Below are positions 1 through 64,000 of a stretch of 64,000 nt of DNA, one piece after another. Origin of the DNA: Hyphomicrobiales bacterium (GTDB lineage: Bacteria > Pseudomonadota > Alphaproteobacteria > Rhizobiales > Rhizobiaceae); assembly GCA_900467685.1 (NCBI GenBank), contig UBQX01000015.1:1-64000 (forward strand). Reading direction: 5' to 3'. The notes beneath the pieces were generated by a model, which ran no database searches, was not told the DNA's origin, and worked only from the letters and a program-made list of their open reading frames with translations. The position numbers and the translations under genes were made by a program. Every line of letters begins with the position of its first letter. Position 1 is the first letter of the stretch.

Positions 1-276
1 AACCAGCCTGCCATCGAGGAACTTGGGAAGGTGCTGCGGCGCGGTCAGGCGGACGGGCTGTTTCGTGAGGGTCTCACGCCGCTCGAATTGCACTGGCAGA
101 TCAGCGCGCTCTCCTTCTTCAATGTTTCGAACAGCGCGACCTTCTCGCTGATCTTCGGCGGCGATCTGTTCACCGACGAAGGCCAGCACAGACTGTCCAA
201 CCATGTCGCGGATATGGTGCTGCGCTATGTCCTTCGCCCTGATCATCTTGCGTCGATACCGATGGGGATTTCCTGA
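1..276 (+). CDS. TetR-family regulator, C-terminal fragment
   Basis: The frame is open from the window edge and ends at a stop after 91 residues, so the DNA-binding half lies outside. The visible part is an alpha-helical ligand/dimer domain with the segment HWQISALSFFNVSNSATFS, typical of the C-terminal domain of TetR/AcrR repressors (a helix pair ending in an LRYVLRP-like stretch). It is separated by about 200 bp from a convergent DUF3237 gene. A TetR-like palindrome in the promoter at 1256-1284 could be its target; that is inference. Family assignment rests on the C-terminal pattern only. Confidence 0.6.
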   Translation, partial: NQPAIEELGKVLRRGQADGLFREGLTPLELHWQISALSFFNVSNSATFSLIFGGDLFTDEGQHRLSNHVADMVLRYVLRPDHLASIPMGIS

Positions 277-480
277 TCCTCTCGTTCAGTCAGCCTTCCG
301 CCTTAGTCGTTGTTGACGTTGATGAATTCAACGCTGATCCGCTCGGCATGCGTCCGAGACGAGCCGTGATGCCGTGCCGCCTGCGCTTGGCCCCGTGCTC
401 AATGGCAACCGAAAGACTTGGCGGTAGGTCCACAATTCGCCGAGTGGCACGAGGCGACGGGCCGTCGCTCCTTTTCGCCC

Positions 481-948
481 TCATTCGAGGACATAGACGT
501 CGATCGTGATCTCGCCCCGTCCGGGGGCCAGCGAGGCTACGAAAAGCCGGGTGTTGAGCCACGCATGGGCGCCATCGGGAGCTTCAAAGACCGGCGTCGA
601 GCGGAAGTAGTATTCCGTCGGCGCCACCTGTTCTCCAGCGCGCATCCGGGCAAAGACATCTGGGGCCGACGAGCGCAGCCCCTTGTTGCGCACGAGGATC
701 GGCGTGCCGTCATCAGCTTCGATTGTATAGGTCGCCGCGATGTCGGAATGGCCGTCCGGTCGGATCAGCGGCCAGTCCGATCCTCCGGGAAGGATCCTGC
801 CGCGCAGTCTTGAACCTTCCACAAGGCCGCCGAGGATCGGTATATGCAACCGTTCCCCCCTCGCGCTGCTCCCTCCCGAGCGCGCCCGCCCGATTTCCGC
901 GCGGATCCGGAACGCGAAACTCAATTCCGGCCTTACCGGTTCACTCAT
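481..948 (-). CDS. DUF3237 family protein
   Basis: A 155-residue soluble protein reading SFAFRIRAEIG, RLHIPILGGLVEGSRLRGRILPGG, then DWPLIRPDG and a C-terminal Y-x-R-x-TPVFE-x-P strand. This is the layout of the DUF3237 family (small single-domain barrel proteins of unknown function, often beside aromatic-degradation genes). I chose the ATG at 948 because GGGAGG sits 6 bases upstream; an in-frame ATG nine codons earlier has no such site. It is transcribed toward the TetR fragment and away from the aroE-TRAP operon. No catalytic role can be assigned from the sequence. Confidence 0.7.
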   Translation of the reverse strand: MSEPVRPELSFAFRIRAEIGRARSGGSSARGERLHIPILGGLVEGSRLRGRILPGGSDWPLIRPDGHSDIAATYTIEADDGTPILVRNKGLRSSAPDVFARMRAGEQVAPTEYYFRSTPVFEAPDGAHAWLNTRLFVASLAPGRGEITIDVYVLE

Positions 949-1255
949 GGCAGCCTCCCAATGACGCCGGAGCACGCGGCGTAGAAAATGGACTTTGTAC
1001 CAGTTGGTTCATCCCGGTCAACCGGGATCCGGACGGGGAACGACCCCTTCGTAAGGAGGCGAGGAAACGCAGTCATGTCGTCAATCTGCTCACACATCAG
1101 GGCCTCCGCAGCTTTCGAATATTTCAACCTCGCCATACCAGTCCGGATTGATCAGGACGAAGATGCAGAGGACATATCCTCTTCGCCGCCGTGCTTGTCC
1201 GGGCGTTCAGAAATTGCCCTGCCATAAATGTTCAGGTGCAACCTTTCTCGGGCGG
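949..1255. other. Divergent intergenic region with a palindrome
   Basis: Gap between the DUF3237 gene and the aroE-like gene. It holds one clear structure: ATCCCGGT (1011-1018), CA, ACCGGGAT (1021-1028), a perfect 8-bp inverted repeat placed where the DUF3237 promoter should lie. A short minus-strand frame (945-1136) lacks a convincing ribosome site and family resemblance and is not called. Confidence 0.4.
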
Positions 1256-1284
1256 TTGACTAAACTAACGAGTTAGTACATAAA
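1256..1284 (+). promoter_or_regulatory. Promoter with embedded palindromic operator for the aroE-TRAP operon
   Basis: A -35 box TTGACT (1256-1261), 17-base spacer and -10-like CATAAA (1279-1284). The spacer holds a perfect inverted repeat ACTAAC-GA-GTTAGT (1264-1277). A repressor bound there would block RNA polymerase. Palindromes of this size and position are typical of TetR-family operators, and a TetR-family gene lies at the left edge; the pairing is inference. Confidence 0.6.
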
Positions 1285-1379
1285 CCGTTCCAGGGAGATG
1301 CCGGCATGAGCCGGCGAGGATAGTGCACTCAAAGCCTTTCGGCTTTGGGCCGGTCTTGGCCATCGGGAGGGGTCCAAGA

Positions 1380-2309
1380 ATGTCATTCGCGGATGGGGCC
1401 GCAGAAAGCGTTCAATCGCGCAGTGAGCTTGGCCGACCCATAGTGGTTGGGCTGCTGGGCTCAGGCATCCAGCTTTCGAGAACGCCGCGTATGCACGAAG
1501 TTGAAGGCGCCCGCCTTGGGCTCCGCCACATCTACAGGCTGCTCGACACGGACACTCCCGTCTTTTCCGGCCGCGCTCTGAATGACATACTCTGGGCCGT
1601 TGAAATGGCGGGCTTTGCCGGCATAAACGTCACCTACCCCTATAAGCAGGCGATCTTGCCGCTTCTCGACGTGCTGTCTGATAATGCGCAGCGGCTCGGC
1701 GCGGTGAACACAGTGGTTTTCCGCAATGGCAAGCGTTATGGCCACAACACGGACCTCGTCGGCTTTGCCGAAGGCTTCCGCCGCAACATGCAAGGGGTTG
1801 CCCGCACGGCGGTGCTTCAGGTGGGTGCCGGCGGCGCCGGCTCGGCGGTGGCGCGTGCGCTTCTGCAGTGCGGGGTCGGCAGGCTGACCATCTGCGATAT
1901 CGACCACGCCCGCGCCGAGGGGCTCGCCAACCAACTGGCTAAGGATTTTTCGGACCGGACAGTCGTGGCAGCATCCATGGATGCTGCAGCAGAGTGCGAG
2001 TTCGCGGGTTTGGTCAACACCACGCCTGTCGGCATGTCGAAATGCCCGGGCATGCCGGTTCCGGCGTCCTTCCTGCGACCGGGCATCTGGGTCGCCGATA
2101 TCATCTACTTTCCGCTGGAAACCGAGCTTCTCGCGACCGCGCGCGCGCTCGGTTGCCGAACACTTTCGGGTGCGGCCATGGCGGTTTTTCAGGCTGTTCG
2201 CGCATTCGAACTCTTCACCGGCATCGCACCCGATCCTGCCGAGATGGAGCGGACTTTCAATTCTTATACGACCCCGGGCGCCGCAGGTTCGAGCAGCAAC
2301 CCGGAATAG
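1380..2309 (+). CDS. aroE: Shikimate dehydrogenase family protein (possible quinate/shikimate dehydrogenase)
   Basis: A 309-residue NAD(P)-dependent dehydrogenase that interconverts shikimate-type cyclohexene acids and their 3-keto forms. Visible motifs: substrate loop SRTPRMH near 33-39 (the usual S-x-S becomes S-x-T), NVTYPYK at 83-89 with the catalytic Lys89, NTD at 123-125 with the partner Asp125, nucleotide loop GAGGAGSA at 149-156, and VNTTPVGM near 212. Start at 1380 is favoured over an upstream GTG (1323) because GGGAGGGG precedes it. It heads an operon with a TRAP importer and a hydrolase, so a catabolic role on an imported ring compound is likelier than chorismate biosynthesis. Substrate is inferred, not shown. 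Confidence 0.8.
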   Translation: MSFADGAAESVQSRSELGRPIVVGLLGSGIQLSRTPRMHEVEGARLGLRHIYRLLDTDTPVFSGRALNDILWAVEMAGFAGINVTYPYKQAILPLLDVLSDNAQRLGAVNTVVFRNGKRYGHNTDLVGFAEGFRRNMQGVARTAVLQVGAGGAGSAVARALLQCGVGRLTICDIDHARAEGLANQLAKDFSDRTVVAASMDAAAECEFAGLVNTTPVGMSKCPGMPVPASFLRPGIWVADIIYFPLETELLATARALGCRTLSGAAMAVFQAVRAFELFTGIAPDPAEMERTFNSYTTPGAAGSSSNPE

Positions 2310-2364
2310 TGCAGGACCCGCCCCGGGAGAGGGCGTTCAGGAAATGGAGCAAAGGGAGGATCAC

Positions 2365-3360
2365 ATGCTCATCCGGAAATTTACAGTCGCACTCGCCTGT
2401 GGCGTGGCCGCTATCTCTGCAAGTCTTTTTTCAGCGCCCGTTCAGGCCGCTGACAAGGTTCAGCTGATCTATTCCGATACCGTGCCGGAAACCGACATCC
2501 GCTCGGTCACCCTCAAAGAACAGTTCGGCAAGTGCCTTGGCGACCAGTTCGACTTCAAGCCCTATTTCGGCGCAACGCTGTTCAAGCAGGGCACGGAGTT
2601 GACGGCCATCCAGCGTGGCAACCTCGACATGGCAAGCCTTGCCATCTACGACTTCCAGAACCAGGCGCCGGAATCGAGCATTCTCGGAGCCGCCTATCTC
2701 TTCCGCGACTACAACCACATGCGTGCGACCTGGAAGTCCGGCGTGCTGAATGACTTGGTTGCTGGCATGGAAGGCAAGACGAAGATCAAGCTGCTCGCCA
2801 ACCCCTATATCGGCACGCGCGAGCTTAATCTGCGCGGCGACAAGAAGATCTCGGTCCCGGCCGACCTTGCCGGCGTGAAGTTGCGCATGCCCGGCGGCGA
2901 AGGCTGGCAGTTTGTCGGCAAGGCTCTTGGCGCCAACCCGACACCGATGGCTTTCACCGAAGTCTACACGGCCCTTCAAACCGGCGCCATTGATGGTCAG
3001 GATAACCCGCTGCCGGCCGATAAAGCCATGAAGTTCTACGAAGTGACGAAGCAGATCGTCATGACGAACCACCTGGTCGCCAACAACCAGTTTGTCATCT
3101 CGCAGGCCAAGTGGCAGAGCCTGGCACCCGACCAGCAGAAGAAGGTTCAGGACTGCGCCAATAATTTCGAAAAGGCGCTGGACGATGTCACGCTGAAGCA
3201 GGAAGCCGAACTGGTCGACTTCTTCAAGGCCCAGGGACTCGCTGTCTATGCGCCGGACAACGACGCATTCCGCAAGCACGTCCTTGGCGAATACGCCAAG
3301 TCGCCGCTTTCCAAGGACTGGCCGGCGGGTCTCGTCGACAAGATCAGCGCGGTGAAGTAA
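2365..3360 (+). CDS. TRAP transporter substrate-binding protein (DctP type)
   Basis: A 331-residue periplasmic receptor for a tripartite ATP-independent (TRAP) importer. It starts with a Sec signal peptide (KFTVALACGVAAISASLFS, cleavage after PVQA) and continues with the DctP fold, including the FTEVYTALQTGAIDGQDNPL segment characteristic of the family, whose members usually bind organic-acid carboxylates through a conserved Arg. AAAGGGAGGA lies just upstream of the chosen ATG. A strong hairpin follows the stop, then dctQ and dctM. The ligand is unknown; linkage to a shikimate-dehydrogenase homologue suggests a cyclic hydroxy-acid. Confidence 0.9.
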   Translation: MLIRKFTVALACGVAAISASLFSAPVQAADKVQLIYSDTVPETDIRSVTLKEQFGKCLGDQFDFKPYFGATLFKQGTELTAIQRGNLDMASLAIYDFQNQAPESSILGAAYLFRDYNHMRATWKSGVLNDLVAGMEGKTKIKLLANPYIGTRELNLRGDKKISVPADLAGVKLRMPGGEGWQFVGKALGANPTPMAFTEVYTALQTGAIDGQDNPLPADKAMKFYEVTKQIVMTNHLVANNQFVISQAKWQSLAPDQQKKVQDCANNFEKALDDVTLKQEAELVDFFKAQGLAVYAPDNDAFRKHVLGEYAKSPLSKDWPAGLVDKISAVK

Positions 3361-3367
3361 CCCACTC

Positions 3368-3392
3368 GGCCCGGCGGCCAAGCCGCCGGGCC
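3368..3392 (+). terminator. Intercistronic hairpin after the TRAP receptor gene
   Basis: GGCCCGGCGGC (3368-3378), CAA loop, GCCGCCGGGCC (3382-3392): a perfect 11-bp GC stem 7 bp after the stop, without a following T tract. Such stems commonly protect the receptor mRNA or attenuate read-through, giving more binding protein than membrane subunits. Confidence 0.65.
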
Positions 3393-3414
3393 TTGCGAAC
3401 GCGAGGCAACCCCC

Positions 3415-3936
3415 TTGGAAACGCTTCTTAAACTCCGTGATTTCTTCGCCCGACGCGCGGAGAACATCCTGTCGCTGCTGCTCTTTAGCGTGTTCGCGAC
3501 GTTCCTCGTCCAGGTCCTGTTCCGCTATGCGCTAAACCTGCCCCTGGGCTGGACCGTCGAATATGTCGCGATTGCGTGGCTCTGGTCGAACCTGTTCGGG
3601 TTCGCGTTTGTCGTGCGTGAAGAAGAAGTGATCCGCCTCGACATCATTTACGGGTTGGCCTCCACCGGTCTTCAACGCTTCATGGACGTCGTCGCCAACC
3701 TGATCTGCGCCGGCATCTTTGCCGCAACGCTCCCCGCCGTGTGGGGCTACGTCACCTTCATGGGCATCGAGAAGACAGCCTATATGCAGCTGCCCTTCAG
3801 CTGGGTCTTCTCCATCTACATCCCCTTCATGCTGTCGGTCATTGTCCGCTGCCTCCTCAATACCTGGCACGCAATCCGCGGCACGCACCCGAAATACGTC
3901 ACCGGACAGGCTGCAGAAAGCCACGAATATGATTGA
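3415..3936 (+). CDS. TRAP transporter small permease subunit (DctQ type)
   Basis: A 173-residue membrane protein with about four hydrophobic helices (NILSLLLFSVFATFLVQVLF; VEYVAIAWLWSNLFGFAFVV; VVANLICAGIFAATLPAVW; WVFSIYIPFMLSVIVRCLL), the normal layout of DctQ. It begins with TTG at 3415, nine bases after a GAGG site; no ATG fits the N-terminus. Its 3' end overlaps the start of dctM by 8 bp, so the two membrane subunits are translationally coupled. Confidence 0.88.
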   Translation: METLLKLRDFFARRAENILSLLLFSVFATFLVQVLFRYALNLPLGWTVEYVAIAWLWSNLFGFAFVVREEEVIRLDIIYGLASTGLQRFMDVVANLICAGIFAATLPAVWGYVTFMGIEKTAYMQLPFSWVFSIYIPFMLSVIVRCLLNTWHAIRGTHPKYVTGQAAESHEYD

Positions 3937-5224
3937 CGCCTTTTACCTCGCCCTTGCGCTGATCGTTCTTCTCTCCGCCTTTGGCCTCTCCATCGGCTTG
4001 GCCATGATCTGCGGCTCGACCGTCTATCTCATGGTCAAAGGCTTCGATTCGTCGATCGCTGCCGAAACGCTGCTTCAGGGCCTCTATGACAGCTACACGC
4101 TGCTGGCCATCCCACTCTTCGTGCTGGCAGCCGACATCATGAATGTCGGGAGCCTCGCCGATCGTCTCTTGCGCTTCTGCCAGGCGCTCGTCGGTCGCTA
4201 CCGTGGCGGGCTCGGCTACGTGAACGTCGTCTCGGCTGTCATCTTTTCCGGCATGTCCGGCTCGGCCGTCGCTGACGCCGTCGGCATGGGCCGCATCATC
4301 ATCGGGATGATGACCAAGGACGGTAAGTACACGCCGAGCTATGCGGCGGCCATCACGGCGGCGGCCGCAACGATCGGTCCGATCATCCCGCCCTCGATCC
4401 CGATGGTGCTCTATGCCCTGGTCGCCGATCAGTCGGTGGGCTACCTCTTTGCCGCCGGCATGGCGCCGGGTCTCGCCATGGCGTTCATGATCGGCGTCAT
4501 GAACTGGTGGATCGCCCGCAGGCGCAACTTCTCCACCGACGAAGGCGTGCCGATGGCCGAACTCCCGCGCGTTACCTTCAACGCCTTGCCGGCGCTGATG
4601 CTACCGGTCATCCTGCTCGGCGGCATCTATGGGGGGATCATGACGCCCACCGAGGCAGCGGCCGTTGCGGCCTTCTATGCACTCGCCGTCTCCGTCATCT
4701 TCTACCGATCGGTCACGCCCGGGCAGTTCTACGCAACACTGCTCACCAGCTCACGCTCGACCGCCTCGGTCGGCATTCTGATCGCGGGCGCACTGACGTT
4801 CAATTACGTCATCACGCGCGAGGACATTCCCAACAGCATCGCCAATTTCATGGCGGCACTGCATCTCTCGAAGATCGGTTTCCTGATTGCGGTCAACATT
4901 CTGTTCCTGATCCTCGGATGCATCCTCGAGGGCGGCGCAATCCTGCTGACGGTCGTTCCGATCCTGATCCCCACGGCCAAGGTGCTGGGCATAGACATGG
5001 TGCATTTCGGCGTGGTTGTTGTGGTCAACGCCATGATTGGTCTCATCACGCCGCCTTACGGGCTGCTGCTCTTCATCGTCGCGAACATGACAAGACAGCC
5101 GCTCGCCGCCATCGTGAAGGATCTGGTGCCCTTCATCCTCGCGCTGATCGCCGTTCTCGCCTTCATCACCTTCGTGCCGGACTTCGTGCTCTTCCTGCCA
5201 CGATTGCTCGGGTACCAGGGCTGA
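3929..5224 (+). CDS. TRAP transporter large permease subunit (DctM type)
   Basis: A 431-residue, roughly 12-helix inner-membrane transporter, of normal length for DctM. Family hallmarks visible include GSAVADAVGMGRI, AAAATIGPIIPPSIPMVLYA, and the second repeat near GLITPPYGLLLFIVANMT. It forms the ion-coupled channel that works with the upstream DctP receptor and DctQ. The start at 3929 overlaps dctQ. The next gene (hydrolase) begins 26 bp downstream and is probably in the same transcript. Confidence 0.92.
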   Translation: MIDAFYLALALIVLLSAFGLSIGLAMICGSTVYLMVKGFDSSIAAETLLQGLYDSYTLLAIPLFVLAADIMNVGSLADRLLRFCQALVGRYRGGLGYVNVVSAVIFSGMSGSAVADAVGMGRIIIGMMTKDGKYTPSYAAAITAAAATIGPIIPPSIPMVLYALVADQSVGYLFAAGMAPGLAMAFMIGVMNWWIARRRNFSTDEGVPMAELPRVTFNALPALMLPVILLGGIYGGIMTPTEAAAVAAFYALAVSVIFYRSVTPGQFYATLLTSSRSTASVGILIAGALTFNYVITREDIPNSIANFMAALHLSKIGFLIAVNILFLILGCILEGGAILLTVVPILIPTAKVLGIDMVHFGVVVVVNAMIGLITPPYGLLLFIVANMTRQPLAAIVKDLVPFILALIAVLAFITFVPDFVLFLPRLLGYQG

Positions 5225-5250
5225 GCCTCATCAACATTGAAAGTCAGACC

Positions 5251-6180
5251 ATGCTCAATCCCGAACTCAACGCCTTCCTCGACATCTGGAACGCCAAATG
5301 GTCGGTCATGCCGCAGGGCGCCGAGCCGAAACATCGCCGGCTGATGTTCGAATATATTGCCGAGCAGATGCGGATGCCGACGCCGGAAGGCGTTACCTCA
5401 TCGGCGCGTTTCATTGAAAGTGGCGGCCGGCTCGTGCTCGTTCGCATCGACCGCATGGCGGATGCAGGCGACAGCCAGCCCTGCCTGATCTATATGCATG
5501 GTGGTGCCTGGATGCAGGGAAGTCCGATGACGCATGCGGACATCACCTCGCGGATCGCCGCCTGGAACCGCCAGACGGTCATCAGCGTCGACTACGCGCT
5601 CGCGCCCGAGCATCCCTTCCCGAAGGCCATCCACGAGGTGATGGATGTTGCCCGTTTCGTGAAGGCGCATGCGGCGGACTTTGGCGTCGACGCGAAGCGG
5701 ATCGCGATCGGTGGCGACAGCGCCGGCGCGAACCTCGCCGCTGCCGCCTGCATCGGACTGCGCGGAACGGAAGCCGCGCCGATGGCCCAGTTGCTGATCT
5801 ATCCGGCCGTCGACTTTGAAATGACGCGCCCGGCCTATCAGGAAAACGCCGACGCGCCGCTCCTGAACATCCGTGGCATGCCTGCGGTCAATGCCATGTA
5901 TTGCCCCAACCCGGAGGATCGCCGCAACCCGCTGGCAGCGCCATATCTGGCCGAAAGCCATGCCGGCCTTCCGCCGGCCTTCATCGCGATTGCCCAAAAC
6001 GATCCATTGCGTGATGACGGCAAAGACTACGCGGAAAAGCTGCGGGCGGCGGGCGTACCCGTCGAGATCGACCCCGGCGAAGGCCTCATCCACGGCTACC
6101 TGCGCGCCATGGAGTTTTGCTCGGCCTCCCGTGAAAAGCTCGAAAAGATGTGCTCGTGGCTTAGTGCCCAATACGCATGA
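5251..6180 (+). CDS. Alpha/beta hydrolase, HSL type
   Basis: A 309-residue cytoplasmic esterase-like enzyme of the hormone-sensitive-lipase group. Oxyanion motif HGGAW is at 83-87, nucleophile elbow GDSAG at 155-159 (Ser157), acid in NDPLRDD near 250-256 and histidine in LIHGYLR near 281, so the triad appears complete. The family cleaves carboxyl esters or amides; bacterial kynurenine formamidases share the fold. Last gene of the aroE-TRAP operon, suggesting that the imported compound or its conjugate is an ester or amide. The exact substrate cannot be deduced. Confidence 0.82.
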   Translation: MLNPELNAFLDIWNAKWSVMPQGAEPKHRRLMFEYIAEQMRMPTPEGVTSSARFIESGGRLVLVRIDRMADAGDSQPCLIYMHGGAWMQGSPMTHADITSRIAAWNRQTVISVDYALAPEHPFPKAIHEVMDVARFVKAHAADFGVDAKRIAIGGDSAGANLAAAACIGLRGTEAAPMAQLLIYPAVDFEMTRPAYQENADAPLLNIRGMPAVNAMYCPNPEDRRNPLAAPYLAESHAGLPPAFIAIAQNDPLRDDGKDYAEKLRAAGVPVEIDPGEGLIHGYLRAMEFCSASREKLEKMCSWLSAQYA

Positions 6181-6245
6181 ACTGCGCTTCTCCCCGGGCG
6201 CAATAGGGCCGCGTCCCATAAAACGAGGTTCGTGCGGTTGCTGGT

Positions 6246-6259
6246 GTCCGATATCGGAC
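6246..6259. repeat. 14-bp perfect palindrome in a convergent gap
   Basis: GTCCGAT followed directly by ATCGGAC, in the 235-bp gap between two converging operons. No T tract accompanies it, so it may be a protein site or part of a larger stem rather than a classical terminator. Confidence 0.4.
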
Positions 6260-6415
6260 GCAGCACGCTTCAGCGAGCTGCGTCCCAATGACTGTGGTCC
6301 GCGCGTCGAAGAAACCATTCACTGGTTCAACCTCCTGCCAGACGTCACCGTCCGGGTTTGCGGGCACGGGGGCCAGGCCGGCAGGCCGGACGGCATCTGC
6401 TCCAGCCTGTCCGAT

Positions 6416-7141
6416 CTAGTCGCTGCTGCCACCGAGATAGGTCGCGATGACGCGGGGGTCGGTCGCCAGGTCGGAGGCGGGGCCTTCGAGCACGAATTCG
6501 CCGGTGTCCATGACATATGCGTGATCTGCCACATCCAGCGCTGCCCGGGCGTTCTGCTCCACCAGAAGGATCGAGACGCCCTGGTCACGCAGCCCGCGCA
6601 CCCGTGTCAGCACATCGCGCACGATGGTGGGCGCAAGCCCGAGGCTCGGCTCGTCGAGGAGAAGCAGACGTGGTTGCGACATCAGGGCCCGGCCGATGGC
6701 GAGCATCTGCCGTTCGCCGCCGGACAGCGTCTGGGCTTCCTGCGCCCGCCGTTCGGCCAGCCGGGGAAACTGCTCGAAAACGCTTTCCAGGCTTTTCCTG
6801 ACAAATGTCTTGTCGCGGCGGCGCACATAGGCGCCGAGCAGGAGATTGTCCAGCACCGGCATGTCGCCGAAGAGCGCGCGCTGTTCGGGCACGAGGCAGA
6901 AGCCGCGCTCGACGCGATCTTCCGCGCTCATGCGGGCAAGATCGCGTCCCTGATATTGCGCCCGCCCGCGCCAGGGCAGGAGACCGGCGGCGGCGGAGAG
7001 AAGCGTGGTCTTGCCCGCCCCGTTTGCCCCGATGACGGTGGTGATCCGCCCTTCATCCAGTTTCAGGTTGATGCCGCGCACGGCCTCCACCTTGCCATAG
7101 GCAACATGAATGTCTTCAAGTTCCAGCAACGGGCCGCTCAT
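6416..7141 (-). CDS. Liv-type ABC importer ATPase (LivF family)
   Basis: A 241-residue ATP-binding subunit: Walker A GANGAGKTT at 38-46, signature LSGGERQMLAIGRAL, Walker B RLLLLDEPSLGLAP, H-loop near LLVEQNAR. The family energises uptake of branched-chain amino acids, amides, ureas or aromatic acids. Its ATG overlaps the stop of the upstream permease-ATPase gene by 4 bp (ATGA). Last gene of an operon running from the receptor at 11285 leftward, next to the iac locus, so an aromatic or indolic acid is a plausible cargo. Confidence 0.9.
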   Translation of the reverse strand: MSGPLLELEDIHVAYGKVEAVRGINLKLDEGRITTVIGANGAGKTTLLSAAAGLLPWRGRAQYQGRDLARMSAEDRVERGFCLVPEQRALFGDMPVLDNLLLGAYVRRRDKTFVRKSLESVFEQFPRLAERRAQEAQTLSGGERQMLAIGRALMSQPRLLLLDEPSLGLAPTIVRDVLTRVRGLRDQGVSILLVEQNARAALDVADHAYVMDTGEFVLEGPASDLATDPRVIATYLGGSSD

Positions 7142-8898
7142 GCGAGACCTCCAAGATACGCTTCCTGTACCGCCGGGTCCCGGCGGATCGTCGCCGGGTC
7201 GCCTTCGCGCAGTTTCTGCCCGAACACCATGACGACGAGCCGGTCGACGAGGTTCATGACGAAGTCCATGTCATGTTCGACAATGAGGATGGTCAGACCC
7301 TCGCCGCGCAGCTTGTTCAGGAGTTCTGCCAATGCGTCCTTTTCCTTCTTGCGAAGGCCGGCGGCCGGTTCGTCGAGGATCAGAAGCACCGGATCGAGCG
7401 CCAGTGCACGGGCAATCTCCAGCACGCGCTGCTGGCCCAGCGGCAGGTCGCCGGCCAGATCGTAAGCGCGTTCGGAAAGCCCGACCTGTTCCAGCCTGCG
7501 ATAGGCCTCGAGCCGGGCGCGTTCCTCTTCGGCGCGGTCGAGCCGGAGCCCGCTGCGGATATAGCCGGCATCGGTGCGCAGATATGTCCCGGCGACGACA
7601 TTGTCGATGAGGGTCATGCCCTGGCGCAGCTTGACATGCTGGAAGGTCCGGGCGCAGCCAAGCGCCGCGATATCGCGCTGCGAAAGCCTGCTGGTATCCT
7701 GGCCCATGAACCGCACCGTGCCGCTGCTGACCGAGAGGGTTCTGGTGATCAGGTTGAACATGGTGCTCTTTCCCGCCCCGTTTGGGCCGATCAGCCCGAC
7801 GATCTCGCCGGCCCTGACGTCGAAGCTCACCTTGTTGACCGCCGTCAGGCCGCCGAAACGACGCTCGACGGTATCGACTTCGAGCACCGGCGCACCGTGC
7901 ATCGGCAATTGCCGTTTCGGCAGCTCGCCGGCCTCGGGTCTCACCGGGTGGGGGCTGCGCCGGACCAGCTTGAGGATCAGGGGCATCAGTCCGCTGCGGG
8001 CGAAGCGCAGAATGAGGATGAGCATCAATGCGAAGGCGACCTGTTCAAGCTGGGCCGGATTGTTCGTCAGATGAGGCAGCAGGTCCTGCAGCCAGTTCTT
8101 GATGAGCACGATCACGCTCGCCCCGAGTGCAGCTCCGACGACTTGCGAGGCGCCGCCGGTCATCGCCATCAGGAGATATTCGATGGAGACCTTCACCTCG
8201 AAAGGAGCGGGACTGATGAAGCGGGTCATATGTGCATAGAGCCAGCCCGCAAGACCGGCAAAAATGCCGGCGATGAGGAAGACCCGGAGCCTTGTGCCGA
8301 ATATGTCCATGCCGACGCTGCCCATCAGATGGGTGCCGCCGCGCAGCAGGCGAAGCGCCCGGCCTTCGCGTGAATCCAGCAGGTTAAGGCTGAAGGCCAT
8401 GGCAAGGAGCGCCACGACCCAGATCAGATAGTACATCGCGGTCTGGGACATGAAGGAGATCGGCCCGAGGGCGATTGGTGGAATGTTGAGCAGACCGCTG
8501 TGTCGGCCGAGTGGCTCCAGATTGCCGAACAGGTAGTAGATCGACAGTCCCCAGGCGATCGTCGAGAGCGGCAGGAAATGTCCGCCGAGCCTCAGTGTGA
8601 TCGCGCCGATGGCCAGCGCGCTGGCAGCTGTCAGCGCCAGTGCGAAGACGAGACCGAGCCAGGGCGACCACCCGAGGGCGGTCGTCAGCCAGCCGGTCGT
8701 ATAGGCGGCAATGCCGACGAAGGCAGCCTGTCCGAAGGACATCATGCCGCCGATGCCGGTGAGGAGCACGAGGCCGAGCACGACAAGTGTGCTGATCCCG
8801 ATATGGCTCATGAGCGTGACGAAGAAGGGAGGCACGATGGCCGGCAGGGCCAGAAGTGCGAGCACCAGAATGAAAGCGAGAATACGTGCGGGGATCAT
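7138..8898 (-). CDS. Fused Liv-type permease-ATPase (LivM-LivG)
   Basis: A 586-residue fusion. Residues 1 to about 320 are the multi-helix LivM permease (GMMSFGQAAFVGIAAYTTGW and the LRLGGHFLPLSTIAWG segment). From about 336 a complete LivG ATPase follows, with Walker A GPNGAGKST at 371-379, the LivG-type signature LPLGQQRVLEIARAL, and Walker B LLILDEPAAGL. The two are usually separate genes. There is no stop or frameshift at the junction; a 40-residue charged linker joins them. The ATG at 8898, one base after the livH stop and preceded by GAGGAG, is the likeliest start. Confidence 0.88.
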   Translation of the reverse strand: MIPARILAFILVLALLALPAIVPPFFVTLMSHIGISTLVVLGLVLLTGIGGMMSFGQAAFVGIAAYTTGWLTTALGWSPWLGLVFALALTAASALAIGAITLRLGGHFLPLSTIAWGLSIYYLFGNLEPLGRHSGLLNIPPIALGPISFMSQTAMYYLIWVVALLAMAFSLNLLDSREGRALRLLRGGTHLMGSVGMDIFGTRLRVFLIAGIFAGLAGWLYAHMTRFISPAPFEVKVSIEYLLMAMTGGASQVVGAALGASVIVLIKNWLQDLLPHLTNNPAQLEQVAFALMLILILRFARSGLMPLILKLVRRSPHPVRPEAGELPKRQLPMHGAPVLEVDTVERRFGGLTAVNKVSFDVRAGEIVGLIGPNGAGKSTMFNLITRTLSVSSGTVRFMGQDTSRLSQRDIAALGCARTFQHVKLRQGMTLIDNVVAGTYLRTDAGYIRSGLRLDRAEEERARLEAYRRLEQVGLSERAYDLAGDLPLGQQRVLEIARALALDPVLLILDEPAAGLRKKEKDALAELLNKLRGEGLTILIVEHDMDFVMNLVDRLVVMVFGQKLREGDPATIRRDPAVQEAYLGGLA

Positions 8899-8899
8899 C

Positions 8900-9955
8900 T
8901 TAAGCCAGCTCCTCGATTTCCTCATCACTGTCGCGATGGACGGCAAAGGACCGCCAGATCAGGACCGGGATGACCACGCTGAAGATGATGATTTCCTTGT
9001 AGTCGCTGGCGACGAACGATGCCCAGCTTTCCAGGATGCCGATGAAAACCGAGCCGATGGCCGTGATCGGATAACTCGCCATGCCGCCGATGATCGCACC
9101 GACGGAGGCCTTGAGGCCGATCATGAAGCCGGAATCGTAATACATGGTGGTGATCGGCGCGATCAGAATGCCGACCACCGCGGCAAGTGCAGAGGCGATA
9201 AGGTAGGCGGCCGCCGCTGCCCGTTCCGGGCGGATGCCCATGAGCCGCGCGCCGACGCGGTTGGAAGCCGTGGCCCGTAGCGCCTTGCCCGTGATGGAGC
9301 GGCCGAAGAACAGATAGAAGACCAGGCTCAGGAGCAGAGCGACCACCATCATCAGCACCTGCTGCGCGGGAATGAGAATGTCGCCCGGCAGCGGAACCAT
9401 GCCGTCGAGAATGGGCGTGGTACGAACGCCCTCCGGGCCGAAGGCGATGAGGCCGATGCCGGCAATGAGGAAATGAACGGCAATCGCGACGATGAACAGG
9501 ATCAGCGTGGACGCGTCGGCAAGCGGCCGGAGCGTCAGCCTGTCGATCAGCACGCCCATGGGCAGGATCAGTCCTATGGTCGTGGCGATCCGCAGCGCTT
9601 CCGGCACGTCATGGGAGGCAATCGCCAGCCCGACGCCGCAGGGGATGAGCGGCAGGACCGCATAGAAGAAGATTGCTCTGGGCACCTGCCTTGCCGCGCC
9701 GTTGCGCAACAGCGTCGTGCATTCCGCAAGACAGGCAAGAACCGCCATGCCGGCGACGAGCCAGATGGAGCCCGGAATCATGCGGCTCTGGAAGGCTGCC
9801 AGCGTCAGCGCCGCGAAGGCGGCGATGTCGCCGGAAGGAATGAAGATGACCCGCGTGACCGAAAAGACGAGCACGAAGCCCAGTCCGGCCAACAGGTAGA
9901 TTGCGCCGGTCGATAGCCCATCGACCAGCAAGATCAACATAATGTCCCAAGTCAT
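8900..9955 (-). CDS. Liv-type ABC importer permease (LivH family)
   Basis: A 351-residue membrane permease starting MTWDIMLILLVDGLSTGAIY, with the LivH pattern GLGFVLVFSVTRVIFIPSGDIAAF and the loop KALRATASNRVGARLMGI that contacts the ATPase. It is longer than usual LivH (about 290-300) because of an extra hydrophobic stretch in the middle (about 85-130). AGGAG lies upstream of the ATG at 9955. The stop is one base from the start of the permease-ATPase fusion. Confidence 0.88.
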   Translation of the reverse strand: MTWDIMLILLVDGLSTGAIYLLAGLGFVLVFSVTRVIFIPSGDIAAFAALTLAAFQSRMIPGSIWLVAGMAVLACLAECTTLLRNGAARQVPRAIFFYAVLPLIPCGVGLAIASHDVPEALRIATTIGLILPMGVLIDRLTLRPLADASTLILFIVAIAVHFLIAGIGLIAFGPEGVRTTPILDGMVPLPGDILIPAQQVLMMVVALLLSLVFYLFFGRSITGKALRATASNRVGARLMGIRPERAAAAAYLIASALAAVVGILIAPITTMYYDSGFMIGLKASVGAIIGGMASYPITAIGSVFIGILESWASFVASDYKEIIIFSVVIPVLIWRSFAVHRDSDEEIEELA

Positions 9956-9983
9956 GGCAAGGCTCCTGAAGATGACGGCAGAC

Positions 9984-10036
9984 GATCCCGGGCGGGGATC
10001 CGTGGAGTGCGGCAGGCGAGTTTCCACCCGCCGCAC
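9984..10036 (-). terminator. Paired hairpins between receptor and permease genes
   Basis: Two stems lie between the receptor stop and livH: GATCCC (9984-9989)/GGGATC (9995-10000) and GTGCGGC (10007-10013)/GCCGCAC (10030-10036). No T tract follows on the coding strand. They are probably attenuating or mRNA-stabilising rather than full terminators. Confidence 0.5.
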
Positions 10037-10049
10037 CTGCTTCCATCGT

Positions 10050-11285
10050 TCAGGCCATCAGCTTCCACTCGCCCTTTTCCAGCTTGACGAGAACGCGCGA
10101 GCGCTCGTCATTGCCGTAGCGCGAGCCGGGCTTGAAACTGTAAACGCCGTGGCAGCCGACCACTTCCTGTGCATTGGTCAGCGCATCGCGCATGGCCAGC
10201 TTGAATTGCGCCGTGCCCGGCTGGGCGGTCTTGAGGGCGGTTTCCGCTGCAGCGAGGAACAGCACCCAGGCATCGAAGGAATAACCGGAGAATGCGTTGG
10301 GAACGGCATCCGGTACGGTGGCCTTCAGCGCCTTGGCAAATTCCTGCGATACGGCCTTGGTCGGATTGGAATCGGGAAGCTGGTCGAAAACGACGACCGG
10401 GCCGGTCGAAGCGATCAGCCCTTCGACCGCTGCCCCGCCCACCTTGACGAAAGCGGGGTTGATGATGGCCGGCGTGCCGTAAAACTGACCCTTGTAGCCC
10501 CGCTCGCGCAGAGCGAGATAAGGCAGTGCGCCGGGTGTGCCGGAGCCACCGGCGATCACCGCGTCGGGCCGTGTCGAAGAGACCTTGAGGGCCTGGCCGG
10601 TAACCGAGGTGTCGCTACGGGCGTAACGCTCATTCGATGTCACCTTGATGCCGGCCGCAGGGCTTGCTTCCGTCAGAGCGTTGTAGACGAGATCGCCCCA
10701 GGGATCGGCAAAACCGATATAGCCGATCGACTTCACACCCGCCTGTTTCATGTGGGCGACCGTGCCGGCAATCATCAGCGGGGCGGGCTGCGGAATGGTG
10801 ATCGTCCAGTTGCCCGGCTCGCCCTGCGGATTGGCATTGGCGATACAGATCAGCGGCGTCTTGGTTTCCGCGCAGACGGTGGCGATCGCCAGCGCGCCGG
10901 GAGAACCTGCAGTGCCGATGATGACATCGACATTGTTTTCCTGGATGAGCTTGCGGGCATTGACGGCGGCATTGGTGGGATCGGACGCGTCGTCCAGAGC
11001 GATCAGCCTGACCGGCTTGTCGCCGACCTTGCTCCTGAAGGCGAGTGCAGCCTTCATGCCCTGATCATAGGGGATGCCGAGCGAGGAGACGGGGCCGGAC
11101 ATGGAGGTGATGAAACCGACCACGATCTCTCCACTCTCGGCGCGCGCCGACGAGATGAAGCCGGCCGGAAGGGCAGAGATTGCAGCGGCTGCGGCGACCA
11201 CGCCTGCACCCTGTTTCAGGAAATTCCGTCGACCGAGTTCTGCTGCGGCCTGCATCGATGGTGATTTGGAATTGAAAGTATTCAT
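10050..11285 (-). CDS. Liv-type ABC importer substrate-binding protein
   Basis: A 411-residue periplasmic binding protein of the branched-chain amino acid/amide class. It has a Tat-style leader (RRNFLKQ, then a hydrophobic AAAAAISALPAGF segment and SARA cleavage site), then EIVVGFITSMSGPVSSLGIPYDQG, the usual opening of this fold. The ATG at 11285 follows AGGGGAA. First gene of the leftward importer operon and divergent from the MarR gene that controls iac, which hints at an iac-linked ligand such as an indolic or aromatic acid; that is inference. Confidence 0.88.
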   Translation of the reverse strand: MNTFNSKSPSMQAAAELGRRNFLKQGAGVVAAAAAISALPAGFISSARAESGEIVVGFITSMSGPVSSLGIPYDQGMKAALAFRSKVGDKPVRLIALDDASDPTNAAVNARKLIQENNVDVIIGTAGSPGALAIATVCAETKTPLICIANANPQGEPGNWTITIPQPAPLMIAGTVAHMKQAGVKSIGYIGFADPWGDLVYNALTEASPAAGIKVTSNERYARSDTSVTGQALKVSSTRPDAVIAGGSGTPGALPYLALRERGYKGQFYGTPAIINPAFVKVGGAAVEGLIASTGPVVVFDQLPDSNPTKAVSQEFAKALKATVPDAVPNAFSGYSFDAWVLFLAAAETALKTAQPGTAQFKLAMRDALTNAQEVVGCHGVYSFKPGSRYGNDERSRVLVKLEKGEWKLMA

Positions 11286-11726
11286 CTTGTGTTCCCCTGA
11301 ACGTGACCGGTTTTGCGGTCGTTGATCCAGACGCGGCGGGCCTTCATTCGCCCTGTCCAGCCTCCGGCATAGCGTTGCCGTTGACGGTTTTCGTAGAGAA
11401 AACCGCCTTGCATGATGCGGCCCATCGGCCATTATACAAGAAAATTCACGTGAAAATGCTAGCTTCTGGCTTGATCTTTTTCAAGCGTTTTCTGTCTTTC
11501 ACGCCGTAATCCTGACTGTATTCAATTCTCTCCTTCTTCTTGTGAGGGGATGCGCAGTGTCAGATGCGGACCGCGGCGAAGCGAAACCTGCGGGACCGCA
11601 CCAGGAGTTGCGAATGGTGGATTTTTCCTCTATCGCCTTGGAGGCCGATCCGGCAGAAAGGTGCGGGCTGCGCCTTTGCCGGCCAGATACGGAAAAGCAA
11701 AAAGACCTTGTAGGCGCGAGACATCC
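11286..11726. promoter_or_regulatory. Divergent control region between ABC importer and iacR
   Basis: This 441-bp AT-richer region holds the palindrome TTCACGTGAA (11445-11454) and an inverted repeat GCTTGA-N6-TCAAGC (11469-11486). The first contains ATTCACGT, one half of the 20-bp motif seen at iacH and iacI. They are candidate operators for the leftward importer operon and for iacR. No further gene is supported; an upstream in-frame extension of iacR (from 11550) lacks a ribosome site. Confidence 0.45.
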
Positions 11727-12221
11727 ATGACTGACACAAGAGCCTCCGATGCTGGTGTTCATGCCGGCGAGCATCCCGTCGTCGCCGCGGAAAAACGAAT
11801 GAAGAAGGATTGGCCCTTTTACTGGGTGTCGCGCGTTAACGCGCGCTACGCGCAGGTTCTGGAGCGCCGTCTGAAGCCGTTGGACCTCGATGTGGCGCGC
11901 TGGCGTGTTCTGATGTCCCTTTACGAGGACGAGCATCTGAGCGTCTCGGAAATCGCCGATTACGCGGTCATCAAGCTCAACACGGTCACGAAGATCGTGC
12001 AGCGCATGATTGCCGACGGCCTGGTCGTGACCCGCGTGCGGCCTAGTGACGGGCGCGTGACGGAAGTCTGCCTCACCCCGGAGGGCGACCGTTTGCGCCG
12101 CCTCGCCCGCAAGGAAGCCGACCACGTCTTCGCCTCGTCCTTTGTCAACATCACCCCGGACGAACTGGCGCATCTGAACGGCCTTCTGGAAAAGGTCTTC
12201 CTGCAACTCGAAGGGGTGTGA
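11727..12221 (+). CDS. iacR: MarR-family regulator, IacR-like
   Basis: A 164-residue winged-helix protein with the MarR core: RLKPLDLDVARWRVLMSLYEDEHLSVSEIADYAVIKLNTVTKIVQRMIADGLVVTRVRPSDGRVTEVCLTPEGDRL, i.e. recognition helix then the wing with the DxR motif (SDGR). In known iac loci the MarR regulator IacR represses the catabolic genes and is relieved by indole-3-acetate. It converges with iacG. The 20-bp palindromes at iacH and iacI are suitable in size for a MarR dimer. Start 11727 gives the normal family length. Confidence 0.82.
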   Translation: MTDTRASDAGVHAGEHPVVAAEKRMKKDWPFYWVSRVNARYAQVLERRLKPLDLDVARWRVLMSLYEDEHLSVSEIADYAVIKLNTVTKIVQRMIADGLVVTRVRPSDGRVTEVCLTPEGDRLRRLARKEADHVFASSFVNITPDELAHLNGLLEKVFLQLEGV

Positions 12222-12238
12222 CGCAGAGCGGGCCATGA

Positions 12239-12772
12239 TCAATGCGGCTCGAGCGGGTGGAAGGCCCGGTCGAACCAGACAAGACCATTGGCCTCGCCCT
12301 CTGCGACCTCTGTCGTGATGACCTCGCAGAAGAAAACGCTGTGCGTTCCGCGGGACTGCTGGTCGATGATGCGGCAGTCAAAGGCCACGGTGGCATCCGC
12401 TAGAACGGGTGCGCCGGTGGCCCGCGTGTGCCATTCCGTGGTGGCGAAGCGATCCTCGCCGGTCCAGCGAGCGAAGGCGCGGGACAGGTCCTGATGCGCC
12501 GGGCTCAACACGTTGACGCAGATCACGCCGTTTTCAGCGAAGGCATCATGCGAGTAGGCCTTGCGGTTGATGCAGACGAGCAGCGTCGGCGGCTGGTCGG
12601 TGACGGAACAGACCGCCGAGACCGTGAGCCCGTGGCGACCTGCCGGGCCATCGGTGGTGACGATATTGACGGCAGCGCCCAGGCGGCTCATGCCATTGCG
12701 GAAGGCGAGCGCTTCCGGGGTGGGGACGGGGGGCTTTGCATCTTGGGGAATGGCTTCTCGGGTCATGGTCAT
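12239..12772 (-). CDS. iacG: Flavin reductase, IacG
   Basis: A 177-residue flavin reductase-like (HpaC/DIM6 family) protein: FRNGMSRLGAAVNIVTTDGPAGRHGLTVSAVCSVTDQPPTLLVCINRKAYSHDAF is the flavin-binding half, and the C-terminal GTHSVFFCEV segment is also typical. The family passes reduced FMN/FAD to a partner monooxygenase, here most likely IacA. Its ATG (12772) overlaps the iacF stop in an ATGA. Last gene of the leftward iac operon. Confidence 0.85.
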   Translation of the reverse strand: MTMTREAIPQDAKPPVPTPEALAFRNGMSRLGAAVNIVTTDGPAGRHGLTVSAVCSVTDQPPTLLVCINRKAYSHDAFAENGVICVNVLSPAHQDLSRAFARWTGEDRFATTEWHTRATGAPVLADATVAFDCRIIDQQSRGTHSVFFCEVITTEVAEGEANGLVWFDRAFHPLEPH

Positions 12773-13737
12773 ACATCCAGTACCAGGGTGGGGGTGGCAG
12801 CACGCGAGCAGCACGCACAGATCATCGTGCATTCTTCGCGTTCTTCATCGGTCAGGAACTTGTCTCGATGGTCGGGTATGCCGTCCAGAACGTCGGTGAC
12901 GCAGGTGCCGCAGACACCTTCCTCGCATTTCACCTCGATCTTCACGCCGGCAGCAGCGAGTGCCTTGGCGATCGTGTTGCCCGCTTCGACGCGGACCGTC
13001 ACGCCGGAGCGCTTGGCCAAGACCTCGAACCCGCCGCCGGACTGGTCGATTTCGGCCGAGAAATACTCGCGGTGAACATTGGCCCTGGCATGGCCGGCTC
13101 CCTCAGCCGTGTTGATCACCCAGTCCATGAAACCTTGCGGGCCGCAGACATAGAGATGCGTGCCGGGGGCAGCCGCAGGGAGATCCCGGGCAAGATCGAG
13201 CCGTTGCTCGGCGGCCTCGTCGTCGAAGTGGAAGACCACCTTGTCGCCCCAGGGCGCATTGGCAATCAGGCTCTTGAAGGCGGTCACGTTTTCGGACCGC
13301 GTGCAATAGTGCAGCACGAAATCCCGGCCGAGCGCATGCAGCCGCTGCGCCATCGCGAGCATGGGCGTGATCCCGATGCCGCCACCGAGCAGCACGGACT
13401 TTTCAGCCGTCTCTTCCAGCGGGAAGTGGTTGCGCGGGCCCTCCACCTCGAAGGTGCGGCCGAGTTCAGCCAGCTTGTGCACCGCGACGGAACCGCCGCG
13501 CGATTTCGGGTCCAGCAGCACGCCGATCTCGTAAGCCTCTGATTTGGCCGGATCGGAGCAGAGCGAATATTGCCGCCACAAATCCGTCTGACCGTCCTTG
13601 AGATGCAGATCGAGATGCGCGCCGGCCTCGAAGGCCGGGAGCGCCGCACCCGACGCCTCGACAAGGCGCAGCCGCAGTATGTTGCCGGGCTCCTCGATGC
13701 GCTCGGCGACTTTCAGTTTCAGCGTGTTCGTGGCCAT
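12769..13737 (-). CDS. iacF: Rieske-oxygenase reductase, IacF
   Basis: A 322-residue electron-transfer protein of phthalate dioxygenase reductase layout: flavin domain with RQYSLCSDP, NAD domain with GGGIGITPMLAMAQRL and the CGPQGFMDWV tail, then a C-terminal plant-type [2Fe-2S] ferredoxin domain with CEEGVCGTC and a distal cysteine. It carries electrons from NADH to the IacCD oxygenase, so no separate ferredoxin is needed. The start at 13737 has GAGGGGGA upstream. Ten bases separate it from iacE and four overlap iacG. Confidence 0.9.
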   Translation of the reverse strand: MATNTLKLKVAERIEEPGNILRLRLVEASGAALPAFEAGAHLDLHLKDGQTDLWRQYSLCSDPAKSEAYEIGVLLDPKSRGGSVAVHKLAELGRTFEVEGPRNHFPLEETAEKSVLLGGGIGITPMLAMAQRLHALGRDFVLHYCTRSENVTAFKSLIANAPWGDKVVFHFDDEAAEQRLDLARDLPAAAPGTHLYVCGPQGFMDWVINTAEGAGHARANVHREYFSAEIDQSGGGFEVLAKRSGVTVRVEAGNTIAKALAAAGVKIEVKCEEGVCGTCVTDVLDGIPDHRDKFLTDEEREECTMICACCSRAATPTLVLDV

Positions 13738-13747
13738 CGTGTCCCCC

Positions 13748-14509
13748 TCATCGCATGTAGATGCCGCCATTGACGTCCCAGCAGGCGCCATTGACGAAGG
13801 ATGCTTTCGGACCGGCCAGCAGCGCCACCAGTTCGGCGACGAAGACCGGATCGCCCAGTTCGCCGACCGGGATATTGGCGAGGGCTGCCGCCATCTTGTC
13901 CGGTGTGATCACCGAGCGGACCATGGGTGTGTCCATGGGGCCGGGGGCAATCGCATTGCAGGTCACGCCGAAGGGGGCGAGATCGCGGGCGAAGACCTTG
14001 GTGAGCGTCAGGATCGCGCCCTTGGAGGCGGCGTAATGCGCGCCCGTTGCAGTGCCGCCGTTCTGGCCCGCCAGCGAGGCGAGATTGACGATGCGGCCAT
14101 AGCCACGCTGCTTGAAATGCCGGCCGAAGATCTGGCTGCCGGCAAAGGTGCCGCCGGCATTGGTCGTCAGGATCGCGTTGAAGTCGGCGGGGTCGATCTC
14201 CAGCACCGGCTTGACGGCCGTGCGCGCGGCATTGTTGACCAGCACTTCCACCGAGCCCCAGCGTTCGAGGCATTTGTCGAGAACGTCCTCGAAATCTTCG
14301 GGCTTCGTGACGTCGAGCGTCGCCGTCACCGCCGTTTCCCCGGCAAGGTCGAGTTCGGAGGCGAGATAAGCCCCCGCCTCCGCTTCGATGTCCGTGATCA
14401 CGACCCGGAAACCAGCGCGGTGGAGCGCGCGCACGATCTCGGCGCCCAGGCCGCGTGCGCCGCCCGTCACCACGGCGGTCTGGATCCTTTCTGGAAGAGG
14501 GGCCGCCAT
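13748..14509 (-). CDS. iacE: Short-chain dehydrogenase, IacE
   Basis: A 253-residue NAD(P)-dependent SDR. TGGARGLG is at 15-22, NNAA near 92-95, Ser145 in NLASLAG, Tyr159 and Lys163 of the YxxxK motif, and an NGACWDVNGGI C-terminus. In iac loci IacE acts on an early hydroxylated/oxidised indole acetate intermediate. The ATG shares a base with the stop of iacD (TGATG), so translation is coupled to the oxygenase subunits. Confidence 0.87.
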   Translation of the reverse strand: MAAPLPERIQTAVVTGGARGLGAEIVRALHRAGFRVVITDIEAEAGAYLASELDLAGETAVTATLDVTKPEDFEDVLDKCLERWGSVEVLVNNAARTAVKPVLEIDPADFNAILTTNAGGTFAGSQIFGRHFKQRGYGRIVNLASLAGQNGGTATGAHYAASKGAILTLTKVFARDLAPFGVTCNAIAPGPMDTPMVRSVITPDKMAAALANIPVGELGDPVFVAELVALLAGPKASFVNGACWDVNGGIYMR

Positions 14510-15003
14510 CAGAACAAATAGCTGAACGAATTCAGCATCCCATCCGAGTTGAGCAGCCGCACCACCTTGGCGCGGATCTTGAAGCCGTCGCCGGAGGCGA
14601 CCAGCGTGTGCTTCATGTTGGCCCCCCAGATGCGCTGGCGGCCGAACTTGTCCTCGATCACATGCTCGGCGCTCGAAACCGTCACCGTATCGCCCTCGAC
14701 GCTGTCGATGACGAAGCGGGAGACAGTGCGCACGGTGCGGGCGGGCGGGGCCGAGGAGATCGAGAAACCCTGCTGGAAGCGCTGAATGCGGTCGCGCCGC
14801 ATCCGGTCGTTGTCGTGGCAGAGGTTCAGCTGGTTGTCGAAGTCGTCGCCTTCGCCGATCGGCAGCGTGTAGAAGCCTTCGGTCAACCAGAGCGACAACC
14901 AGGCATCATAATCCTTGCCGTCGAGCAGATCGGCCTCAGCCCAGAGGAAGGCGCTGACCTTCTGCAGAAGCGCCAGATCGTTGGTCTTCGTCATCATGTT
15001 CAT
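14509..15003 (-). CDS. iacD: Rieske dioxygenase small subunit, IacD
   Basis: A 164-residue ring-hydroxylating dioxygenase beta subunit: FLWAEADLLDGKDYDAWLSLW opens the cone-shaped SnoaL-like fold, followed by RDRIQRFQQG and RTVRTVSRFVI, and KHTLVASGDGFKIRAKVVRL near the end. It has a structural role in the alpha-beta hexamer and no metal ligands. I use the ATG at 15003, which overlaps the iacC stop (ATGA); the longer frame would begin inside iacC. Confidence 0.88.
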   Translation of the reverse strand: MNMMTKTNDLALLQKVSAFLWAEADLLDGKDYDAWLSLWLTEGFYTLPIGEGDDFDNQLNLCHDNDRMRRDRIQRFQQGFSISSAPPARTVRTVSRFVIDSVEGDTVTVSSAEHVIEDKFGRQRIWGANMKHTLVASGDGFKIRAKVVRLLNSDGMLNSFSYLF

Positions 15004-16274
15004 CGCGACATCATCCTCTTCCACATCTTGTAGGCGGCGCGCATGCCGGTTTCGGCGCTGATATGTCCGCGGGGACCCAGAGCGCCCGGCGTCTCGTCGA
15101 TCAGGCCGCGATTGACCAGGATCGGCAGGTCTTCCCCGCCCTTGGTACCGCGCTGCACGCGCTCCCAGACTTCTGCATCGTCCGGCGAGCCGAAGCCCAT
15201 CGGGCCCTGGAAATGCTCATGAAGGCGCATGCGCATGCGGTTGGCCGCGGCCGGACCGCCCTCCATGCCGAGCGCGATGTGGCGGATATCAGTCTGCTCC
15301 ACGTTGACCGGGGTCAGAACGCGGAAGAAGGCGAGCGAGAAGGAGACGTTGGGGAAGAGGTTGAGGTTGAAGCCCGCCCCGCCGACGGCGCGCACGATTT
15401 TCTTCACCTGATCTTCCGGATAGCCTTCCTCGCGCAGTTCCTGAACGAGCGGCAGGTAACGCTCTTCGATCGGATCGTCGAGATTTTCATCAAGATCGAT
15501 GCGCTCCGGGATCATCACCATGACGGAATGGCCGTTGCCGAGATCCTCGACATAGCCCTTGCCGGTGTCCAGGAACTTGAAGGCCTCTTCGGCATCGCCG
15601 TCGAGAGACTGCATGAAGCTCTTGTGGACGACGGGGAAATGATAGGCGTCGGTCGTGTTTTCGAGCTGCACCTTCCAGTTCATCGGCACGGAGAACTGGT
15701 GCTCGCCCAGGACCTTGACCGGAAAACCGCCGCCCTGCTTCATGAAGAGGTCGATATAGCGGCATACTTCCGGCCCAAGGAAATCGGTCAGCGGTTCGAT
15801 CTCGTCGTTGAAAGTCGCGAAGATCATGCCGTTATAGCTCTCGGTGCGCAGTCTCTTGAGCCCGTGCGCGCCCTTGTCGAATTCCTCGCCATACTGTTCC
15901 GGATAGGGCAGGCCGCGCAGCGACCCGTCGAGACCGTAGCCCCAGCCGTGATAGGGGCACTGGAAGGAGGACGTCTTGCCCTTCTTCACTTCGCACACGG
16001 TGGCGGCGCGGTGGCGACACCGGTTGACGAGAACGTTCACGTCGCCCTTGCGGTCGCGAACCACGATGACGGGTTCGAGGCCGACATTCGAAAGCTTGAA
16101 CGAACCCTTGTCGTTGAGTTCCGTGTCATGGGCGACCCAGACCCAGGTGCGCTTGAAGATGCGCTCCATCTCTTCGTTAAAGAGGTCGGCATTCTCGTAC
16201 ATCGAGGTGGCGACCTTGGCGTCTGGCGAATAGAGCGCGTCGAGATCGCTGAATTTCTCTTGAGCCTGCAACAT
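15000..16274 (-). CDS. iacC: Rieske dioxygenase large subunit, IacC
   Basis: A 424-residue catalytic subunit. The Rieske cluster ligands are Cys86, His88, Cys106 and His109 (CRH ... CPYHGW). The mononuclear iron site is the NTTDAYHFPVVH motif with Asp209 bridging and His212 and His217, plus a C-terminal Asp in the SPDDAEVWE segment. All expected residues are present. In studied iac systems the IacCD pair performs the ring dioxygenation that leads to catechol. It is cotranscribed with its beta subunit and reductase. Confidence 0.92.
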   Translation of the reverse strand: MLQAQEKFSDLDALYSPDAKVATSMYENADLFNEEMERIFKRTWVWVAHDTELNDKGSFKLSNVGLEPVIVVRDRKGDVNVLVNRCRHRAATVCEVKKGKTSSFQCPYHGWGYGLDGSLRGLPYPEQYGEEFDKGAHGLKRLRTESYNGMIFATFNDEIEPLTDFLGPEVCRYIDLFMKQGGGFPVKVLGEHQFSVPMNWKVQLENTTDAYHFPVVHKSFMQSLDGDAEEAFKFLDTGKGYVEDLGNGHSVMVMIPERIDLDENLDDPIEERYLPLVQELREEGYPEDQVKKIVRAVGGAGFNLNLFPNVSFSLAFFRVLTPVNVEQTDIRHIALGMEGGPAAANRMRMRLHEHFQGPMGFGSPDDAEVWERVQRGTKGGEDLPILVNRGLIDETPGALGPRGHISAETGMRAAYKMWKRMMSR

Positions 16275-16292
16275 GGCTGCTCCTTTCAGGGT

Positions 16293-16655
16293 TCAAAGTT
16301 CGGGAATGGTGAGCGCCCGGCCCATGCGGGCCTCGACGCGCATGTATTTCCAAAGGCGATGGTCCTCGTCGTCGACGACGATGGTGCGCAGCAGGTTGCA
16401 GGCGGCAATCACCGACTGCCGGTCCGGGAAGTCGCACAGCATGTACCAGGTCCAGGGAAAGGACGGCGACGTGCCGACCTGCGTCTGGTCATCGTCGAGC
16501 GTGCCGAGGACGGTCACGCCGTCGAGCTTTGCGACGCCGGACATGAAGGCTTCCGTTGCCTTCCAGACGCCGCCGATCTTGTTGAAAGGCAGATCGAAAA
16601 ATGCAGGCTGGACGGCGAGACAAAGAAGGGTGCGGATGGGGGTCGGTTCAGACAT
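16293..16655 (-). CDS. iacB: IacB, small protein of the IAA pathway
   Basis: A 120-residue soluble protein between iacA and iacC, with the segments VQPAFFDLPFNKIGGVWKAT and FPWTWYMLCDFPDRQSVIAACNLLR, rich in aromatic residues. It matches the size, position and general character of IacB, a small conserved protein of iac clusters whose role is not well defined. No catalytic motif is evident. It is identified mainly by context; a ferredoxin-like alpha-beta barrel of the dimeric type would fit its length. Confidence 0.75.
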   Translation of the reverse strand: MSEPTPIRTLLCLAVQPAFFDLPFNKIGGVWKATEAFMSGVAKLDGVTVLGTLDDDQTQVGTSPSFPWTWYMLCDFPDRQSVIAACNLLRTIVVDDEDHRLWKYMRVEARMGRALTIPEL

Positions 16656-16679
16656 GAAGCTACTCCTTTCGTGCGAAGA

Positions 16680-17819
16680 TCACGGATAACCGGGCGGTGT
16701 CTGCTGGCCGAAGAGGGCGGCACCCGCCGCCTGCCAGCTGCCGGAATTGATGAAGGCGTGCTGGGCGACGCAGGCGGCGTCGATCATCTTGCGCCCGAGA
16801 GGATGGCCGGTTGCCATGGCCTCCGAGCCGCCCATGACGAAGGCAAGGCGGGCGGCTTCCGCGCCGTCCTGGGCTGCCTTGGAGGCGGAATGGCGGAGGC
16901 GCACCAGCGTCGGTCGATCGACCTCGCCGTTGATCTGCATCTGTCGCCAGCCTTCCTCGATGGCGTCGTAGAAGGCCGAACGTGCGCCCATCAGGATGCC
17001 CTCCGCTTTGGCAAAATCGATCTGGATATAGGCGCGCGCAGCCGGGCTCGGTGCGCCGGTGACGGATGCGCGGGCGAGCGCGTTGGTGTGGACCCAGTCG
17101 AGCGCCGAACGGGCCGTGCCGAGGGCCACGACAGCGAGCACCTGGGCGGCGAGCCCCATGGCCGGATAGCGGAAGATCAGGTCGTCCTGCTGCGGCTTGC
17201 CGCCACGAATGAAGGTCCACTCTTCCGGAACTACGGCCTTGTCGATGACGATGTCATGGCTGCCGGTGGCGCGAAGGCCGACCGTGTCCCAGTTTTCGTC
17301 AACACTTGCCTTGTCGCGCGGCAGCACGGCGGTGCGGGGCAGCGGGCTGTCCTCGCCCTCGATCTTGATGCCGGCACCGACGAAATCGGCTCCCATCACG
17401 CCGGAGCCCCAGGGCCAGCGGCCCGAGACCTCAAGTCCGCCGGCCACACGCCTTGCGGGCTGGGGCGGGAACATCGCGCCGGCAAAGACAGTGTTCGGAT
17501 TGGTGCCATAGATCGCCGCATAGGTCTGCGGCGGAAGCGCGGCCAGATAGGTTGCCGAGACGCCGAAGCTTGCCACCCAGCCGGCGGAGGCGTCGGCGGT
17601 GGAGATATCCTCGATCAGACGACAGAAATCCTGCGGGGCGAGTTCGTCGCCACCGAAACGCTTCGGCACGAAGGCGCGGTAGACGCCGACGGCCTGAAAC
17701 TTGGCGACGATGTCCTTCGGAATATGGCGCAACGCCTGGAACTCTTCCGACCGGGCGCTGATTTCGCTTTTCAACGCCTCAAGCGCTGCGGCAGATGCCG
17801 GAGGGGCATGATAGTTCAT
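16680..17819 (-). CDS. iacA: Flavin-dependent indole-acetate monooxygenase, IacA
   Basis: A 379-residue protein of acyl-CoA dehydrogenase fold: an N-terminal helical part (YRAFVPKRFGGDELAPQDFCRLIEDISTADASAGW), a beta domain around GGLEVSGRWPWGSGVM, and C-terminal helices ending in ALFGQQTPPGYP. Proteins of this subgroup (like HpaB/DszC relatives) use reduced flavin and oxygen rather than dehydrogenating CoA esters. IacA performs the first oxidation of indole-3-acetate. It starts 4 bp after iacH and its reduced flavin is probably supplied by IacG. Confidence 0.87.
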   Translation of the reverse strand: MNYHAPPASAAALEALKSEISARSEEFQALRHIPKDIVAKFQAVGVYRAFVPKRFGGDELAPQDFCRLIEDISTADASAGWVASFGVSATYLAALPPQTYAAIYGTNPNTVFAGAMFPPQPARRVAGGLEVSGRWPWGSGVMGADFVGAGIKIEGEDSPLPRTAVLPRDKASVDENWDTVGLRATGSHDIVIDKAVVPEEWTFIRGGKPQQDDLIFRYPAMGLAAQVLAVVALGTARSALDWVHTNALARASVTGAPSPAARAYIQIDFAKAEGILMGARSAFYDAIEEGWRQMQINGEVDRPTLVRLRHSASKAAQDGAEAARLAFVMGGSEAMATGHPLGRKMIDAACVAQHAFINSGSWQAAGAALFGQQTPPGYP

Positions 17820-17823
17820 CGTC

Positions 17824-19005
17824 TTATTCCTCCATCTGGAAAGTCGAATTGGTTTCGATGAGCCGACGGGCCATCGCGATCAGCCGGGCGTCCGCGCTCT
17901 TGGGAGCCACAAGCTGGATACCGGAGGGCAGGCCGTCCGACGTGGCCGCCGGCAGCACGAGAGCCGGGTGGCCGGAAAGATTGAATGGACGGAGATACTG
18001 TGTCAGCGTCAGCACCTTTGCCGGATCGTTTGCCTCGGATAGCAGCGGCGGCGGAAGCGGCAGGGCAGGCGTGAGCAGCATGTCGAAGCGCTCAAGCAGC
18101 GCATCGATCTCTGCCGTGAACCGGGCGCGAATGTCTTCGGCCTCAACGATATCGGCGTCGGTGACACTGCGCGCGCCCTCAAGACGCTTGCGCACGTCAT
18201 CGCCCAGCAATTCAGGACGCGCCATCAGGGCGGCGTTGGCAAGAAGCGTCTCGCGGGCGATGATCGTCATGCCGGCCTTGAAGGCGGCGTTCATGAGCGG
18301 CAGGTCGATGTCCTCGATCGCTCCGTGTTCGCCAGCCTCGACAGCCTGCATCGCTGCGGCCATGCGGGGCTCGATACTGTCATCCAGGCGAAGCCAGCCA
18401 ATCCGGAGCGGGCCGGCGAAGGTCTCGGCTCGGAAACCCGGATCGATGGCGGACATGGCGCGCTCGATCATCGGGAGGCTGCGGGCAAACGGTCCGATAC
18501 AGTCGAGCGACGACTGCGCGGGCGAGGCGCCCTTTCGGCTGATGCGGCCAAAGGTCGGCTTGAAGCCCATGACGCCGCAGCAGATCGCCGGCTGGCGGAT
18601 CGAGCCGCCCGTGTCGGTGCCGATGGCGAAATCGACGAGGCCGGCCGCAACAGCCGCCGCCGAACCGGACGACGAGCCGCCCGGAATGCGGTCGGGATAG
18701 TGCGGATTGATCGGAGTTCCCTCGAACGCATTGATGCCGGTCATGCCATAGGCGAGCTCATGCATTCTGGTCTTGCCGACAATGCGGCAGCCGGCGGACA
18801 GCAGGTTCGCCACGACATCAGCATGCGTGCTTGCGGGAGCCGCCTCTGCCAAAGCCTGCGAGCCGCAGCGCGTCACCATGCCGTCGATATCGAGGCAATC
18901 CTTGATCGCAACCGTCAGAACCTGCGTCGCGCCGTCCTGCGGCCCAAGTGCAAGTTGCGATGCGAAGACGCCATAGGCGTCGTGATGGCTTGCTGCGTGT
19001 GACAT
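17824..19005 (-). CDS. iacH: Amidase-signature hydrolase, IacH
   Basis: A 393-residue amidase-signature enzyme. Lys35 (VAIKD), the Gly/Ser stretch PGGSSSGSAAAVAAG at 108-122 and the nucleophile Ser135 in GTDTGGSIRQPA form the Ser-cisSer-Lys triad. IacH is a usual member of iac clusters, and its step is not firmly established; it could release IAA from amide conjugates or hydrolyse a ring-opened intermediate. First gene of the leftward operon, 32 bp from a palindromic operator and promoter at 19037-19074. Confidence 0.85.
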   Translation of the reverse strand: MSHAASHHDAYGVFASQLALGPQDGATQVLTVAIKDCLDIDGMVTRCGSQALAEAAPASTHADVVANLLSAGCRIVGKTRMHELAYGMTGINAFEGTPINPHYPDRIPGGSSSGSAAAVAAGLVDFAIGTDTGGSIRQPAICCGVMGFKPTFGRISRKGASPAQSSLDCIGPFARSLPMIERAMSAIDPGFRAETFAGPLRIGWLRLDDSIEPRMAAAMQAVEAGEHGAIEDIDLPLMNAAFKAGMTIIARETLLANAALMARPELLGDDVRKRLEGARSVTDADIVEAEDIRARFTAEIDALLERFDMLLTPALPLPPPLLSEANDPAKVLTLTQYLRPFNLSGHPALVLPAATSDGLPSGIQLVAPKSADARLIAMARRLIETNSTFQMEE

Positions 19006-19036
19006 TGAACAGTCGGGCTTCTGCCCGTTCCCCAGT

Positions 19037-19074
19037 TATTACGTGAATGTTACCGTAATATTGCGGACTGTCAA
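19037..19074 (-). promoter_or_regulatory. iacHABCDEFG promoter with 20-bp operator (site 1)
   Basis: On the minus strand, -35 TTGACA (19069-19074), 16-base spacer, -10-like TAACAT (19047-19052). Covering the -10 is TTACGTGAATGTTACCGTAA (19039-19058), whose symmetry extends two more pairs (19037-19060). Eight of ten pairs of the 20-mer match. A dimeric repressor bound here would block transcription; IacR is the best local candidate. Confidence 0.65.
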
Positions 19075-19299
19075 TTGCCGGTCTTGAGAAATGTGAAAAA
19101 TATTATTTTATATCAATAACTTGAAACGCGGAAACCGGCGCCGTCGCTGGGACGGAACCGTTTCAATCTGGTTTCGAACACACTCAATTTTCCAGCGCCG
19201 CCGCTTCAGCAAGTGTGGCGCGCAGGAAGAGATATACCACGGCTCACGGCGCAGCATTCTTGCGGAATCCGGGAAAGTCTTTTCCGCCTCGGCGCCAAA

Positions 19300-19345
19300 T
19301 TACGTGAATATTACCGCTTGACGCTTGTCATGTCGAGATTAGGAT
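19300..19345 (+). promoter_or_regulatory. iacI promoter with related operator (site 2)
   Basis: TTACGTGAATATTACCGCTT (19300-19319) keeps the first 17 bases of the site-1 pattern apart from one central change, and it abuts -35 TTGACG (19318-19323). A 16-base spacer and TAGGAT (19340-19345) follow. The site overlaps the -35 box, again consistent with repression. The remainder of the iacH-iacI gap (19075-19299) shows no gene. Confidence 0.6.
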
Positions 19346-19401
19346 TTTCACGAAGGCGCGCCCGCTGACGGGCTTGCAGCGCCCGCCAACGGGATGATCA
19401 C

Positions 19402-19968
19402 ATGACGACTGAAACAGATATTGCGGCGCTCGTGCGTCGCATCGAGACGCTGGAAGCCGAAGCCGATATCCGCCGCATACAGGCACGCTACATGTTCCTC
19501 TGCGATACGCCCAATCCGGAATTCGGGGTGGCGGATGATGCCGAGCGCATCGAGCTGATCATGCAGCTCTATACGGAAGATGCCGTCTGGGAAGGCGTAG
19601 GCGAATATTACGACAACCAGTTCGGCCGCGCTGTCGGCGCCGCGGCTATTCGCAAGCATTTCCAGGGCTTCTGGGGCGGAAAGACCGATCCTGCACTGAT
19701 CCTCAACTGCCATTACCTGACGTCGGAACAGATCCACGTCCATGCCAGCGGCACGACGGCCGATGGCCAATGGGTGCACATGCAGCCCTGGCTCTTCTCC
19801 GACGGCAAGGCGCTGCTGCGTTCCTCGCGCCTGAACAACACGTTCCGCAAGGAGCCCGACGGCGTCTGGAAGATTACCCGCACGCGCACGGAAAACGTCT
19901 TCGTAGCGCCGCTGCCGGCCACCTGGGCGTCGGACTATCCATCCAAATCGGTGCTGATGAAGCCTTGA
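19402..19968 (+). CDS. iacI: SnoaL-like protein, IacI
   Basis: A 188-residue protein of the SnoaL/NTF2-like cone fold: IETLEAEADIRRIQARYMFLCDTPN helix, AERIELIMQLYTEDAVWEG, RAVGAAAIRKHFQGFW, then HYLTSEQIHV and GVWKITRTRTENVFVAPL strands. Size and context fit IacI, a member of iac loci thought to assist turnover of an oxindole-type intermediate. Transcribed divergently from iacH from its own promoter with a matching operator, so probably coregulated. It ends at a strong shared terminator. Confidence 0.8.
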   Translation: MTTETDIAALVRRIETLEAEADIRRIQARYMFLCDTPNPEFGVADDAERIELIMQLYTEDAVWEGVGEYYDNQFGRAVGAAAIRKHFQGFWGGKTDPALILNCHYLTSEQIHVHASGTTADGQWVHMQPWLFSDGKALLRSSRLNNTFRKEPDGVWKITRTRTENVFVAPLPATWASDYPSKSVLMKP

Positions 19969-20019
19969 TGCGCCGGGGCAGCCGGAGGCTGCTTTCGTCA
20001 CTTTCTTTGAGAACGAGAA

Positions 20020-20045
20020 AAAGGGCCGGTTTTCGCCGGCCCTTT
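20020..20045. terminator. Bidirectional terminator between iacI and the aldehyde dehydrogenase gene
   Basis: AAAGGGCCGG (20020-20029), loop TTTTCG, CCGGCCCTTT (20036-20045): a perfect 10-bp stem with A-rich left and T-rich right ends, midway between two converging genes. Confidence 0.75.
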
Positions 20046-20067
20046 CCGATTCATAGCCCGCTCTCTA

Positions 20068-21576
20068 TCACCGATAAGCGATGCAGACGGCTTTCGTTTC
20101 CAGGTAGTTCTCCAGCGCGCGGCTGCCGTGTTCGCGGCCGATGCCCGATTGCTTGAAGCCGCCGAAGGGCATGTTCTGGTCGGGGATGTTATGACTGTTG
20201 ACCCAGACCGTGCCCGCCTGGATTCTCGGCACGTAGCGCATGACCTTGTTGAGATCATTGGTCCAGATGGAGGCGCCGAGGCCGTAGCGGGTGTCATTGG
20301 CCTTGGCGATCGCCTCGTCTGCATCCTCAAAGGGCGTGATCGTGACGACCGGGCCGAAGACTTCGTCCTGCATGAGCGCCATGTCCTGCCGGACATCGGT
20401 GAAGAGTTCCGGAGCGACGAAGAAGCCCTTGTCCGGAGCGCTGGCATTGATGACCGGCGTCGCGCCTTCATCGATGCCGCGCGCGATGCAGGCCTTTACA
20501 TGCTTCTGATGCCGTGCCGAAACCAGCGGGTTGATCTGGTTCATCGGGTTGAGGCCGGAGCCGATCGCGAGGCTGCGCGACACGTTGGCGATCACCTCCA
20601 GCGCCTTCTCATAGATGCCCTTCTGGGCATAGATGCGGGTGGCGGCGCAGCAGGTCTGCCCGGTGTTGAAGAAGACGCCGATCCCGGCGGCAGCGCCCAG
20701 CAGGTCGAGGTCCATGTCATCGAACATCACCATTGGAGCCTTGCCGCCCAGTTCCAGCGTCACGCGCTTCATGTCCTTCATGGCCTGAACGCCGATCAGC
20801 TTGCCGGTCTCGGTGGAGCCGGTGAAGGTGATCTTGGCGACGCCCGGATGGGCGACGAGAGCGGCACCCGCCGTCTCGCCCATGCCGGTGACGACATTGA
20901 CGACGCCTTCCGGGAAGCCGGCTTCGCGGCAGAGTTCAACCAGGCGGATCGAGGTCAGCGGGGTTTCTTCCGCCGGCTTCAGCACCACGGTGCAGCCGGC
21001 AGCAAGCGCCGGCGCGATCTTCCAGGACGCCATGTTGAGCGGGAAGTTCCACGGCGTGATCGCCGCCACGACACCGACCGGCTCCTTGCGCGTCTGCGCC
21101 TGATAGCGCATTCCCGGCGGAATGGCGATCGAGACATCGAGCGTAGAACCTTCGATCTTGGTGGCAGCACCTGCCATATAGCGGAAATATTCGGCCGACG
21201 ACTGCACCTCGATCAGGCGCGAAAGCATGATCGACTTGCCCTGGTTCAGCGTTTCGAGCTGCGCCAGTTCCTCGCCGTTTTCCTCGATGAGGTCGGCGAG
21301 TTTCAGGAGGAGCGACTGGCGTTGCACCGGCAGCATCTTCGACCAGGGCCCCTCGAAGGCGGCAGCGGCTGACTTCACCGCCCGGTCGACGTCGGTCGAG
21401 TCACAGGCCGGAACATGGGCCAGAACCTCACCGGTTGCCGGGTTGGCGACAGGATAGGTCGCACCCGATGCGGCCCCGGAAGACTGGCCGCCAATCAGGA
21501 TGCCGGGCGATTTCAAAAAGGCGCCAACGGTCGCGGAGACAGTTTCGACGGCGCTGTCAGGTTGGGCAATTCTCAT
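20068..21576 (-). CDS. Aldehyde dehydrogenase (phenylacetaldehyde/indole-acetaldehyde type)
   Basis: A 502-residue NAD(P)-dependent aldehyde dehydrogenase. ITPWNFPL is at 173-180, the general base Glu275 in LELGGKAP, nucleophile Cys309 in NTGQTCC, and the C-terminal MPFGGFKQSGIGREHG. It most resembles the phenylacetaldehyde dehydrogenase (FeaB/StyD) branch, which makes aryl-acetic acids. Between iac and an amine-oxidase module, it is well placed to oxidise indole-3-acetaldehyde to IAA. The substrate is inference from context. A LysR gene lies divergently upstream. Confidence 0.85.
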   Translation of the reverse strand: MRIAQPDSAVETVSATVGAFLKSPGILIGGQSSGAASGATYPVANPATGEVLAHVPACDSTDVDRAVKSAAAAFEGPWSKMLPVQRQSLLLKLADLIEENGEELAQLETLNQGKSIMLSRLIEVQSSAEYFRYMAGAATKIEGSTLDVSIAIPPGMRYQAQTRKEPVGVVAAITPWNFPLNMASWKIAPALAAGCTVVLKPAEETPLTSIRLVELCREAGFPEGVVNVVTGMGETAGAALVAHPGVAKITFTGSTETGKLIGVQAMKDMKRVTLELGGKAPMVMFDDMDLDLLGAAAGIGVFFNTGQTCCAATRIYAQKGIYEKALEVIANVSRSLAIGSGLNPMNQINPLVSARHQKHVKACIARGIDEGATPVINASAPDKGFFVAPELFTDVRQDMALMQDEVFGPVVTITPFEDADEAIAKANDTRYGLGASIWTNDLNKVMRYVPRIQAGTVWVNSHNIPDQNMPFGGFKQSGIGREHGSRALENYLETKAVCIAYR

Positions 21577-21767
21577 AGGGATCCCTCTGCAAGTTATTGT
21601 AATTTGGAGAATTTCTGATGTTGCGGGAGAGTGTTGAGCTCTTCCACGCTCAAGGCACAGCCTCTCACCGTCCGGGTGCGGGATAAATCACGTAAGCTGG
21701 AAAACTCTATTGCGGCTTTCGCAAAATTCTGCGCTCGCCCTCAAACCGCTCTTGCGCTTCATCAAAA

Positions 21768-21787
21768 TTGGATGAATATTACCGTAA
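21768..21787 (+). promoter_or_regulatory. Operator copy upstream of LysR gene (site 3)
   Basis: TGAATATTACCGTAA (21773-21787) repeats the right 15 bases of the iac operator; the left arm is degenerate (TTGGA instead of TTACG). It sits 24 bp before the LysR start and about 190 bp from the aldehyde dehydrogenase start, so it could control either direction. Confidence 0.5.
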
Positions 21788-21811
21788 TAAAAAAGGGGAG
21801 CTCGTAATGCC

Positions 21812-22756
21812 ATGGATCGTTTTACCGAACTGGAAGTGTTCACCCGGATCGCTGACGAAGCGAGCCTGACGCGGGCGGCAGACCTCCTGGGCCTGTCAGT
21901 TTCGGGCGTGAGCCGCTGTCTGACCAGCCTTGAAAACCGGCTTGGCGTGCGCCTGGTCCAGCGCACCACCCGGCAATTGTCGCTGACACTTGAGGGCGAG
22001 CGCTTCGCCAGCAAGGCGCGCGAGATTTTGGGCACCCTCAGCGCGGCGGAGGAGAGCGTCAGTGCGGTCAAGGCCGAACCGCTTGGTACGCTTCGGATCG
22101 GCGCATCGCTGGCCTTTTCACTTCTGCATCTCATGCCGGTAATCCGGCAGTTCAAGACCGATCACCCGGCGGTGCAGGTCGATCTGCAAATCTCGAACCG
22201 CTACTGCGATCTCATCGAGGGCGGGCTTGATGTCGCCATCCGCACCCGGCGTATCGAGTCGGACAGCTCGATCACGATGCGAAAGCTCGCTGACGTGCCG
22301 CGCATCCTGACGGCATCACCCGCCTACCTGGCGGCGCGCGGCGCGCCGGCAAGTCCAGACGACCTGGCGTGCCACGCGATGCTCCTCTATACGCTCTCGG
22401 ACGAGTGGGATCATCTGACCTTCCACCGCCATGGCGTGACAAGGCGCCTGCCCGTTTCGGGCGAGATGACCTGCAACGACAGCGTGGCGCTGAAACAGGC
22501 GGCACTGGAGGGCATGGGCATCCTCGTCCAGCCCGCCTATGTCGTTCAGCCCGAGCTGGACTCGGGGCGCCTCGTCGAAGTCCTGCCGGACTGGCGGCTG
22601 CAGCCGCTGACGATGAACGTTGCCTTCCCCACGCGCACGCATCTACCAGCCCGCACACGGCTTTTCATCGACGCGCTGGTGCGCTACTTCCGCGAAAACG
22701 ATCTCGAACGGGTCTGGGGCGGCGAACCGGCGTTTGCGGCCCGGGCCTCTGCCTGA
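21812..22756 (+). CDS. LysR-family transcriptional regulator
   Basis: A 314-residue regulator with N-terminal helix-turn-helix FTRIADEASLTRAADLLGLSVSGVSRCLTSLENRLGVRL and a LysR substrate-binding domain (TLRIGASLAFSLLHLMPVIRQF; MTCNDSVALKQAALEGMGI). It belongs to the CrgA-like group in which SxxS replaces the usual QPxVSR turn. Divergent from the aldehyde dehydrogenase gene and followed 36 bp later by a VOC gene. A copy of the iac operator lies just upstream. Effector unknown; it could respond to an aromatic aldehyde or amine. Confidence 0.85.
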   Translation: MDRFTELEVFTRIADEASLTRAADLLGLSVSGVSRCLTSLENRLGVRLVQRTTRQLSLTLEGERFASKAREILGTLSAAEESVSAVKAEPLGTLRIGASLAFSLLHLMPVIRQFKTDHPAVQVDLQISNRYCDLIEGGLDVAIRTRRIESDSSITMRKLADVPRILTASPAYLAARGAPASPDDLACHAMLLYTLSDEWDHLTFHRHGVTRRLPVSGEMTCNDSVALKQAALEGMGILVQPAYVVQPELDSGRLVEVLPDWRLQPLTMNVAFPTRTHLPARTRLFIDALVRYFRENDLERVWGGEPAFAARASA

Positions 22757-22792
22757 AACCCAATAGTCCCGCATCTTTTAAAGGTTGATTCC

Positions 22793-23176
22793 ATGTCCGC
22801 CACCACCGCCTATGTCGAACACACGGCCTTCTTCGTCCGCGACATCCTGCCCCTCGTCGACTTCTTCGCCGAAGTGCTGGGCATGACAGTGACCAAAGTT
22901 GACGGCGATCCGAAGGCGCCGAGCCAGGTCTGGCTGCAGGGTGGCATTCAGCTGATTGCCGCTCCGGATTTTTCAGGACCGGAAGGCCGCTTCGGCCATC
23001 TCGGCATCGTCTGCAAGGATGTGCCGGCTGCAATTGAAGCGTCGCGCGCGCGTGGTGCGGTCTCGACTGCCAAAGGCGACAACTGGCTTCTTCTGCAGGA
23101 CGGCTTGCTGCTGGAATTCATGCCCGAGAAGGGCAATGCGGTGGAAACCATCCGCAGCCTTGACCCGCGTATCTAG
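22793..23176 (+). CDS. VOC (glyoxalase/extradiol fold) family protein
   Basis: A 127-residue protein with the paired beta-alpha-beta-beta-beta modules of the vicinal-oxygen-chelate fold: VEHTAFFVRDILPLVDFFAEVLGMTVTKV, then GRFGHLGIVCKDVPAAIEASRARGA and the terminal LLLQDGLLLEFMPEKG. Candidate metal ligands are His10, His69 and the C-terminal Glu. The family includes glyoxalases, dioxygenases and isomerases; this one is too generic to assign. It follows the LysR gene and converges with the AraC gene. Confidence 0.72.
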   Translation: MSATTAYVEHTAFFVRDILPLVDFFAEVLGMTVTKVDGDPKAPSQVWLQGGIQLIAAPDFSGPEGRFGHLGIVCKDVPAAIEASRARGAVSTAKGDNWLLLQDGLLLEFMPEKGNAVETIRSLDPRI

Positions 23177-23178
23177 GC

Positions 23179-24204
23179 TCACTTCCCTGTCCGCGACGGT
23201 GCATGGCCGGTCCAGGTTTTGAAGGCCCGGCCGAAGACGGCGCTGTCGGCATAGCCGAGCGTTTGGGCTATCTCGGAAATCGAACTCTTCTTTCCGGCAT
23301 GAAGCAGATTGGCGGCGAGCTGCTGCCTGTAGGCCTGCGTGAGGCTGCGCACGCTCGTGCCTTCGCGCTCGAGTTGGCGCTGTAGCGTGCGCGCATTCAT
23401 CCCCAGCTCTTCCGCCAGAAAACCGATCGTCACGGGCCTGCGGCCGACATAGTGTTCGATCAGCGCGGTAACCTTGGATGTCAGGCTCTGCCCCACTTCG
23501 GTTTCGCCGATGAGATCGGCGATATGTCGCTCAAGGATCGCCGCCAGTTCCTTGTTGTCGCTTCGGTAGACGCGGGTGATGTCTTCGGTACGCATGATCA
23601 TGCGGTTGCTCGATTGCCGGAACAGAACCGGCGCGCGGAAGAGCCGGCGCAGGACATCCGGGTCGGCCGGTGCGTCATGCTCGAAATGCACCTCTTCCGG
23701 CCTCCAGGCAGAGGAGAAGTTCGAGCGCACGAGCTGGCAGCTAGCGGCCAGCGAATATTCGGCATCCTGCCGGCGCGGCCAGATCGACTGGTCTGCGATG
23801 CGATAGGACCAGATGAACGTGTCGCCATCCTCGACGAAGTTGGAACTTGTCGAGTTCTGCAGGGAGTTGACGAATTTCGCGATCCGCTCGAACGCGTCCT
23901 TGATCGTCGGGGAGAGTGAAAACAGCATGCCGAGCGGCCCGATATCGGCGGGCTTGAAGACCGAGCCGAGCTTCGCCCCGAAATACGGATCCTCGAGCGC
24001 CTCGGCCGCATCCTCGAAGAAGGCGATGAACCGTTGCAGCGGGATTACCGCATAAGGATCGTCCAGCAGGGATTGCGGCAGCCGGTGGCGGGCCAGAAGC
24101 ACGCGCGCCTTCTCCTGCCGCTTGTCGAACTGATGGATCAGCGGCGTGATCGCGGCCACGCGGATGAAGGCGACATTCCCGGTTCGGCGATGCACTTCCT
24201 TCAT
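23179..24204 (-). CDS. AraC-family regulator (OruR/FeaR-like layout)
   Basis: A 341-residue regulator. Residues about 20-200 form the Arabinose_bd-type sensing domain (LLDDPYAVIPLQRFIAFFEDAAEALEDPYFGAKLG). The C-terminal 90 residues hold two helix-turn-helices (GFLAEELGMNARTLQRQLEREG; SISEIAQTLGYADSAVFGRAFKTWTG). The ATG at 24204 is chosen because GGAG precedes it by 7 bp and because a longer N-terminus would run through an operator copy at 24231-24250. Divergent from the APC permease gene, which it probably activates. Confidence 0.83.
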   Translation of the reverse strand: MKEVHRRTGNVAFIRVAAITPLIHQFDKRQEKARVLLARHRLPQSLLDDPYAVIPLQRFIAFFEDAAEALEDPYFGAKLGSVFKPADIGPLGMLFSLSPTIKDAFERIAKFVNSLQNSTSSNFVEDGDTFIWSYRIADQSIWPRRQDAEYSLAASCQLVRSNFSSAWRPEEVHFEHDAPADPDVLRRLFRAPVLFRQSSNRMIMRTEDITRVYRSDNKELAAILERHIADLIGETEVGQSLTSKVTALIEHYVGRRPVTIGFLAEELGMNARTLQRQLEREGTSVRSLTQAYRQQLAANLLHAGKKSSISEIAQTLGYADSAVFGRAFKTWTGHAPSRTGK

Positions 24205-24230
24205 GCCACGGCTCCGTAGCTTCATGAATT

Positions 24231-24250
24231 TTGCGTGAATGTTGACGTAA
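24231..24250. promoter_or_regulatory. Operator copy between AraC and APC permease genes (site 4)
   Basis: TTGCGTGAATGTTGACGTAA (24231-24250) differs at three positions from the iacH operator TTACGTGAATGTTACCGTAA. It lies 26 bp before the AraC start and 95 bp before the permease start, linking the amine-uptake genes to the iac control signal. Confidence 0.5.
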
Positions 24251-24345
24251 ATTATCAAAATCCAGGCATGGATTGCAATATTGCAGCGCAAAAATCTTCC
24301 CTAGATTTCTCAAATAACAATTAAACACATAAAAAGGGGTTCAAC

Positions 24346-25791
24346 ATGAAAACTGATGAGAGTCTCACTGCGCCCAGTGGAAAGCTGGCCGGCAATTCCG
24401 TCGGCATAGCGCACATCGTCTTCTTCGTCGTCGCGGCTGCCGCACCGCTCACCGCCGTGGTCGGCGCCACGCCACCGGCCTTCGCCTTCGGCAACGGGGC
24501 CGGCGTTCCCGGCGCCTTCGTTCTGGCAGGCCTGCTCTATCTGATCTTTTCCGTCGGCTATACGGCCATGAGCCGCCACGTCACCGGTGCCGGCGCCTTC
24601 TACACCTACATTGCCAACGGCATCGGCAAGCCGGCGGGTGTTGCGGGCGCCTTCATCGCGCTCCTGACCTACAGTTCGGTACAGATCGCCGTCTACGGCC
24701 TGATCGGCGTTTTTACCAACGGTGCGATGGCGGCCCTCGGGCTCGACCTTCCCTGGTGGGTCTGGTCTTTCGTCGTCCTCGTCATCACGCATCTGGCGGG
24801 CCAGCGAAACATCGCCTTTTCCGGTGCGATCCTCGGCGTGTGCATGTTCGCCGAAATGCTGATCCTGCTGCTGCTCGACATCGGCATCATCCTGCACGGC
24901 GGTGGACCGGAAGGCATGAGCGCTTCCGCCTTCATGCCCTCGACCGTCTTCACACCCGGTCTCGGCGTGTCGCTGGTCTTCGTGGTCGGCTCCTTCATCG
25001 GCTTCGAAGCGACAGCGATTTTCGGCGAGGAAGCACATCGACCGGAAATCACCATTCCGCGCGCCACCTATGTCTCCGTTCTGCTGATTGCGATCTTCTA
25101 CGCCTTCTCGACCTGGGCGATCGTGCAGTATTACGGGGCATCCAATATCCAGGCCACGGCAAACGGTGCGCTCAACACGCTCTATTTCGACGCCGCTGCC
25201 ACCGTTATCGGCCCCTGGGCGGCGCATGCCATGAACGTGCTGCTGATCACCAGCCTGTTTGCCTGCATCCTGTCTTTCCACAATACGCTGAACCGCTATT
25301 TCTTCGCGCTCGGCCGGGAAGGGCTTGCTTTCAAGGTACTCGGCAAGGTGCATGAAATTCACGGTTCGCCGCATGTCGCGGGCATGCTGCAGTCGGGTAT
25401 TGCCGCATTCTTCCTGGCTGCCTTCGCCATCACCGGACAGGACCCCTTCGCGGTCGTCTTCTCCTACATGTCGGCGCTGGCCGTGCTGGGCATCCTTTCG
25501 GTCCAGGCGCTGGTATCGATCGCCATCGTGATGTTCTTCCGCAAGGACAACAAGGGTTACGGCCCGTGGCGGACCACGATCGCTCCACTTCTGGCCCTTG
25601 CCGGCCTTGCGGGTGCGATCGTCCTCGTCATCTCCAATCTCAGCCTGCTGGCGGGTACGTCGAACATCGTGGTCGATTCCTTCCCCGTCCTCGTGGTGCT
25701 GATCGGCCTGATCGGCGCGGCCTTCGCCCTGTCGATCAAGAAGGCAAGCCCCGAGCGCTACGCGGCACTCGGCAAGGTCTTCGCCGACTAA
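24346..25791 (+). CDS. APC-superfamily amine/amino acid permease
   Basis: A 481-residue, about 12-helix inner-membrane transporter: VAAAAPLTAVVGATPPAFAFGNGAGVPGAFV at the first broken helix, MSRHVTGAGAFYTYIANGIGKPAG, and SFIGFEATAIFGEEAHRPEITIPRA, the APC consensus region. This family imports amino acids, polyamines and aryl amines. RBS AAGGGG precedes the ATG. First gene of a rightward set with the TynB-like, RidA and FAD-oxidase genes, so the cargo is probably the amine they oxidise. Confidence 0.88.
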   Translation: MKTDESLTAPSGKLAGNSVGIAHIVFFVVAAAAPLTAVVGATPPAFAFGNGAGVPGAFVLAGLLYLIFSVGYTAMSRHVTGAGAFYTYIANGIGKPAGVAGAFIALLTYSSVQIAVYGLIGVFTNGAMAALGLDLPWWVWSFVVLVITHLAGQRNIAFSGAILGVCMFAEMLILLLLDIGIILHGGGPEGMSASAFMPSTVFTPGLGVSLVFVVGSFIGFEATAIFGEEAHRPEITIPRATYVSVLLIAIFYAFSTWAIVQYYGASNIQATANGALNTLYFDAAATVIGPWAAHAMNVLLITSLFACILSFHNTLNRYFFALGREGLAFKVLGKVHEIHGSPHVAGMLQSGIAAFFLAAFAITGQDPFAVVFSYMSALAVLGILSVQALVSIAIVMFFRKDNKGYGPWRTTIAPLLALAGLAGAIVLVISNLSLLAGTSNIVVDSFPVLVVLIGLIGAAFALSIKKASPERYAALGKVFAD

Positions 25792-25799
25792 GAACAGAC

Positions 25800-25822
25800 G
25801 GGCATGGCGTAAAGCCATGCCC
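25800..25822 (+). terminator. Hairpin between permease and TynB-like gene
   Basis: GGGCATGGC (25800-25808), loop GTAAA, GCCATGCCC (25814-25822): a perfect 9-bp stem nine bases after the permease stop, with no T tract. It may limit read-through or stabilise the upstream message. Confidence 0.5.
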
Positions 25823-25919
25823 ACCATCCCCTGGAAACAAATCGAACAATGCAAACCCGCCCGTGGCCCAAGCGCCGAGGGCAGGCCAGCGAAGCTTTAT
25901 CTCAACGAGAGCAAAGACC

Positions 25920-27059
25920 ATGACCGAGAATACCAAGATCGACTTCATCTATCTCTCCGAGCAGGACATGATCCGCGCCGGCGTCACCGAAATGCCGGCC
26001 TGTGTCGATGCCATGGAGGAAATGTTCGGCCTGCTTTACCACGGCGACTATCGCATGGCGGGTCCAAACAGCGACAGCCACGGCGCCGCGATCAGCTTTC
26101 CGGAAAACTCGCCCTTTCCGGACATGCCGAAGCCGACGGCAGACCGTCGGTTCATGGCCATGCCCGCCTATCTCGGCGGCCGTTTCCGCACCGCCGGCAT
26201 GAAATGGTACGGCTCCAACATCGAGAACCGCGAGAAGGGCCTGCCGCGCTCGATCCTCATGTTCTGCCTGAACGATGCCGATACCGGCGCGCCGCTGGCC
26301 TTCATGTCGGCGAACCTGCTCTCGGCCTATCGCACGGGCGCAATTCCGGGCGTTGGCGCCCGCCATCTGGCGCGCAAGGATTCCCGCGTCGTCGGCATTC
26401 TCGGTCCGGGCGTCATGGCGAAGACGACGCTCGCCGCCTTCATTGCCGCCTGCCCGAATATCGACACGGTCAAGGTCAAGGGGCGCGGCCAGAAGAGTCT
26501 CGACAGCTTCCTGTCCTGGCTGAAGGAAACCTATCCGCAGGTGACCAAGGTCGAACTCGTCAACAGCATCGAGGCGGTGGTGCGCGACAGCGACCTCGTC
26601 ACCTATTGCAATTCCGGCGCGGTCGGCGATCCGTCCACCTATCCGATGGTGAAGCGCGAATGGGTCAGCCCCGGCACGTTCCTCGCCATGCCCGCGCTCT
26701 GCAACATCGATGAAGGCATGCAGCAGACCGATATCCGCAAGGTCGTCGACAATACCGGCCTTTATGACGCCTGGTTCCATGAGTTGCCGAAGCCGGCGCA
26801 TGTCCACGTGCCGATCATCGGCGTGAAGTTCCTGGACATGATTGCCGAGGGCAAGATGAGCCGCGATGCTCTGGAAGACATCGGCAAGATCGTTGCCGGC
26901 GATGCGCCCGGCCGCAAGAACGACGAGGAGATCATCATCATGTCGGTCGGCGGCATGCCGGTGGAAGACGTTGCCTGGGGCACGATCGTCTATCGCAACG
27001 CCATCGAACGCGGCATCGGGGTGAAGCTCAACCTCTGGGACGTTCCCGTTCTGCGCTGA
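25920..27059 (+). CDS. Ornithine cyclodeaminase-fold protein, tyramine oxidase subunit B-like
   Basis: A 379-residue protein of the ornithine cyclodeaminase/mu-crystallin fold with the NAD-binding segment VVGILGPGVMAKTTLAAFI and the strand pattern DLVTYCNSGAVGDPSTYPMVKREWVSPG. The N-terminal part (YLSEQDMIRAGVTEMPACVDAMEEMF) and GMKWYGSNIENREKGLPRSILMFCLND also match proteins named tyramine oxidase subunit B, found with amine oxidation genes. True ornithine deamination is unlikely here; an imine- or amino-acid-handling role beside RidA and a flavin oxidase fits better. The start follows a purine-rich AACGAGAGC stretch. Confidence 0.75.
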   Translation: MTENTKIDFIYLSEQDMIRAGVTEMPACVDAMEEMFGLLYHGDYRMAGPNSDSHGAAISFPENSPFPDMPKPTADRRFMAMPAYLGGRFRTAGMKWYGSNIENREKGLPRSILMFCLNDADTGAPLAFMSANLLSAYRTGAIPGVGARHLARKDSRVVGILGPGVMAKTTLAAFIAACPNIDTVKVKGRGQKSLDSFLSWLKETYPQVTKVELVNSIEAVVRDSDLVTYCNSGAVGDPSTYPMVKREWVSPGTFLAMPALCNIDEGMQQTDIRKVVDNTGLYDAWFHELPKPAHVHVPIIGVKFLDMIAEGKMSRDALEDIGKIVAGDAPGRKNDEEIIIMSVGGMPVEDVAWGTIVYRNAIERGIGVKLNLWDVPVLR

Positions 27060-27092
27060 CCCAATCCTCCTCTTGGGAGCGTCAACTTGGTC

Positions 27093-27129
27093 GGGCCGCG
27101 AACCCTGTCGCGCCCGGCCCCTCTCTTTT
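27093..27129 (+). terminator. Possible terminator before ridA
   Basis: GGGCC and GGCCC arms with an inner GCG/CGC pairing, followed by CTCTCTTTT. The stem is bulged, so only a partial terminator is claimed. Confidence 0.35.
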
Positions 27130-27154
27130 CAAACATCAGCAGCAAGGAGCGATC

Positions 27155-27577
27155 ATGACCAAGATCGTCAAGATCAAGACCGGTTCGAAATTCGAGGACC
27201 ATGGCAGCTATTCCCGCATCGTTGCAGTCGACAACTGGATTTTCGTGTCCAACACGGCCGGGCGCAATCCGGACACCAAGGAAATTCCCGAAGATGTCGG
27301 TGCACAGACCCATCAGGTCTTCGCCAATATCGAGCGTGCGCTTGCCGCCGTGGGCGCCAACCTTGCCGATGTCGTGATGTCCCGCGTCTTCATCCAGGAG
27401 CCGAAGGACACCGAGACCGTCATGACCATTGTCGGCGAGAAGTTTCGTGGCACCGATCCGGCCTCGACCGTGACCTGCCCGCCGCTCGGTTCGACCGTCT
27501 ACAAGGTCGAAATCGAAGTCACGGCCTATCGCGGCGCCTCCACTGCCGAGATCGAAAAGCGCACCATTTCCCTCTGA
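27155..27577 (+). CDS. RidA-family enamine/imine deaminase
   Basis: A 140-residue RidA/YjgF/Rid protein (IVAVDNWIFVSNTAGRNPDT, HQVFANIERALAAVGANLADVVMSRVFI, and the end SVTC-like PASTVTCPPLGSTVYKVEIEVTAY). Family members speed hydrolysis of reactive imines made by amine- or amino-acid-oxidising flavoenzymes. Its placement directly before a DAO-type flavin oxidase is a classic pairing: oxidase forms the imine, RidA hydrolyses it to aldehyde or ketone plus ammonia. AGCAAGGAG is the ribosome site. Confidence 0.85.
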   Translation: MTKIVKIKTGSKFEDHGSYSRIVAVDNWIFVSNTAGRNPDTKEIPEDVGAQTHQVFANIERALAAVGANLADVVMSRVFIQEPKDTETVMTIVGEKFRGTDPASTVTCPPLGSTVYKVEIEVTAYRGASTAEIEKRTISL

Positions 27578-27621
27578 TCGCGGGCCGCGCCCGCCTGCCC
27601 ATTTTCCCAAGGACGATTGCC

Positions 27622-28917
27622 ATGGCACCCGCAATTTCACCGGTTCAGACCTCCCCCGATTTCCCCAAGGAAACCACCGTCGTGGTGATCGGCGCAGGGA
27701 TCGTCGGGCTGACGGCAGCACTCACGCTGGCGGAGCGCGGCATTCCCGTTGTGGTGCTGGAGAAGGGCAGGGTTGCGGCAGAGCAGTCGTCGCGCAATCT
27801 CGGCTGGTGCCGCAAGATGGGGCGCTCGGCGCCTGACGTGCCGATGGCGGTGGCAGCCGACCAGCTCTGGGCCGAGATGCCGCAGCGCGTCGGCGTCGAT
27901 GTCGGCTATCGCCAGGCCGGCATCATGTATCTCGCCCGCACCGAAGCCGAGATGGAGATGCATCGCGGCTGGATGAAGTCGGTCAGCGATCTCTCGCTGG
28001 ATTCGAAACTGCTGAGTGCGAGCGAAATCGCAGGCCTTGTTCCGGGTGGCCGTGGCCAGTGGGCGGGCGGCATCTTCACGGCTTCCGACGGTCGCGCCGA
28101 ACCGACACTGGCGCCGAGCGCTATTGCCAATGCCGCTGCCCGTCTCGGCGTGAAGATCGTGGAAAATTGTGCGGTGCGCACGCTGGCTCGCTCCGGCGGT
28201 AGGGTGACGGGCGTCGTCACGGAGCGCGGCGAAATCCGCTGCGATCAGGTTCTTCTGGCGGCCGGCCTCTGGTCGCGCAAGTTCCTCGCCAATCTCGGCA
28301 TATCGCTGCCGACGCTGCCGCTCGTCTCCTCCGTCATGCGAACCGCGCCGATGGACGGCCCGACGGAGATTGCCGTCGGCGGTCCGGACTTCTCCTTCCG
28401 CAAGCGCAGCGATGGCGGCTATACGATCACGCAGCGCGGCGCACTGGGGGCGCCCCTCATGCTGGACCATCTCCTGATCGGCTTGCGCTACCTGCACATG
28501 CTGCGTCACCAGCGCGGCCTGCTGCGCATCAGCCTCGGCAAGGATTTCCTAAACGACATCAGGATGCCGCGCCGCTGGGGCCCGAAGAGCGTTTCGCCCT
28601 TCGAGCGCATCCGCACCATGGACCCGCAGGCGGATGAGGGGATCAACGCGGAGGCAATACGCAATCTCGTGGCCGCATGGCCGGTGTTCAAGGGCATGGT
28701 GGTTCAGGAGGTCTGGGCCGGCATGATGGACATTACGCCGGATTCATTGCCGGCCATCGAGCGTATCGACAGCATTCCGGGCTTCACGATCGCCACGGGT
28801 TTTTCCGGCCACGGCTTCGGCACCGGGCCGGCGGCCGGTCAGCTCGCCGCGGATCTGGTGACGAATGCGCCGCCGATCGTGGATCCCGCACCGTACAAAC
28901 TGAAACGCTTTGGCTGA
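27622..28917 (+). CDS. FAD-dependent amine/amino acid oxidase (DAO family)
   Basis: A 431-residue flavoprotein with FAD-binding VVVIGAGIVGLTAALTLAERGIPVVVLEK near 20-50, SSRNLGWCRKMGRSAPDV, and C-terminal TPDSLPAIERIDSIPGFTIATGFSGHGFGTGPAAGQLAADL, a typical DAO/DadA end. The family oxidises amines to imines. With an APC importer, a TynB-like protein and RidA in the same run it probably oxidises a primary amine; tryptamine, tyramine or phenethylamine are candidates, since the nearby aldehyde dehydrogenase and iac genes would use the products. Start chosen at 27622 after AAGGACG. Confidence 0.82.
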   Translation: MAPAISPVQTSPDFPKETTVVVIGAGIVGLTAALTLAERGIPVVVLEKGRVAAEQSSRNLGWCRKMGRSAPDVPMAVAADQLWAEMPQRVGVDVGYRQAGIMYLARTEAEMEMHRGWMKSVSDLSLDSKLLSASEIAGLVPGGRGQWAGGIFTASDGRAEPTLAPSAIANAAARLGVKIVENCAVRTLARSGGRVTGVVTERGEIRCDQVLLAAGLWSRKFLANLGISLPTLPLVSSVMRTAPMDGPTEIAVGGPDFSFRKRSDGGYTITQRGALGAPLMLDHLLIGLRYLHMLRHQRGLLRISLGKDFLNDIRMPRRWGPKSVSPFERIRTMDPQADEGINAEAIRNLVAAWPVFKGMVVQEVWAGMMDITPDSLPAIERIDSIPGFTIATGFSGHGFGTGPAAGQLAADLVTNAPPIVDPAPYKLKRFG

Positions 28918-28957
28918 GGCAGGAGGCAAAGCGCCGCAGGCTGGAGTAGGCCAGGAT

Positions 28958-29851
28958 TCAATCCGTGTCCTCGCCATCCATTTCCGCAATCAAGTGCTTG
29001 ATGAGCTCGATGTAAGAGGATCGATCGCCCAGCCGGTGGCTCAGGATGACGGGAGACGTCGCGCGTTCCTCCGCGATGAGGCGGTAATGCAAGTCGGCAC
29101 GCATCTGCCGCGCAGAGGCAGGGATGATGCAGATGCCTGCATCGGCTGCGACGAGCCCAAGGGCGGTCTGGATTTCGCGCACTTCCTGGACCTCGGACAG
29201 GCGCACATCCTCGCTCTGCAGCAGGTTGAGAACATGGTCCGCATAGCTCGGCCGCGGCTCCTTGGGATAGACGATGAGCCTGTGACCTGCGAGGTCCTTC
29301 ATCGAGATCGGCCTAGTGTCCTGCGCGAGCGGCGTCTCCTTCGGGGTGGCGACGACAAGGCGCTCCTCCCGTACGATCGTCGAGGCGATGTTCGGATCGT
29401 TGTGCCTAAGACGCCCGAAACCGATATCGATCCGCCCCTCCTTCAGCGCCGCCATCTGCTGCACGGAAATCATGTCCAGAAGCTGGACATCGAGTTCCGG
29501 CGCATGCTGGCGCAGCCGCCGCAAGAGCGACGGCAAGCCGCCATAGAGCGTCGATCCGACAAAGCCGATGGAGAGCACACTGTTCTGGTTGAGGCCAACG
29601 CGGCGCGTCGCCGCGCGCATCTGGTCGACGCGCCCGAGAACCTGCAACGCCTGTTCGTAGAAGAGCCGGCCGGCCTCGGTGAGCTTGACCGGACGGCTCT
29701 TGCGAATGATCAGTTCGACGCCAAGGTCCTCCTCCAGAAGCTGGATCTGTCGGCTGAGCGGCGGCTGCGCCATATGCAGCACCTCCGCCGCACGGGTGAA
29801 ATTCCGCTCGCGTGCCACGGCCACGAAATAGCGAAGCTGGCGAAGATCCAT
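28958..29851 (-). CDS. catR: CatR/BenM-type LysR regulator
   Basis: A 297-residue LysR protein beginning MDLRQLRYFVAVARERNFTRAAEVLHMAQPPLSRQIQLLEEDLGVEL, the signature N-terminus of catechol-pathway regulators. The effector domain has SIGFVGSTLYGGLPSLLRRLR and the IGFGRL motif. CatR/BenM/CatM proteins activate catBCA with cis,cis-muconate as inducer. It is divergent from catB, and a canonical ATAC-N7-GTAT box lies between them at 29947-29961. Confidence 0.88.
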   Translation of the reverse strand: MDLRQLRYFVAVARERNFTRAAEVLHMAQPPLSRQIQLLEEDLGVELIIRKSRPVKLTEAGRLFYEQALQVLGRVDQMRAATRRVGLNQNSVLSIGFVGSTLYGGLPSLLRRLRQHAPELDVQLLDMISVQQMAALKEGRIDIGFGRLRHNDPNIASTIVREERLVVATPKETPLAQDTRPISMKDLAGHRLIVYPKEPRPSYADHVLNLLQSEDVRLSEVQEVREIQTALGLVAADAGICIIPASARQMRADLHYRLIAEERATSPVILSHRLGDRSSYIELIKHLIAEMDGEDTD

Positions 29852-29943
29852 CGTGCATTCCCCTCTTTGACAGACGCCCCAAAATCAACATCTGCGATAT
29901 TGTGTAACTTAGCATCCGCCAATATTGGGCATATTCTTTCCAC

Positions 29944-29964
29944 ATCATACCATTTCGGTATGAT
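29944..29964. promoter_or_regulatory. CatR binding box
   Basis: ATAC-N7-GTAT (29947-29961) extended to perfect 8-bp arms ATCATACC (29944-29951) and GGTATGAT (29957-29964). ATAC-N7-GTAT is the recognised BenM/CatM/CatR consensus. It lies 55 bp before catB and about 90 bp from the catR start, fitting activation of catB and self-control of catR. Confidence 0.8.
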
Positions 29965-30019
29965 TATAGATGCAAATAATCTTGGACGCGGACAGGGTTT
30001 CGGGCGCAATCTGCAAGGC

Positions 30020-31201
30020 ATGAACACGCCCGTTGCATTACCTCTCGCCACATTCAGTACCGCGCCCCTCGTTGAGCGGATCGAGACTGTTCTGGTCGAT
30101 CTGCCGACCATCCGCCCCCACAAGCTGTCAGTGGCGACGATGCAGGGCCAGACGTTGATGCTGGTCAAGATCACCTGCAGCGACGGCATCTCCGGCTTCG
30201 GCGAAGGCACGACCATCGGTGGCCTCGCCTATGGTGGCGAAAGCCCGGAAGGCATGAAGCTCGCCATCGACACCTATTTCGCGCCATCCATGATCGGCCA
30301 GGACGCCTCGCGCATTCAGGCGCTGATGGCGCGGGTCGGCAAGTTGGTCAAGGAGAACCGCTTTGCCAAGAGCGCCATCGAAACCGCACTGCTGGACGCG
30401 CATGGCAAGCGCCTCGGCCTGCCGGTCAGCGAATTGCTGGGCGGTCGTCGTCGCGACCGGCTGCCGGTCGCCTGGACGCTGGCCTCGGGCGATACCGCGC
30501 GCGACATCGCAGAGGCCGAGACAATGCTCGACCTGCGCCGCCACAATGTCTTCAAGCTGAAGATCGGCGCGAAGAGCCAGAACGAAGACATCGCCCATGT
30601 CGCGGCGATCAAGCGGGCGCTCGGCGATCGGGCGGCCGTGAGGGTCGACGTGAACATGGGCTGGACCGAGACGCAGGCAGTCCATGGCATGGCAGCACTG
30701 GCCGACGCCGGTTGCGAGCTGGTCGAACAGCCCGTCGCGTCTGCGTCGGCGCTCGCTCGATTGATGCGCCGGTTTCCCGTTGCTCTCATGGCAGACGAGT
30801 CGCTCAACGGCCCGGAATCGGCGTTCGAGCTTGCGAAAGCCCACGCAGCCGATGTCTTTGCGGTGAAGATCGAGCAGAGCGGCGGTCTCTTTGGCGCGCA
30901 GCGCGTGGCTGCAATTGCGGAGGCTGCCGGCATCGAGCTTTATGGCGGCACGATGCTGGAGGCAGCTGTCAGCACCATCGCCTCTGCACAGGTATTTTCC
31001 ACCTTTGCCAATCTGCAATGGGGCACGGAACTCTTCGGACCGCTGCTGATCACCGAGGAAATTCTGACCACGCCTCTGGATTACAGCGATTTCGGCCTGA
31101 CGGTCCCGGCTGGTCCGGGGCTGGGGATCGAACTGGATGAGGATCGCGTCGCCTTCTTCACCCGCAACGCGTCGCGCAAATCGATTTCTGTGGCGATTTA
31201 G
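30020..31201 (+). CDS. catB: Muconate cycloisomerase CatB
   Basis: A 393-residue enolase-superfamily enzyme converting cis,cis-muconate to muconolactone. The KxK base pair is Lys179-Leu-Lys181 (FKLKIG), metal ligands Asp210 (VDVNMGW), Glu236 (EQPV) and Asp259 (MADES), with Lys283 (FAVKIEQ) opposite. All catalytic residues are present. IRPHKLSVATMQGQTLMLVKI is the typical N-terminal substrate lid. Start at 30020 after AAGG; longer upstream frames run into the catR operator. First gene of catBCA. Confidence 0.93.
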   Translation: MNTPVALPLATFSTAPLVERIETVLVDLPTIRPHKLSVATMQGQTLMLVKITCSDGISGFGEGTTIGGLAYGGESPEGMKLAIDTYFAPSMIGQDASRIQALMARVGKLVKENRFAKSAIETALLDAHGKRLGLPVSELLGGRRRDRLPVAWTLASGDTARDIAEAETMLDLRRHNVFKLKIGAKSQNEDIAHVAAIKRALGDRAAVRVDVNMGWTETQAVHGMAALADAGCELVEQPVASASALARLMRRFPVALMADESLNGPESAFELAKAHAADVFAVKIEQSGGLFGAQRVAAIAEAAGIELYGGTMLEAAVSTIASAQVFSTFANLQWGTELFGPLLITEEILTTPLDYSDFGLTVPAGPGLGIELDEDRVAFFTRNASRKSISVAI

Positions 31202-31213
31202 GGAGGAAGGCTC

Positions 31214-31504
31214 ATGCTGTTTCATGTCCGGATGGACGTCAACATTCCCCGCGATCTCCCCGCTCAAGAGGCTGCCGAGCTCATCGCGAAGGAGAAGGCC
31301 TATTCGCAGGCGCTGCAAGAGAGCGGCAAGTGGCGCCATATCTGGCGCATTGCCGGGCAATACGCCAACTACAGCCTTTTCGACGTGAAGGACAATGCGG
31401 AGCTGCACGAGCTGCTGACCGGCCTGCCGCTGTTTGCCTTCATGAAGATCGAGGTGACGCCGCTGTTGCGGCACCCGTCTTCGATCCGCGCCGACGATAC
31501 CTGA
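31214..31504 (+). CDS. catC: Muconolactone delta-isomerase CatC
   Basis: A 96-residue protein of the normal CatC length: MLFHVRMDVNIPRDLPAQEAAEL, SGKWRHIWRIAGQYANYSLFDV, LPLFAFMKIEVTPLLRHPSS. It forms oligomers and moves the double bond of muconolactone to give beta-ketoadipate enol-lactone. It lies 12 bp after catB and 74 bp before catA, with GGGAGGAAGG as ribosome site. Confidence 0.93.
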   Translation: MLFHVRMDVNIPRDLPAQEAAELIAKEKAYSQALQESGKWRHIWRIAGQYANYSLFDVKDNAELHELLTGLPLFAFMKIEVTPLLRHPSSIRADDT

Positions 31505-31578
31505 TTTTCCATGCCAGGCGCGCTGCCGGGAGGCCTGCGAGCGCGCAATTCCAAACAACCCATGTGGAGGACTGAGAC

Positions 31579-32517
31579 ATGAGCGTAAAGATCTTCAACC
31601 GTCCGGATATCCAGGAGTTCCTGAAGACGCTGAGCGGCTTTGACCAGAGCGGCGGCAATCCGCGCGTCAAGGAAATCACCCATCGGATCGTATCCGACCT
31701 GTTCAGGGCCATCGACGACCTGAACATCACCCCGGACGAATATTGGGCGGGCATCGCATGGCTCAACGAGATCGGCGCTGCAGGGCAGGCGGGTCTGATC
31801 TCGCCCGGTCTCGGCCTCGATCACTTCCTCGACGAGCGACTTGACGCGATCGATGCCGAACTCGGCATCGAGAACCCGACGCCGCGCACCATCGAAGGCC
31901 CGCTCTATGTCGCAGGCGCGCCCGTCTCGACCGGCTTTGCCCGTCTTGACGATGGGACAGACGAGAACGGCCACACGCTGATCATGCACGGCACGGTCTA
32001 TGGCGCGGATGGCAAGCCGATGCCGGGCGCGAAAGTCGAGGTCTGGCACTGTGATACGCGCGGCTTCTATTCGCATTTCGACCCGACCGGCAAGCAGGCG
32101 CCGTTCAACATGCGCCGCACGATCATTGCCGACGACAAGGGCGGCTACAAGTTCCAGAGCATCCTGCCGAGCGGTTACGGCGTGCCTCCGGGAAGCCCGA
32201 CCGAACAGCTGCTCTCGGCACTCGGCCGTCACGGCCAGCGTCCGGCCCATATCCACTTCTTCATCAGCGCGGACGGTCATCGCAAGCTGACCACGCAGAT
32301 CAACATCGAAGGCGATCCGCTCATCAATGACGACTTCGCCTATGCGACCCGCGACGGTCTCGTTCCTTCAGTGGTCGAACGGACGGATGAAGCCAGCATC
32401 AAGGCCAACAACCTCAACGGCCCCTTCGCCGAAATCGTCTTCGACATCAAGCTGACGGCGCTGATCGAGGGCGTCGACAACCAGGTGAACGAGTTGCGCA
32501 AGCGCGCCGCAGCCTGA
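31579..32517 (+). CDS. catA: Catechol 1,2-dioxygenase CatA
   Basis: A 312-residue intradiol dioxygenase, cleaving catechol to cis,cis-muconate with Fe(III). It has the N-terminal helical dimer domain (ISPGLGLDHFLDERLDAIDAE; TPRTIEGPLYVAGAP), then the beta-sandwich with Tyr ligands in TRGFYSHFD and PSGYGVPPG and the two His in RPAHIHFF. RBS GGAGG precedes the ATG. Order catB-catC-catA with the iac end product catechol upstream completes the path to enol-lactone. No catD is present in the window. Confidence 0.93.
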   Translation: MSVKIFNRPDIQEFLKTLSGFDQSGGNPRVKEITHRIVSDLFRAIDDLNITPDEYWAGIAWLNEIGAAGQAGLISPGLGLDHFLDERLDAIDAELGIENPTPRTIEGPLYVAGAPVSTGFARLDDGTDENGHTLIMHGTVYGADGKPMPGAKVEVWHCDTRGFYSHFDPTGKQAPFNMRRTIIADDKGGYKFQSILPSGYGVPPGSPTEQLLSALGRHGQRPAHIHFFISADGHRKLTTQINIEGDPLINDDFAYATRDGLVPSVVERTDEASIKANNLNGPFAEIVFDIKLTALIEGVDNQVNELRKRAAA

Positions 32518-32553
32518 TCGGTTCCGGACCGAAAATCGCCGCCAGCCAAGCGC

Positions 32554-32590
32554 TCGCCCATGAAAGCTTCACAAGGGCCTTCATGGGCGA
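32554..32590 (+). terminator. Stem-loop after catA
   Basis: TCGCCCATGAA (32554-32564) and TTCATGGGCGA (32580-32590), perfect 11-bp arms with a 15-base loop, 37 bp past the catA stop. Confidence 0.55.
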
Positions 32591-32724
32591 CGTGATTCCT
32601 GGGCATCATCCGAAAGCGCGCAATATGCCGCTGCTCGATACGACGCTCTGATATCTCCCTGTGGCGATGCCACGTCGGGATGAGGCATCAAGGCCCAGAT
32701 GACATTCACGGGCATGCATGCCGC

Positions 32725-32759
32725 CCAGCCCCGGAACGACTCGTTCGTTCCGGGGCTGG
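32725..32759. terminator. Bidirectional terminator between catA and a LysR gene
   Basis: A 15-bp perfect stem (32725-32739 with 32745-32759, core CCCCGGAACGA/TCGTTCCGGGG) around a 5-base loop, ending 3 bp from the stop of the converging LysR gene. Confidence 0.75.
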
Positions 32760-32761
32760 TC

Positions 32762-33712
32762 TTATCCGCCCCAGACGACCGCCTTTTCGTGACGCTCGAT
32801 CAGGTGTCTCAGCTCCTCGAACCGCCGGGCGATATGCCGTGCAAAATTCTCGACGGCCGGCATGCCTGGAGCGTCCTTCAGCCTGAGGAGAACCAGCGCA
32901 CGTTCGGGATGGGGGATTGGCACGGGCAGCGCGGTGATCGACCGTTCATTGCGCAGGGAAAAGACCGTCGAATGTGGCAGGATGGTCAAGGCATCCGATC
33001 CTTTCAGGTAGTTCACCACACTCATCAGGGACCCGCCGGAATAACGGATCTTGGCCTCCGTTGCACCAAGTGAAAGAAGCAGACTGTGCAGGTCTGCCAG
33101 AAGGGGACTGGTCGGCGGCGGCGCGATCCACGGATAGTCGAGCAATGATGCAGGCCGCAGCTTGCGGCTCATCAGAAGCGGATGGGTGAGCCGGCAGGCG
33201 ACCACATTGCGGCCCGGCAGGATTTCCTTGGCGATCAGGCCCGACCCCTCGCCAAGAAGATCGATCGGGCAGATCGCCAGATCAAGCTGTCCGGTCGTCA
33301 GCCCCGACTTGAGTTCGCCTATATACCCGTAGCTCTGCTCGATCCGCACATCGGCATGCGTGGTCTGGAAGTCGGCGGCCATTCCCGCGATCAGCCCATC
33401 CATGAAATAGGGCGTGCCCCCAACGCGAACCACGCCGCTGCGCCCCAGGCGGAAACTGTCGATGGCTTCCGCCGCCTTCCGGGAGGCGGCGACGACGGCC
33501 ATTCCGTGCTGTGCGAGCTCACGGCCCAGAGGCGTCGGCTGAAGGGGGCGCCTGCCCCTGACGAAAAGCGGTTCGCCGACGCGTTTCTCCAGAAGAGCCA
33601 GCGTCCGGGAAACCGCCGGTTGGGTCAGGCCCAGCATGGCCGCGCCTTCGACGACGCCGCCTGCCGCCACCACTGCTGCCAGCTGCACCAGATGTTTCTC
33701 ATCAATCTTCAT
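32762..33712 (-). CDS. LysR-family regulator of the hydroxyquinol module
   Basis: A 316-residue LysR protein: HTH in LVQLAAVVAAGGVVEGAAMLGLTQPAVSRTLALLEKRVGEPLF, effector domain from VVRVGGTPYFMDGLIAGM. It begins 94 bp from the divergent hydroxyquinol dioxygenase gene, with an AT-rich gap that could hold its site. It probably activates the hydroxyquinol/resorcinol genes; the ligand cannot be told. Confidence 0.85.
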   Translation of the reverse strand: MKIDEKHLVQLAAVVAAGGVVEGAAMLGLTQPAVSRTLALLEKRVGEPLFVRGRRPLQPTPLGRELAQHGMAVVAASRKAAEAIDSFRLGRSGVVRVGGTPYFMDGLIAGMAADFQTTHADVRIEQSYGYIGELKSGLTTGQLDLAICPIDLLGEGSGLIAKEILPGRNVVACRLTHPLLMSRKLRPASLLDYPWIAPPPTSPLLADLHSLLLSLGATEAKIRYSGGSLMSVVNYLKGSDALTILPHSTVFSLRNERSITALPVPIPHPERALVLLRLKDAPGMPAVENFARHIARRFEELRHLIERHEKAVVWGG

Positions 33713-33806
33713 AGCAAAAACTTATATTGTTCCACAAAGAAATGATCAAACAGCTTTTTGGTTCTGCTAGCTTGAAGAAAGGGAGACGTTCTGGGAGGAA
33801 CATCCG

Positions 33807-34670
33807 TTGGCGATAAGGCCGAGTAAAGCCAGCACGGGAAAGCTTATTCCATCGGGCCTGTTTGCCGAGCGTTTTGGCGATCGGCAGGACGACAAGCTGC
33901 CCGCGACGCTGATCGCGTTTGCCTGTCACCTGCAGGCCCTTGTCCGCGAACTGCGCCCATCGCGAGACGAATGGCGCGCCTTCCTCGACCTCCTGATCGA
34001 CATCGGTGATTACAGCGACGCGCGCCGTAACGAGTGGATGCTGATCTCCGACCTGTTCGGTATTTCGGCGCTTGTCGAAGAGCTCAATCATCGCCGCCCA
34101 CCGGCGGCAACGCCGAATACGCCACGCGGCCCCTTCTATCGCGACGATACGCCGGAGCTTCCGCTGGGGGCGAATATCAGCCTCGATGGCAAGGGCGAGC
34201 CGCTCAGCGTATCCGGCAGGGTGCTGGACCTCGACGGGCAACCGATTTCCGGTGCGCGGGTGACGGCCTGGCAGGCCAATTCCGAAGGCTTCTACGAAAA
34301 CCAGCAGCCCGACCACCAGCCGGAATTCAACCTGCGCGGACGTTTCACCACGGATGAGGCGGGAGGCTTCCACTATCGGACAGTTATGCCCGCCGGCTAT
34401 CCGGTGCCACTGGATGGACCCGCGGGCGCGTTGCTCAAGCGCGCGGGGTTTCCGCCGCGCCGTCCGGCTCACCTGCAGTTTCAGATTGCTGCCGAAGGCT
34501 TCGAGACCATCACCACGCATATCTTTGATGCCGACGATCCCGCCCTTGGCTCCGATCCGCTGTTTGCGGTGAAGCCGGAACTGATCAAGCGCTTTCGCAC
34601 AGGCTCGAAGCACTGCGAACTGGATTGCACCTTCGTCATGGTGCGGACGCGACAGGAGGGACTGCGATGA
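33807..34670 (+). CDS. Hydroxyquinol 1,2-dioxygenase (copy 1)
   Basis: A 287-residue intradiol dioxygenase of the hydroxyquinol group. It converts 1,2,4-trihydroxybenzene to maleylacetate. The helical N-terminus (PSRDEWRAFLDLLIDIGDYSDARRNEWMLISDLFGISALVEELN) precedes the catalytic barrel with ligands in EGFYENQQP, AGYPVPLDGP and RRPAHLQF; here the second His of the usual HxH is Gln (HLQF), an unusual change at a metal ligand. The TTG start at 33807 follows GGGAGGAA. It overlaps the maleylacetate reductase gene by 4 bp. Confidence 0.83.
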   Translation: MAIRPSKASTGKLIPSGLFAERFGDRQDDKLPATLIAFACHLQALVRELRPSRDEWRAFLDLLIDIGDYSDARRNEWMLISDLFGISALVEELNHRRPPAATPNTPRGPFYRDDTPELPLGANISLDGKGEPLSVSGRVLDLDGQPISGARVTAWQANSEGFYENQQPDHQPEFNLRGRFTTDEAGGFHYRTVMPAGYPVPLDGPAGALLKRAGFPPRRPAHLQFQIAAEGFETITTHIFDADDPALGSDPLFAVKPELIKRFRTGSKHCELDCTFVMVRTRQEGLR

Positions 34671-35728
34671 GCCGCGATTTCGTCTATCAGGCCAATCGGG
34701 CCACCGTTGTCTTTGGCGCGGGCAAGCGCCGCGACGCGGGCGAATGGGTGGGCAAGCTTGGAAAAAAGCGTGCGTTGGTGCTTTCCACGCCGCACCAGGC
34801 GCAGGAAGCCGAGCATCTCGCGAATGAGCTTGGGGCTTTGAGCGCCGGAACCTTTACCGGCGCTGTCATGCACACGCCGGTCAATGTGACGGAAGAAGCC
34901 GTTGCCGCACTTCAGAGCGCCAGCGCGGATTGCGTGATTTCCTTCGGCGGCGGCTCGACGACTGGTCTCGGTAAGGCGATCGCGCTGCGCACGGGTGTGC
35001 CGCAGATCACCATCCCGACAACCTATGCCGGATCGGAAGTGACGCCGATCCTCGGCCAGACCGAGAATGGCAGAAAGACCACGATCCGCGACGTTGCCGT
35101 TCTGCCGGATGTGGTGATCTATGATCCTGAACTGACCGTCGGCCTGCCGAAACAGATGACGATTGTCAGTGCGCTCAACGCACTCGCACATGCGATGGAA
35201 GGCCTTTACGCCAAGGATCGCAATCCGATCTCCACCATGATGGCGATCGAATCCTTCCGCAGCTTCAAGGCCTCGCTGCCGGGTCTCATCGAGACGCCCG
35301 GTGACCTCGATCTGCGCGCCGAAGCACAATATGCCTGCTGGCTGGCCGGCACGGTGCTCGGCACGGTAGGCATGGCACTGCATCACAAGATCTGCCACAC
35401 GCTGGGCGGCAGTTTCGACACGCCGCATGCCGAAACGCACGCGATCATGCTGCCCTACACCACGGCCTATAACGCAGTTGCCGTTCCGGAGCTGCTGGCG
35501 CCGATCGCAGAGATTTTCGGGGCGGCGGCTGGCGCGTCCCTGCATGATTTCTCGCGCTCGCTTGGCGCGCCGCTGTCGCTGAAGGATATCGGCTTCGAGG
35601 AAGTCAACCTCGACCGTGCCGCCGATATCGCGGCGGAAAACCCCTACTGGAATCCCCGGCCCATCGACCGCGCGTCGATCCGGGCACTTCTGCAGGCCGC
35701 CTGGGAGGGCGACCGGCCGGAGACTTGA
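34667..35728 (+). CDS. Maleylacetate reductase (copy 1)
   Basis: A 353-residue iron-type alcohol-dehydrogenase-fold enzyme reducing maleylacetate to beta-ketoadipate with NAD(P)H. Nucleotide segment SFGGGSTTGLGKAIALRTGVPQITIPTTYAGSEVTPILG, then GMALHHKICHTLGGSFDTPHAETHAIMLPY with the conserved histidines, and ENPYWNPRPI near the end. ATG overlaps the dioxygenase stop (ATGA), so the two enzymes are made together. Confidence 0.92.
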   Translation: MSRDFVYQANRATVVFGAGKRRDAGEWVGKLGKKRALVLSTPHQAQEAEHLANELGALSAGTFTGAVMHTPVNVTEEAVAALQSASADCVISFGGGSTTGLGKAIALRTGVPQITIPTTYAGSEVTPILGQTENGRKTTIRDVAVLPDVVIYDPELTVGLPKQMTIVSALNALAHAMEGLYAKDRNPISTMMAIESFRSFKASLPGLIETPGDLDLRAEAQYACWLAGTVLGTVGMALHHKICHTLGGSFDTPHAETHAIMLPYTTAYNAVAVPELLAPIAEIFGAAAGASLHDFSRSLGAPLSLKDIGFEEVNLDRAADIAAENPYWNPRPIDRASIRALLQAAWEGDRPET

Positions 35729-35772
35729 GCAGACGCAATGACACTCAAATCATGCAACAGGGAGTGAGATGC

Positions 35773-37044
35773 ATGTTTACGAGACGCGATTTTCTGAAGA
35801 CCACCGCGGCGGCCGGCGCCTTGGCCGGTACTGCGGGATTGGCAATGCCGGCTCTTGCAAAGGGCGGAAAGATCAAGCTGGGCTATGTCAGCCCGCAGAC
35901 CGGCCCGCTGGCGGGTTTCGGCGAGGCTGACAAGTTCGTCATCGACGCGTTCCTGAAATCCTTCGGCGACAAGTTCGAGGTCGTGGTCAAGGACAGCCAG
36001 TCGAACCCGAACCGCGCGGCGGAAGTCGCCAAGGAACTGATCGTCAACGACAAGATCAACCTGATGCTGGTCGCCTCGACGCCGGAGACCACCAATCCGG
36101 TTTCCACCACCTGCGAGAACGAGGAAGTGCCGTGCATCTCGACGGTCGCGCCGTGGCAGCCCTGGTTCATCGGCCAGCAGGGCAATCCCGGCGATCCCAA
36201 GAGCTGGAAGCCCTTCAACTTCGCCTATCATTTCTTCTGGGGTCTTGAAGACATCATCGCCGTCTTCACCGGCATGTGGTCGCAGATCGAGACCAACAAG
36301 CAGGTCGGCGGGCTCTTCCCCAATGACGGCGACGGCAATGCCTGGGGCGATCCGAATGTCGGCTTCCCGCCGGTTCTGAAGGAGAAGGGCTTCACGCTGA
36401 CCGATCCGGGCCGCTACCAGAACATGACGGACGATTTCTCCGCGCAGATTTCCGCGTTCAAGAAGTCCAATTGCGAGATCCTGACCGGCGTCATGATCCC
36501 GCCGGACCTGACGACGTTCTGGAACCAGGCCAAGCAGCAGGGCCTGAAGCCGAAGATCGCATCGATCGGCAAGGCGATGCTGTTCCCGCAGGCCGTGGAA
36601 GCGCTTGGCAAGGGCGGCCACAACCTCTCGACGGAAGTCTGGTGGACGCCGTCGCATCCGTTCAAGTCGTCGCTGACGGGCCAGTCGGCCGCGGACGTCG
36701 CCGCGGAATTCACCAAGGTGACCAATCGCCCCTGGACCCAGCCGATCGGCTTCGCGCATGCGCTCTTCGAACTCGTCGTCGATGTCATGAAGCGGGCGGA
36801 AGATCCGACCGATGGAGAGGCGGTTGCGGCCGAGATCGCCAAGACCAAGCTTGATACGCTGGTCGGGCCGGTTGCCTGGGGCAGCGACAAGCTGCCGCCC
36901 TTCGCGCAGAAGAACATCGCCAAGACCCCGCTTGTCGGTGGCCAATGGCGCCTCAAGGATGGCGGTTCCTACGAACTCGTCGTTGTCGAGAATTCGACTG
37001 CGCCGCAGGTTCCGCTCGGCGGCAAGATGGAAGCGCTGAGCTGA
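35773..37044 (+). CDS. Liv-type ABC substrate-binding protein (aromatic import)
   Basis: A 423-residue periplasmic receptor with a Tat leader (RRDFLKT, hydrophobic AAAGALAGTAGLAMPAL, then AKG) and the Liv-type fold (KLGYVSPQTGPLAGFGEAD; LMLVASTPETTNPVSTTCENEEVPC). Placed after the maleylacetate reductase gene and before four transporter genes and a hydroxylase, it probably binds resorcinol or a related phenolic acid. The ATG at 35773 was chosen because it starts the Tat motif; the upstream extension lacks a leader. Confidence 0.88.
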   Translation: MFTRRDFLKTTAAAGALAGTAGLAMPALAKGGKIKLGYVSPQTGPLAGFGEADKFVIDAFLKSFGDKFEVVVKDSQSNPNRAAEVAKELIVNDKINLMLVASTPETTNPVSTTCENEEVPCISTVAPWQPWFIGQQGNPGDPKSWKPFNFAYHFFWGLEDIIAVFTGMWSQIETNKQVGGLFPNDGDGNAWGDPNVGFPPVLKEKGFTLTDPGRYQNMTDDFSAQISAFKKSNCEILTGVMIPPDLTTFWNQAKQQGLKPKIASIGKAMLFPQAVEALGKGGHNLSTEVWWTPSHPFKSSLTGQSAADVAAEFTKVTNRPWTQPIGFAHALFELVVDVMKRAEDPTDGEAVAAEIAKTKLDTLVGPVAWGSDKLPPFAQKNIAKTPLVGGQWRLKDGGSYELVVVENSTAPQVPLGGKMEALS

Positions 37045-37055
37045 TGGTCCAGTCC

Positions 37056-37079
37056 AGGCCGGCGGCTTGCCGCCGGTCT
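37056..37079 (+). terminator. Hairpin after the receptor gene
   Basis: CCGGCGGC (37059-37066), TT, GCCGCCGG (37069-37076), extendable by three pairs including one G-T. The location between receptor and ATPase genes matches hairpins at 3368 and 9984. Confidence 0.6.
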
Positions 37080-37102
37080 GACATGTCCTTGGGGAACGGT
37101 CG

Positions 37103-37822
37103 ATGACACTTCTGCAACTTGACGGGATTTCCAAATCCTTCGGGGCACTGACGGTGGCCGATGACATCACCTTTTCGGTTTCCGAAGGTGAGGCGCTCGG
37201 CATTATCGGTCCGAATGGCGCAGGCAAATCCACGCTTTTCAACCTGATTACCGGCACGATCGGCGCCGACAAGGGCTCGATCCGTTTCCTCGGCGAAGAC
37301 GTGACGCGCGTCAGCCCGATGCAGCGTTGTCTTTCGGGGATCGGCCGGACATTTCAGATTCCGCAACCCTTCGAGAAACTGACCGTCTTCGAAAATCTCC
37401 TCGTTGCCGGCGCGTTCGGCCAGCAACGGGGCGAGCGAGAGGTGGCGTCGGAATGCGCCGAGATTCTCGTGGAGACCGGCCTGATTGCCGAGGCAAACAA
37501 ACCGGCCGGCAGTCTCAGCCTCTTGCAGCGCAAGCGGCTTGAACTGGCCCGCGCGCTGGCCACGAAACCGAAGCTTCTGCTGCTTGATGAAATTGCCGGC
37601 GGGCTGACCGAGGGGGAATGTGCGGTTCTTGTCGAGACCATTCGTGCCGTTCACCGCCGCGGGGTTACGGTCATCTGGATCGAGCATGTTCTGCATGCGC
37701 TGAATTCGGTCGTCGACCACCTGCTTGTGCTTCATTTCGGCCGCGTTCTCGGACTCGGCGCGCCGCAGGACATGATGAATTCGCAGGAAGTGCGCGAAAT
37801 CTATCTGGGGATGGAGGTGTGA
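37103..37822 (+). CDS. Liv-type ABC ATPase (LivG family)
   Basis: A 239-residue ATP-binding subunit: Walker A GPNGAGKST, the LivG-type QRCLSGIGRTFQIPQPF segment, signature-like LSLLQRKRLELARAL in place of LSGGQ, Walker B LLLLDEIAGGL (Glu-Ile rather than the usual Glu-Pro) and H-loop IEHV. Its stop shares a base with the next ATG. Works with the following LivF, LivH and LivM proteins. Confidence 0.9.
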   Translation: MTLLQLDGISKSFGALTVADDITFSVSEGEALGIIGPNGAGKSTLFNLITGTIGADKGSIRFLGEDVTRVSPMQRCLSGIGRTFQIPQPFEKLTVFENLLVAGAFGQQRGEREVASECAEILVETGLIAEANKPAGSLSLLQRKRLELARALATKPKLLLLDEIAGGLTEGECAVLVETIRAVHRRGVTVIWIEHVLHALNSVVDHLLVLHFGRVLGLGAPQDMMNSQEVREIYLGMEV

Positions 37823-38541
37823 TGACGCTTCTTCAGACACATGCGCTCACGGCGCGCTACGGCGACTTCCAGGCGCTCTTCGGCATCGACATCACGCTCG
37901 AAGCCGGCGAGACCGTGGCCGTCATCGGCGCGAACGGTGCCGGCAAGACCACGCTGATGCGGGCAATCTCCGGCGTACTTGCCAGCGCCCCTGAACAGAT
38001 CCTGTTCGAAGGCCAGCCGATCGGCGCGCTTGCCTCGCCCGATATCGTCACGCGCGGCATCGCCATGGTGCCGGAAGGTCGCAAGCTTTTCCCCTCGCTG
38101 ACCGTCGAGGAAAACCTGCTGATCGGGGCCTATGGGACGAAGGGCAGCGGGGCGTGGAACCTCGCGCGCATCTACGATCTCTTCCCGATCCTGAAGGAAC
38201 GGCGCCATTCGCCGGGCACGGCACTTTCCGGCGGCCAACAGCAGATGGTGGCCATCGGGCGGGCGCTGATGTCCAACCCGAAGGTTCTGCTTTGCGACGA
38301 AATCAGCCTCGGGCTCGCGCCCGTGGTGATCAAGGATATCTACGCAGCCTTTCCGCAGATCAAGGCGTCGGGCGCCTCCATCGTCATTGTCGAGCAGGAT
38401 ATCGGCCATGCGCTGAAGGTCGCGGACCGGGTCTACTGCATGATGGAAGGCCGCATCACATTGTCTGGCCGGTCGTCGGAGGTCTCGCGCGAGGCGATCC
38501 ACGCGGCCTATTTCGGAGCGGGCGTCCATGAACATCATTGA
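37822..38541 (+). CDS. Liv-type ABC ATPase (LivF family)
   Basis: A 239-residue second ATPase: Walker A GANGAGKTT, signature LSGGQQQMVAIGRAL, Walker B VLLCDEISLGLAP, H-loop VEQDI. It overlaps the preceding stop by one base and the following permease start by 14 bp, so the three are translationally coupled. Confidence 0.9.
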   Translation: MTLLQTHALTARYGDFQALFGIDITLEAGETVAVIGANGAGKTTLMRAISGVLASAPEQILFEGQPIGALASPDIVTRGIAMVPEGRKLFPSLTVEENLLIGAYGTKGSGAWNLARIYDLFPILKERRHSPGTALSGGQQQMVAIGRALMSNPKVLLCDEISLGLAPVVIKDIYAAFPQIKASGASIVIVEQDIGHALKVADRVYCMMEGRITLSGRSSEVSREAIHAAYFGAGVHEHH

Positions 38542-39391
38542 TACGCTTGTCCAGGGCATCCTGCTCGGCGGGCTCTACGCCCTCTTTGCTGCGGGGCTCA
38601 GCATCGTGTTCGGCATCATGCGGCTGGTGAACCTCGCCCATGGCGACCTGATCATCTTCGCCGCCTTCGCGATCCTCACCATCACCTCGATGTTCGGGCT
38701 CAACCCGTTCGTCTCGGCGCTGATTGCGGCACCCCTGATGTTCGCCGCCGGCTGGCTGCTGCAATATTTCCTGCTCAACCGGACGCTCGGCAAGGACATC
38801 CTGCCGCCGCTTCTGGTGACGTTCGGGCTGTCGATCATCATCCAGAACGGGCTGCTCGAAGGCTTTGCCGCCGACAGCCGGCGCGTGCCGCTGGGCTCGC
38901 TCGAGGCCGCAACCATTCCGCTTGGTGCCGTCAACATTGGCGTCATGCCGCTCCTGACCTTCCTTTCGGCAATCGTCGTCATCGTCGGCCTCAACACGCT
39001 GATCTATCGCGCCCCGATCGGCCGCGCATTTCGCGCGACGTCCGACGATCCGGTCACGGCCGGCCTGATGGGCATTCGCCCGCAGCGCATCTTCGCGACC
39101 GCGACGGGACTGGCGATGGTGGTCGTGACGGTGGCCGCGCTCTATCTCGGAACCCGCGCCAATTTCGATCCCTCCGCCGGTCCCTCGCGTCTCATCTATG
39201 CCTTCGAGGCGGTGATCATCGGCGGGCTCGGTTCGCTCTGGGGCACGCTTGCCGGCGGTGTCGTGCTGGGCGTCGCCCAGACGATCGGCGCGACGATCAA
39301 TCCCGAATGGCAGATCCTTGCCGGTCACATCGCCTTCCTGGCCGTGCTGGCCTTCAAGCCGCGCGGCTTCTTCCCGCGCGCAGTCGATTGA
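38528..39391 (+). CDS. Liv-type ABC permease (LivH family)
   Basis: A 287-residue membrane protein of standard LivH length: GILLGGLYALFAAGLSIVFGIMRLVNLAHGDLIIFAAF, the EAA-like loop FRATSDDPVTAGLMGI, and AFEAVIIGGLGSLWGTLAGG. Starts inside the livF gene and ends 9 bp before the LivM-type gene. Confidence 0.9.
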   Translation: MNIIDTLVQGILLGGLYALFAAGLSIVFGIMRLVNLAHGDLIIFAAFAILTITSMFGLNPFVSALIAAPLMFAAGWLLQYFLLNRTLGKDILPPLLVTFGLSIIIQNGLLEGFAADSRRVPLGSLEAATIPLGAVNIGVMPLLTFLSAIVVIVGLNTLIYRAPIGRAFRATSDDPVTAGLMGIRPQRIFATATGLAMVVVTVAALYLGTRANFDPSAGPSRLIYAFEAVIIGGLGSLWGTLAGGVVLGVAQTIGATINPEWQILAGHIAFLAVLAFKPRGFFPRAVD

Positions 39392-39400
39392 GGTGATGCG

Positions 39401-40498
39401 ATGAGTTCAACAGCTCAAACCTGGACGACGAAGACCGGCACCCGCGCCTCGGGCCTTTTCGGGGTCGCCGCGATCCTGGTGGTCATCGTTGCTGCCGGAG
39501 CACCCTTCCTGGTGTCGCGCGACATCGTGCAGGACCTCTTCTTCATCCTGACCATGCTCGTGCTTGCGCAGAACTGGAACCTGCTGGCGGGATATGCGGG
39601 GCTTCTGTCCATCGGCCAACAGGCTTTCGTGGGTTTCGGCGCCTATTCCATGTTTGGCATGGTGATCCTTCTAGGGGTTGATCCGCTCCTGGCAACGCTG
39701 CTGGCAGGGTTCTTTGCCATGCTGCTCGCCATTCCCGCGGGCTTCTTCTCCTTCCGCCTGCAAGGGGCCTATTTCGGGGTCGGTACCTGGGTGATCGCGG
39801 AGGCCGTCCGTCTCGTCGTCGCGCAATGGAAGGCGCTGGGCGGCGGCACGGGGACCTCGCTTCCGGGCGAAGCGCGCAAGGCCATGTTCGGCGTCGAGTT
39901 CCTGAAGGATACGTTCGACATGAAGACATCGCAGGCGAGCGACGCGATCGCCTACTGGTTCGCACTCGTTCTGGCGGCTGCGACCGTCCTGCTCTTCTAC
40001 CGCATCCTGCGCACCCGACAGGGGCTCGGGCTTGCCGCCGTACGCGACAACGAAACGGCCGCCCGCGCGCTCGGCGTCAATGCCCAGCGCATGAAGGTCT
40101 TCGTCTACCTGACCACGGCCTTCGTGACCGGCATCACCGGCGCGCTCATCTATCTGCAGAAAGCGCGCATTTCGCCGGATGCGGCTTTCTCGGTGACCGA
40201 CTGGACGGCCTATGTGCTCTTCATCGTGGTCATCGGGGGCATCGGCACGATCGAGGGGCCGATTGTCGGGATGATCGTGTTCTTCGTGCTGCAGAAGACA
40301 CTTTCCGATTTCGGCTCGGTCTATCTTCTCATCCTGGGCTTCATCGGGATCGCGACCATGATCTTCGCGCCCGCCGGGCTCTGGGGGCTCTTTTCGGCCC
40401 GCACCGGCATCCAGCTTTTCCCGATCCGGCGCAGGCTTGTCCTGAACGGTTCGGACCACATTGCTCAAAATACTCGTGAGGGAGGTTTCAATGGCTAA
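39401..40498 (+). CDS. Liv-type ABC permease (LivM family)
   Basis: A 365-residue membrane protein: LAQNWNLLAGYAGLLSIGQQAFVGFGAYSM, the LQGAYFGVGTWVIAEAVRL segment, LAAVRDNETAARALGVN loop and FIVVIGGIGTIEGPIVG. Unlike the importer at 7-9 kb its ATPase is a separate gene. Its last 8 bases overlap the flavin hydroxylase start, tying import to the first catabolic step. Confidence 0.9.
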   Translation: MSSTAQTWTTKTGTRASGLFGVAAILVVIVAAGAPFLVSRDIVQDLFFILTMLVLAQNWNLLAGYAGLLSIGQQAFVGFGAYSMFGMVILLGVDPLLATLLAGFFAMLLAIPAGFFSFRLQGAYFGVGTWVIAEAVRLVVAQWKALGGGTGTSLPGEARKAMFGVEFLKDTFDMKTSQASDAIAYWFALVLAAATVLLFYRILRTRQGLGLAAVRDNETAARALGVNAQRMKVFVYLTTAFVTGITGALIYLQKARISPDAAFSVTDWTAYVLFIVVIGGIGTIEGPIVGMIVFFVLQKTLSDFGSVYLLILGFIGIATMIFAPAGLWGLFSARTGIQLFPIRRRLVLNGSDHIAQNTREGGFNG

Positions 40499-42245
40499 CT
40501 ACTCAACTGACGTTCTGATTGTCGGCATGGGTCCGGCGGGCGGTGCGACGGCAGCGCTGCTGTCGAGCTACGGCATCCAGAACATGGCGATCAACCGCTA
40601 CCGCTGGCTCGCCAATACGCCGCGCGCGCACATTACCAACCAGCGCACGATGGAAGTCATCCGCGATCTCGGTCTCGAGGTCGAGCAGGAGGCCTATCTC
40701 TACGCCACCGCGCAGGAATATCTCGGCAACAACGTGTTCTGCACCTCGATTGCGGGCGAGGAAATCGGCCGCATGTACAGCTGGGGCACGCATCCGAAGT
40801 CCAAGGCCGAGCATCTCCTGTCCTCGCCGAGCCTGATGAACGACCTGCCGCAGACCTATTTCGAGCCGATCCTTCTGAACACGGCCTGTTCGCGCGGAAC
40901 GCAGCCGCGCATGTCGACGGAATATGTCTCGCATGTCCAGGATGCCGATGGCGTGACGACCACCTGCCGGGACCGGTTGACGGGTGCCGAACTCACCGTA
41001 CGTTCGAAGTTCCTGATTGGCGCCGATGGCAGCAACTCCAAGGTTGCCGAACATGCAGGCCTTCCGTTCGAGGGCAAGATGGGCGTGGCCGGCTCCATGA
41101 ACATCGTCTTCAAGGCGGACCTCACCAAATATGTCGCCCACCGTCCTTCGGTGCTCTACTGGGTCATGCAGCCGGGCGCCGATGTCGGCGGGATCGGCAT
41201 GGGCCTCGTGCGCATGGTGCGCCCGTGGAACGAATGGCTGATCAACTGGGGCTATGACATCAACCAACCCGCACCGCAGGTCGACGACGCCTTTGCCACA
41301 AAGGTCGCACGCGATCTGATCGGCGATCCGGATATCCCGATCGAAATCACCTCGACGAGCACGTGGACGGTGAACAACATGTTCGCCACGCATCTGCAGA
41401 AGGACCGCGTCTTCATCATGGGCGATGCGGCGCATCGTCATCCGCCGTCGAACGGCCTCGGCTCCAACACCTCGATCCAGGATGCCTTCAACCTGGCCTG
41501 GAAGGTGGCGATGGTCGTCAAGGGCGAGGCCGGGATGGGCCTGCTCGAAAGCTACAGCGCCGAACGTGCGCCGGTCGCCCGCCAGATCGTCACCCGCGCC
41601 AACAAGTCGATCGACGAATTCGGCCCGATCTTCAAGTCGCTCGGCCTGCTCGATTCCGTCGATCCGGTGAAGATGCAGGAAAACATGGACGCCCGTTGCG
41701 GCACGACGCCGGAAGCCGAGGCGCAGCGCAAGGCCATCCGCGAAGCCATCGCCAACAAGGTCTATGAATTCGACGCGCATGGCGTGGAGATGAACCAGCG
41801 CTACAAGTCCAACGCCGTCGAAACCGACGGTCAGCCCGAGCCTCCCTTCACCGAGGATGCAGACCTGCATTTCCAGCAGACGAGCTGGCCGGGCGCGCGC
41901 ATTCCCCATGCTTGGCTCTTTTCGGATGCCGGTGCCAAGGCATCGACGCTCGATCTGTGCGGCCATGGCAAGTTCAGCCTTCTCACCGGACCGGGCGGCG
42001 CCGGCTGGGCCAAGGCGGCTGCGGCCGTCGGCGCGGAGTTTGGCCTCGAGATCAATGTCCACATCATCGGTCCCCGCCGTCCGTGGCAGGACTTCACCGG
42101 CGACTGGGCGCGGATCAGCGAGATTTCCGATAGCGGCGCACTTCTCGTGCGTCCCGACCACCATGTCGCATGGCGCTCGGCGAACGGCGTTGCCGATCCG
42201 GCAGCCGAGCTGCGCCGTGTGTTGAAGACTGTATTGTCCAGATAA
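40491..42245 (+). CDS. FAD-dependent phenol hydroxylase (resorcinol/TfdB type)
   Basis: A 584-residue single-component flavin monooxygenase: FAD motif VLIVGMGPAGGATAALL near 8-24, DG-type motif FLIGADGSNSKVAEHAG, and GDAAHRHPPSNGLGSNTSIQDAFNLAWK (the GD motif plus active-site loop). The C-terminal thioredoxin-like part (ARIPHAWLF ... LLTGPGGAGWAKAAA) is usual for the phenol 2-monooxygenase/2,4-dichlorophenol hydroxylase group. Between an importer and hydroxyquinol dioxygenase it probably hydroxylates resorcinol to hydroxyquinol. RBS GAGGGAGG. Confidence 0.85.
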   Translation: MANYSTDVLIVGMGPAGGATAALLSSYGIQNMAINRYRWLANTPRAHITNQRTMEVIRDLGLEVEQEAYLYATAQEYLGNNVFCTSIAGEEIGRMYSWGTHPKSKAEHLLSSPSLMNDLPQTYFEPILLNTACSRGTQPRMSTEYVSHVQDADGVTTTCRDRLTGAELTVRSKFLIGADGSNSKVAEHAGLPFEGKMGVAGSMNIVFKADLTKYVAHRPSVLYWVMQPGADVGGIGMGLVRMVRPWNEWLINWGYDINQPAPQVDDAFATKVARDLIGDPDIPIEITSTSTWTVNNMFATHLQKDRVFIMGDAAHRHPPSNGLGSNTSIQDAFNLAWKVAMVVKGEAGMGLLESYSAERAPVARQIVTRANKSIDEFGPIFKSLGLLDSVDPVKMQENMDARCGTTPEAEAQRKAIREAIANKVYEFDAHGVEMNQRYKSNAVETDGQPEPPFTEDADLHFQQTSWPGARIPHAWLFSDAGAKASTLDLCGHGKFSLLTGPGGAGWAKAAAAVGAEFGLEINVHIIGPRRPWQDFTGDWARISEISDSGALLVRPDHHVAWRSANGVADPAAELRRVLKTVLSR

Positions 42246-42255
42246 GGAAACGACG

Positions 42256-43137
42256 ATGGAAGCGCATGAGAAAGGCTTTTTCTCCGAAGAGAACTCGGTC
42301 GAGGTCGTGACGGGGCGAAACGCGAAGGCTGAAAATCCGCGTCTGAGGCAGGTGATGGACGTCATCACCCGCAAGCTGCATGAGGCGGTAAAGGAACTGG
42401 AGCCTACCCAGGACGAATGGTTCGAGGCGATCATGTTCCTGACGAAGACCGGCCAGATCTGCAACGAGTGGCGGCAGGAATATATTCTTCTGTCCGACAT
42501 CCTCGGCGTCTCGATGCTGGTGGATGCGATCAACAACCGCAAGCCGTCGGGCGCCTCGGAATCGACCGTGCTCGGACCCTTCCACGTCGACGGCGCGCCC
42601 ATGATGGAGATGGGCGCCAATATCTGCCTCGACCAGAAGGGCGAGGACATGTACATCGAAGGCCGTATCCTCGACACGAAGGGCAACCCGATCGAAGGCG
42701 CGGTCATCGATGTCTGGCAGGCCAATGACGAAGGCTTCTACGACGTCCAGCAGAAGGGCCTGCAGCCCGACTTCAACCTTCGCGGCGTGTTTACGACGGG
42801 TGCAGACGGCCGCTACTGGTTCCGGGCCGTGAAGCCGAAGTTCTACCCGATCCCGAATGACGGCCCGGTCGGCCAGCTGCTCGTGGCGCTCGGCCGCCAT
42901 CCCTATCGGCCGGCGCATCTGCATTACATCATCAAGGCCGACGGCTTCGAAACGCTGACCACGCATATCTTCGATCCGGAAGATCCATACATCAACTCCG
43001 ACGCGGTTTTCGGCGTGAAGGAAAGCCTGCTGGCGAAGTTCGACAAGACGAACGATCCGGCAAGGGCGCAGACCTATGGCTTCGAGGGTGAATTCTGGGA
43101 TGTGAAGCACGACTTCGTGCTTGCCGACAAGCGCTGA
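42256..43137 (+). CDS. Hydroxyquinol 1,2-dioxygenase (copy 2)
   Basis: A 293-residue intradiol dioxygenase with all four metal ligands in place: Tyr in EGFYDVQQ, Tyr in KFYPIPNDGP, and both His in RPAHLHYII. N-terminal TQDEWFEAIMFLTKTGQICNEWRQEYILLSDILGVSMLVDAINN is the hydroxyquinol-group dimer region. It lies 10 bp after the hydroxylase gene and gives the ring-cleavage step of that operon. It resembles the copy at 59499 more than the one at 33807. Confidence 0.92.
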   Translation: MEAHEKGFFSEENSVEVVTGRNAKAENPRLRQVMDVITRKLHEAVKELEPTQDEWFEAIMFLTKTGQICNEWRQEYILLSDILGVSMLVDAINNRKPSGASESTVLGPFHVDGAPMMEMGANICLDQKGEDMYIEGRILDTKGNPIEGAVIDVWQANDEGFYDVQQKGLQPDFNLRGVFTTGADGRYWFRAVKPKFYPIPNDGPVGQLLVALGRHPYRPAHLHYIIKADGFETLTTHIFDPEDPYINSDAVFGVKESLLAKFDKTNDPARAQTYGFEGEFWDVKHDFVLADKR

Positions 43138-43170
43138 AGCTTTCTGGCGCTCAGCAAGCGCCAACGAATA

Positions 43171-43206
43171 TCGTGCGCCACCATCCCCCTGGATGGTGGC
43201 GCACGA
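43171..43206 (+). terminator. Strong stem-loop after copy 2 dioxygenase
   Basis: A perfect 16-bp stem (43171-43186 with 43191-43206; arms begin TCGTGCGCC and end GGCGCACGA) with loop CCCT, 33 bp after the stop. The stem is very strong although the T run after it is weak (ACTGTTT). Confidence 0.75.
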
Positions 43207-43298
43207 ACTGTTTGGGGATCGGGTTCCGGGGTTTCGCGCAGAGGACGCACAGAAGTCCGGCATCCTCGGGTCCGCGATGGAAGCCGCGGATGCCGACT

Positions 43299-43391
43299 GT
43301 CTGCAATCACATCCACCGTCACACCGGTGGACCTTAACTGTCCGATCCTGCGCCGTTCATTCAGGTCAATATGAGAATAGGTGCGTCTCAT
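43299..43391 (-). pseudogene. IS30-family transposase N-terminal relic
   Basis: The 31 residues from the ATG at 43391 read MRRTYSHIDLNERRRI then QLRSTGVTVDVIAD, which matches the N-terminal helix of IS30-family transposases (RTYSHIDL.ERRRI ... VIA). The match then breaks; a continuation in another frame around 43230-43290 (DPRMPDF) is weakly similar, so frameshift and truncation are likely. No catalytic DDE region or inverted repeat is present. It marks the border between the hydroxyquinol operon and the Baeyer-Villiger module. Confidence 0.65.
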
Positions 43392-43683
43392 CGTGTGTTC
43401 CTTGCGTCCGATATCCCTTTGGTATCATTCGCAAGGCCCACTTCATCAAACAGGTCTCAAAGCCCAGCGTTATACAAAATTCTCTCTGTAAGCGCCGAAG
43501 CGATGCCAACGAATTTGCTCCACGTACCAATCCAGGTGGCTTCAATCGTTTTTTGCGGTCCTCCTTTAATGAACTGACATTTGGCCCAAAATCTAAAATC
43601 ATGACCTATCTCACTCTTCCGCTTTAACCTGCACTCGGACACTCTTGGCTTCTGGGATCGAAATAGCCGGAGTGGAGGAGACT
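43392..43683. other. AT-richer gap before the BVMO fusion gene
   Basis: About 290 bp of lower GC content than its neighbours. Short frames on both strands resemble no family I know. It probably carries the promoter of the BVMO gene and may be residual DNA from the IS30-type insertion. GTGGAGGAG just before 43684 is the ribosome site of the next gene. Confidence 0.4.
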
Positions 43684-46191
43684 ATGGCGGCAAACAGGAT
43701 TGGTCGCATGGCGGAGCTATGCCTCCTGCCAGGCGCGCGTCTGGATGCAATCATCATTGGTGCGGGCTTCGGCGGCATCGGCATGGCGCATGGGCTCAAA
43801 TCCCGCGGCATCGACAATTTCATCATCGTGGAAAAGGCGCATACGGTCGGCGGCGTGTGGCGCGATAATCGCTATCCTGGCGCAGCCTGCGATGTGCCGT
43901 CACATCTCTATTCGTTTTCCTTTGCGCCGAACCCGAACTGGTCGCGGGCCTTTGCCGTGCAGGCAGAAATCCACGCCTATCTCGAAGACTGCGCAAATAG
44001 ATTGGGCATCCGCGATCACATCCTCTTCGGCACGGAGGTGCGCAGCGCCGTCTTCGATGAACTGGCCGATTGCTGGAGCGTCCGGCTTTCCGACGGTCGG
44101 ATGCTGACGGCGCGGCATCTGATCAGCGCGGTCGGCCAACTCAGCCGACCGGCCATTCCGCGCATTCCCGGTCAAGAGCAGCTCGAAATTCCCGCGTTCC
44201 ATTCCGCCACCTGGGATCACTCCGTCTCGCTTGAGGGCAAGCGTGTCGGCGTTATCGGCACGGGAGCTTCGGCCATCCAGTTCGTGCCGGCCATTGCCGA
44301 TACTGTCGGGTCTATGACGGTCTTCCAGCGCTCGCCCGCCTATATTCTGCCGAAGCCCGATCGCGCCTATTCGGCGCGGGAGCGGCAGCGTTTTGCCGCC
44401 AATCCGTTGGCGATGAAGCTGCATCGTCTGCAAATCTACATGCGCTATGAGGCGCGTGCGCTTGCCTTCACGCGCGTCAAGCAACTGATGGAAGTAGCTG
44501 CCGGCTTGCCTTTCCGCCGGATGTTGAAACGGTCGGTCAAAGATCCGGTACTGCAGGCGAAGCTGACGCCGGATTACCCCATCGGCTGCAAGCGGCTGCT
44601 TCTGTCGAACGACTATCTGCCGACCATGGCACGGCCGGATGTGGAACTGGTGACAGAAGGCATACGCCGGTTGACGCCACGCGGCGTCGAAACCGCTGAC
44701 GGCAAGAACCGTGAATTCGATGTCCTGATCTATGGCACCGGCTTTGCCGCGACCGAGTTCCTGAGCCCGATGAAGATCACGGGCCGTGACGGCGTCGATC
44801 TCAACGACGCCTGGGGCACGGGCGCCTCGGCCTATCTGGGTATGACCGTGCCCGGCTTTCCGAATTTCTTCATGCTCTATGGTCCGAACACCAATCTCGG
44901 CCACAACTCCATCGTCTATATGCTGGAATCGCAGATCGCCCACGTGCTGCGCTGTCTCGATCGCATGGCGAAAACCAAGGCGAGCCGGATCGAGATCGGC
45001 AGCGACGTCTTCGCAAAACAGGATGCGCGCATCCAGTTGCGGTTGGCGCAAACGGTCTGGAATGGCTGCAAGAGCTGGTATGTCAACGAGCAGGGCCGCA
45101 ACACGACCAACTGGCCGGGCTTCACGCTGTCCTATCGCTGGCTTACGCGCCGGCTCAGCCTGGACGCCTATCGTTTCAGTCGCGGATCGAGCGAAGTTGG
45201 AGGGACACAAGCGGTCCTCCCACCGCAGGGCCTCGCAGAGCGCATCACCGCCGGCGCTCTGCGAGGTTTCCTACGCAGCGCGTTCCGGACGCTCATCGGG
45301 CCACCTTTCCCCGCCCGTTTCCAGCGTGGCGTTGTCTCCGTGCTTGCGACCTTCATGCCGGGCGTCTCCGGGATGACAAGGAAGCGCGCCGATAGCGGCA
45401 AATTGCGGATCGATGTGTTGACGCCGCGCGGCGCCGACGGCGCGACGGCCCGTGGCGCGATCCTCTACCTGCATGGCGGGGCCTTTTGCCTGGGCAATGC
45501 GAGATCCCATCGTTCCGTCACGACGCGGCTAGCAAAGTCGGCGGGCATGGCCGTCTGGGTGCCGGATTACCGACTGGCTCCCGAACATCCCTATCCGGCT
45601 GGATTGGAGGATGCGCTCACATGCTGGCAGACCATGCGCCGCGCAGGGCACCGGGCAGAGGATATCGTGATTGCAGGCGATTCCGCGGGCGGCAGTCTGG
45701 CGCTCGCGCTTGCCATCATGCTGCGCGACGAGGGCAGGGAGCGGCCAGCGGGCCTCGCCCTCTTCTCGCCGGTGACCGACCCGTCGCTTGGCAGCGATGC
45801 CGCCAAGGCCAACGATCCGATGATCCGGCGCGGCTGGCTCGAACAGGCGCTCAAGTGGTATCGGCTGCCGGCCGACGTGCTGGTGCAACGGCCGCTGAAA
45901 GCCGCGCTCGATGGCCTGCCGCCGATGCTGGTCCAGGTCGGCGATCAGGAAATACTGCTCGGCGATGCGACAAGGCTCGCCGAACAGGCCCGCCGTCAAG
46001 GCGTCGATTGCCGGCTCGAAATCCATGCACAGCGGTGGCACGTCTTCCATCTTCAGGCCGCCTATTTGTCATCGGCCCGCCAGGCGCTGGCTGCAGCCGG
46101 GGCGTTTGCCCGCGCTCGAGTCAAGCTTGGCCTGCGGCAAAACCTGTCGTCCGGTTTGCCGGATCGAGCGTCTCAGAGCATCGATGCCTGA
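43684..46191 (+). CDS. Fusion of Baeyer-Villiger monooxygenase and HSL-type hydrolase
   Basis: An 835-residue bifunctional protein. Residues 1 to about 510 are a flavin monooxygenase with GAGFGGIG near 20-27, NADPH loop GVIGTGASAIQ and GFPNFFMLYGPNT. The Baeyer-Villiger fingerprint FxGxxxHxxxW appears as LEIPAFHSATW, with Ile in place of Gly. From about 560 an alpha/beta hydrolase follows: HGGAF at 597, GDSAGG with Ser667, and a C-terminal His in RWHVFHLQ. The pair could make an ester or lactone from a ketone and split it at once. It precedes GMC and aldehyde dehydrogenase genes. Start at 43684 follows GGAGGAG. Confidence 0.85.
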   Translation: MAANRIGRMAELCLLPGARLDAIIIGAGFGGIGMAHGLKSRGIDNFIIVEKAHTVGGVWRDNRYPGAACDVPSHLYSFSFAPNPNWSRAFAVQAEIHAYLEDCANRLGIRDHILFGTEVRSAVFDELADCWSVRLSDGRMLTARHLISAVGQLSRPAIPRIPGQEQLEIPAFHSATWDHSVSLEGKRVGVIGTGASAIQFVPAIADTVGSMTVFQRSPAYILPKPDRAYSARERQRFAANPLAMKLHRLQIYMRYEARALAFTRVKQLMEVAAGLPFRRMLKRSVKDPVLQAKLTPDYPIGCKRLLLSNDYLPTMARPDVELVTEGIRRLTPRGVETADGKNREFDVLIYGTGFAATEFLSPMKITGRDGVDLNDAWGTGASAYLGMTVPGFPNFFMLYGPNTNLGHNSIVYMLESQIAHVLRCLDRMAKTKASRIEIGSDVFAKQDARIQLRLAQTVWNGCKSWYVNEQGRNTTNWPGFTLSYRWLTRRLSLDAYRFSRGSSEVGGTQAVLPPQGLAERITAGALRGFLRSAFRTLIGPPFPARFQRGVVSVLATFMPGVSGMTRKRADSGKLRIDVLTPRGADGATARGAILYLHGGAFCLGNARSHRSVTTRLAKSAGMAVWVPDYRLAPEHPYPAGLEDALTCWQTMRRAGHRAEDIVIAGDSAGGSLALALAIMLRDEGRERPAGLALFSPVTDPSLGSDAAKANDPMIRRGWLEQALKWYRLPADVLVQRPLKAALDGLPPMLVQVGDQEILLGDATRLAEQARRQGVDCRLEIHAQRWHVFHLQAAYLSSARQALAAAGAFARARVKLGLRQNLSSGLPDRASQSIDA

Positions 46192-46278
46192 AACGTCCCG
46201 CGATGTGGGAGCATCGCCAATGCATCCCCGAACAGCACAAAAGACGCGTTCGGAACAATCAACGATAAAGGAGGGATC

Positions 46279-47907
46279 ATGATTGAGTCAGCAGATTACA
46301 TCGTCGTGGGAGCAGGGCCAAGCGGTTGCGCCGTCGCGTCAAGGCTGGCCGAGGCCCGCCCCGATCAGACAATCGTCATTCTTGAAACTGGGCCGGCCAA
46401 TGCCTCGATCCTGTCGGATATCCCGCTCGGCATCGCAGCCCTTGTGGCCTTTCGAGGCCGGCACAACTACGCCTACAAAACCGAGCCACAGCCAGGTCTG
46501 AACGGCAGGCGCGGCTTCCAACCGCGTGGGCGCGGCGTCGGCGGATCGAGCCTGATCAACGCCATGATTTACGTTCGCGGTCAGAGCGAAGACTATGACG
46601 GCTGGGCTGAAGCCGGCTGCACGGGCTGGTCGTGGCCGGAGGTGCTGCCCTATTTCAAGCGCGCCGAGGACAATGCGCGAGGCGCTGATGCGCTGCACGG
46701 CGCCGGCGGCCCGCTTCGCGTCGAGAACCTGCGGGAAGACAATCCCGCAACGCAAGCCTTCATCGCAGCGGCGCAGCAGTGCGGCTATGCCTATAATCCG
46801 GACTTCAACGGGCCGGTGCAGGAGGGCGTGGGCGAATATCAGGTGTTCCAGAACGCCGGCCGGCGCTTCAGCGCGGCGCGCGCCTATCTCGAAGGGATAC
46901 GCAAGCGCAACAATATTGTCATCGTCGCGAACGCTCAATGTTCGGGCTTCGTTTTCGAAGGCAAACGCGCGGTGGGGGTTCGCTATCGCCAGGGCTCAAC
47001 AGAAAGGCGTTTGACCGCACGCGAAGAGATCATTCTGGCCGGCGGCGCCTTCGGCACGCCGCAACTGCTCATGGCCTCGGGCATCGGCCCGGCGCAACAT
47101 CTGATGAGCCTCGGCATCCCGGTTGTCAGCGACCGGAAGGAGGTCGGAGCAAACCTGCAGGATCATCTGGATTATACGATCAGCGCGAAGAGCAATGCCA
47201 AGGGTCTCTTCGGCGTCAGCCTGGGGGTTGCGGGCGAGGGCATTCGCGCGTTCGGCCCCTGGAAACGCGAGGGGCGCGGCATGCTCACCACGAATGTCGC
47301 CGAAGCCGGCGGCTTCGTGAAGAGCGATCCGAGCCTTGATCGGCCCGACCTGCAACTGCATTTCTGCCTGGGCATTGTCGACGATCACAATCGCAAACTG
47401 CATCTCGGGCGTGGCTATTCGCTCCATGTCTGCGCCTTGCGTCCGTTCAGCCGGGGCGAGGTGAGACTGGCGAGCGCCGATCTACGCGTCGCGCCGCTGA
47501 TCGATCCGAAATTCCTGAGCGATGAACGCGACCTCGACACGCTGGTCGCCGGTGCGAAGATTTCGCAGCGCATCCTGGCTGCCCCCGCCATGGCGTCGAT
47601 GCAGGCGCGCCCGGTCTACGGGACGGGCCGCGACGACGAGGCGCAATTGCGTGCGCTGATCCGCGCCCATGCCGACACGATCTACCACCCGGTCGGCACC
47701 TGCCGCATGGGCGGTGACGCCAACTCTGTCGTCGATCCGCAACTGCGTGTCCGTGGTGTCAGCGGGCTTCGGATCGCAGATGCTTCCATCATGCCAAGTC
47801 TTATCAGCGGCAACACCCAGGCGCCGACCGCCATGATCGGCGAGAAAACAGCCGACCTCATTCTCGGCGTCAACGCAAGCGGGGAGGGCGAACGGCTAAT
47901 CGCCTGA
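46279..47907 (+). CDS. GMC-family FAD alcohol oxidoreductase
   Basis: A 542-residue choline dehydrogenase/alkanol dehydrogenase-like enzyme: YIVVGAGPSGCAVASRL at the N-terminus, GRGVGGSSLINAMIYVRGQSEDYDGW (GMC signature 1), AFGTPQLLMASGIGP (signature 2), and HPVGTCRMG plus SGNTQAPTAMIGEK with the active-site His/Asn pair. It oxidises an alcohol to an aldehyde or ketone. Start after AAAGGAGGGATC. Probably prepares the ketone for the BVMO or the aldehyde for the downstream dehydrogenase. Its end overlaps the converging AraC gene by 12 bp. Confidence 0.9.
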   Translation: MIESADYIVVGAGPSGCAVASRLAEARPDQTIVILETGPANASILSDIPLGIAALVAFRGRHNYAYKTEPQPGLNGRRGFQPRGRGVGGSSLINAMIYVRGQSEDYDGWAEAGCTGWSWPEVLPYFKRAEDNARGADALHGAGGPLRVENLREDNPATQAFIAAAQQCGYAYNPDFNGPVQEGVGEYQVFQNAGRRFSAARAYLEGIRKRNNIVIVANAQCSGFVFEGKRAVGVRYRQGSTERRLTAREEIILAGGAFGTPQLLMASGIGPAQHLMSLGIPVVSDRKEVGANLQDHLDYTISAKSNAKGLFGVSLGVAGEGIRAFGPWKREGRGMLTTNVAEAGGFVKSDPSLDRPDLQLHFCLGIVDDHNRKLHLGRGYSLHVCALRPFSRGEVRLASADLRVAPLIDPKFLSDERDLDTLVAGAKISQRILAAPAMASMQARPVYGTGRDDEAQLRALIRAHADTIYHPVGTCRMGGDANSVVDPQLRVRGVSGLRIADASIMPSLISGNTQAPTAMIGEKTADLILGVNASGEGERLIA

Positions 47908-48933
47908 GACCGGAGCGCGGGCGCGGCTGCGATAGATGCTGGGCGCAAGGCCGGTCCAGCGCTTGAAGGCCTGCGAAAAGCTGGAGAGATCGCTGAAGCC
48001 AATTTCTTCGGCGATCTCCCCGATGGTGAGTGTGTCGTCTTCCAGCAGCGCTTCTGCCTTGGCGCGGCGGCCTTCCGCGGTCAGCGCGCGAAAGGACGTG
48101 CCCTCTGCCTGAAGCCGGCGCTTCAGTGTCCGTTCGCTCATATTGGCCAGTCGCGCGAAGGCCGGCAGGCTCTTGGGCGGTTGATCGGCATAGGCAGCGC
48201 GGTAGCGGTGAGAGACCGCGCCGGACCGGAGACCGCGCTTCTGCTGGTTCAGACGCTGGCGGCACATGGTCTCCGTCATCGCCGCGGTGACCGGATTGGA
48301 TTGTGGCAGCGCCTGATTGAGATAGCTCGGCGCAATCACGATCCGGTTGGCCGCAGCATCGCAATGGATCGCCGCGCCAAAGATGAGCGGCAGCGGCCCG
48401 CCGCTCGGATCCGGCTGCGACGCCCGCATCTCGAGGCGGTTCAGCGCGGGATCCTGGCCCACCGTTTCGCGCATGAGCAGCGCCGCGGCCACCATATCGC
48501 GGGCGAGAATGAAATCGCGAAGCTCGGCCGGAAGGTCGGGTTCATCGAAGGAGAGAACGCCATGGTCGGAAAATTCGCGGAAGGATATGGCCGTGAAGGC
48601 ATGTGTCAGCGGCAGGAAACGCATGGCAAAATCGAGCGCGTCGCGACCGGTGGCGCGGCTCAGCAGAGCAAGGCCCCAAATGCCATAGGTGGCGAAGTGA
48701 AACTCCTGCCCGGCCTCGATGCCCAGCCGCACCGGATCGCCCAAGGCCCTGACCAGATTGGTCAGAACCCGCAGTTCCTGTCCTGCCGCAATCTCGACAT
48801 CCGGCGCGCGCAGGTCGGCCTGGCTAATCCGGCTGCCCGCCAGAAGATCGCCAACCGAAATGCCGCGGCGCGCTCCAAACTCCACCAGAACCAGAATGCC
48901 AGCGGGGGTGCGGGGATAGTTCCAAAATTCCAT
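47896..48933 (-). CDS. AraC-family regulator
   Basis: A 345-residue AraC-type protein: N-terminal Arabinose_bd-like domain (VLVEFGARRGISVGDLLAGSRISQADL; YGIWGLALLSRATGRDALDFAMRFLPLT), C-terminal helix-turn-helix pair (FARLANMSERTLKRRLQAEGTSFRAL; TIGEIAEEIGFSDLSSFSQAFKRWTGLAPS). The start at 48933 avoids running into the divergent aldehyde dehydrogenase; a longer frame from 49104 would overlap it. Similar in layout to regulators of alkane/alcohol or terpenoid catabolism. It probably controls the BVMO module. Confidence 0.82.
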   Translation of the reverse strand: MEFWNYPRTPAGILVLVEFGARRGISVGDLLAGSRISQADLRAPDVEIAAGQELRVLTNLVRALGDPVRLGIEAGQEFHFATYGIWGLALLSRATGRDALDFAMRFLPLTHAFTAISFREFSDHGVLSFDEPDLPAELRDFILARDMVAAALLMRETVGQDPALNRLEMRASQPDPSGGPLPLIFGAAIHCDAAANRIVIAPSYLNQALPQSNPVTAAMTETMCRQRLNQQKRGLRSGAVSHRYRAAYADQPPKSLPAFARLANMSERTLKRRLQAEGTSFRALTAEGRRAKAEALLEDDTLTIGEIAEEIGFSDLSSFSQAFKRWTGLAPSIYRSRARAPVSGD

Positions 48934-49073
48934 GCTGCAACAGACCTGACAGAGGCAATTGGCCTTGATCGTAAAGCAGCCGGCCTTACCTGTCATGGGG
49001 TGTCGGCAGTTCGACAGACTTTCGTGAGGAGAATGGACATGCCCGTAATGATCGAAGGCCGGAGTGATCTGCC

Positions 49074-50477
49074 ATGAGCGAACTCGACATGCAATTTGCC
49101 GCACAAAAGGCGGCGTTCTCTGAAGAGCCCTGGCCGAGTTTCGAGGCGCGGAAATCGCGTCTCAAGCGCTTGGCAGCGCTGACGCGCGATCATGAAGCGG
49201 CGATTATCGAAGCCATCGACGCCGATTTCGCCGGCAGGTCTTCGCATGAGACGCGTCTGGCCGAGCTTTTCGTCATCTCGAGCGGCATCAACCATGCCCT
49301 TTCGCACCTCAAGACCTGGATGAAGACGCGCCGCGTGCCCACGGCTCTGCATTTCCTGCCGGCGCATAACCGGCTCATGCCGCAGCCGCTTGGCGTGGTC
49401 GGCATCATCGCGCCCTGGAACTATCCGTTTCAATTGGCAATGGGCCCGGCGCTGGCGGCCATCGCCGCCGGAAATCGCGTCATGATCAAGCCATCTGAAC
49501 TCACGCCGCATTTCTCCGATCTGCTCGCGAGGCTCATCGCAGACCTGTTCGACCCGACCGAGCTTTGCGTCGCCACGGGCGATGCGGAGATCGGCAAGGC
49601 CTTCTCCGCCCTGCCTTTCGACCATCTCTTCTTCACCGGCTCGACGGCGGTCGGGCGGCAGGTGGCGATTGCGGCAGCCGCCAATCTGACGCCGGTGACG
49701 CTTGAGCTCGGCGGCAAATCGCCGGCCGTTATCGATCCCTCTGCGGATCTCTCGCGGATGGCGAGCCGCATCGCCTTCGGCAAATTGCTGAACGCCGGCC
49801 AGACCTGTATCGCGCCGGATTATCTGATGGTGCCGCAAGGTCAAGGCAGTGTCGCAGTCGAGCACCTGTCGCGCGCGGTGAAACGGCTTTTTCCCACCAT
49901 TCAGGGCAATTCCGACTATACGTCGATCATCTCCGAGCGGCACCGCGACCGCCTCACGGCATTGGTAGAGGACGCCCGTGCGCAAGGGGCGCGGATCGTT
50001 GAGTTGGCTCCGGAGACGGAAAACCGCGGGCAGAACCGGAAACTCCCGCCGACACTGCTGCTTGACGTCACGCCGTCCATGCGTGTCATGCAGGAGGAGA
50101 TATTCGGGCCGCTTCTGCCGATCGTCGAGTATGACGGGATCGACGGAGCCATCGCCCGCATTCGCTCCGGCGACCGACCGCTGGCGCTCTACTGGTTCGG
50201 CAACGACGCGCGCAATCGCGAACGTCTCCTGAAGGAGACGCATGCCGGCGGCGTCACGATCAACGATTGCCTCTGGCATCTGGCACAGGAAGAACAACCC
50301 TTCGGCGGGATCGGCGCAAGCGGCTCAGGCGCCTATCATGGCGAATGGGGCTTCCGCACCTTCAGTCATGAGAAGCCGGTGTTCAGCCAGTCCGGTCTCG
50401 CAGGAACCGCACTCTTCCAGCCGCCATACGGGCGCGTTTTCGACATCCTTCTCAAAACGCTGCGCCGGCTGACCTAA
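49074..50477 (+). CDS. Aldehyde dehydrogenase (coniferyl aldehyde dehydrogenase type)
   Basis: A 467-residue class-3-like aldehyde dehydrogenase: PQPLGVVGIIAPWNYPFQLAMGPALAAIAAGN, catalytic Glu in LELGGKSP, Cys in NAGQTCIAPDY, and EEIFGPLLPIVEYD. The C-terminal QPPYGRVFDILLKTLRRL tail is typical of the CalB/long-chain branch. It would oxidise the aldehyde formed by the GMC enzyme to an acid. Transcribed divergently from the AraC gene and followed 56 bp later by an SDR gene. Confidence 0.88.
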   Translation: MSELDMQFAAQKAAFSEEPWPSFEARKSRLKRLAALTRDHEAAIIEAIDADFAGRSSHETRLAELFVISSGINHALSHLKTWMKTRRVPTALHFLPAHNRLMPQPLGVVGIIAPWNYPFQLAMGPALAAIAAGNRVMIKPSELTPHFSDLLARLIADLFDPTELCVATGDAEIGKAFSALPFDHLFFTGSTAVGRQVAIAAAANLTPVTLELGGKSPAVIDPSADLSRMASRIAFGKLLNAGQTCIAPDYLMVPQGQGSVAVEHLSRAVKRLFPTIQGNSDYTSIISERHRDRLTALVEDARAQGARIVELAPETENRGQNRKLPPTLLLDVTPSMRVMQEEIFGPLLPIVEYDGIDGAIARIRSGDRPLALYWFGNDARNRERLLKETHAGGVTINDCLWHLAQEEQPFGGIGASGSGAYHGEWGFRTFSHEKPVFSQSGLAGTALFQPPYGRVFDILLKTLRRLT

Positions 50478-50533
50478 AGGCACGGCGCTCTTTCGCCGCG
50501 CCACGCTGTAATCTCGCTTTCAGGAGTATCTTC

Positions 50534-51322
50534 ATGCAGAAAAGCCATCGCACCGCACTCGTCACCGGCGCGGGCTCCGGCATCGGACTTGCAACGGCTA
50601 AGCTGCTCGTCAAGGAGGGCTGGCAGGTCGCGATCGTGGATGTCAATGGCGAGGCAATCGAGCGCGCCGCCGCGGAGCTTGGTCCGCAGAGCTTGCCCTT
50701 CACCTGCGATCTTTCCGATGCCAAGGCGGTTGAAGCGCTGATGGAGGACCTCTCGACGCGCACGGGCGGACGGCTTGATCTCCTCGTCAACAATGCCGGA
50801 CTTCTATGGTCGGGGCATTTCAAGGACCAGCCGCCACAGAACATTGCGCGTATCACGACCGTCAACACGATCGCGCTGGCCATCTGCACGCGGCTCGCAT
50901 TCCCGCTTCTCAAGGCCAGCGCCGACGCGGGCGGAAAGCCGGTCGTGATCAACCTGTCATCCGCCTCGTCCGTCTTTGGAATTCCCAGTCTGGCAGTATA
51001 TTCCGCGTCGAAATTCTGGGTACACGGCTTTACCGAAGCGTTGGCTGTCGAATGGCGCGGGCAGGGCATTGCGGTACGCGACGTGGCTCCGCCCTTCGTC
51101 CACACACCTATGATGTCGGGACCTGCCGCTTCCAATCCGTTCCATGTTCGGATGGGCGCCAACCTGAGCCCGGAAGATGTCGCGCATGCAATTCTAGCGG
51201 CGCAGCGTGGCGGCCCCGTACATCGTTACATGACCGGCTCGCTCCAGCTGACCCGCTTTCTCGTGGCGCTCATGCCAAATGCGTGGACCCGCCGGGCCAT
51301 GGCAATGATCGGCGGTTATTGA
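50534..51322 (+). CDS. Short-chain dehydrogenase
   Basis: A 262-residue SDR: TALVTGAGSGIGLATAKLL cofactor loop, NNAG near 89-92, INLSSASSVFGIPSLAVYSASKFWVHGFTEAL with the Ser-Tyr-Lys active site, then PPFVHTPMM. The C-terminal hydrophobic part (FLVALMPNAWTRRAMAMIG) suggests membrane association. It could interconvert the alcohol and ketone feeding the BVMO. Last assigned gene of the 43.7-51.3 kb module. Confidence 0.87.
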   Translation: MQKSHRTALVTGAGSGIGLATAKLLVKEGWQVAIVDVNGEAIERAAAELGPQSLPFTCDLSDAKAVEALMEDLSTRTGGRLDLLVNNAGLLWSGHFKDQPPQNIARITTVNTIALAICTRLAFPLLKASADAGGKPVVINLSSASSVFGIPSLAVYSASKFWVHGFTEALAVEWRGQGIAVRDVAPPFVHTPMMSGPAASNPFHVRMGANLSPEDVAHAILAAQRGGPVHRYMTGSLQLTRFLVALMPNAWTRRAMAMIGGY

Positions 51323-51715
51323 CATTAAGACCGCTGGATCTCGCAACGCGTCTCGCCGAAGGCGATAGCTTGGAAAAGGTTCATGAAGAGGGTCGGCAAA
51401 TTTCCAGGCGTCACCATCTCGCACTTGTTCCGTATCGATATGGGGAACTTGTAAATAGTCCCAATAAAAGCCGCCGAGGAGATAGGCTGCCAATGAGTGA
51501 GCATCCTCATGCTTCGCTGGATTCCAGCGGATCCGCAATAAGGTACGACAATTATGAGCAGGCCGACACCAATCGTTATTTCGAAATTTCGTGAATAGGC
51601 AGCTTGCGAACCAGCATGGCTCAACGCTGTCAGGATGGAACCTAGTTAGATCGGCTGGATTCTATCTTAAGTTGATGTTTTCGACGAGTTTGCCGTACTG
51701 TCTTGGTTCGGCGGA
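51323..51715. other. Intergenic stretch with no supported gene
   Basis: 393 bp between the SDR gene and the end of the minus-strand fusion regulator, with GC content below the flanks. Small frames on either strand lack ribosome sites and family resemblance. No clear terminator stem was found. Confidence 0.4.
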
Positions 51716-53437
51716 TCAAATTGCGGCCTTGCTGCGGTGAGTTGTTCGCGATGCCGCAAGGCTCGTACTGATGAGCTCGGCAGCTCTTTCCAGAGCCACT
51801 CTTGGTGACCGGTTTCCCAGCAACGCATCGTGAATTTCCTGCCCGAGAACCTTCTCGATCATCGTATATTGCGGAATCTTCGGTCGCTGCCAGGTGTGTA
51901 GTAGATTCCTCTTTGCGAGTTGGTCCACGAAGCGCACGATCGGCGAACTGGCCGCAGCTTCCGGGTCAGCACTGACGGAAAATCGCGGAGCAACGGGAAA
52001 CCCGTTCTTTACATGCGCCTTCATGGCCTCACGGGAAGCCATCCACGCAATGGCGTCGGCTGCAAGCTCTACACGCTCATCGGGAAGATTTGTGGGAATG
52101 CAGAAAAGGAACCCGCCGATGGGGGAGGCCCGCGTGCCGCCGGGACCCGATGGTTGCGGCAGATATTCCACTCGACGTTTCACGACGGACTGCACGTCAT
52201 ATTCGAACCTCGCTGCGCGCATGGTCCAAAAATAGCCGAGACTCGCATTTCCCTTCATGAAGACGGAGAGCGTCTGGTCCCAAGCCATTTCAAGGATTTT
52301 CGGCGGCGAAATCTCCATCAGCCTGCGCATATAGTCCAGCGCAGCAAAACCCGCATCAGACAGGATCGTGCAACTCAATTGCTCGGGATCGAGACCATCA
52401 AGCGAAAATCCCGTGCGCGTTCTGGGCAGGGAAATCACCGGCTGGCCGCATGCACCCATGAAGAACAGGAAGCTTGACGCAATCGGCATGCCGCGGGCGC
52501 CATCCCATACTGCCCCGTAACGCCCGTCTGACGGCGCATGAAATTTGCGCCCCGAATTGATGACCTCATCGAAGGTCTTCGGAAACGAGAGGTTGGCGTC
52601 CTCGAACAGATCCTTGCGCGCCGCCAGAAACTCCACGGTACAATAACCCGGCACCCCGTAATCGCGGCCCTCCCAAGTGGCGGAGGCCCAGATGGAGGGA
52701 TGAAAGTCGAGGGGATTGATACCCATTTTCTGGATATACTGGTCGATGGGACGGACAAAACCGCTCTCGGCAAACTCGCCAAGCCAGGGCATGTTGATGG
52801 CGATCACATCGTAATCGGAAAAGGGTTTTGTTCCGTTCTCGCGGGCGCGCCGATAGAGTTCCGGCAGGGGTAGAAGATCGAAATTCTTGCGCGAAGCAAG
52901 ATTGCTTCGAAAATCCGCCCACATGTTTCGCATGGCCGAGAAGTAGTTGTCGTCATTCAGCAGAAACCGCAGTTCGATCTGCGATTCCACGCGCTTCTGA
53001 ACCAGACGCATCGGGGGGATGATTTGCGAACCGAGCGGTGTGCCGCCGAAATAATACTGGTCTTCACCCTCGCTGGCGCGCAGACCGAGCGTCTGCGCCA
53101 GGAGCGATTTTGTCTTCCGCGCATAGGTTTCGAAGGATCGAAGCAGATCCTCGCTCGGTTGCAGGGTGAAACTCTTACCCGTCGGCCCCTTGACCACTTT
53201 CAGAATGTGTCCGCTGTCGATCATGCGGTTGATGAGGCGCATGGCGGTCGCATAGGGCAGGCCCGATTCCTGACCCAGCGTCGAGATCGAGACGCTCTGG
53301 TTCAGGATGTGCGACTTTACGAGAAACGTGACAACGCGCCACACTGCGTCGTCGCCAGCTTCTTCGATCACCTCACGAAAAGGCCGTCGCGTCTTCTCGA
53401 TGAAGTCGATGACCCGCAAGATCTCGTATTCGTTCAC
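51716..53437 (-). CDS. Winged-helix / solute-binding-protein fusion regulator
   Basis: A 573-residue protein without a signal peptide. Residues about 30-90 form a winged-helix DNA-binding domain (FLVKSHILNQSVSISTLGQESGLPYATAMRLINRMIDSGHILKVVKG, like IclR/MarR turn and wing). From about 125 it reads as a family-1 extracellular solute-binding protein: DYDVIAINMPWLGEFAESGFVRPIDQYI, GYCTVEFLAARKDLFEDANLSFPKTFDEVI, and IGGFLFCIPTNLPDERVELAADAIAWMAS. A cytoplasmic sugar-binding fold joined to a DNA-binding domain is rare in this form. It is on the opposite strand from the 55-64 kb catabolic operon and most likely senses its substrate. Confidence 0.85.
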   Translation of the reverse strand: MNEYEILRVIDFIEKTRRPFREVIEEAGDDAVWRVVTFLVKSHILNQSVSISTLGQESGLPYATAMRLINRMIDSGHILKVVKGPTGKSFTLQPSEDLLRSFETYARKTKSLLAQTLGLRASEGEDQYYFGGTPLGSQIIPPMRLVQKRVESQIELRFLLNDDNYFSAMRNMWADFRSNLASRKNFDLLPLPELYRRARENGTKPFSDYDVIAINMPWLGEFAESGFVRPIDQYIQKMGINPLDFHPSIWASATWEGRDYGVPGYCTVEFLAARKDLFEDANLSFPKTFDEVINSGRKFHAPSDGRYGAVWDGARGMPIASSFLFFMGACGQPVISLPRTRTGFSLDGLDPEQLSCTILSDAGFAALDYMRRLMEISPPKILEMAWDQTLSVFMKGNASLGYFWTMRAARFEYDVQSVVKRRVEYLPQPSGPGGTRASPIGGFLFCIPTNLPDERVELAADAIAWMASREAMKAHVKNGFPVAPRFSVSADPEAAASSPIVRFVDQLAKRNLLHTWQRPKIPQYTMIEKVLGQEIHDALLGNRSPRVALERAAELISTSLAASRTTHRSKAAI

Positions 53438-53522
53438 GTGGGCCTCCCAACCGACGCTTCCTCCAGATATCCGCTCCGGGATGGTCCGCCCGTAACCCGA
53501 AGCATTTCATCACCGGATAAAG

Positions 53523-54449
53523 CTATACCGCCTTCAGACCCTTCACGGGAGGAGATTTTTCCCTGGTCAGCCCAGCCAGCCGTTCATATTGCTCGAAAAG
53601 GACGAAGAAGTCCTTGTCCGCCAGACCTTCCGCATACGCGGCCTCGTATTGCTGGCGGATCATCGATGCGAGATACATCGGCACATGGTCTGCCTTTGCC
53701 GCACCGAGAATAAGGTCGAAATCCTTCATCATCTGGGACACGGAAAAGGCCGGGTCGTAATTGCGATGGACCAGGAGATCGCGCTTGTAGGCGATCAGCG
53801 GCGAGGCGACAGCGCTTTCGCAAATCACGTTCAGCATCGTTTCGACACTGAGATTTCCCTTCAGACCCAGTGTTAGGGCCTCGCCGAGCAGGGCCGCCGT
53901 AGCGCCCACCAGAGCGTTGACCACCAGCTTGAGATAGCGTGCCTCCTCGCCGCCTCCGAGATAGAAGCGACGCGAAGAAAAGCTCTCGAGGATAGGCTCT
54001 ACACGACGATAGGCATCCTCCGGGCCGGACGCCATGACGGACAGCGTTCCCGACGAAGCAGTCACGGTGCTGCCGGAAACAGGCGCGCGGACATAGGCAA
54101 CGTTCCTGCGGGCAAGCGCCTCGGCCACCTCGGCAGAGATTTCGGGGGACACAGTGCTCATCTCCACCAGAACCTGTCCCGGTCGCATGATCTCCGCAAG
54201 AGTGCCAGGCGCAAGCGTCAGCTGTCTGAGCACCGCATCGTTCGGGATCGTCAGCATCACAACTTCGGATGCGTCGACAAGATCCGCCAGCGAATGGGCG
54301 ACATCGGCTCCTGCGGCAACGACAGATGCCCGGTTTTCCGGAAGAGGCTCGTAAACGGTAAGGCGAAAGCCCTTTTCCAGGACATGCCGGCTCATCGGCG
54401 CTCCCATCTTGCCTATGCCGGCCCATCCAACTCTCAAAGTATCTTGCAT
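53523..54449 (-). CDS. NAD-dependent beta-hydroxyacid dehydrogenase
   Basis: A 308-residue 6-phosphogluconate/3-hydroxyisobutyrate dehydrogenase-family enzyme: VGWAGIGKMGAPMSRHVLEKG cofactor loop (Ala for the first Gly-x-Gly position), MSTVSPEISAEVAEAL, RAPVSGSTVTASSGTLSVMASG substrate motif and KLVVNALVGATAALLGEALTLG with the catalytic Lys. Start after AAGGAAGG. It lies 85 bp upstream of the fusion regulator gene, same strand, probably one operon. Substrate: a beta-hydroxyacid, perhaps from the sugar-like compound. Confidence 0.88.
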   Translation of the reverse strand: MQDTLRVGWAGIGKMGAPMSRHVLEKGFRLTVYEPLPENRASVVAAGADVAHSLADLVDASEVVMLTIPNDAVLRQLTLAPGTLAEIMRPGQVLVEMSTVSPEISAEVAEALARRNVAYVRAPVSGSTVTASSGTLSVMASGPEDAYRRVEPILESFSSRRFYLGGGEEARYLKLVVNALVGATAALLGEALTLGLKGNLSVETMLNVICESAVASPLIAYKRDLLVHRNYDPAFSVSQMMKDFDLILGAAKADHVPMYLASMIRQQYEAAYAEGLADKDFFVLFEQYERLAGLTREKSPPVKGLKAV

Positions 54450-54955
54450 TTGAACCTTCCTTCCGAAACGGCGACCGACATCGGCGTCAAACACCACACT
54501 GTCATGGGGGAGATCGAGCTCACGTGAATGGATTTTCATGTGAGGTGCACGCACCGTTTCCTCCGGCTAAAACCTAGTGCTCGAAACCACGGCTATGCTT
54601 CATCAAAAATATCCATTTTGGATAATTAAGCATTTGTCCGGATGCGTCTTCGTGCCATAGCTTCAAAATCGGAATAGACGGAGGTTCCTTGGGAGGAATT
54701 CACGCTGTCTCTTGAATTTTTATCCCGGGCAAGAGTTTTCGTGCCCGGCGTGTTGTTGCAGACCAAAGCAACCTGACCGGATACCCGCGCGTATGGCTTG
54801 GCACTATACTCTCGGATCTTCCTGAAGGTTGGGAATATTCTGCAGGACCATAGTTGATATGCGTAGAATTCTGGTGCGCGTGGCGATGGGCGCAAAGCAT
54901 CTTCGAGTGTTTTGAGCAGCGCCTGAGGTACTTCTCCATGACGGAAGGCATGAAA
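54450..54955. promoter_or_regulatory. Divergent control region of the 51.7-64 kb cluster
   Basis: A 506-bp gap between the leftward dehydrogenase-regulator pair and the rightward catabolic operon. It includes TATCCA-TTT-TGGATA (54610-54624), a perfect 6-bp inverted repeat in AT-rich DNA, a candidate site for the fusion regulator. A minus-strand frame (54626-55129) runs into the neighbouring gene and lacks family resemblance, so it is not called. Confidence 0.45.
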
Positions 54956-56029
54956 ATGAAAGCGGTTAGATATTATTCGAAGAAAGATATCCGAGTTGAG
55001 GATGTGCCGGCACCGACCGGGCCCCTGGGCGATGATATGGTCCTGGTAGAACCGCTGGTCTGCGGTATCTGCGGGACAGACCTGCATGAATACATCGCGG
55101 GCCCGATCGTCACGCCGGCAACCCCGCACATCTATTCAGGCGCCGTGCTCCCCCAGATCCTCGGACATGAGTTTTCCGCAAGGGTCGTCGAGGTTGGCAA
55201 ATCCGTGACGCACGTCAAGCCGGGGTCGCGCGTCTCGATCCAGCCGCTGATTTCGCCGCGCGACGACTACTATGGCCGTCGCGGGCTGTTCCATCTGTCG
55301 GAGAAAATGGCCTGCGTGGGACTGTCCTGGGATTGGGGCGGCATGGGTGAGCAGGCTATCGTCAACGGCTACAATGTATTTCCCGTCCCTGATACCGTTT
55401 CCGACGTCCAGGCGGCGATGATCGAGCCTGCGGCCGTGGCGCTTTACGGCGTCGATCGCGGTGGTGTCACCAGTGGCAGCAGCGTGCTTGTTTCGGGCGT
55501 CGGTCCTATCGGCGCGCTGGTTCTCCTTGCTGCCAAGGCGGCCGGGGCAACGACCATCTTCGTTTCAGAACTCAATCCCAATCGGCGCGCGCTGGCCAAA
55601 CAGCTTGTGCCGGAAGCCATTGTCTTCGATCCGCGGGAGACTGACGCGCTGCAGCTTTTCCGCGACCATACCGAAGAGGGTGTCGGTCTTGATGTCGCTC
55701 TGGAATGCGTCGGCGCCGAAAGCTCGCTTAATCTCTGTGCCCAGGCAGTCCGCCGTCGCGGGACGGTGGTGCAGGTCGGCCTGCATATGAAGCCGGCTGC
55801 GGTGGACGCAATGCTGTGGGCGCTCAAGGATATCACCGTCGAGGCAACCTGGTGCTATCCGGTTCAGATCTGGCCACGCGTCGCATCGATGATTGGCGCG
55901 GGGATTTTCCCCGTCGAGAAAATCGTCACGGCGAAGATTTCACCTGACGACGTGGTCGCTCAGGGATTTGAGGCGCTGCTCGATCCGAAGGCAACGCATA
56001 TGAAGATTCTGGTCGACATGAAGGCCTGA
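54956..56029 (+). CDS. Zinc-type alcohol/polyol dehydrogenase lacking structural zinc
   Basis: A 357-residue medium-chain dehydrogenase of the butanediol/sorbitol dehydrogenase group. The catalytic zinc site is present (Cys39 in GICGTD, His71-Glu72 in LGHEF, Glu in MIEPAAVALYG). NAD loop SGVGPIGALVLLAAKAAGA. The structural zinc lobe, normally four cysteines, reads ISPRDDYYGRRGLFHLSEKMA with none of them, so that site is lost. Start 54956 has GGAAGG seven bases upstream. First gene of the rightward operon; it likely oxidises a vicinal hydroxyl. Confidence 0.85.
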   Translation: MKAVRYYSKKDIRVEDVPAPTGPLGDDMVLVEPLVCGICGTDLHEYIAGPIVTPATPHIYSGAVLPQILGHEFSARVVEVGKSVTHVKPGSRVSIQPLISPRDDYYGRRGLFHLSEKMACVGLSWDWGGMGEQAIVNGYNVFPVPDTVSDVQAAMIEPAAVALYGVDRGGVTSGSSVLVSGVGPIGALVLLAAKAAGATTIFVSELNPNRRALAKQLVPEAIVFDPRETDALQLFRDHTEEGVGLDVALECVGAESSLNLCAQAVRRRGTVVQVGLHMKPAAVDAMLWALKDITVEATWCYPVQIWPRVASMIGAGIFPVEKIVTAKISPDDVVAQGFEALLDPKATHMKILVDMKA

Positions 56030-56133
56030 CGGCCCGTCGCCATGCAAGTCACGAATGGTGGATGTGTCACGAAGGTAAGCGCCTGCCGCGCTGTCCTTGG
56101 TCGCTTCACTGCGTCAATCGAAAGGAGTTCCGC

Positions 56134-56418
56134 ATGCACTACGTCGTTCATTGCCTCGATCACGAGGGCGCCGTCGAAAAGCGATTGGCAAATTATGAGG
56201 CTCACAAGGCCTATCTCGGCTCGGGCAAGACCAAAACCGTGATCTCGGGGCCTCTGCTGGCCGATGACAACACGACGATGATCGGATCGCTTTTCGTCTT
56301 CGACGCGGAGACCAAGGAAGAAATCGTTGCCTTCAACAGGGAAGACCCCTTCACGAAGGCCGGCGTCTGGAAAACCGTGAACATTCATCCCTTCAACAAG
56401 CGGGTAGACAACCGATGA
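56134..56418 (+). CDS. YciI-family protein (copy 1)
   Basis: A 94-residue single-domain YciI protein: HYVVHCLDHEGAVEKRLANYEAHKAYL, VISGPLLADDNTTMIGSLFVFDA and FNREDPFTKAGVWKTVNIHPF. The His in EAHKAYL and Asp in REDPF are the paired polar residues of the family. TftG of the 2,4,5-T pathway, a YciI protein next to hydroxyquinol dioxygenase and maleylacetate reductase genes, removes chloride from 5-chlorohydroxyquinol. A similar elimination or dehydration role is possible here. ATG overlaps nothing upstream; its stop overlaps the next start (ATGA). Confidence 0.8.
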   Translation: MHYVVHCLDHEGAVEKRLANYEAHKAYLGSGKTKTVISGPLLADDNTTMIGSLFVFDAETKEEIVAFNREDPFTKAGVWKTVNIHPFNKRVDNR

Positions 56419-57425
56419 CAACGATCGACAAGCCCGTCTCAGCGGCCATCATTGGGCTTGGCTGGTGGGGACGCAAGATGGTGACGCTGGTCAATGCGGG
56501 CGGCGCCGATATGAAATTCGTCCGCGGCGTCGACCCAAGCGCCGAGGCGGCAGCCTTTGCAAGCGAAAAGGGCCTCAAGTTTTCGTCCGATATGGCCGAG
56601 GCACTCGCCGATCCCGAAATCGAGGCTGTCGTGCTGGCGACGCCGCATTCGCTGCATCGTGAGCAGATCGAGCAGGCCGTTGCCGCTGGCAAGCATGTCT
56701 TTTGCGAAAAGCCCCTCGACCTGACGAAGGCCGGCGCAGAGGCATCCGTCAATCTCTGCCGCCAGGCCGGTCTGGTTCTCGGCATGGGACACGAGCGTCG
56801 TTTTGAGCCGCCCATTGCCGAAATCCTGCAGGCCGCCGCGGACGGTCGGCTGGGAAGGCTGCTACAGATCGAATCCAATTTCAGCCACGACAAATTCCTG
56901 GCGCTTGATCCGTCCAACTGGCGGCTGAAAGCGGACCAGGCTCCGGCAGGCGGCATGACCGCAACGGGGATCCACCTGACCGACCTTGCCGTAAAGCTCA
57001 TGGGGCGCCCGATCGATGTGCGGGTTGCATGCGAAAATCTCGCTTCAGCCATCCCCCAGGGGGATACGATGAGCGCGCATATTCGATTTGAGAACGGCGG
57101 CACCGCTTACGTGTCCGCAACGCTCTCCACGCCCTTCATCTCGCGATTTGCCGTCTTTGGGACAAACGGCTGGATCGAGGTTCGGGACAAGGCCCATGTC
57201 GAAGCCCCGGAAGGCTGGGTTGTCACGGAAGGGTGGAAGAACCAGCGCATCACCGTGCGCGAAGTGGAGCCGGCCGAACCGGTGCGCGACAACCTGCGCG
57301 CATTTGCCCATGCCGTGCGGGGCAAGTCCGAATATCCGATTTCCGGTGAGGACATGATCAACAACATTGCGCTGCTGGAAGCGATCGTCAGGTCGGCAAA
57401 AACCGGCGCTCTGGAAAAGATTTGA
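56415..57425 (+). CDS. Gfo/Idh/MocA-family oxidoreductase
   Basis: A 336-residue NAD(P)-dependent sugar/cyclitol oxidoreductase: AAIIGLGWWGRKMVTLV nucleotide loop, ATPHSLHREQIEQAVAAGKHVFCEKPL with the EKP motif, and GGMTATGIHLTDLAVKLMG with the catalytic His (Asp of the usual DxGxH is Thr). The family oxidises inositols, sugars and glycosides, often at C2 or C3. Coupled to the YciI gene by a 4-bp overlap and followed 10 bp later by a second zinc-type dehydrogenase. Confidence 0.87.
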   Translation: MTTIDKPVSAAIIGLGWWGRKMVTLVNAGGADMKFVRGVDPSAEAAAFASEKGLKFSSDMAEALADPEIEAVVLATPHSLHREQIEQAVAAGKHVFCEKPLDLTKAGAEASVNLCRQAGLVLGMGHERRFEPPIAEILQAAADGRLGRLLQIESNFSHDKFLALDPSNWRLKADQAPAGGMTATGIHLTDLAVKLMGRPIDVRVACENLASAIPQGDTMSAHIRFENGGTAYVSATLSTPFISRFAVFGTNGWIEVRDKAHVEAPEGWVVTEGWKNQRITVREVEPAEPVRDNLRAFAHAVRGKSEYPISGEDMINNIALLEAIVRSAKTGALEKI

Positions 57426-57435
57426 GGAGGATCCC

Positions 57436-58419
57436 GTGAAGGCTCTTGTATTCGAAGCCCCTGAAAGGCCCGTCATTGTCGATGCGCCGATGCCGGATCT
57501 GTCGCCCAATGACGTTCTTGTGCAGACCAAGGCCGTAGGCATCTGCCATTCCGACTACGAACTTCTGGCAGGCCGCTATATCATCCCGATTTCGTATCCG
57601 GTCACACCGGGGCATGAATGGTGCGGCGAGATCGTCGAGGTCGGTCGCAATGTGACCGGGTTCAGGAAGGGCGATCGCGTCGTTGGCGAATGCGTGGTGA
57701 GAACACCCGAGAGGCTGCACCATTTCGGCTTTTCCATGAGTGGCGCAGATCGTGAATTCTTCGCCGTCAATCCCGAGTGGCTGCACAAGCTGCCCGACGC
57801 GGTCGACAACAAGAAGGCTGCGCTGATCGAACCCTTCACCTGTGGGTACTATGCAGTCATGCGCTCCGGTGGAACCAATGCAAGCGAGACCGTCGTCGTC
57901 TCCGGTGGCGGGACGATCGGCCTCGTCTCGGCGGCAGCGGCAATCGGAATGGGCGCTCGCGTCATCGTTGTCGATCCGCTCGCCTCACGCCGCGAGGTGG
58001 CACTCAAGCTCGGCGCGGATGCTGTCATCGATCCGACGGATGGGGGCGCAACCGACCGTGTTCGCGAGTTGACCGGCGGGCATGGTGCGGATCTCGTGGT
58101 CGAAGCGTCCGGCCATGACGCCTCCCTGGCTGCAGCGTTCGACTACGCACGCGAGGAAGGCCGCATGTCGATGGTTGGCATCAATATCGGCCGCAAGGTT
58201 CCGGTCGTGATCGGCCAGATCCAGATGAAGAACCTGACGGTTCGCGGCTGCATCGGTTCTCCCGGCGTATGGCCCTCCGCCATTCGCTTCCTGGAGCGCA
58301 CCGGCATCAACCTCGCGCCCATCCAGACACACGACTTCGCTTTGACCGATGCGGTCAGCGCCTTCTCGTTCGGACAGGATCCGACCAAAAGCATCAAGAT
58401 TACTCTACTCAACGGATAA
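57436..58419 (+). CDS. Zinc-type dehydrogenase (second copy, short zinc lobe)
   Basis: A 327-residue medium-chain dehydrogenase, GTG start after GAGGAGG. Catalytic residues are visible as CHSDYE (Cys38), GHEWCGE (His-Glu) and IEPFTCGYYAV. NAD loop SGGGTIGLVSAAAAIG. As in the gene at 54956 the structural zinc cysteines are absent and the lobe is shortened (ECVVRTPERLHHFGFSMSG). Two different enzymes of this type in one operon imply two hydroxyl oxidations or an oxidation and a reduction. Confidence 0.85.
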   Translation: MKALVFEAPERPVIVDAPMPDLSPNDVLVQTKAVGICHSDYELLAGRYIIPISYPVTPGHEWCGEIVEVGRNVTGFRKGDRVVGECVVRTPERLHHFGFSMSGADREFFAVNPEWLHKLPDAVDNKKAALIEPFTCGYYAVMRSGGTNASETVVVSGGGTIGLVSAAAAIGMGARVIVVDPLASRREVALKLGADAVIDPTDGGATDRVRELTGGHGADLVVEASGHDASLAAAFDYAREEGRMSMVGINIGRKVPVVIGQIQMKNLTVRGCIGSPGVWPSAIRFLERTGINLAPIQTHDFALTDAVSAFSFGQDPTKSIKITLLNG

Positions 58420-58422
58420 AAA

Positions 58423-59481
58423 ATGGCAAATCAGGCACTTATCGTCGGCGCGACCGGCATTACCGGGAGCAATCTGGCAGAGCACCTGCTCTCTCTCGGC
58501 GGCTGGGACGTGCTGGGGCTGTCGCGCTCGCAAAGCCGCATTCCGGGCGTGAAGACGCTCGGTTGCGACCTGACGGACGCAGCATCCGTCAAGACTGCAA
58601 TTGGCGATGCGCGTCCGACACATGTCTTCATCACGGCTTGGTCGCGTCAGGACACCGAAGCGCAGAACTGCATCGTCAACGGTGCCATCGTGCGCAATGT
58701 GCTGGACGCGCTCGCAGGACGCGGCGTCAAGCACGTAGCTCTCACCACCGGGACAAAACATTATCTTGGCCCCTTCGAGTCCTATGCAAAGACACAGCCC
58801 GAGACGCCATTCCGGGAAGAGCAGGAAAGACTTCCAGGAGAAAACTTCTACTACGTGCAGGAGGATGAAGTTTTTGCGGCGGCAGCGCGTGATGGCTTCA
58901 CATGGTCCATCCACCGCCCGCACACCCTGATCGGCTATGCGGTCGGCAATGCCATGAATATGGCAGCGACCCTCGCCGTCTATGCGACCATCTGCAAGGA
59001 AACGGGTCGTGACTTCGTCTTTCCAGGATCGCCGCAACAGTGGCAGGCTGCAACAGACGTAACCGATGTCCGCGTTCTGGCGCATCACCTGGCATGGGCA
59101 GCAACCCATAAGGAAGCAGCCAATCTCGCATTCAATGTGGTGAACGGCGAGATTTTCCGCTGGAAGTGGCTGTGGCCTCGACTTGCAGCCTATTTCGGGC
59201 TCGAAGCTGCTGCCTATCCCGGCACCCCGAACACCCTGGAAGACCAGATGAAGGACGCGTCCGATATCTGGGACGGCATCGTGCAGACGCATGGGCTTCA
59301 GCCGAACAAGCTTTCCCACGTTGCATCCTTCTGGCACTCCGACGCCGATCTCGGGCGCCAGATCGAAACTTTCAACGACATGGGGCGGAGCCGCAAGCTG
59401 GGCTTCATGGAATATCAGGAAACACTTCAGTCCTTTACGGATGCGTTCGACCGTCTTCGGGCGGATCGGATCATTCCCTGA
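58423..59481 (+). CDS. PRISE-type enone reductase (SDR)
   Basis: A 352-residue atypical SDR: ALIVGATGITGSNLAEHL cofactor loop, TGTKHYLGPF at 109-118 and NFYYVQED at 141-148, the hallmark of progesterone 5-beta-reductase/iridoid synthase (PRISE) enzymes, which replace the usual YxxxK with a Lys and a Tyr in these two motifs. They reduce the double bond of enones, often in cyclic compounds. Its place just before a hydroxyquinol dioxygenase suggests a cyclohexenone-type intermediate. Start 3 bp after the previous stop. Confidence 0.85.
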   Translation: MANQALIVGATGITGSNLAEHLLSLGGWDVLGLSRSQSRIPGVKTLGCDLTDAASVKTAIGDARPTHVFITAWSRQDTEAQNCIVNGAIVRNVLDALAGRGVKHVALTTGTKHYLGPFESYAKTQPETPFREEQERLPGENFYYVQEDEVFAAAARDGFTWSIHRPHTLIGYAVGNAMNMAATLAVYATICKETGRDFVFPGSPQQWQAATDVTDVRVLAHHLAWAATHKEAANLAFNVVNGEIFRWKWLWPRLAAYFGLEAAAYPGTPNTLEDQMKDASDIWDGIVQTHGLQPNKLSHVASFWHSDADLGRQIETFNDMGRSRKLGFMEYQETLQSFTDAFDRLRADRIIP

Positions 59482-59498
59482 CGACAAGGAGAGTGCAG

Positions 59499-60380
59499 AT
59501 GACTGGCACTGAACGACGTGGCGGTGATGTAACGGGCTACTTCACGGAGCAGAATTCCGTGGAGACCGTCAACGGACGGACAGGACCCAACGCCGATCCT
59601 CGCCTTGCCCACGTCATGGCAAGCCTGGTCCGGCATCTGCACAACTTTGTTCGCGAGGTCGAGCTGACACAGGACGAATGGGAAATCGGCATCGATTTTC
59701 TCACCCGCACTGGTCAGATTTGCACGCATGAACGCCAGGAATTCATCCTCCTGTCGGATACGCTCGGCGTCTCGATGCTGGTGGACGCCATCAACAACCG
59801 GCGTACCCCGCCCGCGACGGAAAACACCGTCTTCGGTCCATTTCACGTCGAGGGATGTCCGGTGCGGCAGATGGGCGACTCCATCTGCCTCGACGGAAAG
59901 GGAGAAACCTGCCTCTTTGCAGGACGTGTGACGGATCTCGACGGAAAGCCGATATCCGGAGCACGAATAGATGTCTGGTCCGACAATGCGGACGGATATT
60001 ACGACGTCCAGCAGCCTGGCATCCAGCCGCAGTGGAACAACCGCGGCGTCTTCGTCACGGGTGACGACGGCCAATACAGTTTCGTCGGCATCAAGCCGGT
60101 CTCCTATCCGATTCCGGATGACGGTCCCGTTGGGGCCATGCTGGCGGGGTTGGACCGGCATCCCTACCGGCCTGCACATATGCACTACATGGTTCGTGCC
60201 GAAGGGTTCCAGAAACTGGTCACGCACACATTCGTCGGCGGAGACAAATATCTCGAATCCGACGCGGTCTTCGGCGTCAAGCAGACGCTGGTCGCGCCCT
60301 TTACCAAACTGGATGGGGAGAAGACCGAATGGCGCTCGGACTATGACTTTGTTCTCATGCCTGCGCGCCAAAAGCGATAG
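59499..60380 (+). CDS. Hydroxyquinol 1,2-dioxygenase (copy 3)
   Basis: A 293-residue intradiol dioxygenase like copy 2 across its length (TQDEWEIGIDFLTRTGQICTHERQEFILLSDTLGVSMLVDAINN). Metal ligands are Tyr in DGYYDVQQ, Tyr in SYPIPDDGP and the His pair in RPAHMHYMV. Two differences in the active-site loop stand out: DVWSDNADGYY in place of DVWQANDEGFY and QPQWNNRG in place of QPDFNLRG. These may widen or shift substrate choice. It is followed 9 bp later by maleylacetate reductase. Confidence 0.9.
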   Translation: MTGTERRGGDVTGYFTEQNSVETVNGRTGPNADPRLAHVMASLVRHLHNFVREVELTQDEWEIGIDFLTRTGQICTHERQEFILLSDTLGVSMLVDAINNRRTPPATENTVFGPFHVEGCPVRQMGDSICLDGKGETCLFAGRVTDLDGKPISGARIDVWSDNADGYYDVQQPGIQPQWNNRGVFVTGDDGQYSFVGIKPVSYPIPDDGPVGAMLAGLDRHPYRPAHMHYMVRAEGFQKLVTHTFVGGDKYLESDAVFGVKQTLVAPFTKLDGEKTEWRSDYDFVLMPARQKR

Positions 60381-60389
60381 GGGTCTGCC

Positions 60390-61445
60390 TTGGACAATTT
60401 TATTTTCAATTCCAATCCCGGACGCGTCTTGTTCGGAAGCGGGACCGTCGCACGGCTCCCCGACGAGGCGGCTCGACTGAATGGCGAACGTGTCCTCGTC
60501 CTGTCGACGCCCGAGCAGGCCGATCTCGCGTCAAGCGTCGCCGGATATCTTGGCAATCGGGTCGCTTCGGTTTTCTCGAATGCCCAGATGCATACGCCGG
60601 TCGAGGTGACCCGCGAAGCCATGCGCATTGTCGATGAGGTTCGGGCCGACCTGATTGTTTCAGTCGGTGGCGGCTCGACAACCGGCCTCGGCAAGGCAAT
60701 CGCATTTCGCACCGACCTGCCCCAAATCGTGGTTCCAACGACCTATGCAGGCTCGGAGGCGACACCGATCCTGGGTGAAACGGACGCCGGCCGAAAGACG
60801 ACAAAATCGGATCCGCGGATCCTGCCGGAAGTCATCGTCTATGATGTCGACCTGACCCTCAGCCTGCCGGTTTCGATGTCCGTTACAAGCGGGATCAATG
60901 CAATCGCGCATGCCGTGGAGGCGCTTTACGCACGCGACGCCAACCCGATCATTTCCATGATGGCGGAAGAGGCGATAACCTCGATCGCGCGGGGCCTTCC
61001 GCGCGTTGCTGCAAACGCTCAGGACCGAGAGGCGAGGGCGCAAGTTCTTTATGGTGCGTGGCTATGCGGCGTGTCCCTCGGATCGGTCGGCATGGCACTG
61101 CATCACAAGCTTTGCCATACGCTCGGCGGAATGTTCAATCTGCCGCATGCGGCGATGCATACGGCCATCCTGCCCCATGCACTGCGCTACAATGCCGATG
61201 CCGCTCCTGCTGCGGTGGCGCGCGTGAGCCGCGCCCTTGGCTTCGATGACGCGCCGAAGGGACTTTTCAATTTCGCGAAGGGACTGGGAGCGACCATGTC
61301 GCTCAAGTCTCTTGGCATGCCGGAGGGTGGTATCGAGGCCGCCGTGAAGGAGGCAATGGCCAACGCCTACTGGAACCCCAGGCCGCTCGAAAAGGGCCCG
61401 CTGACAAAGCTTCTGGAACTGGCGTGGGCGGGCGAAGCCCCGTGA
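60390..61445 (+). CDS. Maleylacetate reductase (copy 2)
   Basis: A 351-residue enzyme clearly paralogous to the one at 34667: VSVGGGSTTGLGKAIAFRTDLPQIVVPTTYAGSEATPILGET, GMALHHKLCHTLGGMFNLPHAAMHTAILPH, and NAYWNPRPLEKG. It starts with TTG (60390) after an AGGGG site. With the dioxygenase just upstream it converts hydroxyquinol to beta-ketoadipate. Confidence 0.9.
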   Translation: MDNFIFNSNPGRVLFGSGTVARLPDEAARLNGERVLVLSTPEQADLASSVAGYLGNRVASVFSNAQMHTPVEVTREAMRIVDEVRADLIVSVGGGSTTGLGKAIAFRTDLPQIVVPTTYAGSEATPILGETDAGRKTTKSDPRILPEVIVYDVDLTLSLPVSMSVTSGINAIAHAVEALYARDANPIISMMAEEAITSIARGLPRVAANAQDREARAQVLYGAWLCGVSLGSVGMALHHKLCHTLGGMFNLPHAAMHTAILPHALRYNADAAPAAVARVSRALGFDDAPKGLFNFAKGLGATMSLKSLGMPEGGIEAAVKEAMANAYWNPRPLEKGPLTKLLELAWAGEAP

Positions 61446-61483
61446 GGTGCAGCTCCCACATTCCGGACCGCAACCTCACTTAG

Positions 61484-61503
61484 AAAAGCATAGAAATGCT
61501 TTT
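61484..61503 (+). terminator. Terminator-like hairpin after maleylacetate reductase copy 2
   Basis: AAAAGCA (61484-61490), loop TAGAAA, TGCTTTT (61497-61503), followed by A-rich DNA. The 61446-61647 gap is strikingly AT-rich; nothing else is supported in it. Confidence 0.5.
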
Positions 61504-61647
61504 AAAAACAAAGGCTTTTCAAAAAGTCCAAAATGAATATTTCTCCGGTTTTATTTGAAAAAATACGGCTCTAACATCAAAAATTGAAAGAAAGCAAAAC
61601 GGCAGATCGGACAATAAATAACGACATAAAACAGGGAGAGAAATGAA

Positions 61648-61938
61648 ATGATTGCGGTTCGCTTCGCGATTAGCAATCCGGAAAAATCATCGGAAAGAGA
61701 AACTTATTTCGAAGACCATAAGAAATATCTCCGATCCAGTGGTTTTGACATCATTCACTCCGGACCTCTTCTTGAAGAGACAGGAAGCGGTCAAGGCGCT
61801 TTAGTTGTCGCCAAAGTCGTTAATCTTGAAGATATGCGTCGTTTTAGCGAAAATGACCCCTTTGTCCGGAACGGTGTTTATGGGGTCGTCAAAATCTATG
61901 AGTGGACGCCGACGATAGGCTCGCTGGCGTCCTTCTGA
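61648..61938 (+). CDS. YciI-family protein (copy 2, AT-rich)
   Basis: A 96-residue YciI protein (SSERETYFEDHKKYLRSSGFDIIHSGPLLEETGSG; FSENDPFVRNGVYGVVKIYEW). The family His and Asp are in FEDHKKYL and ENDPF. RBS GGGAGAG precedes the ATG; an ATG five bases earlier stops at once. Codon use (many AAA, TTT, GAA) is clearly less GC-rich than in flanking genes, suggesting separate acquisition. It may act as a dehydratase or dehydrochlorinase like TftG. Confidence 0.75.
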   Translation: MIAVRFAISNPEKSSERETYFEDHKKYLRSSGFDIIHSGPLLEETGSGQGALVVAKVVNLEDMRRFSENDPFVRNGVYGVVKIYEWTPTIGSLASF

Positions 61939-62231
61939 ACCGACAAGCGGTTTGCCGCACAGGCGCTCTATCTGGGAGGAGGAGCAAATGAAACACCGAT
62001 TTGCCGTTCGCCCGAACGCGCTCCGCATGCACGGCTGTGCTGCAACACCCTATTCGACGTCCATTCTTGCCATCCGGAACGTCTGTTGGATCGCGTCCGA
62101 CGTGACGCGTCGCACGGCTGTCAGATCGCGTCCTGGTGCCGTCTCGTTGCGGCATGCGGCGCGAGCGGCGGGGGTCGGCGCGCACCAAGTGGTAGCCGAT
62201 ATGGTGTCTGAAAAGGCGGGGATTTGAACGA
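61939..62231. other. Gap with a possible ABC ATPase relic
   Basis: 293 bp where a ribose-type importer usually has its ATPase gene. One frame reads VARLSDRVLV near 62104-62135, similar to the LSDRVLVM segment just past the H-loop of RbsA-type ATPases, but it is bounded by stops and the rest is lost. A different frame (61988-62227, 79 residues, preceded by GGGAGGAGGAG) is open but unrecognised. The importer ATPase may be downstream of the window. Confidence 0.3.
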
Positions 62232-63224
62232 ATGGCCAACGGGGTATCCATGCTCGACAATATGCAAACCAACGGTGTGCGTTTGCCGGTGGCACTTGCG
62301 CGCAGCTTCGTGACCGTGTCGCTCTCGACATTGCTCCTGCTGGCGGTCTGCGCGTTTTACGCGCCATCGAGTGTATCATGGGGTGCTCTGTCCGGCAGCC
62401 TCCCATTTGCAGCGATCATCGCCATTGTCGGCCTGGGGCAGCTGTTGGTGGTCCAGCAGGGTGGTGTCGACCTTTCGCTTCCCGGCGCTGTATCGCTGGC
62501 TGTGGTGGTGGCGACGCATTATCCGCAGCAACAGAACGAACTCCTGTGGCAGGCGGTGCTGGTGGCGGCCGGCTTCGCAGTCGCGGCAGGCCTTCTCAAC
62601 GGCGTGCTCGTCAGCATCTTCAAGCTCAATGCGATTATCGCCACGATCGGTACGAACGCCCTGCTTTACAGCGGTGTGTTTGCAGTATCCGGCGGTGTCC
62701 CATCCATTACCACCCCGCTCCTGGCCGATATTGCCGGAGGCACGACGGCGGGGTTGCCGCACTCGGTCTACTTCGCGACCGCTCTGATGCTGCTGGTTGC
62801 TTTCGTTCTGAAGAAGACCGTGATCGGACGCCGTTTTGAAGCAATCGGCGCCAGCCCTCTGGCAGGGCGCGCGGCTGGCCTGCGGGTTCGACTGCATCAG
62901 GTGATGGCCTATGTGCTGGCGCAGCTTCTGTATTGCGTGGCAGGCATCCTCATTGCCGGGATCACACGCGAACCCACCGCATTCCAGGGTGACAGCCTGC
63001 TTTTGCCATCGGTCGCTGTGGTCGTTCTAGGCGGTACATCCTTGCTCGGCGGGCGCGGTTTCCCGGTTTCGACCGTGGTCGCTGCCTTTTTCCTGAACCA
63101 GCTGAGCCAGTTCGCGCTCGCTGTCGGCGTGCCGTTTTCGGCACAAACCATCATCCAGGCCTTGGCTTTGGGCTTCGGCATTGGCGTGTATTCGATCCGC
63201 TGGAGGATCGGAAGCGGAAAATAG
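62232..63224 (+). CDS. Sugar-type ABC importer permease (RbsC family)
   Basis: A 330-residue membrane protein: VGLGQLLVVQQGGVDLSLPGAVSLAVVVA (the RbsC/XylH signature region), LLNGVLVSIFKLNAIIATIGTNALLYSG, RRFEAIGASPLAGRAAGLRV and AVVVLGGTSLLGGRG. This family imports ribose, inositol and related sugars or polyols, not organic acids. It belongs with the binding protein 28 bp downstream. An internal ATG at 62250 is an alternative start. Confidence 0.88.
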   Translation: MANGVSMLDNMQTNGVRLPVALARSFVTVSLSTLLLLAVCAFYAPSSVSWGALSGSLPFAAIIAIVGLGQLLVVQQGGVDLSLPGAVSLAVVVATHYPQQQNELLWQAVLVAAGFAVAAGLLNGVLVSIFKLNAIIATIGTNALLYSGVFAVSGGVPSITTPLLADIAGGTTAGLPHSVYFATALMLLVAFVLKKTVIGRRFEAIGASPLAGRAAGLRVRLHQVMAYVLAQLLYCVAGILIAGITREPTAFQGDSLLLPSVAVVVLGGTSLLGGRGFPVSTVVAAFFLNQLSQFALAVGVPFSAQTIIQALALGFGIGVYSIRWRIGSGK

Positions 63225-63252
63225 TCATCATTTAAACTGTGGAGGACAGAAA

Positions 63253-64000
63253 ATGAAACATTCGACACTCGCTAAAGGTATGGCGCTGTCGGTCGCGGCA
63301 CTTGCCATGTCCGTCGGCTTTGGATCAGTGGCCAAGGCTGAGGTACCGTCTTGGTGCGGACCCAAGAAGGCCACGCTGGCGCTGCTCGACGGCTACGGCG
63401 GCAACAGCTGGCGCCAGGTCACCACGGCATCCGGCAAACAGACGATCGAACTGTGCCCGAGCATCACGAAGTACGAGTACGCCGATGGCCAGGGCGATAC
63501 GCAAAAGTCCATTTCGGATATCAAGAGCATGGCCGCCAAGGGCATCGACGCGCTTGTCGTTTTTGGCGATGCGGGTCCCGCAGTCCTTCCGGCCATTACC
63601 AGCGCATTCAAGGCTGGCAAGGTCGTCGTGCCGTACCGAGTGAATGTGGGTGGCAAGGAAGGCGTGAACTATTCGAAATTCATCGGTTCCTCCTTCGAAA
63701 ATGACGGCGAAACCTGGGGCAAATGGATCAAGACAAACCTGCCGAAGGGCGGGAACATCCTGTTCCTCAGCGGCCCCGCCGGCAACAGCCAGGGTATTGA
63801 CGAACTCAAGGGCATGAAGAAGGTCCTTGGCAAGGAATATGTCTTCGTGAACCCGGAGCCATTTGGCGTGACCAACTGGGACCCGGCGCTGACGCAGAAG
63901 GTTCTGACGGCCGAGATCGCGAAGAATGCGAAGATCGACGTGATCGTCTCGGATTTCGGTCCCTCGCTGGTCGGCGCCCTGCCGCAGTTTACCAAGCAGG
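63253..64000 (+). CDS. Sugar-type ABC substrate-binding protein (partial)
   Basis: The gene runs off the window after 249 residues. A signal peptide (STLAKGMALSVAALAMSVGF, cleavage near AKA) is followed by a periplasmic-binding fold of the ribose/inositol class: TLALLDGYGGNSWRQVTTASG, GDTQKSISDIKSMAAKGIDALVVFGDAG, FENDGETWGKWIKTNLPKGGNILFLSGP. GGAGGACAG precedes the ATG. The ligand is probably the cluster's starting compound, a sugar- or cyclitol-like molecule. Confidence 0.88.
   Translation, partial: MKHSTLAKGMALSVAALAMSVGFGSVAKAEVPSWCGPKKATLALLDGYGGNSWRQVTTASGKQTIELCPSITKYEYADGQGDTQKSISDIKSMAAKGIDALVVFGDAGPAVLPAITSAFKAGKVVVPYRVNVGGKEGVNYSKFIGSSFENDGETWGKWIKTNLPKGGNILFLSGPAGNSQGIDELKGMKKVLGKEYVFVNPEPFGVTNWDPALTQKVLTAEIAKNAKIDVIVSDFGPSLVGALPQFTKQ

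Follow-up and report, generated by a model that had tools for sequence, protein, structure and literature searches.

What does a bacterium gain from a set of genes that places a sugar-type importer next to the enzymes of hydroxyquinol cleavage? This question is raised by one end of a 64,000-nucleotide stretch of Hyphomicrobiales DNA (GCA_900467685.1, contig UBQX01000015.1, positions 1 to 64,000; hereafter the window). Our results indicate that the block found there is a conserved, probably co-regulated set that couples a carbohydrate-class importer to hydroxyquinol cleavage. The cluster, which belongs to root-associated and marine bacteria, appears to import a sugar-like ring compound, make hydroxyquinol from it and degrade this for energy. 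More specifically, we give even chances to its being a regulon for sugar-like carbocyclic polyols that are aromatised to hydroxyquinol and then cleaved.

The block comprises 13 genes and extends from 51716 to contig position C25:66909, past the window end. Profile searches confirmed the original prediction that an importer, a Gfo/Idh/MocA dehydrogenase, two zinc-type dehydrogenases, a PRISE reductase, two YciI proteins, a dioxygenase and a maleylacetate reductase lie in one block and belong to the families stated. The reverse strand carries the regulator gene (51716..53437), whose product joins a putative winged-helix-like N-terminus to an SBP_bac_1 (sugar-binding-protein) domain, and a gene that was absent from that prediction, which profile matches assign to the 3-hydroxyisobutyrate-dehydrogenase family of oxidoreductases (53523..54554, probable start 54449). 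The divergent promoter region contains a candidate operator, the palindrome AATATCCATTTTGGATAA (54608..54625). On the forward strand follow the zinc-type dehydrogenase ADH1 (54854..56029; orthologues propose a start at 54938), 2,3-butanediol-dehydrogenase-like according to the annotation of relatives, and the TftG-like YciI1 (56134..56418), the 3' end of which overlaps the start of the Gfo/Idh/MocA gene (56415..57425). Next are the Tdh/IolM-like zinc-type dehydrogenase ADH2 (57436..58419, a start proposed from orthologues within an ORF from 57367), the PRISE-family reductase (58423..59481), a type A intradiol hydroxyquinol 1,2-dioxygenase (59499..60380) and the maleylacetate reductase (60390..61445). 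A second, weaker operator-like site (61524..61541) precedes YciI2 (61648..61938) and the importer genes, which within the window are also on the forward strand. The importer consists of a permease (62232..63224; BPD_transp_2, 4e-22), a binding protein (63253..64000, on to C25:64320; queries with binding proteins started one residue past Met) and, beyond the window, a fused ATPase-permease of 859 aa that completes it (C25:64330-66909). The Peripla_BP_4 binding protein, two-domain ATPase and BPD_transp_2 permeases place this importer in the CUT2 class.

The dioxygenase has an intradiol fold (PF00775, 5e-41) and a catechol dioxygenase N-terminus (PF04444, 2e-32). Its nearest solved structures are 8r2x, named '6-chlorohydroxyquinol-1,2-dioxygenase' (1e-137), and 1tmx (6e-76), and on this basis it is predicted to act on hydroxyquinol and not on catechol. 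The maleylacetate reductase is nearest to 3jzd (3.8e-115), named iron-containing alcohol dehydrogenase, and to 3w5s (1.5e-112) and 3hl0 (2.5e-111), both named maleylacetate reductase; the nearest structures of PRISE and YciI1 are 5mlm (2e-76) and 4lbh, which is TftG (1.5e-12). Gfo, ADH1 and ADH2 score far under the NCBIfam equivalog cut-offs (IolG profile, 124 bits vs. 355; IolM, 155 and 166 vs. 450). Structures related to Gfo include sugar oxidoreductases and DgpA-type proteins, and the binding proteins resemble ribose-, polyol- and other sugar-type proteins in general. Active sites were compared as aligned columns over distinct rows above set identity limits, with the window included, for eight enzymes, at residues assigned as catalytic on the basis of their families. 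In these alignments, all eight enzymes retain the residues. Invariant columns were the Tyr, Tyr, His and His iron ligands of the dioxygenase (40/40 rows, aligned to 1tmx), Lys, His and Asp of Gfo (40/40), the zinc ligands of ADH1 (44/44) and ADH2 (39/39), Lys and Tyr of PRISE (95/95), two His of the maleylacetate reductase (33/33), the catalytic columns of YciI2 (18/18), and His and Asp of YciI1 (39/39), a dyad that together with the YciI fold marks YciI1 as TftG-type.

Conservation was followed in two sets of loci: S1, with 14 loci found via the Gfo/Idh/MocA gene alone among 394 genomes of the host's family, and S2, with 22 loci from a PRISE-chosen search (PRISE at least 76% identical). Because the catabolic set is present in 22/22 S2 loci and most S1 loci, the grouping goes beyond chance; a chance neighbourhood is ruled out by this conservation, the overlapping genes and the shared palindrome. 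Orthologous clusters without the dioxygenase-reductase pair had been named in advance as evidence against the prediction, a pattern that was not seen, as the same 11 of the 14 S1 loci have both genes. The 3-hydroxyisobutyrate-dehydrogenase-like gene is likewise widespread (22/22 S2 and 11/14 S1 loci). Locus G685 has the regulator, YciI1-Gfo, dioxygenase and reductase and lacks both zinc enzymes, and G790 has YciI1-Gfo only, the remainder of the set being absent. The enone reductase had been counted as part of the set, which holds for seven S1 clusters but not for the other seven; in G021, PRISE is located elsewhere in the genome. Its role as the cluster-defining enzyme is thus weakened, since the first locus set was itself PRISE-chosen. 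PRISE genes stand alone on a Pantoea plasmid and a Microvirga plasmid. Among nine other PRISE loci listed, a CUT2-type importer lies beside PRISE in just three (L059, a Rhizobium MAG, L061 and L073), and the dioxygenase is absent from all nine, these three included. Variant L147 carries an old-yellow-enzyme-type reductase.

The sugar-binding fold predicted for the regulator was recovered as an SBP_bac_1 domain (1.3e-25). Its N-terminus matched IclR and MarR helix-turn-helix models (E 0.0017 and 0.0043, both below cut-off), and its AF2 model has a mean pLDDT of 38.8, with only residues about 31-110 reaching 58-83. Of 40 homologous regions, 36 contain the AATATCCATTTTGGATAA palindrome with at least 13/18 positions matching (two entries duplicate a single locus); in the other four (L122, L152, L158, L164) it is weak or absent. 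The site at 61524..61541, which was kept out of matrix building, scores 18.9 bits, compared with an expectation of 0.05 sites of at least 15 bits per 64 kb. Among the loci listed that have an importer of the same type as the window, 22 of 23 carry a second site upstream of YciI2 or the permease, and palindrome sites also precede ApbA-type genes (four loci) and another CUT2 binding protein (two loci). Scanning the window's own whole genome with up to two mismatches gave 17 matches, one of them exact, vs. 11 for the reversed control; therefore, no further regulon members are claimed. A 23.3-bit site lies at 63504, inside the binding-protein coding sequence, and L069 has a 20-bit site although no regulator homologue was seen there. 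A regulator paralogue in Agrobacterium adjoins Gfo/Idh/MocA and sugar isomerase-type genes.

A YciI-type elimination, as in TftG, had been part of the original prediction. YciI1, which resembles TftG, is the likely enzyme for it, but its substrate may be hydroxyquinol or hydroxybenzoquinone. YciI1 accompanies the dioxygenase in all 13 plasmid loci read (picked from 43 records), nine of which have a carbohydrate-class ABC importer. From the four loci that combine the two genes without such an importer (L181, L182, L184, L186), it follows that hydroxyquinol or the corresponding quinone, and not a polyol, may be what YciI1 acts on. TftG itself acts on chlorohydroxyquinol, an activity also given in the 4lbh entry name. 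For YciI2 the proposal is weakened: it is closest to the YciI encoded in a resorcinol operon (45% identity; YciI1, 29%), a likeness that speaks against a second dehydratase, and YciI2 need not take part in aromatisation.

In L150 and L151, two CoA-transferase-type genes and a thiolase gene lie between dioxygenase and reductase; the L150 thiolase is PcaF (680 bits vs. a cut-off of 597), the two other L150 genes match CoA_trans, and the L151 assignment is via likeness to the L150 genes (87 and 90%). The window's own genome has PcaF above cut-off on another contig. When L050 is compared with L043, the dioxygenases are 54% identical, as against 89% for Gfo, 91% for ADH2, 93% for PRISE, 93% for ADH1 and 91% for the regulator, and the dioxygenase gene was displaced in place, with the genes around it keeping an identity of about 90%. 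In two of the 14 S1 loci (G571 and G684), genes for an M24 protein and E1/E2 (2-oxoacid dehydrogenase) replace the dioxygenase-reductase pair, whereas ADH1, Gfo and ADH2 (each 71-74% identical) are retained alongside a CUT2 importer. To the best of our knowledge, neither M24 proteins nor E1/E2 complexes open aromatic rings. The exchange points to a branch-point compound that is still an alicyclic ketone, which in turn favours a carbocyclic polyol as the substrate rather than an aryl glycoside. Of these two substrates offered by the original prediction, the polyol has gained from the exchange, and the glycoside has lost ground, as the annotation of four clusters, whose gene tables are incomplete, shows no glycosidase (nor any sugar kinase or flavin ring hydroxylase). 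Three sister clusters (Shinella, R. leguminosarum and Agrobacterium) each contain one AP_endonuc_2 TIM barrel with QuiC as its best NCBIfam match (E 8.6e-15, 3.8e-12 and 3.8e-13; far below cut-off). Quinate/shikimate-type genes occur within the fetched stretch of four clusters (L046, G756, L158, L183).

In the route that we propose, one or several carbocyclic polyols, of the deoxy-inositol/quercitol class or inositols, would be taken up through CUT2 ABC importers. The nicotinamide-dependent Gfo/Idh/MocA enzyme and the two zinc enzymes, joined in many relatives by an SDR, would yield keto-cyclitols through oxidations whose order we infer. These would then lose water, a step for which YciI1 is the likely elimination enzyme, to give hydroxyquinol (1,2,4-trihydroxybenzene); arithmetically, quercitol C6H12O5 - 2H - 2H2O = C6H6O3. 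Counting against the polyol route, we know of no family in the block that dehydrates keto-cyclitols. The dioxygenase would open the ring to maleylacetate, the reductase would convert this to 3-oxoadipate, and CoA transfer followed by PcaF would finish the degradation. The regulator would sense the polyol or a keto intermediate through its binding-protein domain and would bind the palindrome upstream of both operons. It is tentative, and in our view rather doubtful, that one polyol pathway has two exits, namely O2-dependent dioxygenase cleavage of hydroxyquinol made intracellularly from a deoxy-inositol-class polyol, and oxygen-independent opening of an alicyclic ketone by the M24 protein, followed by the 2-oxoacid dehydrogenase complex.

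Other explanations must be weighed against the polyol route. YciI1, dioxygenase and reductase could be a portable module for (substituted) hydroxyquinol, with the dehydrogenases and importer serving a substrate that yields hydroxyquinol by other chemistry, e.g., cyclisation of an acyclic keto-sugar or loss of a substituent. The pairing of YciI1 with the dioxygenase in all 13 loci read, amid several different upstream gene sets, agrees with this, as do the chlorohydroxyquinol named for TftG, the best solved relative of YciI1, and the name of the dioxygenase's nearest chain; left unexplained are the same front end running with M24 and E1/E2 and the QuiC-like TIM barrels of the sister clusters, and we consider this explanation unlikely, if a serious one. 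An imported aryl glycoside whose sugar is oxidised by Gfo/Idh/MocA, so that elimination frees hydroxyquinol for cleavage, is improbable. Such sugar oxidation has a precedent in C-glycoside 3-oxidation, and the DgpA-type and sugar oxidoreductase structures related to Gfo, as well as the setting of the Agrobacterium regulator paralogue, would suit it. However, besides the missing glycosidase annotation in the four clusters, the sugar half would require genes of its own, the M24 and E1/E2 module would need to handle an aromatic aglycone, and hydroxyquinol glycosides are not, to our knowledge, common plant products.

Still less probable is a route that starts from an aromatic, for instance phloroglucinol, and leads through reduction by PRISE and dehydration by YciI1 to hydroxyquinol, as reportedly happens in catechin breakdown in Bradyrhizobium. 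The invariant PRISE Lys and Tyr and the reductase of L147 are in keeping with it, but half of the S1 loci do without PRISE, most loci carry carbohydrate-class importers, and no ring hydroxylase was found in the block, whereas one is present in the strain 3841 resorcinol operon. Finally, the dioxygenase and YciI2 both resemble their counterparts in that operon, so that the lower module has had a history of its own, which could mean that two unrelated operons merely lie side by side; given the recurrence of the set in S2 and most S1 loci, the overlapping genes and the palindrome that also precedes the importer, we regard this as very improbable indeed.

Cyclitols are plentiful in plants and plant soils, and the only well-known cyclitol routes that we are aware of are those of inositol and quinate/shikimate. 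A polyol-to-aromatic pathway, if true, would connect the uptake of sugar-type compounds with the beta-ketoadipate route and assign a function to TftG-like YciI proteins and to the PRISE proteins of bacteria, and its enzymes could serve to produce 1,2,4-trihydroxybenzene from polyols of renewable origin. Together with the palindrome, the regulator family provides a handle for finding the substrate, also in the clusters with M24 and 2-oxoacid dehydrogenase genes. In line with the prediction that the set matches no known pathway, no description of the cluster or route was found among the papers listed from an open-licence library. Pinitol is described as the component with the highest concentration in the root exudate of Mimosa pudica (PMC5789663), and a passage search of that paper gave no match for maleylacetate, hydroxyquinol or intradiol.

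Several known systems share parts of the block. The gamma-resorcylate/resorcinol operon (tsd/gra type) on pRL12 of Rhizobium johnstonii 3841 shares the maleylacetate reductase, the dioxygenase (73%) and the YciI close to YciI2. In that operon, genes for a gamma-resorcylate decarboxylase and a flavin monooxygenase come first, and an aromatic-acid MFS transporter is nearby, whereas the window block combines a carbohydrate importer with five dehydrogenase/reductase genes and, with neither a resorcinol hydroxylase nor a decarboxylase among its ORFs, is not of the gamma-resorcylate/resorcinol type. The route from quinate/shikimate to protocatechuate follows the same logic, in which a carbocyclic polyol is oxidised, dehydrated to an aromatic and cleaved by an intradiol enzyme. 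It uses other dehydrogenases, while the window has CUT2 import and hydroxyquinol as its proposed product; homologues of QuiC, the 3-dehydroshikimate dehydratase, are weak and confined to the sister clusters, with none among the window cluster genes. Bacterial inositol catabolism (IolG, IolE, IolD; IolM in Thermotoga) also uses CUT2-class import, and the window shares weakly matching IolG- and IolM-family dehydrogenases (the IolG equivalog cut-off is missed). In contrast, no IolE, IolD, IolB or IolC was seen in the block, which ends in aromatic ring cleavage. TftG, the 5-chlorohydroxyquinol dehydrochlorinase of the 2,4,5-T pathway, belongs like YciI1 to the YciI family, with His and Asp aligned, and by analogy the proposed route would also feed hydroxyquinol cleavage through an elimination, although the block is without a chlorophenol monooxygenase. 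The regulator may share its architecture with SgrR, a helix-turn-helix regulator with a solute-binding-protein domain, but differs in its SBP_bac_1 domain, its operator and its target genes.

The 13-gene block that begins with the regulator gene (a SBP_bac_1-domain protein, 51716-53437, minus strand) very likely encodes a catabolic pathway that ends in hydroxyquinol, is conserved and probably co-regulated, and appears not to have been described before. The original observation of this block was confirmed by domain assignments and by conservation. Eleven complete genes and the beginning of a twelfth (the binding protein) lie between 51716 and the end of the window; the thirteenth, a fused ATPase-permease, lies beyond it on the contig (C25; 80655 bases, with the same coordinates as the window) and ends at C25:66909. 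The genome comprises 5.05 Mb in 43 contigs. We note that the importer ATPase is an 859-aa fusion (L003:14331-16910, i.e., C25:64330-66909) with two ABC matches and a permease domain, and that the fused protein aligns across equal length in relatives with importers of the window's type.

The predicted families of the block genes were borne out by Pfam and NCBIfam, which also revealed a 3-hydroxyisobutyrate-dehydrogenase-like gene absent from the original list. The solved sequences closest to the dioxygenase and the reductase were a hydroxyquinol-type dioxygenase and a maleylacetate reductase, and on this likeness the predicted lower pathway is clearly assignable. TftG was closest to YciI1 (the YciI protein at 56134) and progesterone 5-beta-reductase to PRISE, the enone-type reductase. 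The NCBIfam models IolG, IolM and Tdh matched the Gfo/Idh/MocA dehydrogenase (Gfo) and the two zinc-type dehydrogenases (ADH1 and ADH2), all far under their cut-offs, so the substrates of these three enzymes are unreadable from family. Neither the cluster nor a polyol-to-hydroxyquinol breakdown was found described among the titles and abstract openings listed from an open-licence library, which is weak evidence of novelty. The genes at 43645-51322 look unrelated to the block; named by eye, they include an 848-aa FAD monooxygenase-like protein fused to an alpha/beta hydrolase, a GMC oxidoreductase, an AraC-type regulator, an aldehyde dehydrogenase and an SDR. AT skew was strong at 8001-10000 (+0.239) and 38001-40000 (-0.201), the remaining 2-kb windows being ~0.1 or less from zero.

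A single scan of GTDB genomes with PRISE returned 75 loci. The cluster was present in all 22 loci whose PRISE reached 76% identity, and these are without exception rhizobial; below 76%, the dioxygenase occurred in no locus, including that of a Rhizobium MAG (L059, 59%). Counted with adjoining stretches added for six loci, Gfo, YciI1, the dioxygenase, ADH1, ADH2, the regulator and the 3-hydroxyisobutyrate-dehydrogenase-like gene were each found in 22/22. The reductase was in the cluster in 17/22, and the other five genomes all carry one elsewhere (52-58% identity). The importer was of the window's type in 16 loci and of another CUT2 type in 6. In L059 (646-11703), PRISE accompanies a CUT2-type importer and an SDR and, named by eye, a hydroxyacyl-CoA-type dehydrogenase, a beta-keto acid cleavage enzyme and two SMP-30 lactonases, possibly another ring-compound pathway.

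The presence of PRISE in this set is a consequence of how the loci were selected. Because of this bias, Gfo was used to search 394 genomes from the host's family, the Rhizobiaceae; 14 gave a match with an E-value no higher than 1e-90, the window's genome among them. The dioxygenase-reductase pair, expected of orthologous clusters, was found in 11 of the 14, both genes in the identical 11. YciI1, ADH1 and the 3-hydroxyisobutyrate-dehydrogenase-like gene were present in 11 each, ADH2 in 12, and the regulator in 8, a count in which the stretches of genomes G756, G514, G789, G585 and G735 stop at or before its expected place. PRISE, part of the gene set originally read as one block, was found in only 7/14 loci. 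YciI1 is missing from only one of the dioxygenase loci, G585, whose 4.8-kb contig starts within Gfo, and G685 has the dioxygenase, reductase, YciI1-Gfo and regulator but neither of the zinc enzymes. Three Gfo loci were without the dioxygenase: G571 and G684, with M24 and E1/E2 genes, and G790, where YciI1-Gfo adjoins amidohydrolase-like and CobW-like genes and other cluster genes were not found within the 20 kb compared. YciI-Gfo or YciI-dioxygenase units adjoin related amidohydrolases in L152, L153, L147 and L184 (39-42% identical to the L147 one), with a CobW-like gene too in L152 and L153.

The dioxygenases of most clusters fall into two types, ~54% identical to each other. Those of L122, L150, L151 and the Loktanella locus L158 share 66% and 61-64% identity with the two main types, and that of L154 is closest to the Aminobacter one (71%). 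Between loci L050 and L043, Gfo, ADH2, PRISE, ADH1, the regulator and the 3-hydroxyisobutyrate-dehydrogenase-like protein share 89-93% identity and the dioxygenases only 54%, a difference that shows a dioxygenase swapped in place among near relatives. The four iron ligands were retained in 40/40 distinct dioxygenase rows. It seems that this slot requires the activity irrespective of the gene source. Two clusters carry genes for the remaining steps of the predicted lower pathway: in G643 and G735, an opposite-strand LysR-type gene, two CoA-transferase-type genes and a thiolase lie between dioxygenase and reductase. NCBIfam identifies the G643 thiolase as PcaF (680 bits vs. a cut-off of 597), and both CoA-transferase-type genes match CoA_trans; the G735 genes were assigned from their similarity to those of G643. 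A PcaF of the window's own genome (683 bits) is encoded on a different contig.

With regard to regulation, the 18-mer AATATCCATTTTGGATAA at 54608 is by far the best conserved part of the divergent region that adjoins the 3-hydroxyisobutyrate-dehydrogenase-like gene, with a mean best match of 15.5/18 over 40 regions, compared with 10.9 (s.d. 0.27) for shuffled 18-mers. It is an imperfect palindrome with at least 13 matches in 36/40 regions, as far as Aminobacter, and with 11 or 12 in L122, L152 and L158 and 9 in L164; since L111/L120 and L150/L156 are each one locus entered twice, the count becomes 34/38. A matrix built on these sites located a second site at 61524, ahead of YciI2 (the YciI protein at 61648) and the importer, and the window holds 3 sites of at least 15 bits against 0.05 expected per 64 kb (20 block shuffles). 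The third (63504-63521, 23.3 bits) lies within the coding sequence of the binding-protein gene and could either reflect constraint on the protein or be a genuine operator there; similar matches occur within this gene in L035, L039, L108, L110 and L120. A site precedes YciI2 or the permease in 22 of the 23 listed loci with the window's importer type; L122 has none of at least 16 bits there, and outside this listing the palindrome search gave none there in L158. Sites also lie 112-415 bases ahead of ApbA-type genes (L035, L036, L097, L108) and ~100 bases ahead of another CUT2 binding protein (L038, L101), and similar palindromes adjoin regulator paralogues in Phaeobacter and Agrobacterium. We infer that the regulator binds the palindromes.

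Several observations favour a carbocyclic substrate. Hydroxyquinol has three oxygens, and the annotation of four clusters, whose gene tables are incomplete, shows no ring hydroxylase within them; a small protein of the Loktanella cluster is annotated as 'putative quinol monooxygenase'. In three sister clusters (Shinella, R. leguminosarum, Agrobacterium), the NCBIfam model that fits the TIM barrel best, though weakly, is QuiC, a 3-dehydroshikimate dehydratase and thus an aromatising enzyme. Genes of the quinate/shikimate type are found close to the cluster in L046, G756 (a QuiC-type protein below its cut-off and a shikimate dehydrogenase), Loktanella and Paraburkholderia (L183, dehydroquinate dehydratase only), and are a hint only because type II dehydroquinate dehydratase also occurs in four cluster-less loci. 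By mass balance, one oxidation and two dehydrations turn a cyclohexanepentol into hydroxyquinol, and a polyol of this type may follow that course here. The sequence relatives of the binding proteins indicated no particular substrate. Overall, we give a carbocyclic polyol an even chance of being the substrate.

The end of the pathway appears exchangeable. In G571 and G684, the cluster's ADH1, Gfo and ADH2 have orthologues (71-74%), the importer is of the second CUT2 type and the regulator is 53-54% identical, and E1-beta, E2, E1-alpha and an M24 protein occupy the place of dioxygenase and reductase (for G684, the domains of E1-alpha, E2 and M24 were confirmed). Their E1-beta is 74-75% identical to a Terrabacter protein, and their M24 proteins are 97% identical to each other. 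A reductase is encoded at another place in the G571 genome; none was found in that of G684 (85% complete). M24 and E1-beta also occur with an importer, PRISE, ADH1 and ADH2 in one Terrabacter and one Acidothermus MAG. In Phaeobacter, genes with Xaa-Pro peptidase and E1/E2/E3 annotations adjoin a paralogue of the regulator and an ABC importer for sugars. Both ends occurred together in none of the Gfo-found loci. We know of no aromatic-ring opening by M24 or E1/E2 proteins. The simplest reading would be that a shared front end yields an alicyclic ketone with two exits, aromatised and then cleaved with oxygen in one lineage and opened without oxygen in the other. Across Rhizobiaceae, Phaeobacter and Actinobacteria (L123, L124, L155, L161 and L164), M24 (DddP/Xaa-Pro type) and E1/E2 2-oxoacid dehydrogenase genes lie near carbohydrate ABC importers; L123 and L124 add an EboE-type protein that scores above its NCBIfam cut-off.

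A plasmid search gave 43 records with YciI1 relatives, of which 13 annotated ones, chosen to span hosts and identities, were examined (L108, L109, L158, L159, L160, L162 and L180-L186). The dioxygenase stands alongside YciI1 in 13/13, the reductase in 11 (not in the Shinella and Bosea stretches) and a carbohydrate-class ABC importer in 9; the 4 loci without this importer leave room for YciI1 acting on hydroxyquinol itself. The genes upstream vary between Gfo with zinc enzymes and two SDRs with a TIM barrel; in Paraburkholderia they are ADH1-type (56%), 3-hydroxyisobutyrate-dehydrogenase-type (46%) and PRISE (56%), and in Cupriavidus a GMC oxidoreductase and an amidohydrolase. For the YciI-type elimination originally proposed, the context of YciI1 fits a putative elimination step, whereas YciI2 looks like an accessory of an ordinary hydroxyquinol operon. 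The resorcinol operon of R. johnstonii 3841 (L177:10116-15148, gamma-resorcylate/resorcinol) has a terminal YciI gene that is 45% identical to YciI2 and 29% to YciI1. Given the varied dehydrogenase sets around YciI1 and the other YciI type in this known operon, YciI1 thus marks hydroxyquinol produced by dehydrogenase-rich routes.
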